In this document: one piece after another, positions 1 through 53,009 of the stretch
How positions within the stretch are numbered: the first letter of the stretch is position 1
Layout of the letters: the number at the start of each line of letters is the position of its first letter
Assembly (NCBI GenBank): GCA_016927235.1
Contig: JAFGNB010000163.1
Coordinates: 1 to 53,009, forward strand
Source of the DNA: Chitinispirillaceae bacterium
Lineage (GTDB): Bacteria; Fibrobacterota; Chitinivibrionia; Chitinivibrionales; Chitinispirillaceae
Length of the DNA: 53,009 nt
Reading direction: 5' to 3'
The notes under the pieces: generated by a model
Seen by the model: only the letters and a program-made list of their open reading frames with translations
What the model was told of the DNA's origin: nothing
Databases searched by the model: none
Program-made: the position numbers and the translations under genes

Positions 1-480
1 ATCACTGCCACCGACGCCGACAGCATGCGTCTTGGCGTGGCGGCCGATACGGCGTCGGCCTCATGGAAAGTCTATTCGTCAATCGATAGTATCGATATCT
101 CAGCCGGCGGTGAGGGGGGGAAACGGATTTTTGTCCAGTTCAAGGATCTCGCGGGGAACCGCAGCGTCTGGGTGTCGGACAGCACCACCTACGACATGAC
201 GGCCCCGGCGGGCGGGAGTGTCGTCATCATCGACAACAACGGCTTTACCCCTGACGTCGATCCGCCCCTGACGATCATTGCCACCGGCGCCGACAGCATG
301 CGTCTCGGTCTTGCATCCGACACGGCGTCATCCCTTTGGAAGGTGTACGCGACAACCGATAGCATTGTCATTTCTTCGGGGGGGGATGGAATAAAACGGG
401 TCTTCGTTCAATTCAAAGATGCTGTCGGCAACCGGTCGGCATGGATATCCGATTCGACACTATTTGACACCCAGCCTCCG
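1..480 (+). repeat. Tandem 91-residue Ig-like repeat inside the surface protein gene
   Basis: Bases 1-207 and 274-480 are clearly related copies with a 273 bp period. Both carry the DSMRLG...DTAS..WKVY...DSI, KR.FVQFKD..GNRS.W and SDST motifs. The first copy is followed by a linker (DNNGFTPDVDPPL) that leads into the second. More copies probably lie upstream of the window. Confidence 0.85.
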
Positions 481-3400
481 GCAACAACTATTTCAACCGG
501 CGGGACGTATAGTTACCTGACATGGACGGGGTACATATACGGTAGTGCAACCGATGCACTTTCAGGAATCGATACCGTCCAGATCACCATTGTCAGACAG
601 AATGACAATATGTACTGGAATGGGACGTCGTGGCAGAGTGCGGCCATCCAAATCAAAACTGCAGCGACCGGGTCCTGGCAGGTCGGCCTGCCGGCATCAA
701 TGCTTGGTGACGGCAGTTATTCCATCCAGGCAATGAGTATCGACCGTGCCGGTAATGTCGGATCACCCGGAGTGACAGCTTCATTTGCATGGTACGACAG
801 GCCTGTCTGCTGTTTTTCGGCTGAGCCGGCGATGGGAACGATACCGTTGACAGTCACATTCACCGACAGTTCTATCGGCATGATCGATTCACGGCAATGG
901 TCGTTCGGTGACAATACGACCGACACGGCGCTTCAGATTTCCCACCTTTATCAGACAGCGGGAGTTCTCACGGTGACATTGATCGTCAATGGACCGGGGG
1001 GAAGCGATACGCTTTCGAAGGACAGCTGCGTGCAGGCAGCGTATCCGTTACCGGTGGCGCGAATTTCATTGGTGCCCACCCAGGGGGCCGCGCCGCTGCA
1101 GGTACAGATGACCGATTCGTCAACCGGGACGATTACGCGGCGACTATGGACGTTCGGCGACGGGGGGACCGATTCGGTGCAGCAACCGGTTCATACCTAT
1201 ATGACTGCAGGCACCTTTCAAGTGAAACTCAACGTATGGGGGCCGGGAGGCGCCGACAGCGCCCTTGCAGGGCCGGTTACCGTCTGCGATACGACAAAGC
1301 CGCTGCCGCCTGCCAACCTCAACGCCGTTGCACTCAACTGCTCCACGGTGGTGCTGACCTGGAGCCCGTCGTCGAGTACCGACGCCGACAGTGTATCGAT
1401 CAATACGTCGTATGCCGGATTCGTTGCATCACCGTTAGCTGGCGACCGGATCAAAAGACTGCCTCATACGAAGACCGCCGATACCCTGCGCGGTCTGCCG
1501 CCCGACGGGATAGTGGCATTCATTTGTGCGTTCGTCAAGGATAGGGCGGGCAACTGGTCCGACACGGGCGCCACCTCGTCGGTATCCGTCAAACTGCCCG
1601 ACGGCCGGGCGCCTGCGTATTCACTTGCCGTTACCCTCCAGTCAATGCGGGACAGCGTGGTGGTAATCGGACTCGCCGTCGACAGGTCGGCCGAACCGGG
1701 AGTGAAAAGTGTGATCGGGTTCGGACGCACAAAGCAACAGGCTGCCGATTCCGTAATAACGATACGGTATGCGGATACCGTTATAACGACGGCTCTGCTG
1801 TCCGAGCCGGGCTGGTATTTCGCGGCGAGCGCCGTGCAGGATTCGGCAGGCAACCGTTCTCCACTGCGGTACGACAGTGTCGCGGTTGCCAATACCCCTC
1901 CGCGTATCACGATTACCGCGGATACGCTGGTGCGTGAAGACACGGTCTGGAACGCGCAGATTGCGGTGAGCGATTTCAACGGTGATTCCGTAAAGGTGTC
2001 GATCGTCAATGGACCGGAATCGATGACGCTGAGCGGCCTGCTGCTTAATTGGACCCCCGATGATGCTGATATAGGGAAAAAAGTCGTCGTACTTGTTGCC
2101 GAGGATGCACGCGGCGGGAAAAGCTGCGACACCGTGACGGTGACGGTTACCAACCGGGAGGAGCCGCCGGTTGTCACGTTTGCCGGCGATACGGTGATCG
2201 ATGAGGATGCACCCTGGCGTGCACGATTAATTGTCGCTGATCCCGATCCGGATGAGACGCATACGTCCGTTATCGAACGGAAACCGGCGTGGGTAAGGGT
2301 CCTTGGCGATACGCTGACCGGAACGCCTTCCGAAGAGCATGTGGGCGCCGACATGCTTCGCTGTGTCGTCACCGACCGCAGCGGAATGCGCGACACGCTG
2401 GAACTGGGGATTACCGTAAGAAATGTCAATGATACCCCGACGGTGGTGTCGAATTCACTGCCCGATACGATGTATGAAAAGAAGAGCGTTTCCGGTACCG
2501 TGATTGTCGTTGATCCCGACCGATTCGATACGCTTGCGGTATTTTGGGAACGACCGTGCGCCTGGCTTGCCGCCGGAACGCCGATACGCGATACAATCTT
2601 ACGTCAATGGCGCATCGACCTCCATGCGTCGCCGCAACAGAAAGATACCGGCACGGCAGTGTTTGTTATGCGATTCACCGATCGCGCGGGCATGGGGGCG
2701 ATCCTGCGCGATACCGTGACAATACGTGATGTCGATGATCCTCCCACGCCGCCGAAAATCAGACGACAGGTAGTCGCCGGGGCGGTCAGGTATATCTTGA
2801 CCGCATCGGACGATCGCGACACGGAGTTAATGTACGCGGTAAGGATGCAGTCGCTCGACGACGTTTCGTGGTCAAGGTCGGATCGTTCGTTGCGGGGCGA
2901 TTTCCGTTTCTATCCGCTTGCCGACGGCACGTATCGATTCGAGGCAGCGGCGATCGACCAGGCCGGCCTTGAAGCGCAACCGGCATTCGACACGCTGACC
3001 ATTACCGGGGCTTCGAGCTATGTCACGAGCGATACTGCATGGGAAATGTTTTCAGCGCCGGCGCACTATGGAACCGAGCGGTTGACCAAGACAAAATATC
3101 TTCTTCACTGGGATGAATCGATTACCGAACGGCAGATATACCATTACTATCTGCAGAAGCATGAGATCAATGCGCTCGAACCGGGTAAGGGATACTGGCG
3201 AAAAGGAGCGGGGAAGCGTGATACGCTTGTCATCTCCAGGGAGAAGCTCACGGCAATGCCGGTCAAGGTTTCACTGACGCGTAAAGCGTCGGGATGGAAC
3301 CAGATCGCCTCTCCCTATCCGTATCCGGTGGTATGGAGGGGGAAGAGTTCGGCGCTCTGGAAATGGAACGCCCTTACCGAAGACTTCGAAGCGAGCGACA

Positions 3401-4281
3401 GTATTCTTGAGCCCTGGTGCGGCTACTGGCTGCAGAGCGATCTGACCGACAGCGTAGTAATCGATACGATGCCTTTTTTCGAGGAAAAAAGACTTGCGAA
3501 GAGAAAGAAGACGTGGTTCAACGGGAATAACAGCTGGGTACTGCAGGCCGTTTTGACGACCGACGGAGGAATTGACGCCGAAAACCGTTTCGGTATTCTT
3601 CCCGATGCGAAGGACGGGTACGACCGGCTCGACCGGCCCGAGCCGCCCCGGCCGTCCGACCTTCCTGCGCTATACTTCCCGCATGCCGACTGGAAACGGG
3701 GATTGACAAAATATGCATCGGATTTCCGCAGGAAGTGGGCGGCGGTCAATATATTCGAATTCGGGATCGCCGGTTCGACGCGACCGGGTGCGGCGACGGT
3801 CCGGTTTGCCGGTATCGAAAAAGGCACACCGCTTTATCTCTTCGTCATGGCGGAGGATTCGATCGTCCCTGTCGATCCGGACATCGGAATCATCGTGCCG
3901 ATTGGGACTTCCGACAGCTACCGGACGCTGTTTGTTGTGGACAATTCCGCCGCACTGCGGCAGCTGCCGCTGCGGTTCGGCGTGAGCAAGGCCTATCCGA
4001 ATCCGTGTAATCCATCGACAAGAATCAACTACGTGCTGCCGTACCGCTGGCGCAGCGACGGCAAACTGGTAACGCGGGAGTATGTCGTTTCTATTGATAT
4101 ATACGATATAATGGGCCGTACGATCCGCACTCTGCTTAACCGTAAAATGCCGCCCGGTTTCTATGAGGTATTATGGGACGGAAAAAACGGCAGCGGCCGG
4201 ATCGCCGCATCGGGGAATTACTATTGCCGGCTGAGGGCGGACAAATTTGAAAGGGTAAAAAATCTTACGGTGGTACGGTAA
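1..4281 (+). CDS. Giant secreted multi-Ig/PKD/cadherin-like surface protein with FlgD-like C-terminal sorting domain (5' end outside window)
   Basis: The frame is open from base 1, so the real start lies upstream; 1426 residues are visible. In order they show two copies of a 91-residue Ig-like unit (bases 1-480), a further Ig-like unit, two PKD-type domains (about 805-1290, with WSFGD and WTFGDGG motifs), a fibronectin-III-like stretch (about 1300-1530), at least three cadherin/Ig-like repeats rich in DT and EDT (about 1900-2730), and a region with the GYWRKG and GYWLQ motifs. A C-terminal module (about 3980-4278) carries YPNPCNPSTRINYVLP, IYDIMGRTIRTL and GNYYCRL. That last module is the FlgD-like / type IX secretion type A sorting domain pattern of FCB bacteria. 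I infer an exported, surface-bound adhesin or structural protein; no catalytic domain is visible. A FecR-domain gene follows 22 bp downstream and is probably co-transcribed. Confidence 0.9.
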   Translation: MTATDADSMRLGVAADTASASWKVYSSIDSIDISAGGEGGKRIFVQFKDLAGNRSVWVSDSTTYDMTAPAGGSVVIIDNNGFTPDVDPPLTIIATGADSMRLGLASDTASSLWKVYATTDSIVISSGGDGIKRVFVQFKDAVGNRSAWISDSTLFDTQPPATTISTGGTYSYLTWTGYIYGSATDALSGIDTVQITIVRQNDNMYWNGTSWQSAAIQIKTAATGSWQVGLPASMLGDGSYSIQAMSIDRAGNVGSPGVTASFAWYDRPVCCFSAEPAMGTIPLTVTFTDSSIGMIDSRQWSFGDNTTDTALQISHLYQTAGVLTVTLIVNGPGGSDTLSKDSCVQAAYPLPVARISLVPTQGAAPLQVQMTDSSTGTITRRLWTFGDGGTDSVQQPVHTYMTAGTFQVKLNVWGPGGADSALAGPVTVCDTTKPLPPANLNAVALNCSTVVLTWSPSSSTDADSVSINTSYAGFVASPLAGDRIKRLPHTKTADTLRGLPPDGIVAFICAFVKDRAGNWSDTGATSSVSVKLPDGRAPAYSLAVTLQSMRDSVVVIGLAVDRSAEPGVKSVIGFGRTKQQAADSVITIRYADTVITTALLSEPGWYFAASAVQDSAGNRSPLRYDSVAVANTPPRITITADTLVREDTVWNAQIAVSDFNGDSVKVSIVNGPESMTLSGLLLNWTPDDADIGKKVVVLVAEDARGGKSCDTVTVTVTNREEPPVVTFAGDTVIDEDAPWRARLIVADPDPDETHTSVIERKPAWVRVLGDTLTGTPSEEHVGADMLRCVVTDRSGMRDTLELGITVRNVNDTPTVVSNSLPDTMYEKKSVSGTVIVVDPDRFDTLAVFWERPCAWLAAGTPIRDTILRQWRIDLHASPQQKDTGTAVFVMRFTDRAGMGAILRDTVTIRDVDDPPTPPKIRRQVVAGAVRYILTASDDRDTELMYAVRMQSLDDVSWSRSDRSLRGDFRFYPLADGTYRFEAAAIDQAGLEAQPAFDTLTITGASSYVTSDTAWEMFSAPAHYGTERLTKTKYLLHWDESITERQIYHYYLQKHEINALEPGKGYWRKGAGKRDTLVISREKLTAMPVKVSLTRKASGWNQIASPYPYPVVWRGKSSALWKWNALTEDFEASDSILEPWCGYWLQSDLTDSVVIDTMPFFEEKRLAKRKKTWFNGNNSWVLQAVLTTDGGIDAENRFGILPDAKDGYDRLDRPEPPRPSDLPALYFPHADWKRGLTKYASDFRRKWAAVNIFEFGIAGSTRPGAATVRFAGIEKGTPLYLFVMAEDSIVPVDPDIGIIVPIGTSDSYRTLFVVDNSAALRQLPLRFGVSKAYPNPCNPSTRINYVLPYRWRSDGKLVTREYVVSIDIYDIMGRTIRTLLNRKMPPGFYEVLWDGKNGSGRIAASGNYYCRLRADKFERVKNLTVVR

Positions 4282-4303
4282 GGTGCAACGAAAGGCATGT
4301 ACA

Positions 4304-6196
4304 ATGAAAAGAATGATCCTTCTCTGCATCGGTATCTCCCTGCTGAATGGGTTTGCCGCTGCGGCGGAGGAGGCGAGGGCGCGCATTACCCAGGTGGGAG
4401 GCACGGTTGAGGTACGGGCAAAGGGCGTGGCGGTATGGCGAATGGCCAGGCTCGGCATGCCGGTAAAGGAGGGCTGGGATGTCAGGGCGTATGTCGAGGC
4501 TGAAGCGGAGGTAACCTTTGAAAACGGAACGAAACTCATAATCGGCGAAAACAGCATCGTCACCCTTTCCCGTCTCAAGTCCGATGTAAAAGCTAGTACC
4601 TCACAATCGACCGTCAAGGTGCTGACGGGCAAGGTGTGGGCCAATGTTAAAAAATTGACGTCAACGCAGTCGGAATTCGAATTCGAAACGCCGACCGCCG
4701 TCGCTTCGATCCGCGGAACACGACTCGGGATTGACGTAGTGAAGCGGCGTACCGTCATCGACGTCTATGACGGCGTCGTCGCCGTGCGCCGCAGAGGCGA
4801 GACGGCATCGATCAATGCAACGGCGAATAGCCGGGTTATTATCGACCGGGATGAGAGGGAGTTGCAGGTCATTGATTTCAAGGAGATCCGCGGCGCCCAG
4901 GGGCAGCAGGGCGGCGGAGTGCCGCGGGATCCCTTCGCGGATGAGGAGGGCGCGCCGTCAGACGGCAGTACACCTTCTCCCGCCGATTCAACAGGGATTC
5001 CCTTCGGAAGTGATACGGTGGTAACGGACACGGCGGGCCAGCAGGGTTCTGCAGCGGAACCGGAAGGAGCCCGGCGGCTGATCCTGTCGGTTTCCGCACC
5101 GGCGGAGGGGGCACGGATCACCGAACCACTGATCCAGGTGACCGGAAATACGTTACCCGATGCGAAAGTATTCGTTAACGATATGCAGGCGGCGGTCGGT
5201 CGTGACGGAGCGTTCAGTTATCGTTTTCCGGTTCCGGACGAGCCGAATACCTATACCATAGAAATCCGAGCTGAATACGGCGGGAGCGAGCGGGTGCTGC
5301 AGCGAAACGTCGCCTATGATCCGCCGACGGACAAGGAGCTGCTCGAGTGTTTCTCTCCCCTCGATGGACAGCTGATAAAAACCCGTACGATACGGGTGAG
5401 CGGTAAAACGGCAAAAGGTGCCGCGGTGACCGCCAACGGCGTACCGGTCAGCGTCGCGGCAAACGGGATTTTTAACGGAGAGCTGGTCGTTTCGGAACGG
5501 GACATCGGCGATTACCAGCTCGAGATCATTGCCCGCAGTCAGGGCGAAGAGCTGGCGAGGAGCTTCAATCTTAAAATTGACGGAACCTCGCCGCAGATAA
5601 ATACGAGCGTTCCGCTCTGTCTCTTTTCGCTGCAGGGGCAACAGGCGACCATGCAGCGCACGGTGCCGCTCCAGGTTCTCGACCGGACTCCCGGTGAAGA
5701 GCTGACAATTAAAATCATTAACAACGGCTCCGCCGAAAGGATCACCTCGGAACCCGGGCGTACCGAACAGCTTCTGCTCAACGAAGGCGCGAACGATTAT
5801 TCCATCCAGGTTGTCGACCGTGCGGGAAACAGCTCGCCGGTGATCAGGGGCAGACTTTATTATCTTCCGGGTCCCCTCATTATTCTGCTTCATGAGCCGT
5901 CGTCGAACCCGATGATCTATGAGGGATTGCCGCCGGTACTTCATCCCGGGAACCGGGGCGCTGAAGAGTCGATCGATGTCGAGGTGGAGATCGACGACGG
6001 AATCGGGAACGTACCGCAGTCGATACACTATTGCAGGGTGACCGGCAACGGCCAGACCATCCAGTTGCGCAATAATAACGATTACATGTATGTCGGTAAA
6101 GTGAATGTGCGGCGCGGCTCAAATCAGTTTACCATTCAGGTCGAGGACCTGAGCGGGCGGCTGGAAACGCTGCGCTTCGAAGTGATTCTGCGGTGA
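4304..6196 (+). CDS. FecR-domain protein with Ig-like repeats, secreted
   Basis: The protein is 630 residues long. I chose ATG 4304 over the in-frame GTG at 4283 because AAAGG at 4291-4295 is well spaced from it and a typical signal peptide (KRMILLCIGISLLNGFAAAAEE) follows. Residues of about 25-175 match the FecR domain (TQVGGTVEVRAKG, then NGTKLIIGENSIVTLS and TPTAVASIRGTRLGIDV). Next come an acidic/Pro/Ser linker (about 205-265) and three or four Ig-like modules with SAPAEGARITEPLIQVTG and FSPLDGQLIKTRTIRVSG. FecR domains outside TonB systems are common in large periplasmic or surface proteins, where they bind or scaffold. The gene lies 22 bp behind the giant Ig protein, which suggests an operon and a shared surface role. 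There is no transmembrane helix after the signal, so it is not the classical anti-sigma FecR. Confidence 0.85.
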   Translation: MKRMILLCIGISLLNGFAAAAEEARARITQVGGTVEVRAKGVAVWRMARLGMPVKEGWDVRAYVEAEAEVTFENGTKLIIGENSIVTLSRLKSDVKASTSQSTVKVLTGKVWANVKKLTSTQSEFEFETPTAVASIRGTRLGIDVVKRRTVIDVYDGVVAVRRRGETASINATANSRVIIDRDERELQVIDFKEIRGAQGQQGGGVPRDPFADEEGAPSDGSTPSPADSTGIPFGSDTVVTDTAGQQGSAAEPEGARRLILSVSAPAEGARITEPLIQVTGNTLPDAKVFVNDMQAAVGRDGAFSYRFPVPDEPNTYTIEIRAEYGGSERVLQRNVAYDPPTDKELLECFSPLDGQLIKTRTIRVSGKTAKGAAVTANGVPVSVAANGIFNGELVVSERDIGDYQLEIIARSQGEELARSFNLKIDGTSPQINTSVPLCLFSLQGQQATMQRTVPLQVLDRTPGEELTIKIINNGSAERITSEPGRTEQLLLNEGANDYSIQVVDRAGNSSPVIRGRLYYLPGPLIILLHEPSSNPMIYEGLPPVLHPGNRGAEESIDVEVEIDDGIGNVPQSIHYCRVTGNGQTIQLRNNNDYMYVGKVNVRRGSNQFTIQVEDLSGRLETLRFEVILR

Positions 6197-6203
6197 GCCG
6201 GGC

Positions 6204-6229
6204 GGCGACGGGGGAGAACCCTTGTCGCC
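6204..6229. terminator. Hairpin between convergent genes
   Basis: GGCGAC (6204-6209) pairs with GTCGCC (6224-6229), with an inner GGG/CCC extension. It sits in the 38 bp between two convergent stop codons. There is no T-run on either side, so intrinsic termination would be weak. Confidence 0.4.
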
Positions 6230-6234
6230 TTCAC

Positions 6235-7014
6235 CTACCCGACCTCCTTCTTGCTCTGTTCCCAGAAACGGTCGAGCGTTTCGAGTGACGCCTTCTGAAT
6301 ATCAATCCCTGCTTTGGTGCACGCGTCTTCGACAAAGCGGAAGCGTCGCGTAAACTTGTTGTTCGCGGCCCGGAGCGCCTCCTCGGCGCAGATGCCCTTA
6401 TGGCGCGCGACATTCACCAGCGCGAACAGGATGTCTCCCAGTTCTTCCACGGCGTGGGTGGTATCGCCCGATGCGAGCGCCTGCCTGAATTCGTTGAACT
6501 CCTCTTCCACTTTGTCGAGAGCGGGTCCTGCGTCGTGCCAGTCGAACCCCACGCGGGCGACGCGGCGCTGGATCTTCTCGGCCCTAAAAAGCGCCGGGAG
6601 CGCTTCGGGGATGTCGTCGACCAGGAAGCGGCGGTGCGCCTTGCCCTTTTCGGCCTTTTTTATCTGTTCCCAGTTGTTGAGGACATCGCGCGAGGAGGAG
6701 ACCTCGACGTCGCCGAAGACATGGGGATGACGCCGGATGATTTTTTCGCTGATGCCGTGGGCGACGTCCTCGATGGTGAACGTTCCCTCCTCTTTTGCTA
6801 TCTGCGAATGAAGAACGACCTGCAGCAGCAAATCGCCGAGTTCCTCCTCCATTTTATACGGGCTGTTCTCGTCGACCGCTTCAAAAAATTCATACATTTC
6901 GTCGAGAAGGCAGGGAAGAAGCGAGGCGTGGGTTTGCTCGCGGTCCCAGGGGCAGCCCGCAGGGGCGCGCAGGCGGGCGATGATGTTGATCAAACGATGC
7001 AATTCACTTTTCAT
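6235..7014 (-). CDS. mazG: Nucleoside triphosphate pyrophosphohydrolase MazG
   Basis: The protein has 259 residues, close to the usual length of about 260. It has two tandem MazG domains. The N-terminal one has LRAPAGCPWDREQTHASLLPCL and EEELGDLLLQVVLHSQ; the C-terminal one has VGFDWHD, KVEEEFNEF and EELGDILFALVNVARH. The family hydrolyses NTPs and dNTPs to NMP and pyrophosphate, using the acidic EExxE/ExxD residues to hold Mg. It is thought to cleanse nucleotide pools and lower ppGpp. It is the last gene of a three-gene minus-strand set, starting 34 bp after the YciO-family gene. It is cytoplasmic. Confidence 0.93.
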   Translation of the reverse strand: MKSELHRLINIIARLRAPAGCPWDREQTHASLLPCLLDEMYEFFEAVDENSPYKMEEELGDLLLQVVLHSQIAKEEGTFTIEDVAHGISEKIIRRHPHVFGDVEVSSSRDVLNNWEQIKKAEKGKAHRRFLVDDIPEALPALFRAEKIQRRVARVGFDWHDAGPALDKVEEEFNEFRQALASGDTTHAVEELGDILFALVNVARHKGICAEEALRAANNKFTRRFRFVEDACTKAGIDIQKASLETLDRFWEQSKKEVG

Positions 7015-7048
7015 GAAGCCTCACTGAAAAACGTCCGGTTTGCTGCGA

Positions 7049-7657
7049 TCATTCATTCCAGACGCCTTTTCCTTGACGAATAAGAGCAGGGGGGGTGCTG
7101 GTGAGGTCGACGATGGTTGAGCCGACGGGGTTTTCAAGCGGCCCGATATCGAGCATAACGTCGACTTCATTGAGCACGGCGGGACGCACCTCGTCGGGAT
7201 TGCCGCGCGAACCGCCGGAAAGGATGATCGAGGTGTTGGCCAGCGGCACGGCAAGCGATGCGACCAGTTCGAGCACCGTCCGGCAGTCCGGTATGCGTAC
7301 GCCGACGGTTGTGCGTTTGGGGCAGATTTTTTTCGGAACGAGGTTCGTCGCCGGCAGAATGAAGGTAAAAGGACCCGGGAGGTACCGCTTCATGAGTTTG
7401 AAATGGGCGTTTGACAATATAACGTATCGTGACATCTGGGAAAAATCGCTGCAAATGAACGAGAAAAGTCGTTTTTCGTTTTTTTGAAGCAACCGCCCTA
7501 CCCGTTCGATGCCTTTGGCATTGCCGAGGCATGCACCGATGCCGTAGACGGTATCGGTAGGATAGACCGCGATGCCCCCTTCATCTTTGCAGATGCGAAC
7601 GGTCGATTCGATGAGGCGCCGCTGGGGATTTACCGGATGAATATTATAAATGATCAT
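7049..7657 (-). CDS. Sua5/YciO/YrdC-family protein, YciO type
   Basis: The protein has 202 residues, like E. coli YciO (about 206). The opening IHPVNPQRRLIESTV resembles YciO more than TsaC. Family signatures are GGIAVYPTDTVYGIGA, RYLPGPFTFILPAT, TVGVRIPD and STIVDLT near the C-terminus. TsaC/Sua5 enzymes make threonylcarbamoyl-AMP for tRNA t6A. YciO is a paralogue whose physiological role is less clear, so I do not assign tsaC. The start ATG overlaps the deacetylase stop by 4 bp (ATGA), indicating translational coupling. mazG follows. Confidence 0.88.
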   Translation of the reverse strand: MIIYNIHPVNPQRRLIESTVRICKDEGGIAVYPTDTVYGIGACLGNAKGIERVGRLLQKNEKRLFSFICSDFSQMSRYVILSNAHFKLMKRYLPGPFTFILPATNLVPKKICPKRTTVGVRIPDCRTVLELVASLAVPLANTSIILSGGSRGNPDEVRPAVLNEVDVMLDIGPLENPVGSTIVDLTSTPPALIRQGKGVWNE

Positions 7658-8640
7658 CGGGCTGCCCGTTCCGGCGGAGCGCGGTCATCGGGAAAGCGTG
7701 CAAGTGCCTTCATGTGCGTTTCAACCGCCAATGCGATGCCTGATGGATCGTACCCTCCCTCGAGCGTCGAAACGATGCGTCCATTGCAGGAGCGTGCGGC
7801 TATTTCCATGCACAGTTGCGTCGCTGGGTAAAAAACCGATTCGCTCAAAGAAAAATTGCCGAGCAGGTCGCACTCCAGTCCGTCAAATCCTGCGGAGATC
7901 AGAAGAAAATCGGGGGCGAATGAGATCGCGTCGAGATGGTCGACGAGAAAACGGAGTGCCATTAACAGATCGTTATCGTCGACCGGTCCGAACGGATGTT
8001 CGGGTCGAGGCAACGGAAAATTCAGCGTGGCGCCCCTGCCGGCGCCGCTGCCGGTCCGTGTCGGCAAACCCGTTCCGGGATAGGCGCCCAACCGGTGAGT
8101 CGAAAAGTAAAACACCGAAGGATCGTCATAAAAGCAGGATTCGGTTCCGTTACCGTGATGAAAATCCCAGTCGACGATTAAAATCCTTGCCGCATGATAT
8201 CGGCGCTGAACGTAGCGGGCCGCAATCGCTACATTGTTGAAGAAGCAAAATCCCTCCCCTTGATTGATACCGTCGCGGTGCGCACTGTTGTGTGCATGGT
8301 GACCGGGAGGGCGTACCGCGCAGAATGCATTGGCGATTTTTCCTGCAACAACCGCATCAACAGCGTCGATTACCGCGGCGACCGCATCCCCCGCAGCCCG
8401 GCCGGTCGCAGGAATTGCAATGACGTCGCGGAAATGCGCCTCCGAATGGACCGCGGTAATCAACGGCGCATGCACCGCTGCATCGAACGAGGTTTCGAAA
8501 CGGAAAAAACGGTCGGCAGCATCCGATCCGGCGATGCGGTCGACAATTGCGACCAGCCGCTCCGGCGATTCGGGGTGTCCGGGCTCAAGTTCATGCTGCA
8601 GGAAGGATTCGTTGAAAAAAAAACCGGTTTTCAGCGTCAT
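7654..8640 (-). CDS. Histone-deacetylase-family amidohydrolase (AcuC/HDAC-like)
   Basis: The protein has 328 residues from ATG 8640. That start is preferred because family members begin just before the FFFNESFLQHELEPGHPESPERL segment; an in-frame ATG at 8682 and a TTG at 8688 are alternatives. No candidate has a clear Shine-Dalgarno. The zinc hydrolase motifs are intact: RPPGHHAHNS (tandem catalytic His), GFCFFNNVA, VDWDFHHGNGT (Asp and His zinc ligands), SAGFDGLECDLLG (third Asp ligand) and EGGYD (transition-state Tyr). Bacterial members deacetylate proteins, acetylpolyamines or small amides; the substrate cannot be read from sequence. It is the first gene of the operon that continues into the YciO-family gene and mazG. 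Confidence 0.9.
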   Translation of the reverse strand: MTLKTGFFFNESFLQHELEPGHPESPERLVAIVDRIAGSDAADRFFRFETSFDAAVHAPLITAVHSEAHFRDVIAIPATGRAAGDAVAAVIDAVDAVVAGKIANAFCAVRPPGHHAHNSAHRDGINQGEGFCFFNNVAIAARYVQRRYHAARILIVDWDFHHGNGTESCFYDDPSVFYFSTHRLGAYPGTGLPTRTGSGAGRGATLNFPLPRPEHPFGPVDDNDLLMALRFLVDHLDAISFAPDFLLISAGFDGLECDLLGNFSLSESVFYPATQLCMEIAARSCNGRIVSTLEGGYDPSGIALAVETHMKALARFPDDRAPPERAAR

Positions 8641-8681
8641 AAAGGATAAAAATATATCCCGACGTCGGAGGGCGGTATGCA

Positions 8682-8710
8682 TTGACAAGGTTTTTCCGCT
8701 GAGGTATTAT
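8682..8710 (+). promoter_or_regulatory. Near-consensus sigma-70-type promoter for the STAS gene
   Basis: TTGACA at 8682-8687, a 17 bp spacer, then TATTAT at 8705-8710. Transcription should begin near 8717, which rules out the upstream in-frame ATG at 8711 as the start of the STAS protein. The same region contains TATAAT on the minus strand (8706-8711), so the divergent deacetylase operon may share it. Confidence 0.75.
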
Positions 8711-8752
8711 ATGAACACGCCTAATGAATCATTTTATCGGGAGATGGAACTT

Positions 8753-9091
8753 ATGGAGACACGCGATTCACTCGAAGTGACGGTGAAGGGGGACGAGGAG
8801 GCCCCGATTATCGAGTTGAGCGGAAAAGTTGCCGACGCGGAGGTAAAAAAATTCCAGCGTAAAATCGATCAGCTTTACAAGAAGCGATACGCCACGATCA
8901 TCGTCGACGTGAGCAGGGCGAGTTTCATGGACAGCCACGGACTGGGAACGATCGTTTATTATCATACGCTGATGCAGAAAGAGAAGCGCAAACTCGTTAT
9001 CGTCAACACCAACGCCGATGAGGGCTCGTATCTCAACCGGCTTTTTTCGCTGACGAACCTCGACAAGGTGCTCAATTTACAGAAGGCATAA
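8753..9091 (+). CDS. STAS-domain protein (anti-anti-sigma / antagonist type)
   Basis: The protein has 112 residues. ATG 8753 is chosen because GGGAG (8739-8743) lies 9 nt before it and the promoter's predicted transcription start is about 8717. A single STAS domain fills the protein: an IIELSGKVAD strand, then IIVDVSRASFMDSHGLGTIVYY, the loop bearing the phosphorylatable Ser (MDSHGLG corresponds to the DSxGL motif), then KLVIVNTN and LFSLTNLDKVL. Family members bind RsbW-type kinases/anti-sigma factors and are switched by Ser phosphorylation. No kinase or sigma-factor gene is adjacent, so the partner is unknown. It is monocistronic and convergent with dapL. Confidence 0.88.
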   Translation: METRDSLEVTVKGDEEAPIIELSGKVADAEVKKFQRKIDQLYKKRYATIIVDVSRASFMDSHGLGTIVYYHTLMQKEKRKLVIVNTNADEGSYLNRLFSLTNLDKVLNLQKA

Positions 9092-9113
9092 CATCGGCCG
9101 CCATTCGCAGCGC

Positions 9114-10340
9114 TCATCCGCCCAATACCTTCGTGATCCGGTCAAGTGCAAGGGAGACCCGTGTCGGGTTATTGAACGCGCTGATGCGGACATAGCCTTC
9201 GCCGCACTTCCCGAACCCCGCCCCGGGCGTGCATACCACACCCGCTTTCTGCAGCAGCAGATCGAAAAAGTTCCATGAGTCCGTTTTCGCATCGATCCAG
9301 AGGTACGGCGCGTTCGATCCGCCGGTGCAGACATACCCCAACTTCGTCATACGGCCGCGAATCATGGCGGCGTTTGCCATGTAGTAATCGGTGATCTCGC
9401 GGAGCTGCCGCGGCCCGTCGCCGAGGTATATCGCTTCGGCCGCCCGCTGGACCGGGTAGGAGACGCCGTTGAATTTCGTCGTATGGCGGCGGTTCCAGAA
9501 TCGATGCAGCGGATAAGCCGCCCCCCCCGAATCATATGCCAGGCAGTTTTTCGGCACCACCGTGTAAGCGCACCGCGTTCCGGTGAATCCTGCGGTTTTG
9601 GAATAACTGCGGAACTCTACCGCCACCTCCCGCGCTCCCTCGATTTCGTAAATGCTTTGCGGCAGCGACTCGTCGCAGACGAAGGCGGCGTAAGCGGCAT
9701 CAAAGAGGATCAATGCCTTCTCCTGCCGGGCATAATCGACCCATTGCCGCAGCTGCGCTTTCGTGGCGACCGCGCCGGTGGGGTTGTTCGGATAACAGAG
9801 GTAGATGCAGTCGACATGCGCATCCGGCACTCCCGGAACGAAACCGTTTTCCCTCGTGCAGTCGAGATAGACGAATCCCTGATAGCGACCGTTTGAAAAG
9901 TTTCCCGTGCGTCCGGCCATCACGTTGGTATCGACATAGACCGGATAGACCGGATCGGGGACGGCGATGGTAATATCATCGGCAAAGAGCTCCTGAAAAT
10001 TGCCGGTATCGCATTTCGCGCCGTCACTGATGAATACCTCGTCGGCATCGACCTCGGCGCCGCGGCGCCGGAAGTCGTATTCCGCGACTTTTTCCCGCAG
10101 AAAATCGTACCCCTGCTCCGGGCCGTACCCCCGGAAGGTCGCATCACTCGCCATCTCATCAACCGCTTTGTGAAACGCCTCGATGCACGCCTTCGGCAAG
10201 GCACGGGTAACATCCCCGATGCCGAGTTTGATAATCTCTCGATCGGGATGCTCCCGCTTGAATGCAGCGACACGCTTATCGATATCGGAGAAAAGATAGG
10301 AAGATTGTAATTTAAGGTAATTTTCGTTGAGGCGGATCAT
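9114..10340 (-). CDS. dapL: LL-diaminopimelate aminotransferase
   Basis: The protein has 408 residues, the normal length for DapL. It converts tetrahydrodipicolinate to LL-diaminopimelate in one PLP-dependent transamination with glutamate, serving lysine and peptidoglycan synthesis. Diagnostic features are NENYLKLQSSYLFSDI at the N-terminus, KLGIGDVTRALP, GYGPEQGY, ISDGAKCDTGNFQ, CYPNNPTGA, DAAYAAF, and the PLP lysine K248 in SYSKTAGFTGTRCAYT. The start has AGGAG 7 nt upstream. It has its own promoter (10367-10396) and is not obviously in an operon. The DapL route is typical of plants, chlamydiae and several FCB/PVC-type bacteria. Confidence 0.96.
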   Translation of the reverse strand: MIRLNENYLKLQSSYLFSDIDKRVAAFKREHPDREIIKLGIGDVTRALPKACIEAFHKAVDEMASDATFRGYGPEQGYDFLREKVAEYDFRRRGAEVDADEVFISDGAKCDTGNFQELFADDITIAVPDPVYPVYVDTNVMAGRTGNFSNGRYQGFVYLDCTRENGFVPGVPDAHVDCIYLCYPNNPTGAVATKAQLRQWVDYARQEKALILFDAAYAAFVCDESLPQSIYEIEGAREVAVEFRSYSKTAGFTGTRCAYTVVPKNCLAYDSGGAAYPLHRFWNRRHTTKFNGVSYPVQRAAEAIYLGDGPRQLREITDYYMANAAMIRGRMTKLGYVCTGGSNAPYLWIDAKTDSWNFFDLLLQKAGVVCTPGAGFGKCGEGYVRISAFNNPTRVSLALDRITKVLGG

Positions 10341-10366
10341 GGACGCTCCTGAAAAAAGGTCTTTGA

Positions 10367-10396
10367 ATGATACTAGATGGGGGAAGGGAAGGTCAA
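10367..10396 (-). promoter_or_regulatory. Promoter of dapL
   Basis: Read on the minus strand: TTGACC (10396-10391), an 18 bp spacer, TATCAT (10372-10367), then about 26 nt to the dapL start with an AGGAG ribosome site between. Confidence 0.6.
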
Positions 10397-10428
10397 GGCC
10401 GGAGGTTAAGAGGCGACGCGGCTTCCAT

Positions 10429-12345
10429 TCAGCTTAAAAAAGGCGGTAAATGCCCCCTTGACGTCTCCCCCTGGAGTGCGCTGTTGACCGCTTGCGCCAG
10501 CTGGGCCGACACGTAGGGCTTCTTGATAATGCCGATGATTCCTTCTTTGACCATTGCCTGCTGTTCCTCTTCGATGCTGTAGCCGGTCGAGATGAGCGCT
10601 TTGACGTCCGGCTTGATCCTCTTCATCTGCCGGAAACATTCAAAGCCGCTCATGCCGGGCATTTTCATATCCAGAATGATGAGATCAAAACCGTCGGGTT
10701 CGGTTGAAAAGAGGGAAAGCGCCTCCTCACCGTTTGAGGAGGTCGTCACGGAGTGGCCGAGCCAGGTAAGCATTTCCCTGACCGCGTCGCACAGAAAGCC
10801 CTCGTCGTCCACGAGCAGTATATGTCCTTTTCCGGAATAGTGCAGCAGCGGCTGATGGACGGAAGCGGGCGCCGTTTGCTCGACAAGTGGAAAATAGAGC
10901 GTGATAACCGTCCCTTTGTTCACCGTGCTTTGCACATCTATGAATCCGTTGTGGCTTTTCATCGTTCCGTAAACACTGGCGAGCCCGAGTCCCGTGCCCT
11001 GACCGATGTCCTTTGTGGTGAAAAACGGCTCGAAAAGATGGGCAAGGGTCTCTTGGTCCATGCCGCAGCCGGTATCGGCCACCGTGACGGTAAGATACTT
11101 TCCCGGGGCAACGGTGAAATCCTTACGATGTGCGAACGAGCGGTCGACGTCCACTGTCGCGGACCGGAAGGTCAGCGTTCCGCCGTCGGGCATGGCGTCA
11201 CGTGAATTGAGCGCGAGGTTCATGATCGCGTTTTGGAACTGGATCACGTCGCCGTAAATAAATGAGGGGACGGCGCCGTTGGTATATATGATGGTGATCG
11301 TCTTATCGAGCGTATGGTTGAGCAGGTCGATGATTTCGACCAGCGCTTCATGGGCGTCGAATTCCACCATATTCAGCTTGTTTTTACGGGCAAAAATCAG
11401 CAGTTTTTTCGTCAGTTCCGATGCCCGTTTGGCCGCCGAGAGGATCATGTTCGCATATTTCTTCAGACGGTCGTCTTCGGTATACCGGTTCCTGATGAGA
11501 TCGGCGTACCCCGAAATTGCGCCGAGAATATTGTTGTAGTCGTGGGCGATTCCGCCGGCGAGCTGGCCGATCGCTTCCATCTTGTACACAACGCGGAACT
11601 GTTCCTCAAGGCGTTTCTTGTCCCTTTCGGCCGTTTTCTGCGACGTGATATCGCGCAGATAAAAGAGCATCAGAGGGCGTTTTTCGGAAGTAAGGATCGG
11701 GGCCATGCGGATTTCGGCGGTAAACCGGTCGCCGTTGTTTTTCTTCAGAATGCACTCAAAATCGCGGATGGCGCGTTCGCGTTTGGGGGCGCTGAAAATC
11801 GTCCGCAGTATGCTGTCGGTTTGATCGGCAAGAAAATCGTGAAGATTCTTGCCGACGATCGTTGCCGCGGCTTCATAACCGACCAGGGTGAGCGCCTGGG
11901 AGTTGTTGAGAATGATCGTTCCGTTCGCATCCGTACAGATGATGGCGTCGGGAGCGGTTTCGAAGAGATCGCGGTACTGCTTTTCACGTTCGGCAAGTTG
12001 CTCCTCGGTTTTTTTCCGCTCGCCGATTTCTTTATTAAGATGCGCTTTCTGGTCGAATGACCGCGCTACGAGCTCGGCAAGAGGCCCGAATCTGCTCTTT
12101 GGGCGGCGCAGCCGCCGTAACGGGGCGGCGTCTTCATTTTTCAGTGCGCGCTGGATCAGCAGCAGCGGCCGTTCGAGTGAATAATACAGAAAAGGAATGA
12201 GAAATCCGAGAAGTACCAGCAGGGAAATCGCGCCTGCAAGAAATAACGCATCCATCCGGTCCGCAAGAAACAGAAAAAAAGAGAGCCACAAGGATATAAA
12301 AATGAGTAAATGCAGTGCAATACGAAAATGAATCCGTATCCGCAT
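10429..12345 (-). CDS. Membrane PAS hybrid histidine kinase / response regulator
   Basis: The protein has 638 residues. Two transmembrane helices (about 8-28 and 34-55) enclose almost no periplasmic loop. A coiled linker (about 90-122), a PAS domain (about 123-235), HisKA with phospho-acceptor H268 in GGIAHDYNNIL, and HATPase_c follow (N-box NLALNSRDAMPDGG about 376-389; G1 DTGCGMD about 424-430; G2 GTGLGLAS about 450-457). A C-terminal receiver domain (about 507-625) has phospho-acceptor D559 in LIILDMKMPG and K609 in KKPY. The lack of a sensor loop suggests that the PAS domain or the membrane is the sensor. No separate regulator gene lies beside it. AAGGA 6 nt before the ATG supports the start. 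Confidence 0.93.
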   Translation of the reverse strand: MRIRIHFRIALHLLIFISLWLSFFLFLADRMDALFLAGAISLLVLLGFLIPFLYYSLERPLLLIQRALKNEDAAPLRRLRRPKSRFGPLAELVARSFDQKAHLNKEIGERKKTEEQLAEREKQYRDLFETAPDAIICTDANGTIILNNSQALTLVGYEAAATIVGKNLHDFLADQTDSILRTIFSAPKRERAIRDFECILKKNNGDRFTAEIRMAPILTSEKRPLMLFYLRDITSQKTAERDKKRLEEQFRVVYKMEAIGQLAGGIAHDYNNILGAISGYADLIRNRYTEDDRLKKYANMILSAAKRASELTKKLLIFARKNKLNMVEFDAHEALVEIIDLLNHTLDKTITIIYTNGAVPSFIYGDVIQFQNAIMNLALNSRDAMPDGGTLTFRSATVDVDRSFAHRKDFTVAPGKYLTVTVADTGCGMDQETLAHLFEPFFTTKDIGQGTGLGLASVYGTMKSHNGFIDVQSTVNKGTVITLYFPLVEQTAPASVHQPLLHYSGKGHILLVDDEGFLCDAVREMLTWLGHSVTTSSNGEEALSLFSTEPDGFDLIILDMKMPGMSGFECFRQMKRIKPDVKALISTGYSIEEEQQAMVKEGIIGIIKKPYVSAQLAQAVNSALQGETSRGHLPPFLS

Positions 12346-12549
12346 GGTGCTTCCTTTGAAGTGTGTCCGTCTACACTACTTCGTTCATCAATGTACCATT
12401 ACCGGAGTCGGGTAAGCAAGAGATTGCGGTATGAAGGGGCACATATTGTGTGGAACAGTGACCGCCGAGCCGATCGGCCGCTCTCTAGGGTGATACACTG
12501 GAAAATTCCATCTCCGCTCGCATCGTCGTGAAAATGCCGATACCTGCGG
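12346..12549. other. Intergenic region upstream of the kinase gene
   Basis: 204 bp between the end of the Bat operon and the kinase start. It contains short palindromes (GCCGATCGGC at 12469-12478 and GGAAAATTCC at 12500-12509) but no convincing terminator, promoter or gene. Confidence 0.4.
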
Positions 12550-13299
12550 TCAGATCGTCCCGAGCGCCGTTCGTTCCACCCAGCCGCTCACACCGTTGGG
12601 CAGGCTTACCAACGCCCAATCGTTGACGGTTTTTCGGATGCGGAACTTCGTTCCCTCGTGGGCGGTAAAGAGCACGGTGGAGCCCTCAGGTTCGTTTTTC
12701 GCATTAACGGAGGGGACGACGACGATCGCGTAGGCGATCTTTTCCGCCTCATATATTTTCACGCCGATCGACCCGCCCAGCACCGACAGCAGCAGTCCGA
12801 AAAGAATCGAGAGGTAGATAAGCCAGAGCCGCAGATTGCGGGAAGCGAAAAAACTCCAGCCGATACAGAACGAAACGATGCCCAGAAGCGCAAGCGCTAT
12901 CCAGAGCTGCTGTTTCAGTGGAACCACGATGTGCAGTTTCCACAAAACCGTTTCGAGGAACCCGCGCTGCGGCTCTGGCAGCCGGTCGACAATATTCGAC
13001 TGGATGAAACGGATGTTGGCGGCGATGTCGGGGTCGTTCGGGGCGAGGCACGACGCCCGTTCGTAGGCGAGACGCGCCGCTCCCGTCTTATTCAGTCGGT
13101 ACAGCGCGTTGCCGTAATTGTAAAGGACAGCGGCGTTTTCGGTGCCTGATTCGATGATCCGTTCATAATATGCCGCCGCACTGTCGAAGCGGCCTTCGGA
13201 ATAGGCACGGTTGGCCTGCTCGAACCAGTGTTCAACCGGTGCGCCCCGCGCGGCGCTCAGACAGAGCAGTGTAAACAGGCAAATGCGGCAAGCGCTCAT
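12550..13299 (-). CDS. batE: BatE-like TPR/SH3 membrane protein
   Basis: The protein has 249 residues: signal peptide (1-19), TPR repeats (about 24-105; ANRAYSEGRFDSAAAYYERI, YNYGNALYRLNKTGAARLAYERA), two transmembrane helices (about 130-155 and 158-180), and a C-terminal SH3-like domain (about 190-247, ending in NDWALVSLPNGVSGWV). This is the usual BatE layout. It is the last gene of the Bat operon, and its start overlaps batD by 4 bp. Bat proteins are membrane/periplasmic components linked to oxygen tolerance and stress in Bacteroides and Leptospira; the molecular role is not settled. Confidence 0.85.
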   Translation of the reverse strand: MSACRICLFTLLCLSAARGAPVEHWFEQANRAYSEGRFDSAAAYYERIIESGTENAAVLYNYGNALYRLNKTGAARLAYERASCLAPNDPDIAANIRFIQSNIVDRLPEPQRGFLETVLWKLHIVVPLKQQLWIALALLGIVSFCIGWSFFASRNLRLWLIYLSILFGLLLSVLGGSIGVKIYEAEKIAYAIVVVPSVNAKNEPEGSTVLFTAHEGTKFRIRKTVNDWALVSLPNGVSGWVERTALGTI

Positions 13300-15140
13300 C
13301 GTTTTTTCTCCTTCTTTGCCCCTTTTTCCAGGCCGGTCAGAAATGCCGCGGCCTGATTGACGATTGATGATTGCGACGCGTGGTCAAGCGTCATTCCCCC
13401 GAACCGATAACCGTCGATTTGTTCGATGAAACGGGTGAGTTCGGCGACGGTTTTTTCATCACGTGTCGAACGCAGCAGCTCCTCTTTCAGCTCATCGAGG
13501 GTGCGGCCGGTAGCGGGGAAACCGAATTTCTGTGAGATATACGTCTCGATCGTCGCGGTAAGGCGGCCGAGAAGGTCGTTCGGCGCGGGGGTGGAGGCCT
13601 GTTTTTTTATTTTCGCGATCTGCCGCAGCGCCGATGCGAGCGCCCGGTTACGCAATTGCAGGGCGAAATTGCGCTCCCGGCGCGTCGATTGGAAACGGTA
13701 GAGCAGCGACAGTCCGAGAAAGACTAGCGGCAGCGGGTAAAGCAGGTAGAAAAGCGGTTCACGGTAAGGATGGCGTGACTGGTGTTTCAGCGCGACACTG
13801 GTTTTAATGTACCGTATGTCACGGCCGACTTCGCGGATCTCCTCCTGGGTAAGGTAGCGGGTCTGCTCTTTTTTCACTCCTCGACCTTTGGTGACCGTCA
13901 GTTTGATAGGGTCTGATGAGGCGGTTTTATACGATGCCGTTTTCGGGTCGAAATAGTGAAAGACGATCGGATCGATGGTCAGAGAGCCTTCATGCTTGGG
14001 GACGAGGAGGTATTTGTAAAGTTTCCGCGTGGAGAGCCCCGTTGCTCCGGTGTCTACAACGACCATTTTTTCGGGAGTAAACAGTTCGTAGTCGTCCCTC
14101 CGCGGGACGGTGATATCGCCGATATTCCCCGGCCTGGTATTTCCTTTGAGCGCCGCTTTAAGGGTGACCGATTCGCCCGCGGGAACCTCACGCGGGTCGG
14201 CGGAGGCCTGGAGGGAGAACGACCCCACGGCGCCGGTAAAGCCCGCCGGAGGGGGCGGAAGGGATTTGACCTCAACGGCCAACGCTCCGGTGAACACCGT
14301 TTTCGGAATTGCCTGCACGCCGCCGCCGAAGAAGTCGCCGCCGAAAAAATCGTCGAAAAACGGGTCGATCGAACGACGTCGCCGCGAACGGCGGAGCTCC
14401 TGGTACTCGAAGGGAATCGCCGGGATGGTGTAGCTGCCGGCGGTAAGGGGAAAGAGCAGAAAACGCAGGGAGTAGACATTGTACATTTCGCCGTCGATGC
14501 GTTCGGAACCGGAGGTAATTTGGTTGGTAAAGAGGCGCGTTAGCGCGAAATTCTTTCCGAACGCCTGTTCGATTTTATCCAGCGCGCCGTTGAAACCGTT
14601 GCGGACATCGCTTGACCCCTGCGCCTGTGCACGCTGTGCCACCTTATAGGTCAGCAGCGACTGCTCCCCGGAGTACAGCGACCGTTTCGCCAGGGTCAGA
14701 AATGCCCGCACATCGGGATTGGTGACCGGTTCGTTCGTGACGGTAAAGAGGAGCGGTTCGGTCTGATACGGGGTGCCGTCGATCGTCACCGACAGCGCAG
14801 GAAAGGTGAACGAGCCGGTCTGCTTCGGTGCGATGAAATAGTAGAACTGGGTCGTGATTTCGTTTTTCTGAACTGCTTTGCCGTTGATGATCTGAATGGA
14901 GGATGACGACGACTGCTGGCGGTGGGTTTTAAGAACGGTAAAGGGGCCGCCGGAGGAGACCTGCGGGATGGCGAGGTCGGGGATCTGCCTGTCGGTCACG
15001 AGTGTCGCCACGATTGCCGCCTGTTCTCCCATGGCGATTTTCGTCCGTTCGGTCGATGCCGAAAAACGGACCTGTCCGATCGGAGAGCCGGGAAGGCACA
15101 ACGGGAGCAGCAGCCATTGAACAAGCCTAGTCATGGACAT
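13296..15140 (-). CDS. batD: BatD-like protein (oxygen-tolerance family)
   Basis: The protein has 614 residues: signal peptide (about 1-22), then an extracytoplasmic beta-rich region with repeated Ig-like units (RFSASTERTKIAMGEQAAI, FTFPALSVTIDGTPYQTEPL, GSYTIPAIPFEY, VPAGESVTLKAALKGN). A Ser/Arg-rich insert (about 250-262) and an Asp/Phe/Gly-rich insert DPFFDDFFGGDFFGGG come next. A single transmembrane helix (about 462-482) and a cytoplasmic helical tail (LTATIETYISQKFGFPATGRTLDELKEEL) follow. The order matches BatD. Its start overlaps the preceding hydrolase by 14 bp, and batE follows with a 4 bp overlap. Confidence 0.88.
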   Translation of the reverse strand: MSMTRLVQWLLLPLCLPGSPIGQVRFSASTERTKIAMGEQAAIVATLVTDRQIPDLAIPQVSSGGPFTVLKTHRQQSSSSSIQIINGKAVQKNEITTQFYYFIAPKQTGSFTFPALSVTIDGTPYQTEPLLFTVTNEPVTNPDVRAFLTLAKRSLYSGEQSLLTYKVAQRAQAQGSSDVRNGFNGALDKIEQAFGKNFALTRLFTNQITSGSERIDGEMYNVYSLRFLLFPLTAGSYTIPAIPFEYQELRRSRRRRSIDPFFDDFFGGDFFGGGVQAIPKTVFTGALAVEVKSLPPPPAGFTGAVGSFSLQASADPREVPAGESVTLKAALKGNTRPGNIGDITVPRRDDYELFTPEKMVVVDTGATGLSTRKLYKYLLVPKHEGSLTIDPIVFHYFDPKTASYKTASSDPIKLTVTKGRGVKKEQTRYLTQEEIREVGRDIRYIKTSVALKHQSRHPYREPLFYLLYPLPLVFLGLSLLYRFQSTRRERNFALQLRNRALASALRQIAKIKKQASTPAPNDLLGRLTATIETYISQKFGFPATGRTLDELKEELLRSTRDEKTVAELTRFIEQIDGYRFGGMTLDHASQSSIVNQAAAFLTGLEKGAKKEKKR

Positions 15141-15912
15141 GCTCCCTGATCCAGGTTACCGTCGTTTCGATCACCGCGACGACATCCGGCACGCGTGAAT
15201 AGTTGTGATCCGCTCCCGGCAACAGGCGGTAGTCGGCGGCAATGGAGGCCTCCTTCGCTGCGGCGACATAGCGGTACGATTCGTCAATGGAAATCGAAGG
15301 GTCGCGGTCGCCGTGAATAAGCAGCATGTTGCCGGAAAACGATGCGACCAACTCCCCTACCGGATCGAACCCGAGCAGCCGGTCGAGGAATAGAAGGCTC
15401 ATTTCATGGGGGCCGTTTTCATAGAAACCTCGGCGGTTGGTGCCCGCTTCGAGAAGCGCCTTGTGTTGCCGCACCAGCCCCTGCGGGTCGCCCACCGGAG
15501 AGAGCAGGATAAGGCCTTCGGCCCCCGTGTCTGCCGCGCAGCGAGCGGCGATCATGCCGCCGAAACTGTGGCCGAAAAGAATAAGGCGGACAGGGGTGAA
15601 GCGCCTGCGCACCTCGGCGGCGACTGCCCTGAGGTCGCGCATCATGGTGTCGGTGTGCATTTCGCTGAAGAGTCCTTCGCTTTCGCCCGCACCGCAGAAG
15701 TCGAAGCGCACCGATGCGATGCCGGCATCGGCGAGCGCGCGTGAGAGTTTGACGAAAAGATACCCGGGACCGAAGCGGTGCCCCGTGAAACCGTGGCAGA
15801 AAATGACACAGGGGGCATCCGGTCGGGCGACTGAATGCAGCGAACCGCGCAGCCGCAGCCCGTTGTCAGTCAGGCATTCGAACGTCGAGAAATAGTCGTC
15901 GCGTGCGCTCAT
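15127..15912 (-). CDS. Alpha/beta-hydrolase (serine hydrolase) inserted in Bat operon
   Basis: The protein has 261 residues from ATG 15912, with AAAAGG upstream; an in-frame TTG at 15921 would overlap batC. The fold signatures are VIFCHGFTGHRFGPGY (oxyanion loop), RFDFCGAGESEG, the nucleophile elbow FGHSFGG, the acid in IHGDRDPSI and the histidine in LPGADHNY, so the Ser-Asp-His triad is complete. It resembles the YqkD/BAAT-like esterase/acyl-transfer group; the substrate is unknown. There is no signal peptide, so it should be cytoplasmic. It sits between batC (2 bp away) and batD (14 bp overlap), clearly within the operon. Confidence 0.85.
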   Translation of the reverse strand: MSARDDYFSTFECLTDNGLRLRGSLHSVARPDAPCVIFCHGFTGHRFGPGYLFVKLSRALADAGIASVRFDFCGAGESEGLFSEMHTDTMMRDLRAVAAEVRRRFTPVRLILFGHSFGGMIAARCAADTGAEGLILLSPVGDPQGLVRQHKALLEAGTNRRGFYENGPHEMSLLFLDRLLGFDPVGELVASFSGNMLLIHGDRDPSISIDESYRYVAAAKEASIAADYRLLPGADHNYSRVPDVVAVIETTVTWIREHVHD

Positions 15913-15914
15913 GG

Positions 15915-16718
15915 CTACCAATCCTTTTCCGGCTGCTGCTGCTTCCCGATACCTTTTTTCGGCGGCCGGTTCAGGGAGTCGGCATCATCGGCATAGAGTT
16001 CGATGATCCGCTTCGCCTCCTCTTTTTTCATATCGGCGGTCTCTTTTTCCTGCGCCGGCTGCTGTTGCTGCTCTTTTTCGTTTTTTTGCGGTTGTTGCGG
16101 TTCCTGGTCCTGCTGTTGCTTGTCCTGTTGTTGTTGGCCGTTTTGCTGATCTTCTTTTTGTTGTTGATCCTGCTGATTTTTCCGGTTGTCGTTATTTGAC
16201 TTGTCCTGCTTGTTTTGCTGCTGTTGTTGCTGCTGTTCCATCCGTTTTATGCGCTGGTGTGCAAGCTGGAGGTTCCATTTGGCGTCATAATCGGAGGGCT
16301 GAAGATCAAGCGACTGAATGTACTGTTCAAGAGCTTTTTTGTACTGTTTCTGCGCTTCCTTGGCCCCCTGACGCTCGAGAGCCTCGCCCTTACGGAAGAG
16401 GATATTTCCCATGTTGTAATGAGCGTTTGCGCGCGCTTTTTTCTCCTTTGCCGACAGCGCCCCTTCATAACTCTGTTCAGCGCTTTCAAGATCGCCGAGC
16501 TGATAGAGTGCCGATCCCTTGTTCATTTTCAGCTTCGGATCGGCAGGGGAGAGCAGTAAAGCGTCTTCGTAAAGCTTGAGCGCTTCTTCGAACTTTCCCT
16601 GCCTGTAGAGACGGTTGGCCGCCTCGGTTTTTGAATATACCTCATCGGCACTGGGCGGGGTGATCATTGACAGGATGAGGAACAAGAGCAGCCGTGCAAT
16701 CAATGCGAATGATTTCAT
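15915..16718 (-). CDS. batC: BatC-like TPR protein with long Gln-rich tail
   Basis: The protein has 267 residues: signal peptide (about 1-24), TPR units (about 28-145; ANRLYRQGKFEEALKLYEDAL, GSALYQLGDLESAEQSYEGAL, NAHYNMGNILFRKGEAL, QYIQSLDLQPSDYDAKWNL), then an extreme Gln/Asn/Lys/Asp-rich stretch (about 155-228) and a short conserved end (KKEEAKRIIELYADDADSLN) ending EKDW. Gln-rich tails with a conserved C-terminus are typical of BatC/BatE-type TPR proteins next to VWA genes. Its start abuts the batB stop. Confidence 0.87.
   Translation of the reverse strand: MKSFALIARLLLFLILSMITPPSADEVYSKTEAANRLYRQGKFEEALKLYEDALLLSPADPKLKMNKGSALYQLGDLESAEQSYEGALSAKEKKARANAHYNMGNILFRKGEALERQGAKEAQKQYKKALEQYIQSLDLQPSDYDAKWNLQLAHQRIKRMEQQQQQQQNKQDKSNNDNRKNQQDQQQKEDQQNGQQQQDKQQQDQEPQQPQKNEKEQQQQPAQEKETADMKKEEAKRIIELYADDADSLNRPPKKGIGKQQQPEKDW
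16040..16245 (-). repeat. Low-complexity Gln-codon tract in batC
   Basis: CAA/CAG-rich imperfect repeats (read on + as ctgctgttgttg-like) encode runs of 4 to 7 Gln mixed with Asn, Asp and Lys. Both CAA and CAG are used, so the tract is not a pure microsatellite. Confidence 0.8.
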
Positions 16719-17741
16719 CTATTCAAACCGTCCTTTCCAGACCTGTTGACGCCGGGTGCGTTCAGGGATGAAAAATTCGATAAGGAGCAGCAGGATCGCT
16801 GCGAACAGGGGAAACTGATACCGTTCCTCATAGGTGGTGATCGCGCTGGCCCCGAGGTCCTTCTTCTCCATGGAGGCGATTGCGCCGACGATGCGCGACA
16901 ATTCGAGGTCCGAGCCCGCATGGAAATAAGCGCCCTTGCCTTCGATGGCGATTTTTTCGAGGATAAGTGGATTGAGTTTCGTCATGACAAGGTTGCCCGA
17001 TTTGTCTTTTTTATACACGATATTGTCGTTGTCGCGTCTGACAGGGATGGGGACGCCGTCTTCGGAACCCACACCGATCGTATAGATGATAATGCCCTCC
17101 TCCTCCGCCTTTTTCGCCGCTGCGAGGGCGTCACCCTCCTGGTCTTCGCCGTCGGTAAGCAGTACGAGCACCTTGTGTTTGCGCGACTGGCTGCGGAACG
17201 CCTCGGTCGAGCGGGCGATCGCGTCGGCAAGCGCGGTGCCCTGACGTTCGACCCATCCGGTCGAGACCGCGTCGAGGAACATCTTCGCCGCTCCGTAGTC
17301 GAGGGTGAGGGGGCATTGTACGAAGCTCTCCCCTGCAAAGACGACGATGCCGATCCGGTCTCCCTTGAGCAGGTCGATCAGCTTGGCGATTTCGTACTTG
17401 GCGCGTTCGATGCGGCTGGGGGTGATGTCTTCGGCGAGCATGCTTTGAGAAATGTCAAGTGCGACGATGAGGTCGATACCCTTCCGTTGCACCATCTCCA
17501 TTTTGACGCCGAAACGGGGTCGCATGAGGGCGACCACCAGAAAGAAAAAGCTGCAGCAGAAAAGCGTCCATTTGGCGATCCGGCGCGAAAGGTCCGACGA
17601 GGGGGTGAGTTTGCCGATAAGATCCAACGAGGCGAAGCGCCGTAGCGCCGCCTTGCGCCGCTGGTACGCCCAGATGAAAAAACCGATGATTACCGGCAGG
17701 AGCAGCCAGAGGAGAAAATACTCGGGATTGCCGAATTTCAT
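16719..17741 (-). CDS. batB: BatB-like von Willebrand factor A membrane protein
   Basis: The protein has 340 residues: N-terminal transmembrane helix (about 8-26), a second (about 57-73), VWA domain (about 87-270), and a C-terminal helix (about 308-328). The MIDAS motif is intact: D96-x-S98-x-S100 in LDISQSM, the later Thr in GTALADA, and Asp in LTDGEDQEG. The shared BatA/BatB signature GDRIGIVVFAG..SFVQCPLTLDY is present. VWA domains bind protein partners through Mg. It lies 10 bp after batA. Confidence 0.92.
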   Translation of the reverse strand: MKFGNPEYFLLWLLLPVIIGFFIWAYQRRKAALRRFASLDLIGKLTPSSDLSRRIAKWTLFCCSFFFLVVALMRPRFGVKMEMVQRKGIDLIVALDISQSMLAEDITPSRIERAKYEIAKLIDLLKGDRIGIVVFAGESFVQCPLTLDYGAAKMFLDAVSTGWVERQGTALADAIARSTEAFRSQSRKHKVLVLLTDGEDQEGDALAAAKKAEEEGIIIYTIGVGSEDGVPIPVRRDNDNIVYKKDKSGNLVMTKLNPLILEKIAIEGKGAYFHAGSDLELSRIVGAIASMEKKDLGASAITTYEERYQFPLFAAILLLLIEFFIPERTRRQQVWKGRFE

Positions 17742-17751
17742 CGTACCCGCC

Positions 17752-18756
17752 TCATGGAATCCTCCTGAATCGCGTATGCTGGAGGAGCAGTTCGGCCGTC
17801 AGGAGCAAAAAACCCGCCCAGAGCCAGGGATAAAACTTCTCCTCGAACGACGTATAGATGGTGGTCTTTATCTCGGTTTTTTCCATGGTATCGATCTGGC
17901 GGTAAATCTCGGCGAGCTTTTCGGCGCTCTGGGCACGGAAAAAGGTGCCGCCGGTCATCTGGGCGATCTCCTGCAGTGTTTTTTCGTCGAGGTCGGAATC
18001 CATCATCTGCACCTGCCGCTTTGTCTCCCCGGTAAAGGGATTCCTCACCGTTACCGGCATGGGGACCCTGCCCTCTTTTCCCACGCCGATCGTATGGACT
18101 TTCAACCCGAGTTCCGCGGCGGCTTTAGCGGCGGTGAGCGGAGGGATGTCGCCCGCATTGTTGGCGCCGTCGGTAAGCAGGACGATTACCCTGCTTTTCG
18201 CCGGTGATTCCTTGAGACGGTTCGCGGCGGTGGCGAGCGCCGTGCCGATCGCCGTCTGATAACTGAAGTCGGTAAAGGCGATATCGTCAATGAACCGGTC
18301 GAGCACATTGTAATCGAGGGTGAGCGGACATTTGGTGAAACTGCGCGCACCGAAGACGACCAGTCCGATCCGGTCGGATGAACGCTTGCGGAGGAAATCC
18401 CGCATGGTTTTTTTCGCGACGGCCAGGCGATTATCGGGCTGGAAATCGAGAGCGCGCATGCTCTCGCTTATGTCAAGCACCATCATGATGTCCACCCCTT
18501 CGGTGGAAACCTCCTCGTCGGAATGCCCCCGTTGCGGGCGGGCGAGCGCGACCACGAGGAGCCCGAAGCCCAGAAGTCTAAGAAACGGGAGCAGATGCCG
18601 GGCGCGTATGAAAAGCGAGGGAGGGGCTGTTTTGACCGCGACGAGGGAGGAAAAACGGATCGCCGGCCTGAAGCGCCGTTCGCGGCGGAGGTAGACAAGA
18701 ATCATCGGAACCCACAGGATAAGCAGAAGGAGGATCCAGGGGTCTTTGAACCTCAT
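17752..18756 (-). CDS. batA: BatA-like von Willebrand factor A membrane protein
   Basis: The protein has 334 residues: transmembrane helices at about 6-22 and 57-72, VWA domain (about 87-275), and a C-terminal helix (about 308-328). The MIDAS motif DISES (D95, S97, S99), GTALATA and LTDGANNAGD are complete. It also has DRIGLVVFGARSFTKCPLTLDY. AAAGGAG lies 7 nt before the ATG, and the start overlaps the previous stop by 4 bp. It pairs with batB directly downstream. Confidence 0.92.
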   Translation of the reverse strand: MRFKDPWILLLLILWVPMILVYLRRERRFRPAIRFSSLVAVKTAPPSLFIRARHLLPFLRLLGFGLLVVALARPQRGHSDEEVSTEGVDIMMVLDISESMRALDFQPDNRLAVAKKTMRDFLRKRSSDRIGLVVFGARSFTKCPLTLDYNVLDRFIDDIAFTDFSYQTAIGTALATAANRLKESPAKSRVIVLLTDGANNAGDIPPLTAAKAAAELGLKVHTIGVGKEGRVPMPVTVRNPFTGETKRQVQMMDSDLDEKTLQEIAQMTGGTFFRAQSAEKLAEIYRQIDTMEKTEIKTTIYTSFEEKFYPWLWAGFLLLTAELLLQHTRFRRIP

Positions 18757-19769
18757 GTCCGCGCTCCTTTTACCGTCGTGCCGGCTGCACCTGTTGCGTG
18801 CCGGTCGTTTGTTGCAGGCCGCTTTTCCGCGGCACCCGGCGTTTGAGCACCCGGTTCGATCGGTTTTGTTGCATCCAGGAAATCACGTACCTCACGTTCA
18901 AAGCGGTCGAGAGTCGGCGTATCGGGTATCCGGCGGGCGAACTTCACCGGATCGGCGGTGCGGAAAAACCATTCGATCGTTGCACGCAGTTTCTTCGGCA
19001 GATCCGCGGCGCCGCTCCAGGCGACCATCTCTTCGGTGGTGTATTCCACGGCATTGCACGCGAAGCGCCGGCCGATGTACCTCTTAAAAATTTCTGAGAG
19101 TTCGAACACATACTCCCTGACAAGCCCGCGTTGAAGATATTTCTTTACGCCGAGGTTTGCAAGCGCTTCGATCGCCTCCTCGTAGGGGGGGACCGGGGGC
19201 GGAGGGGGCGGCGTTTTTCGAAGGCGCCGGTTGAGCCAGATACCGCCGAAGGTTGCAACGCCGGCAATACCCAGCATGGCGATCAGCCACAGCCACCACT
19301 TCGGTGCCTTCCCGGCGGAAAGCGGCGGTTTGAGCCCTATGATATCGACCGTGTCGCTCGGCAGGACCGATATAATCTGAAGCGGTATCGCTTCGGTAAG
19401 CAGCGTGTCGACGCCGCCGTCCTTTTCTATGACAAAAGAGAGCTCCGGGATCGTACACGGCTCGGGGGTATAGGAGGTGATGATATATTCATAGGCGCAG
19501 CTGTCCGATTTTTCCCGTTCGGTGGTATGCCGATTCCACTCCTTGACGGAAAGAGCGCCGAAATCGGCTTCGGGGGCGGGAGGCGTCACGGTCGCCCCCT
19601 TCGCGACAACCGCGCTCACCGTGAACCGTACCCGGTCGCCCACGGAAAATTTCCGGGTGCTGATCGAGGTGGTGAGGATGGAGGCCGGAACCGACACGGC
19701 GCACGCGACGGCAAGCATCAGTGCGGCCTTCGGCAAAATACCCATAAGTAAATATTTCCCCTTATGCAT
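18753..19769 (-). CDS. Bat-operon membrane protein, BatD/DUF4381-like
   Basis: The protein has 338 residues from ATG 19769; ATG 19745, 12 nt after AAGGGG, is an alternative start. It has a signal sequence (about 10-30), an extracytoplasmic beta domain (about 30-155), a transmembrane helix (about 160-178), and a Pro-rich segment (KTPPPPPPVPP). A cytoplasmic helical domain (LQRGLVREYVFELSEIFKRYIGRRF, then EYTTEEMV) resembles the tail of BatD and the DUF4381 proteins found with BatA/B. The C-terminus is a low-complexity tail. It likely takes part in the Bat membrane assembly. Its start overlaps the DUF445 gene by 8 bp. Confidence 0.75.
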   Translation of the reverse strand: MHKGKYLLMGILPKAALMLAVACAVSVPASILTTSISTRKFSVGDRVRFTVSAVVAKGATVTPPAPEADFGALSVKEWNRHTTEREKSDSCAYEYIITSYTPEPCTIPELSFVIEKDGGVDTLLTEAIPLQIISVLPSDTVDIIGLKPPLSAGKAPKWWLWLIAMLGIAGVATFGGIWLNRRLRKTPPPPPPVPPYEEAIEALANLGVKKYLQRGLVREYVFELSEIFKRYIGRRFACNAVEYTTEEMVAWSGAADLPKKLRATIEWFFRTADPVKFARRIPDTPTLDRFEREVRDFLDATKPIEPGAQTPGAAEKRPATNDRHATGAAGTTVKGART

Positions 19770-20376
19770 ACAATTTTCCGACGACGATGATCGCCAACTG
19801 GACGAGGCCGACGATAAAACCAAGGACTCCGCCGAACACCTCGATCGCCTTGAGCTCTTTTGCCGCGATGGCGTAAATGATCGATTCGAGCCGGATCAAG
19901 TCGAACCCGTCGATCTTTTTCCTGATAATGGTACGGAAATCGATCTTCTTTTCGACCGATTCAAACAGTGAGTCGATCAGGCCGGGAATCTCCTTCTGCA
20001 GTTCATCCATCAACATGTCGGTCAGCCTGCCCGAGATTTCAGGCGTCATGAAAAGGGACAACAACGTATTCGCGGCAAACTTTTCTTCAATAAAATCTTC
20101 AATCCGTTTCTTGATAACGCGACCCGTCTGGAGGTGAAAATCATCCGATTGCAGTATCGCACGGATGTCCCGATGCGAAATCAGTTCCTTCTCAATCGTC
20201 TCGGCGATCTTTATTGCCAGGTCTGTTTGGCGCTTTGGAATAAGCCCTATAAACCGGATAAAGAAAAACCGGACCTCTTTACGCGGTCTGAAAATCATTT
20301 TTACCGCAATGTAATTCGTGATCCAGCCGATCAGCGCCGTAATGACCGGTATCGAGCAGTAAATCAGAATGTACAT
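19762..20376 (-). CDS. DUF445-family membrane protein
   Basis: The protein has 204 residues: an N-terminal transmembrane helix (about 3-23) running into ITNYIAVKMIFRPRKEV, the diagnostic DUF445 start, then IPKRQTDLAIKIAETIEKELIS, amphipathic helices, and a C-terminal hydrophobic helix (about 183-203). The function of the family is unknown. It is short relative to many members (about 380 residues), like the YheB-type halves. It is the first gene of the Bat operon, with a promoter at 20403-20431. There is no Shine-Dalgarno sequence before ATG 20376. Confidence 0.82.
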   Translation of the reverse strand: MYILIYCSIPVITALIGWITNYIAVKMIFRPRKEVRFFFIRFIGLIPKRQTDLAIKIAETIEKELISHRDIRAILQSDDFHLQTGRVIKKRIEDFIEEKFAANTLLSLFMTPEISGRLTDMLMDELQKEIPGLIDSLFESVEKKIDFRTIIRKKIDGFDLIRLESIIYAIAAKELKAIEVFGGVLGFIVGLVQLAIIVVGKLYA

Positions 20377-20402
20377 GGGAAGTAAGTACGATCAGGTTGT
20401 TT

Positions 20403-20431
20403 ATTTTATTGAAAAAGGTCAGTCGGGTTAA
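20403..20431 (-). promoter_or_regulatory. Putative promoter of the Bat operon
   Basis: On the minus strand: TTAACC (20431-20426), a 17 bp spacer, TAAAAT (20408-20403), then 26 nt to the DUF445 start. Confidence 0.5.
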
Positions 20432-20618
20432 CGACGTATATTTTTTCCGGTTTTCGAAAGGCGCTCGAAGTATATGATGGAAAAATTATTGCATTTCTAT
20501 CGATTGAGGTTAGAAAAATAAACAATTTCAACCTTTTTTACAATATTTTCGAGCTTCCGTATAGGCGGTTCACTGAAGCGGAATTATTTTTATTTCCTCC
20601 CCCCAAAAAGGGAAAGAG

Positions 20619-20662
20619 GCATTGCGGTACATTGCGCAGAACTCTCTTCGCATCCGCAATGC
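20619..20662 (+). repeat. Inverted repeat in the leader of the orphan envelope gene
   Basis: GCATTGCGG (20619-20627) and CCGCAATGC (20654-20662) are perfect complements, 26 nt apart. The right arm ends 2 nt before the GGAG ribosome site (20665-20668). A second CATTGCG copy (20630-20636) could pair with the right arm instead. Confidence 0.6.
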
Positions 20663-20672
20663 GTGGAGCTGA

Positions 20673-21551
20673 ATGAAAGTGAAACGATTTTCAATTACTG
20701 CAGCAGTGGTGATGTTTTTCCCGCCGATCGTTCTGGCGAATACCGGATGGGATCGGCTTTGCACCGGTTTTTCATTCCTGTCCGAAGCCAGTTTCGACAG
20801 TGATTTCCGGCTTTTCGCCTTTCAAAAGAATGACGATTTCCGCGATAAATACTCCTGCGAAATGAATATGAATATCGATCTTGCACTTATAGGGATCCAA
20901 GAGCGGTTTTTTGGGATGTCCAGAGCGGAAATCAGGGGCGGATGCGGTGAATCCTATAGCGGGATGGTGTTTCACCCCTACGATATATCTTTCGGGCTTA
21001 TTCCCACACTCGAATACCGGTTTAAACGGATCCATGTCTCCGCAGGACTGGACCATCGTTGTTTCCATGAGATCGACCGGGATCCTGCGGACCCGATTGT
21101 TTATTGGAATAAAGTTTTTTTTACCCTGAATTCACCGCACCGCAGATTACATCCGTATATCGGACGGTATATCGGGAGCCCTTCATGGAACGGTTTCGAA
21201 CGTTTGATATGGAGTTTTACCTGGGGGTATTATTTGACGAAATTTTTCGGCGTTGTCAAACCGGAAAAACTCATGACCCCCTCCCGCCCCCGCTACCTCC
21301 ATGATTTCCAACTGACGGCCCGCTACGGCCTTGTACGGTGGGGATGGGGGGCGGTAACCATGACCGGCGTTTCGATGATCGGTGTCAAGCACAGCGGCGA
21401 GGGAATCTACTGGGCTCAGGAAACGGGGATGGAGGCGCTTTTTGCGCTTCGCCCCTTCGACTCCTCGCTGTTTGTTAATTATATTTTTGATCAAGGCCGT
21501 TTCAACGGCAAAGACCGTCTGCTGGAATTCGGCGTCAGGGTCGTCAAATAA
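20673..21551 (+). CDS. Putative outer-membrane/envelope protein, unknown family
   Basis: The protein has 292 residues: signal peptide (about 1-22, ending PPIVLA-NTG), then a beta-rich protein with alternating aromatic strands (YRFKRIHVSAGLDHR, LIWSFTWGYYLTKFF, FQLTARYGLVRWGWGAVTMTGVSMIGV, SLFVNYIFDQG, LEFGVRVV). The pattern fits a small outer-membrane beta-barrel. The last residue is Lys rather than the usual Phe. I do not recognise a family. A phosphatase gene follows 59 bp downstream. Confidence 0.65.
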   Translation: MKVKRFSITAAVVMFFPPIVLANTGWDRLCTGFSFLSEASFDSDFRLFAFQKNDDFRDKYSCEMNMNIDLALIGIQERFFGMSRAEIRGGCGESYSGMVFHPYDISFGLIPTLEYRFKRIHVSAGLDHRCFHEIDRDPADPIVYWNKVFFTLNSPHRRLHPYIGRYIGSPSWNGFERLIWSFTWGYYLTKFFGVVKPEKLMTPSRPRYLHDFQLTARYGLVRWGWGAVTMTGVSMIGVKHSGEGIYWAQETGMEALFALRPFDSSLFVNYIFDQGRFNGKDRLLEFGVRVVK

Positions 21552-21610
21552 TCGATGCAAAGCTGACGGAGAGTGTCGCCACTGTTTTTTCACCTCCATA
21601 GGGAGAGCGA

Positions 21611-22090
21611 GTGCCGCTGCATAATTTTTCCTGGGTCATTCCCGGCAAACTTGCAGGAAGCGATCTGCCCGGCGGCGGTTCACCGGCAGTTCGACCGTTA
21701 CGGGATGATCTGGAGTATCTTGCCCGTGAGGGGGTGAGGATCCTGGTGTCGCTGGTGCGACCGAAGGGGCCGATTGGAAAGGTATGTGAATCTTCGGGAA
21801 TGCGGTGGCGCTATTTTCCCATTTCCGATTTCAGTATCCCGGACGGTAACGGACCGTTTTCGAACCTGGTGGAAGAATGCATCCACTCATTCACTTCCGG
21901 TTTCCCCGTCTGCATCCATTGTCAAGCCGGAATCGGACGGACGGGGTTGGTGCTCTCCTGCATTGTGGGCGTATACCTGCGGCTCGACGGCAGAGAGGCG
22001 GTCTCAACGGTGCAGGCGATACGAACTGCGGTGGAGACCGAGGAGCAGCGCCGGTTTGTCGTCTCGTTCCTGAAAGCCTATGAACCCTGA
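21611..22090 (+). CDS. Dual-specificity-type protein phosphatase (cysteine phosphatase)
   Basis: The protein has 159 residues from a GTG start preceded by GGGAG. The P-loop HCQAGIGR (103-110) carries the catalytic Cys104 and Arg110, and RTG follows. The segment YFPISDFSIPDG (about 69-79) supplies the general-acid Asp. The N-terminal LAGSDLPGGG...DLEYLAREGVRILVSL is the usual opening of the Cdc14/PTP-like bacterial group. The substrate may be a phosphoprotein or a small phosphate ester. The stop overlaps the dGTPase start by 11 bp, so the two are translationally coupled. Confidence 0.88.
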   Translation: MPLHNFSWVIPGKLAGSDLPGGGSPAVRPLRDDLEYLAREGVRILVSLVRPKGPIGKVCESSGMRWRYFPISDFSIPDGNGPFSNLVEECIHSFTSGFPVCIHCQAGIGRTGLVLSCIVGVYLRLDGREAVSTVQAIRTAVETEEQRRFVVSFLKAYEP

Positions 22091-23246
22091 ATTCAACATA
22101 CGGTCGTTTCTTCTCGCCGATGAAGAGAAGCTGAACCCTTTTGCCAAGAAGAGCAGCGAGTCGCTCGGCCGGCGTTTTCCCATGAAGCGCGATCCGTTCA
22201 GGCTTGAATTCGCCCGCGACGAGACCCGTATCCTGCACTCGCCGCCGTTCCGCCGGCTCAAGCATAAAACGCAGGTTTTCCTCTCCCCGCATAACGACCA
22301 TATCTGCACCCGCATGGAGCATGTTCTTCACGTGTCGAGCATCGCGTCGGTGATCGGCCGCTGCCTCAATCTCAACATCGACCTGATCAACGCAATCGCC
22401 AAGGGGCACGATCTCGGACACCCTCCCTTCGGACATGCCGGTGAGCGGGTGCTTGATGATCTGCTCCGCAAACGGGGAGTGGACGAAGGATTCAAGCACG
22501 AGGTGCACGGTCTGCGCGTCGTCGACAAGCTCACCAACTACGGAGCGGGACTGAATCTGACCTATGAGGTGCGCGACGGCATCATCACTCACTGCGGGGA
22601 GCGGTTTGAGCGCGTCGTACGGCCCGACCGCGGCCGCGACCTGCTGCAGCTCGAAGGGATCATCGACCGGTGTTACTACCCGTCGACGCTCGAAGGGTGC
22701 CTTGTACGCCTTGTCGACCGTATCGCCTACCTTGGCCGCGATCTCGAAGACGCCGTCAAGGCGGCGCTCATCAGAAAAAGCGACATCCCGGCGGAGATCG
22801 TTAAAAATCTCGGCGCGGAAAACGGCAAGATCATCGGCTGCTTCGTCAACGATACCATCGCGTCGAGTGTGGGCAGGGACGCGATCGCAATGAGTGAAGA
22901 GGTTTTCACCCGGATGAACATGCTCAAGGATTTCAATTACCGGCATATTTATCTGCATCCCGAAGTGGAACGAAAAAGCCGTAAAGCGGCGGGCATCATT
23001 GCGATTCTGTTCGGGGAACTGGAAAAGATACTCGAGCAGTCGCAGCGCGGCGAAGATAACGGTTACGTTTCGGCGCTGGTGCGCGAAGCGCCGTTGACGG
23101 AAACTTTTTTCCATTTTATTAAAAACACCAATTACAACGCCGCCACCCCGTCGTGGCGTATGGTGACCGATTATATCGCGGGAATGACCGACCTTTTCGC
23201 CGAGCGAACGTTCATGCAGCTTTTTATGCCGTCATCGGTGATTTGA
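22080..23246 (+). CDS. dgt: Deoxyguanosinetriphosphate triphosphohydrolase-like protein
   Basis: The protein has 388 residues. It belongs to the HD-domain dNTPase family that splits dNTP to deoxynucleoside and triphosphate. Motifs: DETRILHSPPFRRLKHKTQVF, TRMEHVLHVSSIA (H81), the catalytic HD pair H110-D111 in GHDLGHPPFGHAGE, FKHEVHGLRVV, and ITHCGE. It matches the shorter dgt-like class 2/3 proteins rather than E. coli Dgt (505 aa). It is coupled to the upstream phosphatase. The substrate range (dGTP alone or all dNTPs) cannot be judged. Confidence 0.9.
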   Translation: MNPEFNIRSFLLADEEKLNPFAKKSSESLGRRFPMKRDPFRLEFARDETRILHSPPFRRLKHKTQVFLSPHNDHICTRMEHVLHVSSIASVIGRCLNLNIDLINAIAKGHDLGHPPFGHAGERVLDDLLRKRGVDEGFKHEVHGLRVVDKLTNYGAGLNLTYEVRDGIITHCGERFERVVRPDRGRDLLQLEGIIDRCYYPSTLEGCLVRLVDRIAYLGRDLEDAVKAALIRKSDIPAEIVKNLGAENGKIIGCFVNDTIASSVGRDAIAMSEEVFTRMNMLKDFNYRHIYLHPEVERKSRKAAGIIAILFGELEKILEQSQRGEDNGYVSALVREAPLTETFFHFIKNTNYNAATPSWRMVTDYIAGMTDLFAERTFMQLFMPSSVI

Positions 23247-23286
23247 CGGTCCGTTACGTCACCGGTCTGTTGGCCAGGAGAGCACA

Positions 23287-23556
23287 ATGTACCGACACCA
23301 CTCCCGAAGACGCCACGCCCCCAAACCGCTCAAGGAGAAGTTTTTTCACGACCTTTTCGAAACCGTGTGGGGGCCTCCGCATGAATCGTGTCCGAAGTGC
23401 AAGGGTGAGAAGACCGAATATTACGACCCCTTTTTTTTTGCTCCGTTGCGCACACTGTTGGGAAAAAGACGGATCAAATGCAGTGAGTGCGGTTTTATCT
23501 GGCGGCCTTCCCGGACACGACGTTCACTCTTGAGAAGATTTAATCAGTCGATGTGA
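23287..23556 (+). CDS. Small zinc-ribbon protein, unknown function
   Basis: The protein has 89 residues with AGGAG 6 nt before the ATG. Two CxxC knuckles (CPKC at 35-38 and CSEC at 65-68) are separated by 26 residues, forming a rubredoxin-like zinc ribbon. Both ends are rich in Arg and His (MYRHHSRRRH, RPSRTRRSLLRR), which suggests nucleic-acid or ribosome binding. It is 40 bp downstream of dgt in the same direction. I do not recognise a named family. Confidence 0.65.
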   Translation: MYRHHSRRRHAPKPLKEKFFHDLFETVWGPPHESCPKCKGEKTEYYDPFFFAPLRTLLGKRRIKCSECGFIWRPSRTRRSLLRRFNQSM

Positions 23557-23693
23557 GCGGAATCTGTTGAAAAAGAGTTCAACGAAATTCTGTTGTAACG
23601 GCACTTTTCAATGTTCCAAACACTATTTTATGCATATATTTCTTATATTATAAGTAAAATAGCTACTACAGGGGATTTCAACAGGGAGAATAT
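23557..23693. other. AT-rich leader before the M6 protease gene
   Basis: 137 bp with a small hairpin (GTTGAA 23566-23571 / TTCAAC 23578-23583) and a very AT-rich segment (23625-23655, several TATAAT-like words). A promoter is likely here, but no -35/-10 pair stands out. Confidence 0.35.
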
Positions 23694-26600
23694 GTGAAAA
23701 GAATTCATTGCTCGGCATTGAGGTTCGTGTTCCCGATCATCACGAATCTCGTTTTATACCTGGCTGCCGCTCCGCATAATGGTGATCTGTTCGAGTTGAG
23801 TCAACCCGACGGCTCGACGGTCCCGGTGCTCGTATGGGGTGATGAATTTTATCAGCGTGTCGAGACTCCCGACGGGTACACGCTCGTCCGCAACAAAGAG
23901 ACGGGGTGGATCTGTTACGCCGAGCTCGCTCCCGACTCCTCGGAACTTATTCCAACCGACCGTATCTACCAACCGGGCAAAGGATTATCGAAATCGCTGA
24001 ACACTCCCGGCACTCCGGAAAAAGAACTGCCGCAGCACCTCAAGCTTCGGAGAAGCTCCCGTTTGCGGAAGCATACGGAAATACGGCAACGCCTTCTCGG
24101 CAGCGACGATGAAGCCGGGGGGCCAACCCTTCTCCCCTCCCCGCCTTCCACAGGGGACGATTCCCCGTCGATACTGCCGCTCCAGGGAGTCAAACCGATA
24201 GTCGGCAGTTTTACCGGTCTTACGGTAGTGATCGATTTTTCCGACCAACAGGCAACCGTTCCGATTGATTCAATAAGGGATTTCACCAATAAACGTGATT
24301 ATACCGGTTTTAGAAACAATGGATCGGTGCGGGATTTTTACTTCGATGTTTCCGGCGGGAAGGTCGATTATCAGAATACCGTCGTCGGGTACTATCGCGC
24401 AAAAAATGCGAAGTCTTACTATGACAGCCGTAGCGCATCGTTCGGGACCCGTGCTCAGGAATTGATTCTTGAAGCCCTCCAATGGCTTAAAAATGACGGC
24501 TTCGATTTTTCAACGCTTTCGACCTATACTTCTTCATCAGATGCAACACGGAAGAAAATCAGGGCGATAAATATTTTGTATGCCGGTTCTCCGTCGCAGG
24601 GATGGTCAGAAGGCTTATGGCCGCATATGAGCAGGCTGAGTATCAGAGAATCATATAATGGGGTTTATATCGATAAATATCAGATATCCAATATCGGATC
24701 GTCGCTCAAACTTGGCACCTTCTGCCATGAAAACGGCCACATGCTTTTTAACTGGCCCGATCTTTACGATTACGGCGGGGAATCCGGCGGGGTGGGGGTA
24801 TACTGCCTCATGTGCAATACGGGAACGACCAATCCTATACCACCCTGTGCGTACCTGCGTGATTTGGCAGGCTGGGACGCGGTTACCGATATTACCGATC
24901 TGGCTCAGGGAACCGTTCTGACGCAGCTTCCGGCGAATATCAGCACCACCTTTATGTTCCGGAACAAATCCAATGCGAATGAAATGTTCTATATCGAAGC
25001 CAGACGTCGCATCGGCCGGTTTAAAACGCTTCCGGATTCCGGTTTTATGATATGGCATGTGGACCGGAACGGTTCGAACGATGATGAACAGGGTACCGCC
25101 ACGCGCCATTATCTGGTTTCGCTCGAGCAGGCGGACAATGCTTTCCAACTGGAAAAGAGCATCAACAGCGGAAAGGCAGGCGACCTTTTCCGCAAAGGCT
25201 ACAAAGACCGTTTCAGCGATACCACCAAACCCGACGCCCACTGGTGGAGCGGCTCGAATTCGGGTATGAAAATATTCAACATGAGCGGAGTCGCCGATAC
25301 CATGAGCTTCAGCATCGGGGAAATCGGCGGGACAACCCATACCATCATCGCCTCGGCAGGCGAGCACGGAAGCATCAATCCTTCGGGGAAAATCTCGGCA
25401 GTGGCAGGGAGCTCGCTTAATTTCGCGGTAAAGCCCGACAGCGGCTACCAGATCGACGCGATTACGATTGACGGGGCTTCGGCAGCCCTCGTCGATACGG
25501 TGCATCTGGAAAATATTAGCGGCGATCACAACATTTCGGTGGTTTTCGGAATCAAGGGGGCGCTTGGAATCATTTCCCCGCAAAAGGGGGATGTTTTTTA
25601 CGCGGGAGATACGACATCGATCAAATGGCGCACGCGCGGGGTGACGGTGGAAGGGATTGATGTGTCGTACAGCATCGACGGAGGAAAGTCGTTCACGGTG
25701 ATCAAATCCGGTATCAGCTCGGCCGACTCGGTTCTCCTGTGGGCGGTCCCGCTCGTCCAGAGCGACAGCTGCATGATAAAGGTCGCCGATATTGACGGGA
25801 ATCCCGCGGCGAGCTCGGGGATGTTCTTTATCAAGAAAAAACCGTCGATTGCGGTCGCCGCCGCTCAGATCACGCTCACCGTCGAGCAGGGAAAGAGCGT
25901 GCAGCAGACCTTTTCGATTGAAAACAAGGGGACCGGCGACCTTCGCGTTACCGCTACCACCACCCGGCAGATCGATAAAGTCCTGATCAACGAGATTGCC
26001 GTCGGTTCGTCGCCGGTGCCCGACGCCATCGAACTTTTTAATACCGGCGTCGATATCGATCTGAGCGGCTGGCAACTGCTTTGGGACGACAATAATTCGA
26101 CGTCGGGAAGCTACACCTTTCCGAAAGGATTTATCTTCAAAGGGGGAACGGCGTTTCTGATCACCGACGATATGAGTGATACGGGCGCTGTTTCTGCATA
26201 TATCGGATTGAATGTCCAATGGCTCATCAGTAACACGTTCATTCTTGCGGTGACGCTTCTCGACGCCACGGGCCTGGGAGTTGATTTTGTAAAATCAACC
26301 AGCAGCCCTGTCGTAGCGCCGGAGGGAACGCAGTGGAGGGGAAACGGCGTCGAATTGAGCAAGGCGTATATCGCCCGTGTCGGATTCAATGATCAGGATT
26401 CGGCGTCCGACTGGGTGTGCACCGACGAGGGATCCCTCAAGCGTAACAATGCCACACAGCAGGTGTCGACGGTCCCGCCGCTGATGGCGGCGACGCCGCT
26501 GGCCGCAGCCGTTGCGGGCGGCGGTACGGCGGCCTTGACCCTCACTCTTGACGCGACCGCTATGGAAGCGGGCAGTTATACCGATACGCTGGTTATCTAC

Positions 26601-27017
26601 CATAACGATCCGGCGAAGCCGTCGCCGTTGCGCATCCCCTGCACGATCGGCGTTGTAGCACCGTCGAAGGTATTCGCCCGGCGGGCGAGCGACGAACGGC
26701 AACCGATACCTGGCACGTTGATCGCCGCTCCCAACCCGGTACCTCCGGGGGAGAGGGTCTTTTTTCAATATCAACCCGAGGGCGACGAACGCGGCGGGGA
26801 GCTGGTGATTTACAACAGCGTGGGGGATTGTCTGTATAGCGATGAAATCGACTTTTCACGGGTGACTGTTTTCAATAAACAGCCGCTGCTTTTTTCCTGG
26901 CTGCCGGTGAGCAACAGCGGGAAAGCCTACCGCCGGGGCACCTGTCTCGTGCGGCTGACCGTAAGGAAAACCGACGGATCGCGGGTTTTATTCTCCACGA
27001 AGGTGGGGCTGCAGTAG
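23694..27017 (+). CDS. Secreted M6-family metalloprotease with lamin-tail and C-terminal sorting-like domain
   Basis: The protein has 1107 residues. GTG 23694 is the start (AGGGAG 5 nt upstream; the overlapping ATG at 23692 is followed at once by a stop). After a signal peptide comes the M6 propeptide motif QPDGSTVPVLVWGDEFYQRVETPDGYTL. The catalytic domain (about 165-530) has zinc motif HENGH (345-349) followed by MLFNWPDLYDY, and a WHVD motif. Next is a Bacterial-Ig-like repeat (about 550-620), a region with WAVP..QSDSCMIKV (about 625-705), and a lamin-tail domain (about 765-890; LINEIAVG..PDAIELFN..DIDLSGW). An Ig-like segment and a C-terminal module starting AAPNPVPPGERVFF follow, resembling FlgD/type IX sorting domains. 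It is a predicted secreted endopeptidase of the immune-inhibitor-A kind. Confidence 0.92.
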   Translation: MKRIHCSALRFVFPIITNLVLYLAAAPHNGDLFELSQPDGSTVPVLVWGDEFYQRVETPDGYTLVRNKETGWICYAELAPDSSELIPTDRIYQPGKGLSKSLNTPGTPEKELPQHLKLRRSSRLRKHTEIRQRLLGSDDEAGGPTLLPSPPSTGDDSPSILPLQGVKPIVGSFTGLTVVIDFSDQQATVPIDSIRDFTNKRDYTGFRNNGSVRDFYFDVSGGKVDYQNTVVGYYRAKNAKSYYDSRSASFGTRAQELILEALQWLKNDGFDFSTLSTYTSSSDATRKKIRAINILYAGSPSQGWSEGLWPHMSRLSIRESYNGVYIDKYQISNIGSSLKLGTFCHENGHMLFNWPDLYDYGGESGGVGVYCLMCNTGTTNPIPPCAYLRDLAGWDAVTDITDLAQGTVLTQLPANISTTFMFRNKSNANEMFYIEARRRIGRFKTLPDSGFMIWHVDRNGSNDDEQGTATRHYLVSLEQADNAFQLEKSINSGKAGDLFRKGYKDRFSDTTKPDAHWWSGSNSGMKIFNMSGVADTMSFSIGEIGGTTHTIIASAGEHGSINPSGKISAVAGSSLNFAVKPDSGYQIDAITIDGASAALVDTVHLENISGDHNISVVFGIKGALGIISPQKGDVFYAGDTTSIKWRTRGVTVEGIDVSYSIDGGKSFTVIKSGISSADSVLLWAVPLVQSDSCMIKVADIDGNPAASSGMFFIKKKPSIAVAAAQITLTVEQGKSVQQTFSIENKGTGDLRVTATTTRQIDKVLINEIAVGSSPVPDAIELFNTGVDIDLSGWQLLWDDNNSTSGSYTFPKGFIFKGGTAFLITDDMSDTGAVSAYIGLNVQWLISNTFILAVTLLDATGLGVDFVKSTSSPVVAPEGTQWRGNGVELSKAYIARVGFNDQDSASDWVCTDEGSLKRNNATQQVSTVPPLMAATPLAAAVAGGGTAALTLTLDATAMEAGSYTDTLVIYHNDPAKPSPLRIPCTIGVVAPSKVFARRASDERQPIPGTLIAAPNPVPPGERVFFQYQPEGDERGGELVIYNSVGDCLYSDEIDFSRVTVFNKQPLLFSWLPVSNSGKAYRRGTCLVRLTVRKTDGSRVLFSTKVGLQ

Positions 27018-27082
27018 TACGCCTTGACAAATCGCTCCGGTCATTGCGGCCCTGTGAGTGTTCTTATTCCGGTGAAGCACCC

Positions 27083-27883
27083 ATGAAAGACCTTCCAGGC
27101 ATCGTTATCGCTGTCCTTCTGTTTCTGTGTATATGCTCATTCATTCTCTTCATAGCCGTTTTTGTCGTGACCCGTGACGTGGACGTCGGCGCCGTGATCC
27201 CCGGTTTACTATCGCGCACGAAAGCCGCTGCCGATGCCGGGGATCCGACCCGGATTCCGGACCGGTTCAAACCGGCCGTCGCAGCATCGACGGCCGGTTC
27301 ACCGCCTGTTTCCGCCGCCGCGTCGACGGCTGCCGCCCCGCATGCCCCGAAATATGTCGGGAAATACAAATGCCGCGACAGGATGGATTCCGACGACATG
27401 CTGCTGCTCATCTTGGGAAAAAATCTTTTTTGTAAAAAAAGCAAGTGGTCGAAACCGTGGAACAATCCGCGCGGTAAAGGCATCCGTTCGGGAGCGGACG
27501 GCTTGATTTTTGGTGATTCGGTCGTTGCCGATTCGTTCACCCTGATCATGTGGCAGCGTTATGCGACCTCGTCGTTATTGCCCTACGGGCAAATCGATGA
27601 CGCCGTTAATCGTCTGAATGCCGGCAGATGGCAGGGATTCGACAACTGGAGACCACCGACCATCGAGGAAATCATGGCGCTTCTTGTTCCCAGACGGAAC
27701 CGTCACGGACTCTATCTCCCCGTAGGCTGGAACTGCAATGTAAGCGATATATGGAGCTGCAACCCCGCCTCCGACTCCCTTTCCATACAGTGGATCTGGG
27801 TGGCACGCATGGGTATGGGCCGCTGCAACTACGGGCACCCGGATATCCCGCGCGCATTGCTGGCGGTGCGGGATATGAAATAA
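27083..27883 (+). CDS. Membrane-anchored DUF1566/Lcl-type domain protein
   Basis: The protein has 266 residues. ATG 27083 is chosen because a signal-anchor helix follows (about 6-31, GIVIAVLLFLCICSFILFIAVFVV). An Ala/Pro/Ser/Thr linker (about 55-98) leads to a C-terminal domain with LIMWQRYATS, AVNRLNAGRWQGFDNWRPPTIEEIMALL and IWVARMG. This is the DUF1566 (Lcl C-type) pattern, often found in secreted or membrane proteins and next to Ser/Thr kinases. No role can be given. It lies 65 bp after the protease gene and converges on recN. Confidence 0.72.
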   Translation: MKDLPGIVIAVLLFLCICSFILFIAVFVVTRDVDVGAVIPGLLSRTKAAADAGDPTRIPDRFKPAVAASTAGSPPVSAAASTAAAPHAPKYVGKYKCRDRMDSDDMLLLILGKNLFCKKSKWSKPWNNPRGKGIRSGADGLIFGDSVVADSFTLIMWQRYATSSLLPYGQIDDAVNRLNAGRWQGFDNWRPPTIEEIMALLVPRRNRHGLYLPVGWNCNVSDIWSCNPASDSLSIQWIWVARMGMGRCNYGHPDIPRALLAVRDMK

Positions 27884-27899
27884 GGCGAAAGGGAACCCC

Positions 27900-29576
27900 T
27901 CATCCTTTCTTCCCCTTTCCCAGCAGTTCTCGTGCATGCTCCAACGCGATTTTGGAATCTCCGCCCAGCATGCGTGCGATCTCGTTTACCCGTTGCTCGT
28001 TGGAAAGTTCTTCGACGCAGGTGACGGTCCGGCCGCCCGATTGCTTCTTGTACACTTTCACCTGCCGGTCGGCCAGGGAGGCGATCTGGTGAAGGTGGGA
28101 GATGCAGAGCACCTGGTGCGTCAGGCTCAATTCCCTGAGTGCGTCACCAACCGCACCGGCGACGATGCCGCCGATGCCGGAATCGATTTCGTCGAAGATG
28201 AGCACCGGTACGTAGTCGCTTCGTGAAAGGACGGTTTTTACCGCGAGCATGAGACGGGAGATTTCGCCGCCGGAGGCGGTTGCCGCGAGGGGGAGTTCGG
28301 CCTCGCCGGGGTTGGTGCGCACGAAAAAACGGAGGGTTTCGCACCCCTGTTCCGAAGGGGCGTCGAGCGGTGCGAAGCGGGTCCGCCATCCGCCTCCCTT
28401 GAACCCGAGCCGTTCCATCATGACGGTGATGGTGCGGTCGAATGTCCGAACAGCCGCTTGACGGGCTTCGCCGAGCTTTTTTCCCGCGAGAACGCAGGCG
28501 GTCTGAGCGTCGGTGAACGTTTTTTCCAGTTCCCGTCGCTCGATGCCGCTGTTATCAAGCGAGGCGAGATCGCCGCGGAGGGATTGCTCTTTGTCAATGA
28601 GCCCCTCGATGGTCGCAGAATATTTCTTTTTAAGCCGCTGGATCCTTGCAAGCCGTGCGTTGATTTTTTCGATCCGCGTCGGGTCGGCCCGTTCGCCGTT
28701 TGTGCTCAGGTAGGAGCTGCAGAACGCCTCGAGTTCGGAAAAGATACGCTGGGCGTTTTCAACGTCGTCGATCCATGGCCGCGCCGACGGGTCGTATCTG
28801 GCAAGCTGCTCGAGGTGCCGCCGGACCGAGGCGACCTGCTTGTCGAGTGAAGCGGCGGTCGACGAGCCGATCAGTTCGAGAATGCCGCTTACCGCGGTCA
28901 TCCGCTGGGCCGATGACGAAAGGAGCTTCAGTTCGGCCTCGAGTTCCTCCTCTTCGCCGCTTTTGAGATGCGCCTGGTCGAGTTCGTGGAGCTGAAATTC
29001 GAGCATCTCCCGTTTTTCGTTGAGCAGGCGTGTGTCGGCATCGTGCCGGTCGAGGGCGCGGCGCGCTTCCGCAAACGACCGCCAGGCGGCGTCGTAGATG
29101 CGGCGGAGGGGCTTGACGCCTTCAAGGCGGTCGATGACTTCATGATGGGTCTGCTCGTTGAGCAGCGACTGGTGTTCGTGTTGGCCATGGAGGTCGATGA
29201 GCAGGTCGCCGATACGGCGCAACGCTGCGAGGGAAAGAGGGGTTTCGTTGACGTGAATACGCGAACGGTCGCCGGCGGAGAGCCTGCGCCGGATGATGAG
29301 CTGGTTGTCGTCGGCGGTTATCGACAACTTCTCGAGCAGCGATCGAAACGGTTCGGCTGAGAGGTCGACCTCGAATATCCCGCCCACTTCCGCCTCATTG
29401 CAGCCGCTCCTGATGCTTTCCGCTGACGCGCGCTCGCCGAGCAGAAGCCCGATGGCGCCGATGAGGATCGATTTTCCCGCTCCCGTTTCACCGGTAAAGA
29501 CAGTAAAGCCGCGCCCGAATTCAAAGGTAAGTGACTCTATCAGTGCGAGGTTCCTGATGCGCAGCTCACGTATCAT
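27900..29576 (-). CDS. recN: DNA repair protein RecN
   Basis: The protein has 558 residues, normal for RecN, an SMC-like ATPase acting at double-strand breaks. It starts MIRELRIRNLALIESLTFEF and has Walker A GETGAGKS (29-36), RSGCNEAEVGGIFEV, IDLHGQHEHQSLL, central coiled coils with a shortened hinge region, the ABC signature SGGEISRLMLAVK, Walker B VLIFDEIDSGIGG and the H-loop SHLHQIA. Its start overlaps nadK by 4 bp, and it is the last gene of the lepA operon. A recN-nadK neighbourhood is common in bacteria. Confidence 0.97.
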   Translation of the reverse strand: MIRELRIRNLALIESLTFEFGRGFTVFTGETGAGKSILIGAIGLLLGERASAESIRSGCNEAEVGGIFEVDLSAEPFRSLLEKLSITADDNQLIIRRRLSAGDRSRIHVNETPLSLAALRRIGDLLIDLHGQHEHQSLLNEQTHHEVIDRLEGVKPLRRIYDAAWRSFAEARRALDRHDADTRLLNEKREMLEFQLHELDQAHLKSGEEEELEAELKLLSSSAQRMTAVSGILELIGSSTAASLDKQVASVRRHLEQLARYDPSARPWIDDVENAQRIFSELEAFCSSYLSTNGERADPTRIEKINARLARIQRLKKKYSATIEGLIDKEQSLRGDLASLDNSGIERRELEKTFTDAQTACVLAGKKLGEARQAAVRTFDRTITVMMERLGFKGGGWRTRFAPLDAPSEQGCETLRFFVRTNPGEAELPLAATASGGEISRLMLAVKTVLSRSDYVPVLIFDEIDSGIGGIVAGAVGDALRELSLTHQVLCISHLHQIASLADRQVKVYKKQSGGRTVTCVEELSNEQRVNEIARMLGGDSKIALEHARELLGKGKKG

Positions 29577-30460
29577 GGGCGCTTCTGCCGCTGTTTGTAG
29601 CCGCGCCCCCAGGCCAGTTTACGCCGCAGGAGTGAAAAATAAGACTGCTCGGCGAGCTGCATGAGGTTGCCGGCAACGCCGCCGTAGGAGACGATGATCC
29701 GGTCGTCGCTCTGCAGGCGTACCGACTCCAGCCCGTCGATGCTGAGAAGCAGGTCGGGGTTCTTTTCATTGACGACAAGCCGCAGCTCCTTGTCCGACGG
29801 AAGGATGATCGGCCGTTCGGTAAGCGAATGGGGGCAGATGGGAGTGAGCAGGAACGCCTGCACGGTCGGCTCAACGATCGGACCTCCGGCGGAGAGGGAG
29901 TAGGCGGTGGAGCCGCTCGGCGTGGCGATAATGATGCCGTCGGCGAAAAACTCGGTAATGAAATCATTGCCGTGCCATGCGGAGATCGAGGTGAGCTTCG
30001 GCGTGTCGACGCGGTTGATGAAGACGTCATTGAGCGCATGGAATGAGCCGATCACATTATTGTTACGTGTCAATTTCGCATCGAGTACCATCCGGCTGAT
30101 CGTACGGTAATTGCCGTTGCGTATTTTCATCAGGTTTTCTTCCAGGTTGTCGATGCCGATATCGGTGAGAAAGCCCAGGCTTCCGATGTTGACGCCGATC
30201 ACCGGTTTCCCGGAAAAACGACACATGCGTGCCACCGAAAGGAACGTACCGTCGCCGCCGAGCGATATGATTGCATCGGAGGAGGTGATAAATGATGCCT
30301 CCTCGGCGGCCACGGGGGCATCGACAAGATTTTTAAGAAAGGGGTGGAACGAGAGCGGGACGGCGTTGGCGCGCGACCAGTCGACGATACGGCCCACCAC
30401 CTCCCGTACCTGACCGGATTCATTAAAAGCGACAACACCGAATGTACCGATTTTCTGCAT
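29573..30460 (-). CDS. nadK: NAD kinase
   Basis: The protein has 295 residues, the usual size. ATG 30460 follows the EPSP-synthase-like stop by 1 bp; a longer open frame upstream lies inside that gene and is not used. The motif GGDGTFL (68-74), IGVNIGSLGFLTDI, LNDVFINR, FFADGIIIATPSGSTAYSLSAGGPIV and CPHSLTERPIILP are all diagnostic. It phosphorylates NAD to NADP in the cytoplasm. The start is coupled to the gene before it, and the stop overlaps recN. Confidence 0.96.
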   Translation of the reverse strand: MQKIGTFGVVAFNESGQVREVVGRIVDWSRANAVPLSFHPFLKNLVDAPVAAEEASFITSSDAIISLGGDGTFLSVARMCRFSGKPVIGVNIGSLGFLTDIGIDNLEENLMKIRNGNYRTISRMVLDAKLTRNNNVIGSFHALNDVFINRVDTPKLTSISAWHGNDFITEFFADGIIIATPSGSTAYSLSAGGPIVEPTVQAFLLTPICPHSLTERPIILPSDKELRLVVNEKNPDLLLSIDGLESVRLQSDDRIIVSYGGVAGNLMQLAEQSYFSLLRRKLAWGRGYKQRQKRP

Positions 30461-30461
30461 A

Positions 30462-31823
30462 TCAATTCCGGTATTCGCACACGGCGTTAAGTGTTTCCTC
30501 GAATTTCGGCAGTCGCCGCCGCAGGTGTTCGTCATTGATCTTTGTGATGCCGATGCATCGCAGCCCCGCGATTGCGAATGCCGCTGCGCAGGGAGCGGGG
30601 AGTGGAGCGTTGAGGTCAAAGCCGTCGAAATCACGCCCCCCCTTCAAAACAATACCATCGGGCATTCCGCCGTGACGGGCACCGAGAAGACGGATGCATG
30701 ATTCGATTTGCTCGATGCCGTCGGGTCGATCAAGCCGCAGGTCCGAGAGTGCGCGAAAAACCGTTTCCCCCTCAGCAAACGCCGCAATCACCGTCATCGC
30801 CGGCAGAAAAGGAAAATACTGAACCGCCGGCATGCAATCCATCTTTCTGCCGCTTAAACCGTTCGTCGTCTGTAGATGGAGCATACCTACCGGTCCGAAG
30901 GAGGAGTGTCCGGTCTGCTGAAGCGACACCTTGCACCCCATTTTTCTGATGAAGGCCACCACCGGGGTCGCCCAGTTTTCGAGGAGCGCATTATTAATAA
31001 TAAACGAACTTTTCGGAAAAAGGCAATTCGCCGCAATAAACAGGGCGGCCGCCAGCTCATCGCCCGGAAGGGTGACGGTGAGGGGCTCCGTCGACGGAGT
31101 GTCGCCGCCGGTGAAATCGGCGGTGACGGTGAATTGCTGTCCCGGGTCTGCCGGTCGGATTTTCCGCTGCAGGCGGTGAAGCCGCCGCGCCATCTCATCG
31201 CGTTCCCTCGGAATGGCGTTTTTCACCTCGATACCATACCCGAAGATGGGCGCAAGGGCCCGCAGGGGGGAGACGAGTACATTTTCCACCGTAAAGCTTC
31301 GATTTCCCGACGAGCCGAGCAGCAGCCCAAGGAGCGGCTGAACGTCCGTTTCATCCACCGCCGGGTCGAGCGGAGCTGCGGTCGGGGCGTCGGCAATACT
31401 CAGACGGGTTGAGGAGCTCCCGGGCTCAACGTGCAGCGCATAGCCGAGACGTCTCGCCTGTTCCCGCCAGAAACCGCACCGTTTCTCCGTGATCGATTCG
31501 AACTCTATCGTTGTTCCCATGCCCAGAAGGGTAAAGACGACCAGATCGCGGTAGGGCAGATCAATGGAAGGAAAGCGGACGCGCCGCGGCGCCGCATCGG
31601 CGGTTGCCGGACTGACGAGACGTTCATTGTGTGCGCAAGTGATCGTCGCACAGCCGCTCAGGGCGGTTACCCATTTGTCAATAATGGGCGCGTCGGGGAC
31701 GGGGATAATGCGTGCCGCCCGGTGCCGTGCCAGCGCCGCGACGGTTGCGAGCAGGAAGAGGTCGGGGCTCGGCGGAAGATCGACGTCGCCCTGCAGGTTT
31801 TTCGCCGGACGTATGCTCAGCAC
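30462..31823 (-). CDS. EPSP-synthase-fold protein lacking canonical catalytic residues
   Basis: The protein has 453 residues from a GTG start with AAAGGA 8-9 nt upstream. Fold-level matches to 3-phosphoshikimate 1-carboxyvinyltransferase are GDVDLPPSPDLFLLATVAALA (16-32), VTLPGDELAAALFIAANCL (about 249-268), DCMPAVQYFPFLPAMTVIAAFAEGETVFRALSDLRL, and FAIAGL near the end. The active-site motifs are not kept. LPGSKSxxxR becomes LPPSPDLFL. No NAGTA motif is seen. LRVKESDRI becomes LRLDRPDGI (362-370). DHRIAMA becomes PAPCAAA. Ordinary EPSP synthase activity is therefore unlikely. The gene stands between a chorismate mutase and nadK in the trp operon. Alternatives are a pseudoenzyme, a regulator, or an enolpyruvyl-transferase with new chemistry. 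Confidence 0.78.
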   Translation of the reverse strand: MLSIRPAKNLQGDVDLPPSPDLFLLATVAALARHRAARIIPVPDAPIIDKWVTALSGCATITCAHNERLVSPATADAAPRRVRFPSIDLPYRDLVVFTLLGMGTTIEFESITEKRCGFWREQARRLGYALHVEPGSSSTRLSIADAPTAAPLDPAVDETDVQPLLGLLLGSSGNRSFTVENVLVSPLRALAPIFGYGIEVKNAIPRERDEMARRLHRLQRKIRPADPGQQFTVTADFTGGDTPSTEPLTVTLPGDELAAALFIAANCLFPKSSFIINNALLENWATPVVAFIRKMGCKVSLQQTGHSSFGPVGMLHLQTTNGLSGRKMDCMPAVQYFPFLPAMTVIAAFAEGETVFRALSDLRLDRPDGIEQIESCIRLLGARHGGMPDGIVLKGGRDFDGFDLNAPLPAPCAAAFAIAGLRCIGITKINDEHLRRRLPKFEETLNAVCEYRN

Positions 31824-31862
31824 GGATGCATTCCTTTCACGGTCGGGTGGAGGCCGCCTGGC

Positions 31863-32663
31863 TTACCATTTGAATTTCCAGGTGGTCCGGGTGATGGGTT
31901 CGGAGGGGTCGTCGGTTTTCCGCCGGTGCAGGAGGTAGACGATTTCGCCCTGTTTTGTAAGGGGAATGACGGTATCGCGGTAGAACTGAACGATGACATC
32001 CGGTTCGATGACCTGACGGATCTCACGGTTGACCCCTTTCTGCGTCTCCCTAGTCTTCTGGCAGACCCGGTCGATGATGCGGTCCTCCACCTCCTTGCGC
32101 GTCACCATTTTTTCTATTTTTTCGATATCGCGCGCATCGATTGCGCTGCGATACGTGTCGGGATCACCGCGGAATTTGCATTCGGCAATATAAAACGCAC
32201 CGTAATGGATCCTACGGGAGATCGCTTGGATGGCGTAGACGTCATGTTCGACGCTCGATCCGTACTGGCCGTCGTCGCCGGGACGACAGATCTGCTTGAT
32301 CAGCTTCCGGTACTGGGTACGGATCGGACCGGCAAAATTGACGCTTTCAAGATCGTCGATCTGAAGCTTCGTTTCAAGCAGCACCACTTCGCGCTGCGGT
32401 TCGGGCAGGTTGCGGGTAAAGGGGCGCTCCTCGGGTGCGCAGAATCTGCCGAAGAGTGCGTCCATCTGTTCGTGGTAATGCATCCGCAGGTCGAACAGCG
32501 AGCGGCTCGGTTCTCCGGTGAAGCCGCTTTTTCCCGCCTCGTAACAGATCTCATTCACGCAGAACTGGGCACGGTCGATCAGTTTTGAGATGATCGTCTC
32601 TTCCAAGCCTTCGAGGCGCGAGGCGATATAATTTAAATCGAGCAGGTTGGTGGCATCAGGCAT
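31863..32663 (-). CDS. Chorismate mutase, eukaryotic (fungal/plant, AroQ) type
   Basis: The protein has 266 residues from ATG 32663 (AGGAA 5 nt upstream); the start overlaps the trpA stop by 8 bp. Length and motifs match yeast ARO7 and plant chorismate mutases: LDLNYIASRLEGLEETIISKLIDRAQF, SVEHDVYAIQAISRRIHYG, AECKFRGD, VEDRIIDRVCQKTRE and IPLTKQGE near the end. It converts chorismate to prephenate for Phe/Tyr. Compared from memory with yeast, R151 (R157), K163 (K168), E193 (E198), T236 (T242) and E240 (E246) are kept. R16 aligns with Ala14 and N194 with Arg189, and one extra residue lies between R151 and K163. Lying directly behind trpBA, it sits at the Trp versus Phe/Tyr branch point. Confidence 0.88.
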   Translation of the reverse strand: MPDATNLLDLNYIASRLEGLEETIISKLIDRAQFCVNEICYEAGKSGFTGEPSRSLFDLRMHYHEQMDALFGRFCAPEERPFTRNLPEPQREVVLLETKLQIDDLESVNFAGPIRTQYRKLIKQICRPGDDGQYGSSVEHDVYAIQAISRRIHYGAFYIAECKFRGDPDTYRSAIDARDIEKIEKMVTRKEVEDRIIDRVCQKTRETQKGVNREIRQVIEPDVIVQFYRDTVIPLTKQGEIVYLLHRRKTDDPSEPITRTTWKFKW

Positions 32664-33489
32664 AATGGTTCCTGCCGTTGCGTGGTTGAAGACGAGTGGC
32701 GGCCTTATACCTTCGGACCTTTTTCGCGAGAAGACCGGGAAGCGCCTCTGCAGCTTCATGATGTTCTTCGATGATTTTCACCAGTGCGCTTCCGACGATT
32801 GCGGCGTCCGCACCGGCCGCGATAACCTCGCCGACGTGCGGCGGTGTCGATATGCCGAAACCGACGGCAAGGGGTTTGTCGGTGATTGTTTTGAGTTTTG
32901 ACAGCGTCGCACGGACGCCGCCGCTCAGCGTCGTGTCGGTCCCCGTGGTTCCGAGGCGGCTGACGACATAGACAAATGCGTCAACTCTATCGCAGATCAT
33001 GCGCATGCGCCCCGGCGGGGTGAGCTCGGAGACGATAAAGACACGGGACAGTCCCGCCTCCGACATTGCCCGGCTCAGCTCGCCGTGCTCTTCGGGAGGC
33101 ATGTCGGCGACAAGGAGGCTGTCGATACCCGCATCGGCCGCCGCAAAACAGAAGTTTCGGCAGCCGAGATGGAGCGCGATATTCGCATAAAGCAGCAGTC
33201 CGACAGGCAGGTCGCTGTAACGACGGATTTTTTTCATAAGTCTGAAGAACGAAACCGGGGTGATATGTGCGTCAATCGCCCGTTGCGCGGCGAACTGATT
33301 GACCGGACCGTCGGCAATCGGATCGCTGAAGGGATACCCGATCTCGAGAATATCGGCACCGCCGTCGATATACGCTTTAAGAATCATCTCGCTTACCGCG
33401 ATATCGGGATCGCCGGCAACCGCAAACGGGATGAAGGCTCCTTCATTTTTTTCTCTTAGTTGGTGAAAGACTTTTTCGTATCGGTTCAT
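32656..33489 (-). CDS. trpA: Tryptophan synthase alpha chain
   Basis: The protein has 277 residues. It cleaves indole-3-glycerol phosphate to indole, which is channelled to TrpB. Catalytic Glu49 and Asp60 are in [18 protein letters not shown]. Other motifs are [39 protein letters not shown] and [11 protein letters not shown]. The start overlaps trpB by 4 bp, and the stop overlaps the chorismate mutase start by 8 bp. No other trp genes (E, D, C, F) are in the window. Confidence 0.97.
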
Positions 33490-34688
33490 ATCTTTTTTCC
33501 GAGATAGTCGGCCACCGTAAAAATGTCCTTGTCGCCGCGGCCCGAGAGATTGATGACCATGATATCGTTCCGCGGCCGTTTCGGCGCCTCTTTGACTGCA
33601 TACGCTACGGCATGCGCCGATTCGAGCGCCGGGATGATGCCTTCACATTCGCATAAGAGCGAAAATGCCTCCACCGCCTCCCTGTCGGTAGCGTAGGTAT
33701 AACGTACCCGTCCGGTCTTGTAAAGAAAGGAGTGTTGCGGCCCCACGCCGCTGTAATCGAGCCCGGCACTGATCGAGTGAGTGTTTGCAATCTGGCCGTT
33801 GCGGTCCTGGAGCACGTAGGAGTAAGATCCGTGGAGTATGCCCGGCCGCGAGTTGGGAGTAGGGGAGAGTCGCGTTGCGTGCTTGCCGCTGTTAAGACCA
33901 AGACCCCCCGCCTCGACGCCAACAAGCTTCACTGTTTTGTCACGTAAAAATGCATCGAATATACCGATGGCATTCGAACCGCCTCCTACGCAGGCGACAA
34001 TGAAATCAGGCAGGCGCCCCTCTGCCGCAAAAAGCTGCTTTTTCGTTTCACGGCCGATAACTGATTGAAATGTGCGGACGATCGTCGGGAAGGGGTGCGC
34101 GCCCAGAGCAGACCCGAAAATGTAGTGGGTATATCGCACGGTTGCCGTCCAGTCCCGCAGCGCCTCATTGACCGCATCCTTGAGCGTTTTGCCCCCGCCG
34201 TCGACCGGAATAACACGGGTGCCGAGAAGGTCCATCCGAAAAACATTGGGACGTTGGCGCGCCATGTCGATGGTCCCCATATAAATGTCGCACTTCATGC
34301 CGAGCAGCGCCGCCGCCGTCGCAACGGCGACGCCGTGCTGCCCGGCGCCGGTTTCGGCGATAAGCCGTGTTTTTCCCATGTATTTTGCCAGGATCGCCTG
34401 TCCCAGCGCATTGGTGATTTTATGGGCGCCGGTATGGTTGAGGTCTTCGCGCTTGAGATAAATACGGCACCCGCCCAGGTGCGCGGAAAGACCCCGCGCG
34501 AAATAGAGCGGTGTGGGACGGCCGTTGTACGTTTTCAGAAGTTCCCTGAACTCCCGTTGCAGCAGGGGGTCTTTCTGAAAAGCGGCGAATGCCCGTTCAA
34601 CCTCTGCAAGTGCAGGCATGAGGGTTTCGGGGACATAGGCGCCGCCGAAGCGTCCGAAATATCCCGGTGTCCGTTTTTTCCTTTTCAT
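33486..34688 (-). CDS. trpB: Tryptophan synthase beta chain
   Basis: The protein has 400 residues, TrpB1 type. It condenses indole with serine using PLP. PLP lysine K90 is in [15 protein letters not shown]; also present are [57 protein letters not shown] and ESAHAVAY. Its start overlaps the signal-peptidase-like gene by 4 bp and it overlaps trpA by 4 bp, which fits equimolar, coupled synthesis of the alpha/beta complex. Confidence 0.98.
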
Positions 34689-35650
34689 GACACGAATCTT
34701 CCCAGGCGTTTAAACCGAAACCGCCATTTTCCCTGTTCGTCGTTGCCGTGCGACCAGAGCACCATAATTGCCCTGCCGATGCAACAGGACCTACGTACGG
34801 GGCCGAAATAACGCGAGTCGAGGCCCGTCGTGCGGTTATCGGCGAGCATGAAAAAATAGCTGTCCTTCACCCGGTACTCCTCGATGACCGTATTGTCAAG
34901 TGAAAGCGAGAAGTCAAGCGTCACTTTTCGGTCGTCATGCTTTTGATACAGGTATTCTTCGAGGCGGTTCCAGAAAAACCAGTTGTCTCGCAACGAGTCG
35001 GGAACCGAGTCGATATGTCCGCTGTAAAAAGCAAAATCGTTTATAATATAATCATTGCTGAGGGAATCATCTAACAGGACGGAGGGGTTGACGGTAACGC
35101 GGCGTTTCGGGTGTTCCTGTTGAATAACCGACCGGGCGAAAAAGAAGTCCCGCAGAGTGAGTCTGTCGAGAAGGAGCAGGTCGCCTGCGGCAGGAATACG
35201 GTACGGCGCGAAAAAATCCTGCGGCGAGTAGGATTCGGGAACCACCTCGACCGGTTGTTGCCGATGAAAAACGGTGATCCGAGAGCCACTTCGTGAAGTG
35301 ACGACAACACCGCTGTCGATACGGAGCGTATCCCTGCCGGATGCGGCTACCCGCAGAAGGCCGAGCGCACCGGAGGTTGACGGAATTTTGTAAACGACCG
35401 GTCGGTCGTAAGGCGGTTTGAGAAAATGCCGTACCGGCGGGAGAAAGGGGGTGCGAAGCATGAGCACGCGGTCTCCCCTGATGATGGTGGGCGACATCTG
35501 GTCTCCCGCAACCTTGACCGTGTCGACAAACGATACCTTGACGACGCAGGCGATTGCCGCCGTGATAATGAGCGCCAGCGTCGCGCGGTAGACCGTCACC
35601 CGCACGTCAAAACGGGGATTAAAGGATGTTTTTGACAAAAGATTATTCAC
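34685..35650 (-). CDS. Signal peptidase I-like membrane protein without the Ser/Lys dyad
   Basis: The protein has 321 residues from GTG 35650 (GGAG about 10 nt upstream); the same frame stays open further upstream inside lepA, which is ignored. It has one N-terminal transmembrane helix (about 21-41), then S26-family boxes in order: box B as [16 protein letters not shown] (49-64), box C PVVYKI, box D as [15 protein letters not shown] (97-111), a roughly 150-residue insertion, and box E as [14 protein letters not shown] (270-283). The nucleophilic Ser of box B is Gln51 (codon 35500-35498), and the general-base Lys of box D is Leu99 (codon 35356-35354). Fold and topology point to LepB, but it should be unable to act by the known mechanism. 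Position after lepA mirrors the classic lepA-lepB pair. Confidence 0.82.
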
Positions 35651-35694
35651 GTTTCGCCGTCTCCGCTGCGGGAAGCAGTCATTGTAGCTGGGCG

Positions 35695-37491
35695 TCACTC
35701 GCGGCTGAGCGCTGCGAGAAAAGCCTCCTGCGGTATTTCGATGTTGCCGACCTGTTTCATCCGTTTTTTTCCCTCCTTCTGCTTTTCGAGCAGTTTGCGC
35801 TTGCGCGTAATGTCGCCTCCGTAGCATTTCGACGTGACATCCTTGCGGAATGCCTTGACGGTTGAACGGGCGATGACCTTGTTGCCGACGGCGGCCTGGA
35901 TGGCGACCTCGAACTGCTGTCGCGGAATGAGTTTCTTGAGTTTCGAGGTGATTTCCTGGCCGAAGTGGTACGTGTTGTCGCGATGGACGATCGACGAGAA
36001 GGCGTCGACCTGTGTGCCGTTGATCAGGATGTCGAGCTTGACCAGATTTTCCTTTTCGTACCCGTCGAACTCGTAATCCATCGACGCGTACCCCCGCGAG
36101 CAGCTCTTGAGCTTGTCGAAAAAATCGATAATGATTTCCGAGAGGGGGATACGGTAGTGCAGGCAGACGCGGGTGGGCTCGAGGTATTCCATGGTGCCCA
36201 TCTTCCCCCGCTTCTCCTCGCAGAGCTTCATGATCGCTCCCACATACTCGGCGGGAGTGATGATCTGCAGCGTGGTGACGGGTTCGCTTATGCACTCGAT
36301 ATCCTGCTGCGGCGGCATATGCGTCGGACTTTCGATGTACCGTTCGTCGCCGTTTTTCAGCCGGATATAGTACTTGACGTTAGGAATTGTGGTGATGATG
36401 TTGACGTCGAATTCGCGATACAGCCGCTCTTGGACGATCTCCATGTGCAGCAACCCCAGGAAACCGGCGCGGAACCCGAACCCCAGCGCCGACGACGTTT
36501 CCGGCACGTAGCTGATCGACGAGTCGTTGAGTTGCAGCTTGTCGAGCGCCGAGCGCAGGTCTTCGTAATCGGCTTTGTCGACCGGGTAGATGCCGCTGAA
36601 GACCATGGGCTTTACTTCCCGGTATCCGGCCACCGCGTCCCGCGTGCCGCCGAGCCGCGTGGTGACGGTGTCGCCTATTTTGATGTCGGAAACCGTACGG
36701 ATATTGGCGATCATGTACCCCACTTCCCCTGCCTCAAGCGTTTCGAGCGGAACGCGTCCCATCCTGAAAAAACCGATCTCATCAACATTGTAGTTGGTAC
36801 CGGTGGATAAGAATGTAATCGCATCTCCCCTGTGTATTGTTCCATCGAAAATACGTACATAGGCGATTGCGCCGCGGAAGGGATCGAATTTCGAATCGAA
36901 AATGAGGGCCTTGAGCGCCGCAGCGGCATCTCCCTTCGGCGGCGGGACATCACTGAGCACCCGTTCAAGGATCGACGCTACGCCTTCGCCGGTTTTTGCG
37001 CTGCAGGTGATTATGGTCATCGGATCGATACCGAGGAGGTCCGCTACCTGGCGCCGGACCTCTTCCGGACGGGCCGAAGGAAGATCGACCTTGTTGAGCA
37101 CGGGTATGATCGAGAGATTGTTGTCGAGAGCAAGGAAGATATTGGTCAGGGTTTGCGCCTCGATTCCCTGTGCGGCGTCGACCACGAGGATCGCTCCTTC
37201 GCAGGCGGCGAGCGAACGGGAGACTTCATATGAAAAATCGACATGCCCCGGCGTATCGATCAGGTTGAACTCATACGCTTTTCCGCCCTGCGCCACATAT
37301 TGCATGCGGATTGGGTGCGATTTGATGGTGATTCCCCGCTCACGCTCAAGGTCCATATCATCGAGGATTTGTGACTGCATCTTTTCTTTACTTATCGTGC
37401 CGGTCAGCTCCAGAAACCGGTCGGCGAGCGTCGATTTCCCGTGATCGATATGGGCAATAATGCAGAAATTGCGTATAAAATCTCTCTCCAC
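35695..37491 (-). CDS. lepA: Elongation factor 4 (LepA), ribosomal back-translocase GTPase
   Basis: The protein has 598 residues, the standard length. It starts at GTG with GGGAG 4-5 nt upstream. GTPase motifs: AHIDHGKST (G1), DTPGHVDFSYEVSRSL (G3) and NKVDLPSARPEEV (G4). The LepA-specific C-terminal domain ends with VGNKVIARSTVKAFRKDVTSKCYGGDITRKRKLLEKQKEGKKRMKQ-type sequence. It acts on ribosomes, probably during initiation/elongation under stress. It is the first gene of the lepA to recN operon. Confidence 0.98.
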   Translation of the reverse strand: MERDFIRNFCIIAHIDHGKSTLADRFLELTGTISKEKMQSQILDDMDLERERGITIKSHPIRMQYVAQGGKAYEFNLIDTPGHVDFSYEVSRSLAACEGAILVVDAAQGIEAQTLTNIFLALDNNLSIIPVLNKVDLPSARPEEVRRQVADLLGIDPMTIITCSAKTGEGVASILERVLSDVPPPKGDAAAALKALIFDSKFDPFRGAIAYVRIFDGTIHRGDAITFLSTGTNYNVDEIGFFRMGRVPLETLEAGEVGYMIANIRTVSDIKIGDTVTTRLGGTRDAVAGYREVKPMVFSGIYPVDKADYEDLRSALDKLQLNDSSISYVPETSSALGFGFRAGFLGLLHMEIVQERLYREFDVNIITTIPNVKYYIRLKNGDERYIESPTHMPPQQDIECISEPVTTLQIITPAEYVGAIMKLCEEKRGKMGTMEYLEPTRVCLHYRIPLSEIIIDFFDKLKSCSRGYASMDYEFDGYEKENLVKLDILINGTQVDAFSSIVHRDNTYHFGQEITSKLKKLIPRQQFEVAIQAAVGNKVIARSTVKAFRKDVTSKCYGGDITRKRKLLEKQKEGKKRMKQVGNIEIPQEAFLAALSRE

Positions 37492-37637
37492 GGAACTCCC
37501 GGGTGGCTCAAGGCGAGAATCGGATAGATCGATGCATTTCCCTCAATGAAAGGAACACATTTAAATTGAAAGAAATATACAATATGTCTCGATGGCGGTT
37601 GCATCGAGGGGAAGGCTGCCTGTTGTATCTCGCCTGT
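37492..37637. other. Gap between the ABC permease and lepA
   Basis: 146 bp. It contains the hairpin 37588-37608 and an AT-rich stretch (37555-37585) that probably holds the lepA promoter; I cannot fix its hexamers. Confidence 0.4.
37588..37608 (-). terminator. Hairpin after the ABC permease gene
   Basis: Seven-base perfect stem, CTCGATG (37588-37594 on +) with CATCGAG (37602-37608), and a 7 nt loop. It lies 29 nt past the permease stop. The minus-strand sequence after it is AT-rich (ACATATTGTATATTTC) but not a pure U-run, so it may be a modest terminator before the lepA operon. Confidence 0.45.
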
Positions 37638-38297
37638 TTACAGCACCACCGGCTGGAGGATTTTTTCACTTTCATAGAGCCTGCGCGCCGCCGCGGTGGC
37701 GAGGGCGCCGATAAAGAGCAGCGCCAGCGGCAGGATGAACGGCGGCACGGTGAAATAGTATGATACGACGAAATGCAGCGTCACCAGGAGCCCCAGCAGC
37801 AGCAGATTGGCAAGATGCAGCAGACGCGGATTTCCCATGCGCACCGAGAGGTAGGCGCTGCAGGCGGTATTCATGAACACCGCCGCGCAGTAGAGAAGAA
37901 GCGTTTCGCCGGTGAGCGTAGAGGCCGCTTCCTTGTAAAGCGCCAGCCGCCAGAGGGGCGTAACCGCCGCGCAGAACAGGCCGATGCCGACGCTCATTCC
38001 GAACACGAAGAGCATCTTTCCATAAAGGATGTCCCTGCGCGACAACCCGGAGGTCAGCAGGATCTCGAGTATCCCGTTGACCCGTTCTGCGATGAATACC
38101 GTATTGGAGAAATTTGCCGAAATGACCACCGAGAAGAAAACGAGCCAGAGGGGTCCGGCCTGCACGGTAGTATTGGAAGGAGCGGCGAGCATGAGGCTCC
38201 ACGAAACGATTAAAACAGCATAGATGATGAAGATGCCCCGGTCCGATCCGATGAAGCAGCGCCACTCTTTACGCAGGATAGTGAGGATGCCGCTCAC
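37638..38297 (-). CDS. ABC transporter permease (ABC-2 type)
   Basis: The protein has 219 residues. GTG 38297, preceded by AAGGAGG, is the start; the frame continues upstream only as an antisense-like extension in the ATPase gene. Six hydrophobic helices can be seen. The N-terminal ILRKEWRCFIGSDRGIFIIYAVLIVSW and RVNGILEILLTSGLSRRDILYGKMLFV are typical of ABC-2 exporters (E-loop and conserved coupling region). The substrate is unknown. Its start overlaps the ATPase stop by 4 bp, so the two form one transporter. Confidence 0.85.
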   Translation of the reverse strand: MSGILTILRKEWRCFIGSDRGIFIIYAVLIVSWSLMLAAPSNTTVQAGPLWLVFFSVVISANFSNTVFIAERVNGILEILLTSGLSRRDILYGKMLFVFGMSVGIGLFCAAVTPLWRLALYKEAASTLTGETLLLYCAAVFMNTACSAYLSVRMGNPRLLHLANLLLLGLLVTLHFVVSYYFTVPPFILPLALLFIGALATAAARRLYESEKILQPVVL

Positions 38298-39214
38298 GGC
38301 GCCTCCTTCGGCTGCCGGCCCGCATAGAGCGTCCTGATCGCCGAGCCGAAATCGCCTTCCTCCCGCCGAACCTCCCTGAGGGCGCATCCCGCGGCTACGA
38401 GTGCGCCGATGATGCGGGGGATGTTCGTCGCCGCGTCGGCGAGCGTGAAGTGCCACCCCCGCTCGAACCGCACGGAGGCACCTCCGGCGCGCGCCAGCAC
38501 ATCGCTGACTGCCGGAGAGTCGTCGGTATCGATATACCACGACGTATCGGCGGTGCGGCCGGCGCGGTCGATCTCCGTCAGCATCCCATTGCGAAGAATG
38601 CCCACCCGGTCGCAGAGCTCGTCGATGGTATCGAGCTGATGGGAGCTGATGATAAGGGCTGCGCCGCGCTCCCGGGCCTTACGGACGAGCAGCTTGAAGT
38701 GGTCGTAGGCATGAAGGTCGAGCGCGACCGCCGGTTCGTCGAGGAAATAGACCGATGCTTTACCGATGAATGCCCTGCAGAGCGCGCATTGCATCCGCTG
38801 GCCGCGGGATAAGTGTTTCACCTTTTTATTACCCGCAAAAAGGGCGCTGCCGTTCCAGAAAACGGCAAGGTATTCGGCAAGCTCCTGCCGGGGCACACCC
38901 TGTGCGGAAGCGTAAATGGCGCAGTTCTCCTCCGCCGTCAGGTTGCCCCAGAAGCCGTCGCTTTCAAGAACGACACCGCACTGGCGGTAGAAATGAGGGT
39001 CATGGTGCCACGGGGTGCTCTCCAGGACACGTACCGTGCCACGGTCGGGTTGCAGGATGCCGAGCAGCAGTCGCAGGAGTGTGGTTTTCCCCGCCCCGTT
39101 CAGACCCACAAGTCCATAGATGCTGCCCGCTTCAACCTGCAGCGACAGCGAATCGATGATACGGTATTTGCCGAATGATTTTGAAAGGTTTGTTGCGAAG
39201 ATAGCCGGTGTCAT
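38294..39214 (-). CDS. ABC transporter ATP-binding protein
   Basis: The protein has 306 residues with Walker A GLNGAGKT (37-44), the signature LSRGQRMQ, Walker B VYFLDEPAVALD and the H-loop SSHQLD. A C-terminal extension of about 90 residues is a regulatory domain common in ABC-2 exporters of the NatA/CcmA/YadG type. It is coupled to the permease. No clear Shine-Dalgarno precedes ATG 39214. It diverges from the ispH-ubiA fusion gene over 110 bp. Confidence 0.92.
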   Translation of the reverse strand: MTPAIFATNLSKSFGKYRIIDSLSLQVEAGSIYGLVGLNGAGKTTLLRLLLGILQPDRGTVRVLESTPWHHDPHFYRQCGVVLESDGFWGNLTAEENCAIYASAQGVPRQELAEYLAVFWNGSALFAGNKKVKHLSRGQRMQCALCRAFIGKASVYFLDEPAVALDLHAYDHFKLLVRKARERGAALIISSHQLDTIDELCDRVGILRNGMLTEIDRAGRTADTSWYIDTDDSPAVSDVLARAGGASVRFERGWHFTLADAATNIPRIIGALVAAGCALREVRREEGDFGSAIRTLYAGRQPKEAP

Positions 39215-39324
39215 GGTGTAAATATGGCTTTCGGTGGAGCGGAAACGGTAACTTTTAGCCGGACCTTTTCTTATTGCAGTATGTATTTTTCAACGAAAAG
39301 AGGCAGTGAGGTGCTGAACAAACA

Positions 39325-41100
39325 ATGAAAATAATTACCGCGAAAACCGCCGGATTCTGCATGGGTGTCAAACGCGCCGTTGATCTGGCGCTCGAGTATG
39401 CTTCGCGGTCGGAAGAAGGCGTGTTCACACTCGGGCCGCTCATCCACAATCAGCAGACGCTCGAAATGCTCAAACAGCGGGGAGTCGTCGAACTCGCCGG
39501 CGAAGAAAGACTCTCGGCGCGGTCGAAACTCCTCATACGTGCACACGGGATCGCACCGCAGATGCAGGAACAGTATTCCAGCGGCGGGCATGAAATCATC
39601 GACGGCACCTGTCCTAAAGTAAAGACCGTCCACAAGGTGATCGAACGGTATCGGCGGGAGGGATATCGGATCGTCATCGCCGGCGATGAGGGGCATCCGG
39701 AGGTGATCGGGCTGCTCGGTTACGCGGGCCATGGCGGGATGCTCATCCACACCGTTGAGGAGGTGAAACGGCTCCCCGATTGCCCGAAGGTGTGCCTCGT
39801 CTCGCAGACGACCTTCGATCGGTCGCTTTTCGACGAGATAGCGGCGAAAGTCAAGGAACGCTTTGCGGCCGCCGAAGACGTCGTGGTGAAAAAGACCATT
39901 TGTTCAGCGACCGATCAGCGCCAGACCGAGGTGGCGACACTTGCGCGCCAGGTTGATGCGCTGATCGTCGTGGGAGGGAAAAACAGCGCCAATACGCGGC
40001 GATTGGCGAAAATAGCCGGTGAAAACGGAACTCCGGTCCAGTTGGTGGAGACCGAACGGGAAATCGTCTGGGAAAAGATCGCCGACTGCAGGACGGTCGG
40101 GATCAGCGCCGGGGCCTCGACGCCCAACTGGATGATCAAGCGGGTGGAAGATTACCTCAATTTCATGGACCAGACCAGAACACGCGGCGTTCCGAACCTT
40201 ATTTGGCATATGCTTGATATATGTGCAAATCTCAATTGTTTCGTGGCACTCGGTGCGGCGAGCGCGTACTATGCTTCAAGTTTTCTGCTCGGGCTTCCCT
40301 TTACCGGCGGAGGCGCGGTCGTCGCGTTCCTCTATTTTCTTTCGATGTATCTCTGGAACAGTATGGCCAGCATCGAGTCGATGCAGCACCACGGCATCTC
40401 GCGGTACCGCTTCTACCTCGCGTACCGGCCTCAGCTTATTCTGATGTCGGGGGTCAGCATTCTGGCACTGCTTTTTGTGGGTTTTATTATCAAGAAAGAA
40501 CTCGGCTATCTGATGTTTTTTGCCTCACTGGCCGGTTCAGCCTACCATATGACGTTCATGCCGAGACGCGTCAGGGCGCTTTTCCGGTATAGAAATCTTA
40601 AGGATATCCCCAGTTCACGGGACCTGTTCGTCGCTCTCGCCTGGGGAACGGTCCTTACGGCGATTCCGTATCTGATTCATGATGCACCGATCGATTTTCC
40701 GGTCGCCCCTGCCGTGTTCTGCTGGATCTTTATCCTTGCCTTTCTGCGGTCGCTCATTTTCGATCTGCGCGACATAGAGGGCGACCGGATCATGGGGCGC
40801 GAAACACTCATTACGATCGTCGGCGAGAGGCGGGCCCGCAAGGCGTTGCAGGTCTTGATCATCAGTTGTTTCTTTGCCCTTCTGCTTTTTCCGGCATTCC
40901 TCGGTATTCACGCCTACCGCAGACAGAACACCGTAAGGTTTCTTTTCCAGATCCCCGTCCTGCTCTACCTGTTGGCATTTGTACAGATAAATCCGCACAT
41001 CAGGCAGAACCGAAATGCGCTGTTTAACCTTCTTGCCGACGGACTTTTTTTCCTGGCGGGATTGGGTGCATTTCTAGCGTCGTTCGTGATTCCCGAATAA
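39325..41100 (+). CDS. ispH: IspH (HMBPP reductase) fused to a UbiA-like prenyltransferase membrane domain
   Basis: The protein has 591 residues. Residues 1-280 are a complete IspH: 4Fe-4S cysteines C12 (GFCMGV), C96 (DGTCPKV) and C193 (KTICSATDQRQ), HPEV with E126, SQTTFD, and SAGASTPNWMI. It reduces HMBPP to IPP and DMAPP at the end of the MEP pathway. After a short linker (281-295), residues 296-590 form about eight hydrophobic helices with the UbiA second aspartate motif FDLRDIEGD (479-487; D480, D483, D487) followed by GRETLITIVG. The first motif, normally NDxxDxxxD, reads NSMASIES (345-352) and lacks the acidic residues. So IspH looks active, whereas the prenyltransferase half may not be. 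No stop or frameshift lies between the two halves. Confidence 0.88.
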   Translation: MKIITAKTAGFCMGVKRAVDLALEYASRSEEGVFTLGPLIHNQQTLEMLKQRGVVELAGEERLSARSKLLIRAHGIAPQMQEQYSSGGHEIIDGTCPKVKTVHKVIERYRREGYRIVIAGDEGHPEVIGLLGYAGHGGMLIHTVEEVKRLPDCPKVCLVSQTTFDRSLFDEIAAKVKERFAAAEDVVVKKTICSATDQRQTEVATLARQVDALIVVGGKNSANTRRLAKIAGENGTPVQLVETEREIVWEKIADCRTVGISAGASTPNWMIKRVEDYLNFMDQTRTRGVPNLIWHMLDICANLNCFVALGAASAYYASSFLLGLPFTGGGAVVAFLYFLSMYLWNSMASIESMQHHGISRYRFYLAYRPQLILMSGVSILALLFVGFIIKKELGYLMFFASLAGSAYHMTFMPRRVRALFRYRNLKDIPSSRDLFVALAWGTVLTAIPYLIHDAPIDFPVAPAVFCWIFILAFLRSLIFDLRDIEGDRIMGRETLITIVGERRARKALQVLIISCFFALLLFPAFLGIHAYRRQNTVRFLFQIPVLLYLLAFVQINPHIRQNRNALFNLLADGLFFLAGLGAFLASFVIPE

Positions 41101-41110
41101 TCGATAACGA

Positions 41111-44100
41111 TCAGAACTCCGCGCCCAGTGAGAAATAATTGATCGGTATCCCGATATCGGTGCTCCAGTCGGTGGGCCACCCCCGGTCGAAACGCAGAAT
41201 AAAGATACCGAGGTTCGCCCGCATCCCGAATCCGAACCCGCCGTAGATTTTTTCAGGCAGGGGTAGGGCGCCGATGCGTTCGCCCGCTTCCCAGGCATTA
41301 CCGGCGTCCACGAAAATGGCGCCGTTGATATATTGGATTTTTAAAGGAAGCGGCCAGACGAGCGATATCTCTTTAACGAAAGGAAAGCGGAATTCCGAAT
41401 TGATTAAAGCGACTCTGGTACCGCTCAGGTCGACGTAGTTCCACCCGCGAAACGGGGTGACGAACTCAGAGTAAAACGTATAGGGCATATTTTTCTCATA
41501 TTCATCGACGTTGACCTGATAGATCAGCCACTGGTCGTTTCCTCCGAGCAGGTAACGGCGTGCCGAGCGGTGTCGGTCGAGAGGAAAGCTGCAGCCCGTA
41601 TAGAGCCGGTTTGCCCATACGAATCGTTTGAACAGATGCCAGTAGTGCCTGATGTCGGTGTCCAGCGAGATGAAGGGTTCGGTAATGACGTTAAGGGGCG
41701 GTGAAATCTGGAGCGATGCCGCAGCGCGGATGCCATTGAGCGGTCCGGTAATTCCCCAGAGAATATTATCGAAAACATATGCAAGGGATGACACCCCCAT
41801 ATTCGCCGTTACGGTGGGACCTTCGAAGGTCACCGGTTCCTGTTCGATATGACGGGAAAAAAGCTGCAGTTCCAGCCGGGAAAACATGGAGAACGGATAT
41901 TGCGCAATACCGAATCCTCCGTATTGTAAATCGTGGTAAAGTCGATCGCCGAAAATGCTGGCAAAGGTATAATCTTTGCTGTAAAAAACGCCCGCACCCG
42001 CGTTGATGCGTTTTTTCAGAAAAAGATACGAGAGAAACAAATGGGCGTAATCCTTGAAATTTCCCTGAATATCTCCGGCAAAGGTGATGCGGTGGTCGCC
42101 GAGCAGGTCACTCAATGCGATGAGCACCTGACCGGCAGGACTGTAGGCGGTGCTCACTCCCACTCCCACGGACACGAGGTCGGGTGAAAAGGAGAGCCGG
42201 TAGGGGTGCGGCGCGGAGATGGTTATGGTGTCGACCGGATCAATGCCGTCCTGCTCTGCGGCGGCGGTCACCGGCGATGAGGACGGGGGTGGAATGATGG
42301 AGTCGGAGGTCGTGTCGAACGGCGGCGATACGGGCGATGCAACGATGGCGGACGCCGAGTCGGAAACGATGCCGGGAGCCTCCCCGGACGAATCGATTGC
42401 GGCGGAAGCCGCGGGCGCGGCTTCGGTGCTGTCTTCTGTCAATTTATCGTTCGTGGAGACCGTTTTTTCCTCGATACTGCCGACAGGCGGATCCTTGGTT
42501 TTGTTACGTGGAGACCTCGCTTCGGTTATTGTCGCACCAGTGTCGGCGGAATCGGCGGGAAGAGCGACCTTCTTAAAAAACACGGCCGCAGTGTCGGAGA
42601 ACGAAGCGACCCAACGCGTCGGCGCGAGCGAATCGGATGAGATTTTTTTTAAGGGTTCCTTCATGAGCCAGATATCCCACCCCTGCTTGTTGAACAGTGA
42701 GAACACCATCCGGTCGCTCTCGGCCGCCCAGTCCGGATTGGAACAGCCGCCGGTATAGTTGGTAAGCGGGTGCGCCTTGCCGAGCGAGTCAAACGGTGCG
42801 ACGTAACAATTATCAATGCCGTTGCGGTTGCTGATGAAAAGTATCTGCCTGCCGTCAGGGGAAAAACAGGGCTGTTTTTCACTCCAGGGAGTTGCGGGAA
42901 AACGGCGAATTGAGTTCGACTCGAGATCGAACACGGCGAGATCGGACGGCTGCGGGCCGTAGGGCGATCGACCGTCGGGCAGGCGGCCGCTGGTGTCCTC
43001 GATCGAGAAGATGATGAATTTTCTGTTGGGGGAAAAGCGCGGGTCCGATTCACAGGCGACCGAACGGGTGAGCTGCCGCAGCGAATCGCGCGTGAGGTCG
43101 TACAGGAAGAGGTCGCTTCTTCCATTGTCAATTCCCGAAAAAACCAGGAGCGATCCGTCATGCGACCAATCGGGGCTGCTTATAGCCTTCTGGCGCGTCC
43201 GTATTCGCCGCCGCAGCCGCTTTCGTTCAATGTCAACGATACGCAGTTCGTCGGACTCGCCGCTTTTCGTGATAAAGGCGAGCCGTTTGCCGTCGGGTGC
43301 CCAGCACATGCCGCTGCGGAAAGGGTGGAACGATTCGAAATAACCGCCGTAACCGTTTTGGCCGATTTCATGGATGATTTTGCCTTTCGGATCGGTGATA
43401 AGAATACGAGTATAGTCACGCCGGTCGCTGAAAAAGGCGATACGCCCGCCGTCGGGAGAAATTCGGGGGCGCAAATTGAAGTGGTCTCGTGTTTCCAGGT
43501 GCCGCGTTACCGGTTCTGCATGGCTCGCGGGGTCGATCCGGCACCCGATTTCCGGCCAGTAAAGCCTGCGCAGTTCCGAAACCCACTCCTTGCCGAGTTC
43601 TTCAACCGGTTTGCGGTAGGTTGTTTTAAGCGCCGTTTCGACCCGTTTACTCTTTTTGAATTCAATGAGGAATCGCTGAAAAAGTGAATCGCCCCTGCTT
43701 GACTCCAGAAAAAAAAGGAATGATTGCCCCCCTTTATAGGCCAAATAGCCGTCCAGTCCGGCGCCGGGAAGCGGAATTGAGGAGTTAAGGGCCTGGTCGA
43801 TCATGAACATATCGGCCTCGGCATCCCATTTGCTGGAAAGATACTCGGCGGAACCTTCCATGAACCAAAGCGGCAGCTGCAGGTTGCCGGAAAAAAGATT
43901 GCTGCCGAACTGATCGAAGAGCATGCCGAACATGAATGCGTGCACCAGTTCGTGATGCAGAACATGACGGAAATCATTGTAGGAACCGTTAAAAGGAATG
44001 GCGATACGATTTTTCAGCAATTCGGTAAAACCGCCTACTTCCTCTGGAATGATTTCAGTAATTATATTGGTTTGGGTAAATAAATTGGGCGTTCCATATA

Positions 44101-44356
44101 TCACAATGGCAATGCGCTCTTTCTGGTTGAACTGGAACTGTTTCTGAAGCGAAAGGTACGCCCGTTCGATCCAGAACGGAGCAATTTCGGTAAGCGTTTT
44201 CTCACCCTGATGAAAATGGAGATTAAAATGAGGTGATTTAAGGGCGGACCATGTTAACGGAATGTACTGCACCTTGTTTTTTCCGAATCCGGCACACAGT
44301 CCATACCCGATAAGAAGGATTAAAACAGCCCAGTGTCGATTTTCATTTAATTTCAT
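41111..44356 (-). CDS. Peptidase-MA / TolB-propeller / Omp85-like barrel fusion protein
   Basis: The protein has 1081 residues from ATG 44356; the open frame runs 13 codons further upstream, without a signal peptide. Signal sequence is about 8-24. A gluzincin peptidase MA-like domain (about 40-260) carries HELVH (135-139) and the third ligand E167 in FMEGSAEYL. A TolB/WD40-like propeller (about 280-600) has repeated motifs such as RISPDGGRIAFFSDRR, WAPDGKRLAFIT and FSPDGRQILFISNRNG. A Ser/Ala/Asp/Pro-rich linker (about 610-735) leads to a C-terminal Omp85/surface-antigen-type beta-barrel (about 745-1081) ending in Phe (YFSLGAEF). The barrel contains GFGFGMRANLGIFILRFDRGWP, typical of BamA-type last strands. 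I infer an outer-membrane protein with periplasmic or surface peptidase and propeller domains. Confidence 0.86.
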   Translation of the reverse strand: MKLNENRHWAVLILLIGYGLCAGFGKNKVQYIPLTWSALKSPHFNLHFHQGEKTLTEIAPFWIERAYLSLQKQFQFNQKERIAIVIYGTPNLFTQTNIITEIIPEEVGGFTELLKNRIAIPFNGSYNDFRHVLHHELVHAFMFGMLFDQFGSNLFSGNLQLPLWFMEGSAEYLSSKWDAEADMFMIDQALNSSIPLPGAGLDGYLAYKGGQSFLFFLESSRGDSLFQRFLIEFKKSKRVETALKTTYRKPVEELGKEWVSELRRLYWPEIGCRIDPASHAEPVTRHLETRDHFNLRPRISPDGGRIAFFSDRRDYTRILITDPKGKIIHEIGQNGYGGYFESFHPFRSGMCWAPDGKRLAFITKSGESDELRIVDIERKRLRRRIRTRQKAISSPDWSHDGSLLVFSGIDNGRSDLFLYDLTRDSLRQLTRSVACESDPRFSPNRKFIIFSIEDTSGRLPDGRSPYGPQPSDLAVFDLESNSIRRFPATPWSEKQPCFSPDGRQILFISNRNGIDNCYVAPFDSLGKAHPLTNYTGGCSNPDWAAESDRMVFSLFNKQGWDIWLMKEPLKKISSDSLAPTRWVASFSDTAAVFFKKVALPADSADTGATITEARSPRNKTKDPPVGSIEEKTVSTNDKLTEDSTEAAPAASAAIDSSGEAPGIVSDSASAIVASPVSPPFDTTSDSIIPPPSSSPVTAAAEQDGIDPVDTITISAPHPYRLSFSPDLVSVGVGVSTAYSPAGQVLIALSDLLGDHRITFAGDIQGNFKDYAHLFLSYLFLKKRINAGAGVFYSKDYTFASIFGDRLYHDLQYGGFGIAQYPFSMFSRLELQLFSRHIEQEPVTFEGPTVTANMGVSSLAYVFDNILWGITGPLNGIRAAASLQISPPLNVITEPFISLDTDIRHYWHLFKRFVWANRLYTGCSFPLDRHRSARRYLLGGNDQWLIYQVNVDEYEKNMPYTFYSEFVTPFRGWNYVDLSGTRVALINSEFRFPFVKEISLVWPLPLKIQYINGAIFVDAGNAWEAGERIGALPLPEKIYGGFGFGMRANLGIFILRFDRGWPTDWSTDIGIPINYFSLGAEF

Positions 44357-44681
44357 GCAACCGGTTTCCTCGTAAGTAGTGGTCAACAGCTGCAAACGTA
44401 GTTAATTAAACCCTTTTTCCGCGGATCGTAAAAAAAAATACAACATGGGCTGGTAGTGGTGCAGTAGACAGAAATAAGGTATATTTCTAAAATTAGTGAA
44501 AAAAGACTTGCGTTTAAAGCGCCGATATACTTTTTTACATGATACGCTTGTCGTGGCATGGCACAGGGAAGGTTGACATGGAGTATGGTGAAACATATTT
44601 TATTCTCCTCCGTTGCCTGCTGTGGAGGAAATGATTTCATTCTTCATAAACTATTTAAACCCTTACTACTATCCGTGATTT
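44357..44681. other. Divergent intergenic region
   Basis: 325 AT-rich bp between the barrel fusion and the OmpA gene. It carries the promoter 44573-44601 for the plus-strand side. I see no gene in it, and no convincing minus-strand promoter. Confidence 0.6.
44573..44601 (+). promoter_or_regulatory. Promoter of the OmpA/TSP3 gene
   Basis: TTGACA at 44573-44578, a 17 bp spacer, TATTTT at 44596-44601. The predicted transcript leader is about 75 nt. No Shine-Dalgarno sequence precedes ATG 44682. Confidence 0.6.
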
Positions 44682-46184
44682 ATGAGCACACGAGTCATAT
44701 CTCTGCCAGTTTGCGTATTACTATCCTATTTATTTCTGACAACTAATGTTTTGGCAGGGAAAAAAATCGTTGTTCCGCACGATTTTCCTACAATTCATGC
44801 CGCGCTCGGCGAGGCTGACGAGGGGGATACCGTATATGTCGGGAAGGGAGTATATTACGAAAATATCGCTTTAGTCGACGATGTCATGCTTATGGGGCAG
44901 GATATGTTGCTGACCGTCATCGACGGAAGACGGGGCGCTCCCTGTGTAATCGGTGCGGATGGGGCTGTTATTATGAATTTTACCATACGAAACGGACAAA
45001 CAGGGATTCTCTGCAAGAATACACGGCCCGAAATCAAGCGCAACCTTATTGTGGACAACAAGGGAGCCGGCATACATGCGTTGATTTCGCTCCCGGAGAT
45101 TTCAAACAATATTATCTATCGCAATGAGTGGACAGGGATATTTCTGGAATCAAGCCGTGGTACACGTACGAGCATTGATCATAATGTAATTTTGGAGAAC
45201 GGGTATTGCGGGATTTTCTGCGCAAACCGGACTGAAATATTGATCAGAAACAATATTCTTCAGTCGAACAAACAGTTCGGAGTGTTTATCGCTCCTGAGG
45301 CGCGGAAAACACGGATTATCAATAACGATATTATAAATAATCGCAAACCTTTCAACGGCAATGCCGTCGTGCACCAGAGTAATATTTCAAAAGAACCGAT
45401 GTATATTTCGCAGGGACACCCTGAATATAATTATTTTGTTAAACCGGTCTCACCGTGCAAAGGGGCCGGCGAAAACGGGACGGATATCGGTTTGATCACC
45501 GAACAGATGATAGAGACTCTTACTACCGATCGGGATGGCGATGGTATTCCGGATGACGTCGATCTCTGTCCGAATGATCCGGAAGACAAAGACGGATTCG
45601 AAGATATCGACGGATGTCCCGATTATGACAATGACAATGATGGTATTTACGACGCTCAGGATCAATGCCCTGATCATGCGGAGGATCGTGACGGATTTAA
45701 CGATATCGACGGATGTCCGGATGATGATAATGATAAAGACGGTATTGCCGATGCGGATGATGCGTGTCCCAATAATCCGGAGGTGGTTAACGGATACAAA
45801 GATTCCGATGGCTGTCCCGATGAAAAGCCTCAGGAAATCAAACAGACATTGGTACTGCACGGCGTGAATTTCAAGACTGCCAGCGCTGAATTGCTTGAGG
45901 AGTCGTACTACGTTCTGGAGCAGGTATACAACAGTTTAGAGGCTTATCCCGAGGTAAGGGTTGAAATCGGAGGCCACACGGATGACCAGGGGAGTAATGA
46001 TTACAATTTGGCGCTTTCGTATGACCGCGCAAAAGCAGTCGTCAGTTATCTTGTCATGCGCGGTATCGACCCCGACCGATTGATCGCCCGCGGTTATGGA
46101 GAAGAGCGGCCGGTCGCGCCGAATACCTCGGCCGAGAATCGGGCGAAAAACCGACGGGTTGAAATGGTTCCGTTAAATCAATAA
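44682..46184 (+). CDS. OmpA-family protein with beta-helix and thrombospondin type 3 repeats
   Basis: The protein has 500 residues. ATG 44682 is the first possible start, since an in-frame stop lies just upstream. Signal peptide (1-25, ending VLA-GKK). A right-handed parallel beta-helix (about 30-270) has IPTIHAALGEADEGDTVYVGKGVYYENI-type opening and repeated NNII/RNN.L rungs. Three calcium-binding thrombospondin type 3 repeats (bases 45529-45825; DRDGDGIPDDVDLCPNDPED and two more) follow. An OmpA peptidoglycan-binding domain (about 390-500) has GGHTDDQGSNDYNLALSYDRAKAV and RGYGEERPVAPN. It should tether the envelope to peptidoglycan. It is the first gene of the plus-strand envelope operon. 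Confidence 0.93.
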   Translation: MSTRVISLPVCVLLSYLFLTTNVLAGKKIVVPHDFPTIHAALGEADEGDTVYVGKGVYYENIALVDDVMLMGQDMLLTVIDGRRGAPCVIGADGAVIMNFTIRNGQTGILCKNTRPEIKRNLIVDNKGAGIHALISLPEISNNIIYRNEWTGIFLESSRGTRTSIDHNVILENGYCGIFCANRTEILIRNNILQSNKQFGVFIAPEARKTRIINNDIINNRKPFNGNAVVHQSNISKEPMYISQGHPEYNYFVKPVSPCKGAGENGTDIGLITEQMIETLTTDRDGDGIPDDVDLCPNDPEDKDGFEDIDGCPDYDNDNDGIYDAQDQCPDHAEDRDGFNDIDGCPDDDNDKDGIADADDACPNNPEVVNGYKDSDGCPDEKPQEIKQTLVLHGVNFKTASAELLEESYYVLEQVYNSLEAYPEVRVEIGGHTDDQGSNDYNLALSYDRAKAVVSYLVMRGIDPDRLIARGYGEERPVAPNTSAENRAKNRRVEMVPLNQ

Positions 46185-46206
46185 ACAAGTAGAAAGCTGG
46201 TAAGGG

Positions 46207-48681
46207 GTGACGTATCGTTTCAATTCAACGCCATTGAGCATGAGATGCCGCCTGATGGTGTTTTTGCTTGTCCTTACCGGTTCATATGTTGGTGCGGCAA
46301 GCTGGGGTGGTTATGATGCCCCCTATTTTCAGGCAGATTTCACGCAGGATTTGACGGAATGGTCCTCCCCCCTGGTTAATCCGGGACTTATGTATCGTGT
46401 AAATCAGATGCATTTCGATCTGTTCAGCTTTTATCGTTGGGCGGTGGGCGATGACGCTTTGGGGTATCAGCATATCGCCGCGCTTATTCCGTTGCGGCGG
46501 AACCATACGGTCGGGTTGACGGTGCTGGGGGGCGGAAGTTTGATCGATAAGACCGAAATTGATGAGTTCGGTACGATCCGGCCCCGGGGAAAGGGCCATT
46601 TCCAGGATGTCTGGTTCATCGGCAACTACAGCTGGCGTTTGCTGCCGGAACTGGCTGTCGGGACCAACCTCAAGCTACGCCTTCAGAATCAGTTCGGCGA
46701 ATTCCGGGTTTCGCATATACCGGGGACGGATCTGGGCGTTTATTACAACCCGATCGACCATTATCGGTTCGGCGATGTGGGCCTGAGTCTCTGCATTCAG
46801 GATCTGCTTCCGACACACATTACGTGGGAGCAAGGCTCGGAATATCCGGAAGTGACGGTCAACCGTGTGCGACTCGGCGCACGCTATGCTCTTTTCAACG
46901 ACAATCTTGTTGTTGCCGGTGAATATCTTATCGACAACCTGCTGGGCCAGCTTTTCGAGAAGTGGGACAGCTACGCCGAGATGTTCAAGGCGGTCGATTC
47001 GACGGGTGAACTGAAGGGGAATTTCGAGATCGCCCATCGCGGCGGTTTTCATCTCAAATACCTGTTCATTCCCTCGATCTGGTTGAAGGCAGGATGGACA
47101 AACAATAATATCCCCTATCTCGGTTTTAATTATAACCTGCTTTTTACACTGCCTGAAATGATCAACTACGTCAACGCAGACGTTCATCTCGGGTACAGTT
47201 TCATCGAGGCATTGCTTAATGAGGGCAAAAAACACGATGAACGAGGCTTTACCGTCGCGGGAAAGGTATCGGTCGATTTCGGACCGACCCGGGAACAGCG
47301 GGAATCGAAACGCCTTTACGACAAGCTGATTTTGGCGCCGATGGACGCCTATAATGAAGCGATGCGTCTCTATCTTGCAGGGAAGTATTGGGAAGCGGGT
47401 TTCGCATTCGGCAAAGTCCTGTCGCTCTTTCCCAATTTCCATCTTAACGACAAGGCGACGTGGTATTTAGGCAACTGTTACCGGTTTCTCTATATGAATG
47501 ATATCGCCCGCCAGGTCTACAAGGAGGCCCTGGAAGAGTATACGACGTCTGAAACACGATCAAAATATCTTTATGGCCTGCAGGCGCTCGATTATCGTGA
47601 AGGAAAGTATGAGGATGCGCTTAAAAATCACGCGTTTATTATCAATCTTTACGGCGAAAGCGACATACGTCCGGATGCCGATTACCTGGCGGGAGAGGTC
47701 CATTTTCAGCGTAAAAATTATAATATTGCCGAACAGCTACTTGGCGGCATTCCTCTGGGCGATCCCAATTATCTCTACGCGCAATATACGCTTGCCGTGA
47801 TAAATATCGAAACCGATAAAGAGCAGGCCGCAGTTCAAAATTTAACGTATATTGTTAACGATACGACACAAGTGGCCTCAGATCAACTCCTGCAGGATGC
47901 CGCAAACACCAAACTAGGGCACCTTTACTATGAAATGGGTGATCAGTTACGGCGTGCGGTCGAAGCGTATCAAAGGGTTCCCGTCGGATCTCCATATGGC
48001 GACGAGGCGCTTTTAGGGACTGCCTGGGCCTGGATTAAAGTGAATCAGCCGAACGTAGCGTTACAGACCATTGAAAAGTTGCTTTCAAATTACAGTGAAT
48101 CTCCGCTGGTGCCGGAGGGTTTCCTGGTGAAGGGGTACACTCTCATGCTTTTGCGGCGCACCGCCGAAGCGATGTCGGCTTTTGAACAGTGTTTGGCGGC
48201 ATGCAAACGGGCGTATATTGCGGAAGAGGACCTTAACGCCAAGCAGGTCGCCTTCGAAGCATATACCACGCAGTTTGCGCCTGTAGCCGAAAGCATAAAG
48301 AAGAACGCACTGAGAAAACCGACCAACAGAACGCTTGAAGAACGGCCTGACCTGCAGAAAAGCTTTGAACAATTTGCCAAAGAGTCCAGAGAGTATTTCA
48401 ATTATAAGTTGCTTGCAAAATCTCACAGCCGTTTCTTTAAGCGAAAAGAGGAGATCGTTGCCGATGCCGAGTATGCGCTCGCGAAAGCGACCCGCATGGT
48501 TTCCGCCAGCAAAGAGGCCAAAGTGCTTGAGCAGCATCGTAAGCAGGAAACGAAGATCGAGGAGCGTTTGGAGGATTTGAAGAAAGAACTTGAAGGAGTG
48601 GAAGAGCAGGAAAAGAAACCCGACGAAGAAATGAATATTCAAAAAAATGAAATGAATGATGAAATCGACAATGCCGAATGA
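46207..48681 (+). CDS. Outer-membrane barrel fused to TPR and coiled coil
   Basis: The protein has 824 residues from GTG 46207; ATG 46240 is an alternative start leaving a good signal peptide (MRCRLMVFLLVLTGSYVGA). Neither has a strong ribosome site. About 30-365 is a PorV/UPF0164-like beta-barrel with many alternating strands (HTVGLTVLGGG, WFIGNYSWRLLPELAVGTNLKLRL, VRLGARYALFNDNLVVAGEYLI, GFHLKYLFIPSIWLKAGWTNN). About 370-690 are TPR repeats (AMRLYLAGKYWEAGFAFGKVLSLFP, YDIARQVYKEAL-type). About 735-824 is a charged coiled coil ending in acidic residues. This suggests an outer-membrane pore or anchor with a periplasmic assembly arm. It is 22 bp after the OmpA gene. Confidence 0.82.
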   Translation: MTYRFNSTPLSMRCRLMVFLLVLTGSYVGAASWGGYDAPYFQADFTQDLTEWSSPLVNPGLMYRVNQMHFDLFSFYRWAVGDDALGYQHIAALIPLRRNHTVGLTVLGGGSLIDKTEIDEFGTIRPRGKGHFQDVWFIGNYSWRLLPELAVGTNLKLRLQNQFGEFRVSHIPGTDLGVYYNPIDHYRFGDVGLSLCIQDLLPTHITWEQGSEYPEVTVNRVRLGARYALFNDNLVVAGEYLIDNLLGQLFEKWDSYAEMFKAVDSTGELKGNFEIAHRGGFHLKYLFIPSIWLKAGWTNNNIPYLGFNYNLLFTLPEMINYVNADVHLGYSFIEALLNEGKKHDERGFTVAGKVSVDFGPTREQRESKRLYDKLILAPMDAYNEAMRLYLAGKYWEAGFAFGKVLSLFPNFHLNDKATWYLGNCYRFLYMNDIARQVYKEALEEYTTSETRSKYLYGLQALDYREGKYEDALKNHAFIINLYGESDIRPDADYLAGEVHFQRKNYNIAEQLLGGIPLGDPNYLYAQYTLAVINIETDKEQAAVQNLTYIVNDTTQVASDQLLQDAANTKLGHLYYEMGDQLRRAVEAYQRVPVGSPYGDEALLGTAWAWIKVNQPNVALQTIEKLLSNYSESPLVPEGFLVKGYTLMLLRRTAEAMSAFEQCLAACKRAYIAEEDLNAKQVAFEAYTTQFAPVAESIKKNALRKPTNRTLEERPDLQKSFEQFAKESREYFNYKLLAKSHSRFFKRKEEIVADAEYALAKATRMVSASKEAKVLEQHRKQETKIEERLEDLKKELEGVEEQEKKPDEEMNIQKNEMNDEIDNAE

Positions 48682-48717
48682 TTATATTCCCCGATACACC
48701 AAAGGAGTGTACTGAAC

Positions 48718-51700
48718 ATGCGTAAATGTATCAAAATCCTGCTGATGAGCTGTTTGATGGTGTCATCTCTGTATGTCGTAATGCCATCCACCGCCGTTGC
48801 CGATAAACGTGAGGAGATCTTGAAAAAAATTCGGGACCTCGAACAGAAGAAGGCGCAATTGCGGAAAGAGGTCACCAAAAAGACCGATGAGAGTAAGCCG
48901 GGTGGAAAGAGTCTCGGAGAAATAATCGCGCGATATGAAAAGCTCCTTTCGAATTGCACCGTAAAAAAATCGGAGCGATGTGCCGATGTGATTTATACCC
49001 TTGGAGGCCTCTACTACGACAGAGGGCGGGATAATTATATCAAAGCGCGTGAAAATTACGAACGACAGATGGGCGCTTACGAAAAAAATCCGCAGGGGCC
49101 TGAACCGGTCAACCCCGTACCTGATTATTCCCAGGCGCTGGCCATGTACGAACGGCTGGCCAATGAATATCCCGAATTTCCAAAGTTAAGCGAAGCGTAC
49201 TATCAGATGGGCACCATTTATCTGCTCATGGGCGATATGGACAAGACAAAGGACGCTTTCACCATGGTCGTCGAGAAATATCCCAAAAGCCCTCGTGCAT
49301 CGGGCGCCCATTTCCGTTTGTCCGACCTCTGTTATCTTGATCATGATAACTCCTGTGCGATCAAGCATCTTGAAAAAATCATCGAGTCGGAGGTCGATGT
49401 CCAGACGTGGGAAATGGTCCATTACCGGAAAGCCGAAATGTACTACACCAGAGGTGAGTTCGATAAAGCGGTCAATCTGTTCCAGACCTATGTCGAGAAG
49501 TGCGATGCCGGTTTATATCCTAAGCGGGAATTCAGGGACATGGCGCTGGAATTCATGGCGATCTCCTTTTCCGATATGGGGAACGGAGCACAGGAAGCGG
49601 TCAATTTTTTCAAGAAAATCGGGCATAAACCATATGAGCCCTATGTCATGTATACCATTGGGATAAAGAACCGGACGCATGGGCAGTTCGACGAAGCCAT
49701 CAAGGCCCTCACTCTTGCGCTTAAGAAATTTCCGTATTACAAAGATGCGCCGGTTGCTCGTCAGGACCTTATCGATTGCTATGTCGTAAAGAAGCAGCAT
49801 GAAAAAGCGAATGAAGAAAGGGAGAAGCTCGTCGACGACTACGGTCCGGGCAGCAAGTGGTACGAGAAAAACAGCGGTGAGAGTGCGGTGATCGAACAAT
49901 CGCGCAATGAAATACGGAGAGCGCTGAGCAATATCGCCATTTACTATCATGCGATCGCGCAGAAGAAGAAGAGCAAAGAACTCTACCAGAAAGCGCTCAA
50001 GCGGTATCAGGAATATTTTGACAAGTTTCCAGATGATAAATGGCGCATCTATGAATTCAATTACAATGTCGCTGAAATATATGGGGCATTGGGTGACTGC
50101 AAGAATTCCGCGAAGCATTATAATTTCGTCGCCATGGCGGACCTGTCGACCTATCCGGAGTATCAGCCCGATATTGATACCGTCGGTACCGACCAGGAGG
50201 AACTCGAGAAACAGAAAAAAGGCCGCGACAAGGGTCCGGTCGTCATCTCGCAGGAAGACGCCGGCTATAACGTAATCGTCGCCCTGGACAACTGCCGAAA
50301 ACAGAAGATCGCCGCGGAGGGGTTGTCGGAAGAGAAGGCGTACGCTCTTCCCGAGACGCAGCAGCTGCTGGAGTATACTTCCCAGTTCCAGGCCCGGTTC
50401 CCGAAGAGTTCGAATGCGGCGGAGGTACTCTATCTTGCCGGAAATATCCACTATGCGGCGAAAGCGTACGATAAGGCGGCGGAGACGTTCAAACAGGTCG
50501 GCGACCTTTATCCGAGCGCCAAGATCACCGAAAAGGCCATGCGGATGCTGGCCAACAGCCATACCAGCGCCGGGCAGTACGACATGGCAATGGGCATCTT
50601 CCGTAAACTTCTGGCAAAACAGGAGCCCAACACCCCTGAATACGTTGAAGTGCTCGATCTGGCGGCGGGATCGATGTTCAAGCGGGCCGAGTCGATAAAG
50701 AAGAAAGGCGACCTGGCCGGCGCCGCCGATGCGTACAAAATGATTTACAACGAATATCCTACCAGCAAAGTCGCCGACCGGGGCTGGTTTGAAGCCGCAG
50801 TGTGTTATGAAGAGCAGAAGAACTATGAGGTTGCGGCGTCCGTTTTCCTGGAGCTCCCTGGAAAGTTCCCGAAATCGACCCTGCGGGAGAAGGCTTTCAT
50901 CCGCGCCGCGGAAGCGTATAAGAAGGTCGAGAAATGGGACCTTGCGGCGCAGGCCTATCAGGCGGGAGCGAATGCCATTACCAAAGCGGAATTCGCCATT
51001 CCGAGTCTGTCGTCGGCATCGGAGTGCTACCAGAAAATCGACCAGTTCGATATGGCCGGCAAGATGTTTGAAATGATCTACGACAGGTATCAGAGCGATC
51101 CGAAGACGCCGCAGGCCCTCTATAACGCCGGCCTCATCTTTGAAAAAGGAAAGCTCTATTCGAACGCCATCAACGTATATGATATTCTTGCGAAACGGTT
51201 CACCGAGTCGGAGTATGCCGCGGAAGCGCTCTTCTCAATCGGACTTTGCTATGAGAAGATGGAGCAGAACGAAAATATGGCGAGCGTATTTACCGAATTC
51301 GCGAACAAATTCGCGAAAGACCGGTACAAGCAGGTTCAGGCTCTCGTTAAGGCCGGCGATGCCTATTTTAAACTGCAGAAATATGAGGCTGCGGGAAAAA
51401 ATTACCTGGATGCAACCTCAATATACGAAAAATTCAAAAAAGAGGCGGATATCGATGTCGGCAACGTCGCCCAGGCCTATTTCATGCTCGGAGAGGTCTA
51501 TTACAAGACTTTCGAGAAGATTAAATTGACTGCAAATAATGAAAAGGCGATGAAGGAGCTTATCAAGAAGAAAACAAAGGCGCTGGAAGACCCTGCAAAA
51601 TACTATGCAAAGGCGATCGAGCTCGGAGTGGCGGAATGGACCGTCCGGGCCACCTATATGATCGGCATGGGATTTGTCGATATGGCCGAGGCGGTCGCCA

Positions 51701-52416
51701 ACCAGACGCTCTTCGGAAGAGCCGAACAGAAAATCGCCAGTAAAATCAAGATCCTGTCGAGCCTCGACAAATATTATGAAAAAGCCCAGGAATATTTTTA
51801 TAAAAATATCGACTGGGCCCACAATCAAAATATAAAAGGGGAATATGTAGAAAAGTCGATCGACCGTTTTTGCGAAATGATGTATCAGCGCGGTCATATC
51901 ATGGAGCAGGTCGGCATTGAATTCGCCAGCGCCCCCATTCCAAGGGGTCTTACCGATGAAGAGGTGCAGGCGTACAAAGAGCTTCTCGAAGAGAAAAAGC
52001 TCGAGTCGATGGATGCTGCTCTCCCCAAGTATGAAGAGGGGGTAAAGGCGGCGCAGCAGCTGCAACTGGGACAGAACCAGTGGATTGACAAGATCAAGGC
52101 CCGTATCGGCGAGATCAATCCTCAATCGACAGCGCTTTCGATTCAGATTACCGAGTGGGTTCCCGATCAGAGCAAAACCCCTTCATCGTCATCGCCGGCG
52201 GGAACCGACCAGGCGGATATGAGCGGCGGGGGCAGTACCTCGGCTTCGAGCGGCGACGAAGAGCTCGACCGGAACATGAGACGGATTCAAAATATTATGG
52301 GTATGCAGATCAGTTCCGAGGAAAAGATCCGACAGCTCAACCGGATCGAAATGGAAGCACAGAGAAATATTGTTCTCGAGGAAGAAAAGATAAAAGAGCT
52401 AAAAGAAAAAATGTGA
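48718..52416 (+). CDS. Very large periplasmic TPR protein
   Basis: The protein has 1232 residues. AAAGGAG lies 10 nt before the ATG. Signal peptide about 1-28, then a coiled coil (EEILKKIRDLEQKKAQLRKEV), then at least fifteen TPR/Sel1-like helical pairs (for instance YYQMGTIYLLMGDMDKTKDAF, LYLAGNIHYAAKAYDKAAETF, ALFSIGLCYEKMEQNENMASVF). A Ser/Gly-rich linker (about 1155-1180) and a final coiled coil (about 1200-1232) follow. There is no enzyme motif. It lies between the barrel-TPR protein and an ExbB-type channel, so I infer a periplasmic scaffold linking an outer-membrane complex to the proton-driven motor, like the TPR proteins of gliding and Tol-like machines. Confidence 0.85.
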   Translation: MRKCIKILLMSCLMVSSLYVVMPSTAVADKREEILKKIRDLEQKKAQLRKEVTKKTDESKPGGKSLGEIIARYEKLLSNCTVKKSERCADVIYTLGGLYYDRGRDNYIKARENYERQMGAYEKNPQGPEPVNPVPDYSQALAMYERLANEYPEFPKLSEAYYQMGTIYLLMGDMDKTKDAFTMVVEKYPKSPRASGAHFRLSDLCYLDHDNSCAIKHLEKIIESEVDVQTWEMVHYRKAEMYYTRGEFDKAVNLFQTYVEKCDAGLYPKREFRDMALEFMAISFSDMGNGAQEAVNFFKKIGHKPYEPYVMYTIGIKNRTHGQFDEAIKALTLALKKFPYYKDAPVARQDLIDCYVVKKQHEKANEEREKLVDDYGPGSKWYEKNSGESAVIEQSRNEIRRALSNIAIYYHAIAQKKKSKELYQKALKRYQEYFDKFPDDKWRIYEFNYNVAEIYGALGDCKNSAKHYNFVAMADLSTYPEYQPDIDTVGTDQEELEKQKKGRDKGPVVISQEDAGYNVIVALDNCRKQKIAAEGLSEEKAYALPETQQLLEYTSQFQARFPKSSNAAEVLYLAGNIHYAAKAYDKAAETFKQVGDLYPSAKITEKAMRMLANSHTSAGQYDMAMGIFRKLLAKQEPNTPEYVEVLDLAAGSMFKRAESIKKKGDLAGAADAYKMIYNEYPTSKVADRGWFEAAVCYEEQKNYEVAASVFLELPGKFPKSTLREKAFIRAAEAYKKVEKWDLAAQAYQAGANAITKAEFAIPSLSSASECYQKIDQFDMAGKMFEMIYDRYQSDPKTPQALYNAGLIFEKGKLYSNAINVYDILAKRFTESEYAAEALFSIGLCYEKMEQNENMASVFTEFANKFAKDRYKQVQALVKAGDAYFKLQKYEAAGKNYLDATSIYEKFKKEADIDVGNVAQAYFMLGEVYYKTFEKIKLTANNEKAMKELIKKKTKALEDPAKYYAKAIELGVAEWTVRATYMIGMGFVDMAEAVANQTLFGRAEQKIASKIKILSSLDKYYEKAQEYFYKNIDWAHNQNIKGEYVEKSIDRFCEMMYQRGHIMEQVGIEFASAPIPRGLTDEEVQAYKELLEEKKLESMDAALPKYEEGVKAAQQLQLGQNQWIDKIKARIGEINPQSTALSIQITEWVPDQSKTPSSSSPAGTDQADMSGGGSTSASSGDEELDRNMRRIQNIMGMQISSEEKIRQLNRIEMEAQRNIVLEEEKIKELKEKM

Positions 52417-52533
52417 TTATATTATATTCCGTATAAAAGCAAAAAATGAGAAAGGAGCATAAATTAAGAAATTCGATAGTGTATGTAACCATTTTCAATA
52501 ATCGCACGTTTAATTTCATGAAAGGAGTTTAGG
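52417..52533. other. Short gap before the ExbB-type gene
   Basis: 117 AT-rich bp holding two similar purine-rich words, ATGAGAAAGGAG (52446-52457) and ATGAAAGGAG (52518-52527). The second is the ribosome site of the next gene. The first has no credible start codon at usable distance. Confidence 0.4.
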
Positions 52534-53009
52534 ATGAATCAGTTTGCAATGCTGTTAAAGTTTGTCGTTGATGGTTTTATTTCTCCCGGAAGCTGGGCTA
52601 TGTGGGGCATCCTGCTTATAGGGTTCACCTCGATCGCTTTCATTATTGAAAGAGTGTGGTATCTTTATTTCAGATGCGGAACCAGCGGCGCAAGTTTTAT
52701 GTCCGGTATTTCAAAGTATCTTAAATCGGGAGACTATGAGAAGGCGATCAAATATGCTTCTTCGATGAGCACACCACTTGCAAAGGGTGTAACCGCAGTG
52801 CTGTCGAATCGAGGAAAAAGTTCAAAGGTCGTCCAGAAGTCGGTTGATGAGGTTTTTCTTGCGGAGACGCCGAAAATTTCCCGGAATATCGCTTTCCTTC
52901 CGACCCTTGCCAACCTTTCAACGCTGCTTGGACTTCTCGGGACGATTTATGGTCTGATGATTGCTTTTGACGCTATCGCCAATGTTCCGGCGGCACAGCG
53001 CGGACAGGC
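52534..53009 (+). CDS. MotA/TolQ/ExbB-family proton channel protein (3' end outside window)
   Basis: 158 codons are visible. AAAGGAG lies 6 nt before the ATG. A first transmembrane helix (about 18-40, WAMWGILLIGFTSIAFIIERVWYL) and IERVWYLYFRCG with KSGDYEKAIKYASSMSTPLAKGVTAVL match ExbB/TolQ. The second helix NIAFLPTLANLSTLLGLLGTIYGLMIAFDAI has the typical pattern (GLLGTVxGMIxxF). ExbD/TolR-type genes normally follow and are probably just outside the window. It should form a proton-driven inner-membrane motor. Confidence 0.9.
   Translation, partial: MNQFAMLLKFVVDGFISPGSWAMWGILLIGFTSIAFIIERVWYLYFRCGTSGASFMSGISKYLKSGDYEKAIKYASSMSTPLAKGVTAVLSNRGKSSKVVQKSVDEVFLAETPKISRNIAFLPTLANLSTLLGLLGTIYGLMIAFDAIANVPAAQRGQ

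Follow-up and report, generated by a model that had tools for sequence, protein, structure and literature searches.

An IspH-UbiA fusion in Chitinispirillaceae joins an apparently intact reductase to a predicted UbiA-fold membrane domain with a degenerate first aspartate motif

Why would IspH, the last enzyme of the MEP pathway, be built as one polypeptide with a membrane domain of the prenyltransferase type whose first aspartate motif is degenerate? The question is raised by a gene in a stretch of 53,009 nucleotides from a Chitinispirillaceae bacterium of the Fibrobacterota (contig JAFGNB010000163.1), referred to here as the window, in which a single open frame with an ATG start (39325-41100, + strand) encodes 591 amino acids plus stop. 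The reading favoured here, to which a probability of roughly 0.45 is given, is that of a membrane-tethered IspH in which the pocket of the UbiA-fold domain would bind an isoprenoid (di)phosphate and, being non-catalytic or of altered chemistry, would position or tune the reductase.

Fusions of this kind have been described before. Rao et al. reported 47 IspH-UbiA sequences, mainly from Desulfobacterales, and all of the hosts were said to be sulfate-reducing bacteria (Rao et al., 2015, Chem Sci; PMC4746011). The UbiA domain of these proteins was described as carrying 'two DXXXD repeats' and its function as unknown; it was proposed that the domain puts IspH at the membrane and consumes its products, with prenyltransferase activity favoured (PMC4746011). 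The channelling or anchoring role suggested in the first-pass annotation was thus already in print. Expression of the fusion led to largely truncated, insoluble protein, and a separate UbiA/MenA was also reported (PMC4746011). Except for one citation, no later literature on the IspH-UbiA fusion was found.

The fusion architecture is therefore already published and the window protein is a further member, with IspH at the N-terminus and, in the same frame, a UbiA-like domain of about nine membrane helices at the C-terminus. The published set has two DXXXD repeats whereas the window protein has only the second, and the group is defined by its architecture and not by the motif. The hosts of the published set were all said to be sulfate reducers, whereas those found here also include Fibrobacterota and several further phyla. 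A C-terminal extension of IspH is likewise found in the IspH-RPS1 fusion of Clostridia and others, the IspH part of which was reported to be active, but there the partner consists of ribosomal protein S1 repeats with no membrane domain.

The reductase half (aa 3-278; 39331-40158, + strand) matches PF02401 LYTB with an E-value of 6e-88 and 295 bits against a curated score of 24.5, as well as TIGR00216 with 281 bits, above the cut-off of 187.85, and Foldseek places it with solved IspH structures (E 4e-21). Its best score was obtained with NF000907 (IspH-RPS1), a match spanning the IspH half only. The three ligands of the [4Fe-4S] cluster, Cys12 (39358-39360), Cys96 (39610-39612) and Cys193 (39901-39903), are invariant in 43 fused sequences from several phyla, as are His41, His74, His124, Glu126, Thr163, Ser221, Asn223 and Ser265, and all 43 of these sequences match both the IspH and the UbiA families. 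With every catalytic residue present, the reductase half appears intact and is predicted to convert HMBPP to IPP and DMAPP, in line with the first-pass annotation, which had proposed an intact reductase.

A mainly helical linker in the model (aa 279-304; 40159-40236) leads to the membrane domain (aa 305-588; 40237-41088), both on the + strand. The match of this domain to PF01040 (aa 315-552) reached 32.1 bits with the whole protein, narrowly missing the gathering score (34.2), and 35.7 bits in the search of its own genome when adjacent in-frame matches were included. An AlphaFold2 model built with the 43 fused sequences (mean pLDDT 88.7, pTM 0.79) consists of the IspH domain and nine long helices. 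The UbiA half was matched by Foldseek to the archaeal UbiA structures 4od4, 4tq3 and 4tq4 (probability 1.00, TM-score by target about 0.6), and the UBIAD1-HMGCR structure 8djk was also returned. The model thus predicts a UbiA-superfamily fold with nine membrane helices, of which the positively charged loop 407-430, together with the N-terminal IspH domain, would be expected on the cytoplasmic side.

Direct sequence-profile alignment to a solved UbiA structure gave partial matches only, and so the first aspartate motif was placed through a profile alignment with canonical UbiA proteins (probability 98.8%). At the position of NDxxDxxxD the window protein has N345-S-M-A-S349-I-E-S-M353 (aa 345-353; 40357-40383), with N345 on the Asn and S346, S349 and M353 on the three Asp. 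The second motif, D480LRDIEGD487 (40762-40785), is intact, with D483 and D487 aligned to the second DxxxD of canonical UbiA. The earlier reading of a degenerate first and a retained second motif is thus borne out. A weaker direct alignment with AfUbiA puts Tyr407 (40543-40545) on Tyr139 and D483/D487 on D198/D202. Furthermore, K426, which opens the segment K426-D-I-P-S-S431 (40600-40617), is aligned with a Lys of canonical UbiA and is probably the equivalent of AfUbiA Lys146. The alignments gave no counterpart for Arg22 of AfUbiA. Compared with UbiA prenyltransferases (AfUbiA 4tq3/4tq4, ApUbiA 4od4, MenA and DGGGP synthase), the domain shares the common fold and the equivalents of Asn68, Tyr139, D198/D202 and probably Lys146, but it differs from them in having other residues in place of the Asp of NDxxDxxxD, in its GRET and P-x-S signatures and in being fused to IspH.

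How far these features belong to the family was examined in 124 distinct fused sequences. None contains NDxxDxxxD. Asn345 is kept in 111, and an acid at +4, the position of AfUbiA D72, occurs in 73 and is missing in 51; it is Ser in the window protein, as in 20 of 26 Fibrobacterota fusions, the others having Cys, Asn, His or Val. Six of the 124 have Asp at +4 as well as at +8, and the window protein has neither. The degenerate first motif thus characterises the fused family as a whole and is nothing special to the window protein; the part of the change that is specific to its lineage is the loss of the +4 Asp only. In the second motif, position 480 is acidic in 120/124 and position 483 in 98/124 (missing in 26/124), and D487 is kept in 122/124. 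Other polar positions are close to invariant, namely Tyr407 (123/124), Lys/Arg426 (115/124), Ser431 (123/124) and Arg475 (121/124), followed by the GRETL loop (aa 491-495; 40795-40809) with its Gly in 123/124, Glu493 in 121/124 and Thr494 in 122/124. Glu493 can be read from these counts as a signature of the fused family.

Two candidates for compensation were considered and set aside. Glu351 (+6) as a substitute ligand is not claimed, since it is common among the Fibrobacterota fusions yet some of them have Lys or Ala at this position. A compensating relation between the two aspartate motifs was suggested by raw counts, in which only 2/124 sequences lack an acid at 349 and at 483 alike, against about 11 expected if the two were independent, but the independent changes on the tree are too few to support it.

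The fusion has been found far more widely than was reported in 2015, with the fused domain in at least six phylum-level groups. It recurs throughout the genus, the family and the order of the window. In the order, 30 whole loci have it at full length and in the same frame (that of the window and 29 more, whose identity to the window protein is 87-49%), and in two more genomes of the order it is interrupted by contig ends. The family of the window also includes three genomes (88%, 91% and 68% complete) that were without the fusion, one of them showing a weak fragment only. When GTDB genomes were scanned using the UbiA domain, 57 loci were returned, almost all fused to IspH, from Fibrobacterota, Raymondbacteria, Desulfobacterota, Zixibacteria, Glassbacteria/Gemmatimonadota, Planctomycetota and Muiribacteriota. 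Of 198 evenly drawn Desulfobacterota genomes, 78, or two in five, had the domain, and the frame begins with IspH in 69 of the 70 Desulfobacterota loci examined, the remaining one being a 579-aa frame outside the pattern used. Two separate genes joined through a sequencing or assembly error, which would have undone the first-pass annotation, is an explanation for which no support was found; it is refuted by the recurrence of the same-frame fusion in independent assemblies of the order, of Desulfobacterota and of several other phyla, and its probability is negligible.

In most hosts checked, the fused gene is also the only IspH found. No separate ispH was found in the window genome, a MAG of 4.15 Mb that is 86.75% complete and in which a second copy could be missed, and ispG is present, so that the fused IspH must do the job. 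Separate UbiA genes do occur: eight other UbiA-family genes were found in the genome, including a MenA-like gene and one above the cut-off for decaprenyl-phosphate phosphoribosyltransferase. Near the MenA-like gene (L005, G000:C75), a polyprenyl diphosphate synthase-like frame was also seen by eye. Among ten other fusion genomes, the fused gene is the sole ispH in nine. The tenth, Planctomycetota G066 (L071), has two ispH genes, both in frames of 581-584 aa, apparently either two fusions or a mixed bin.

Unfused IspH is found instead in one family of the order (f7) and in families f8 and f11 of the phylum, at about 30% identity except in the f7 genome G034, where the unfused protein (L044, G034:C10, about 61824-62648 of the contig) is 46% identical to the window protein and, in the tree, clusters with the Fibrobacterota fusions (SH-aLRT 95, on a long branch). 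Loss of the UbiA domain with retention of IspH is the best reading of this case and a probable one, and the coupling is then not indispensable.

The UbiA half could also be an inert membrane anchor, holding IspH for example close to its electron donor. The erosion of the metal site and the order-mate that has IspH without a UbiA domain are both consistent with such a role. When the window protein is compared with that of its nearest species, however, the UbiA half has a dN/dS of 0.09, against 0.16 in the IspH half, and residues 338-360 are free of replacements. Purifying selection therefore acts on the UbiA half, which is at least as strongly constrained as IspH between near relatives and is no decaying passenger. 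This constraint, together with polar pocket residues that are near-invariant across phyla and that an anchor would not need, argues against an inert anchor, which is regarded as unlikely.

Ordinary prenyl transfer is made less attractive by the history of the metal ligands. At least 11 changes at position 349 (the +4 acid) and at least seven at 483 were counted on trees that come from quick searches and have several rows on long branches, and such repeated loss of metal ligands argues against ordinary prenyl transfer. The nearest unfused relatives found of the fused domain, which are standalone UbiA proteins in some genomes of the same order (L203, L206-L210), form their own clade, whose position with respect to the fused domains is ambiguous in the tree. 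Five of the six have N-R-x-x-D, and D-x-R-D-x-x-x-D is present in every one; since these relatives keep the metal motifs, motif decay accompanies fusion.

If the domain were instead an active enzyme whose metal site has changed, either a prenyltransferase or one resembling the UbiA-type terpene synthases, it would use DMAPP/IPP or longer diphosphates made nearby. Strong purifying selection, the retention in most members of the D-x-x-D-x-x-x-D of motif 2 and the kept equivalents of AfUbiA Asn68, Tyr139 and Asp202 are all in keeping with catalysis, and a prenyltransferase was the preference of Rao et al. (PMC4746011). Fungal UbiA-type terpene synthases (Fma-TC, EriG and Tps1A) are active without the +4 Asp, with motif I NXXX(G/A)XXXD and motif II QDXXDXXXD (PMC9835599), and their second motif has three Asp as in the window protein. 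Motif I of the form N-xxx-G-xxx-D is shared by four Desulfobacterota fusions (L049, L062, L127 and L142); taken with the activity of the terpene synthases, this leaves room for catalysis in the fused family.

The likeness to the terpene synthases is one of motif descriptions only, and these enzymes are fungal, have no IspH fusion and keep the +8 Asp, which is absent in the window protein. Motif I of the window protein is N-xxx-S-xxx-M and so departs from NXXX(G/A)XXXD, and mutation of the motif-I Asp in Tps1A (D100A) gives an inactive enzyme (PMC9835599). Motif II of the window protein, FDLRDIEGD, has the three Asp and lacks the Gln of QDXXDXXXD; D-x-x-D-x-x-x-D is also found in ordinary UbiA proteins of the window genome and is thus no marker of a terpene synthase. 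Moreover, a consistent family-wide set of metal ligands is absent, the +4 acid, the +8 acid and D483 each being lost in many members. An active enzyme is possible on this evidence but less likely than the favoured reading, and it ranks ahead of the inert anchor.

Under the favoured reading of a membrane-tethered IspH, the fusion gene would encode the cell's working IspH, which the UbiA-fold domain would keep permanently on the cytoplasmic side of the membrane, and IPP and DMAPP would be produced by the IspH half as usual. The prenyltransferase pocket is kept (motif 1 Asn, Tyr, Lys, the last Asp of motif 2 and the GRET loop) with an incomplete set of Mg2+ ligands, and most likely the domain would bind a lipid or an isoprenoid (di)phosphate but would not carry out prenyl transfer of the ordinary kind. 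The bound domain could then dock IspH where prenyl diphosphates are used, or let the membrane isoprenoid pool act on IspH. The membrane location of IspH, the binding of a ligand and the lack of ordinary transferase activity are all inferred.

The step from motif to ligand is where the first-pass suggestion, that prenyl diphosphate may be bound without normal catalysis, holds up only in part. The step from a lost motif 1 to binding without catalysis is insecure in either direction. In AfUbiA, where N68, D72, D198 and D202 are Mg2+ ligands, binding of GPP is abolished by N68A, D72A, R22A and K146A and weakened by D198A and D202A, and the MenA equivalents of N68, D72, D198, D202 and Tyr139 are required for function (PMC4106721). 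As D72A removes GPP binding itself, S349 may mean that prenyl diphosphate is not bound in the usual mode (PMC4106721), and the fungal terpene synthases with NXXX(G/A)XXXD show activity with an altered first motif (PMC9835599).

A sensory role can be proposed by analogy with UBIAD1, which has been described as a GGPP sensor (PMC9314443) and which, as a UbiA-fold membrane protein tied in mammals to the rate-limiting isoprenoid enzyme HMG-CoA reductase, resembles the window fusion. In that role the UbiA half would be a pseudo-prenyltransferase, and IspH would be adjusted according to the pool of prenyl diphosphates that it senses in the membrane. UBIAD1 and HMG-CoA reductase are separate proteins, the enzyme and the pathway are different, and UBIAD1 keeps NxxxD (N102TYYD) and DMESD. 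This more specific proposal is considered rather improbable, but if true it would mean that a feedback sensor is built into the last MEP enzyme in many bacterial lineages. The survey limits the possible functions of the UbiA half, as the domain occurs in at least six phylum-level groups with its pocket kept and its metal ligands lost repeatedly. The choice between enzyme, sensor and anchor thereby becomes testable with few point changes and, as most hosts checked yielded no IspH other than the fused one, the role of the domain bears on an essential pathway.

No universal operon partner that might hint at a substrate was found, and the neighbours of the fusion vary by lineage. An ABC transporter ATPase and a probable permease (37638-39214, - strand) lie divergent from the fusion gene in the window, and ten further Fibrobacterota loci have homologues of the permease close to the fusion. 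Translations viewed by eye in Desulfobacterota loci (for example, L068, L077 and L081) include tRNA-dihydrouridine synthase-like, glycosyltransferase-like and plsY-like genes near the fusion. Further along the window, a Bat aerotolerance-like cluster with BatA-/BatB-like von Willebrand proteins and TPR proteins (12553-19823, - strand) and a large protein with an M6-family metalloprotease domain (23694-27014, + strand) are encoded. The ORF listed at 34685-36295 (- strand) overlaps a lepA-like frame (35695-37491) out of frame, and the true gene inside it is probably shorter and encodes a signal peptidase (S26).
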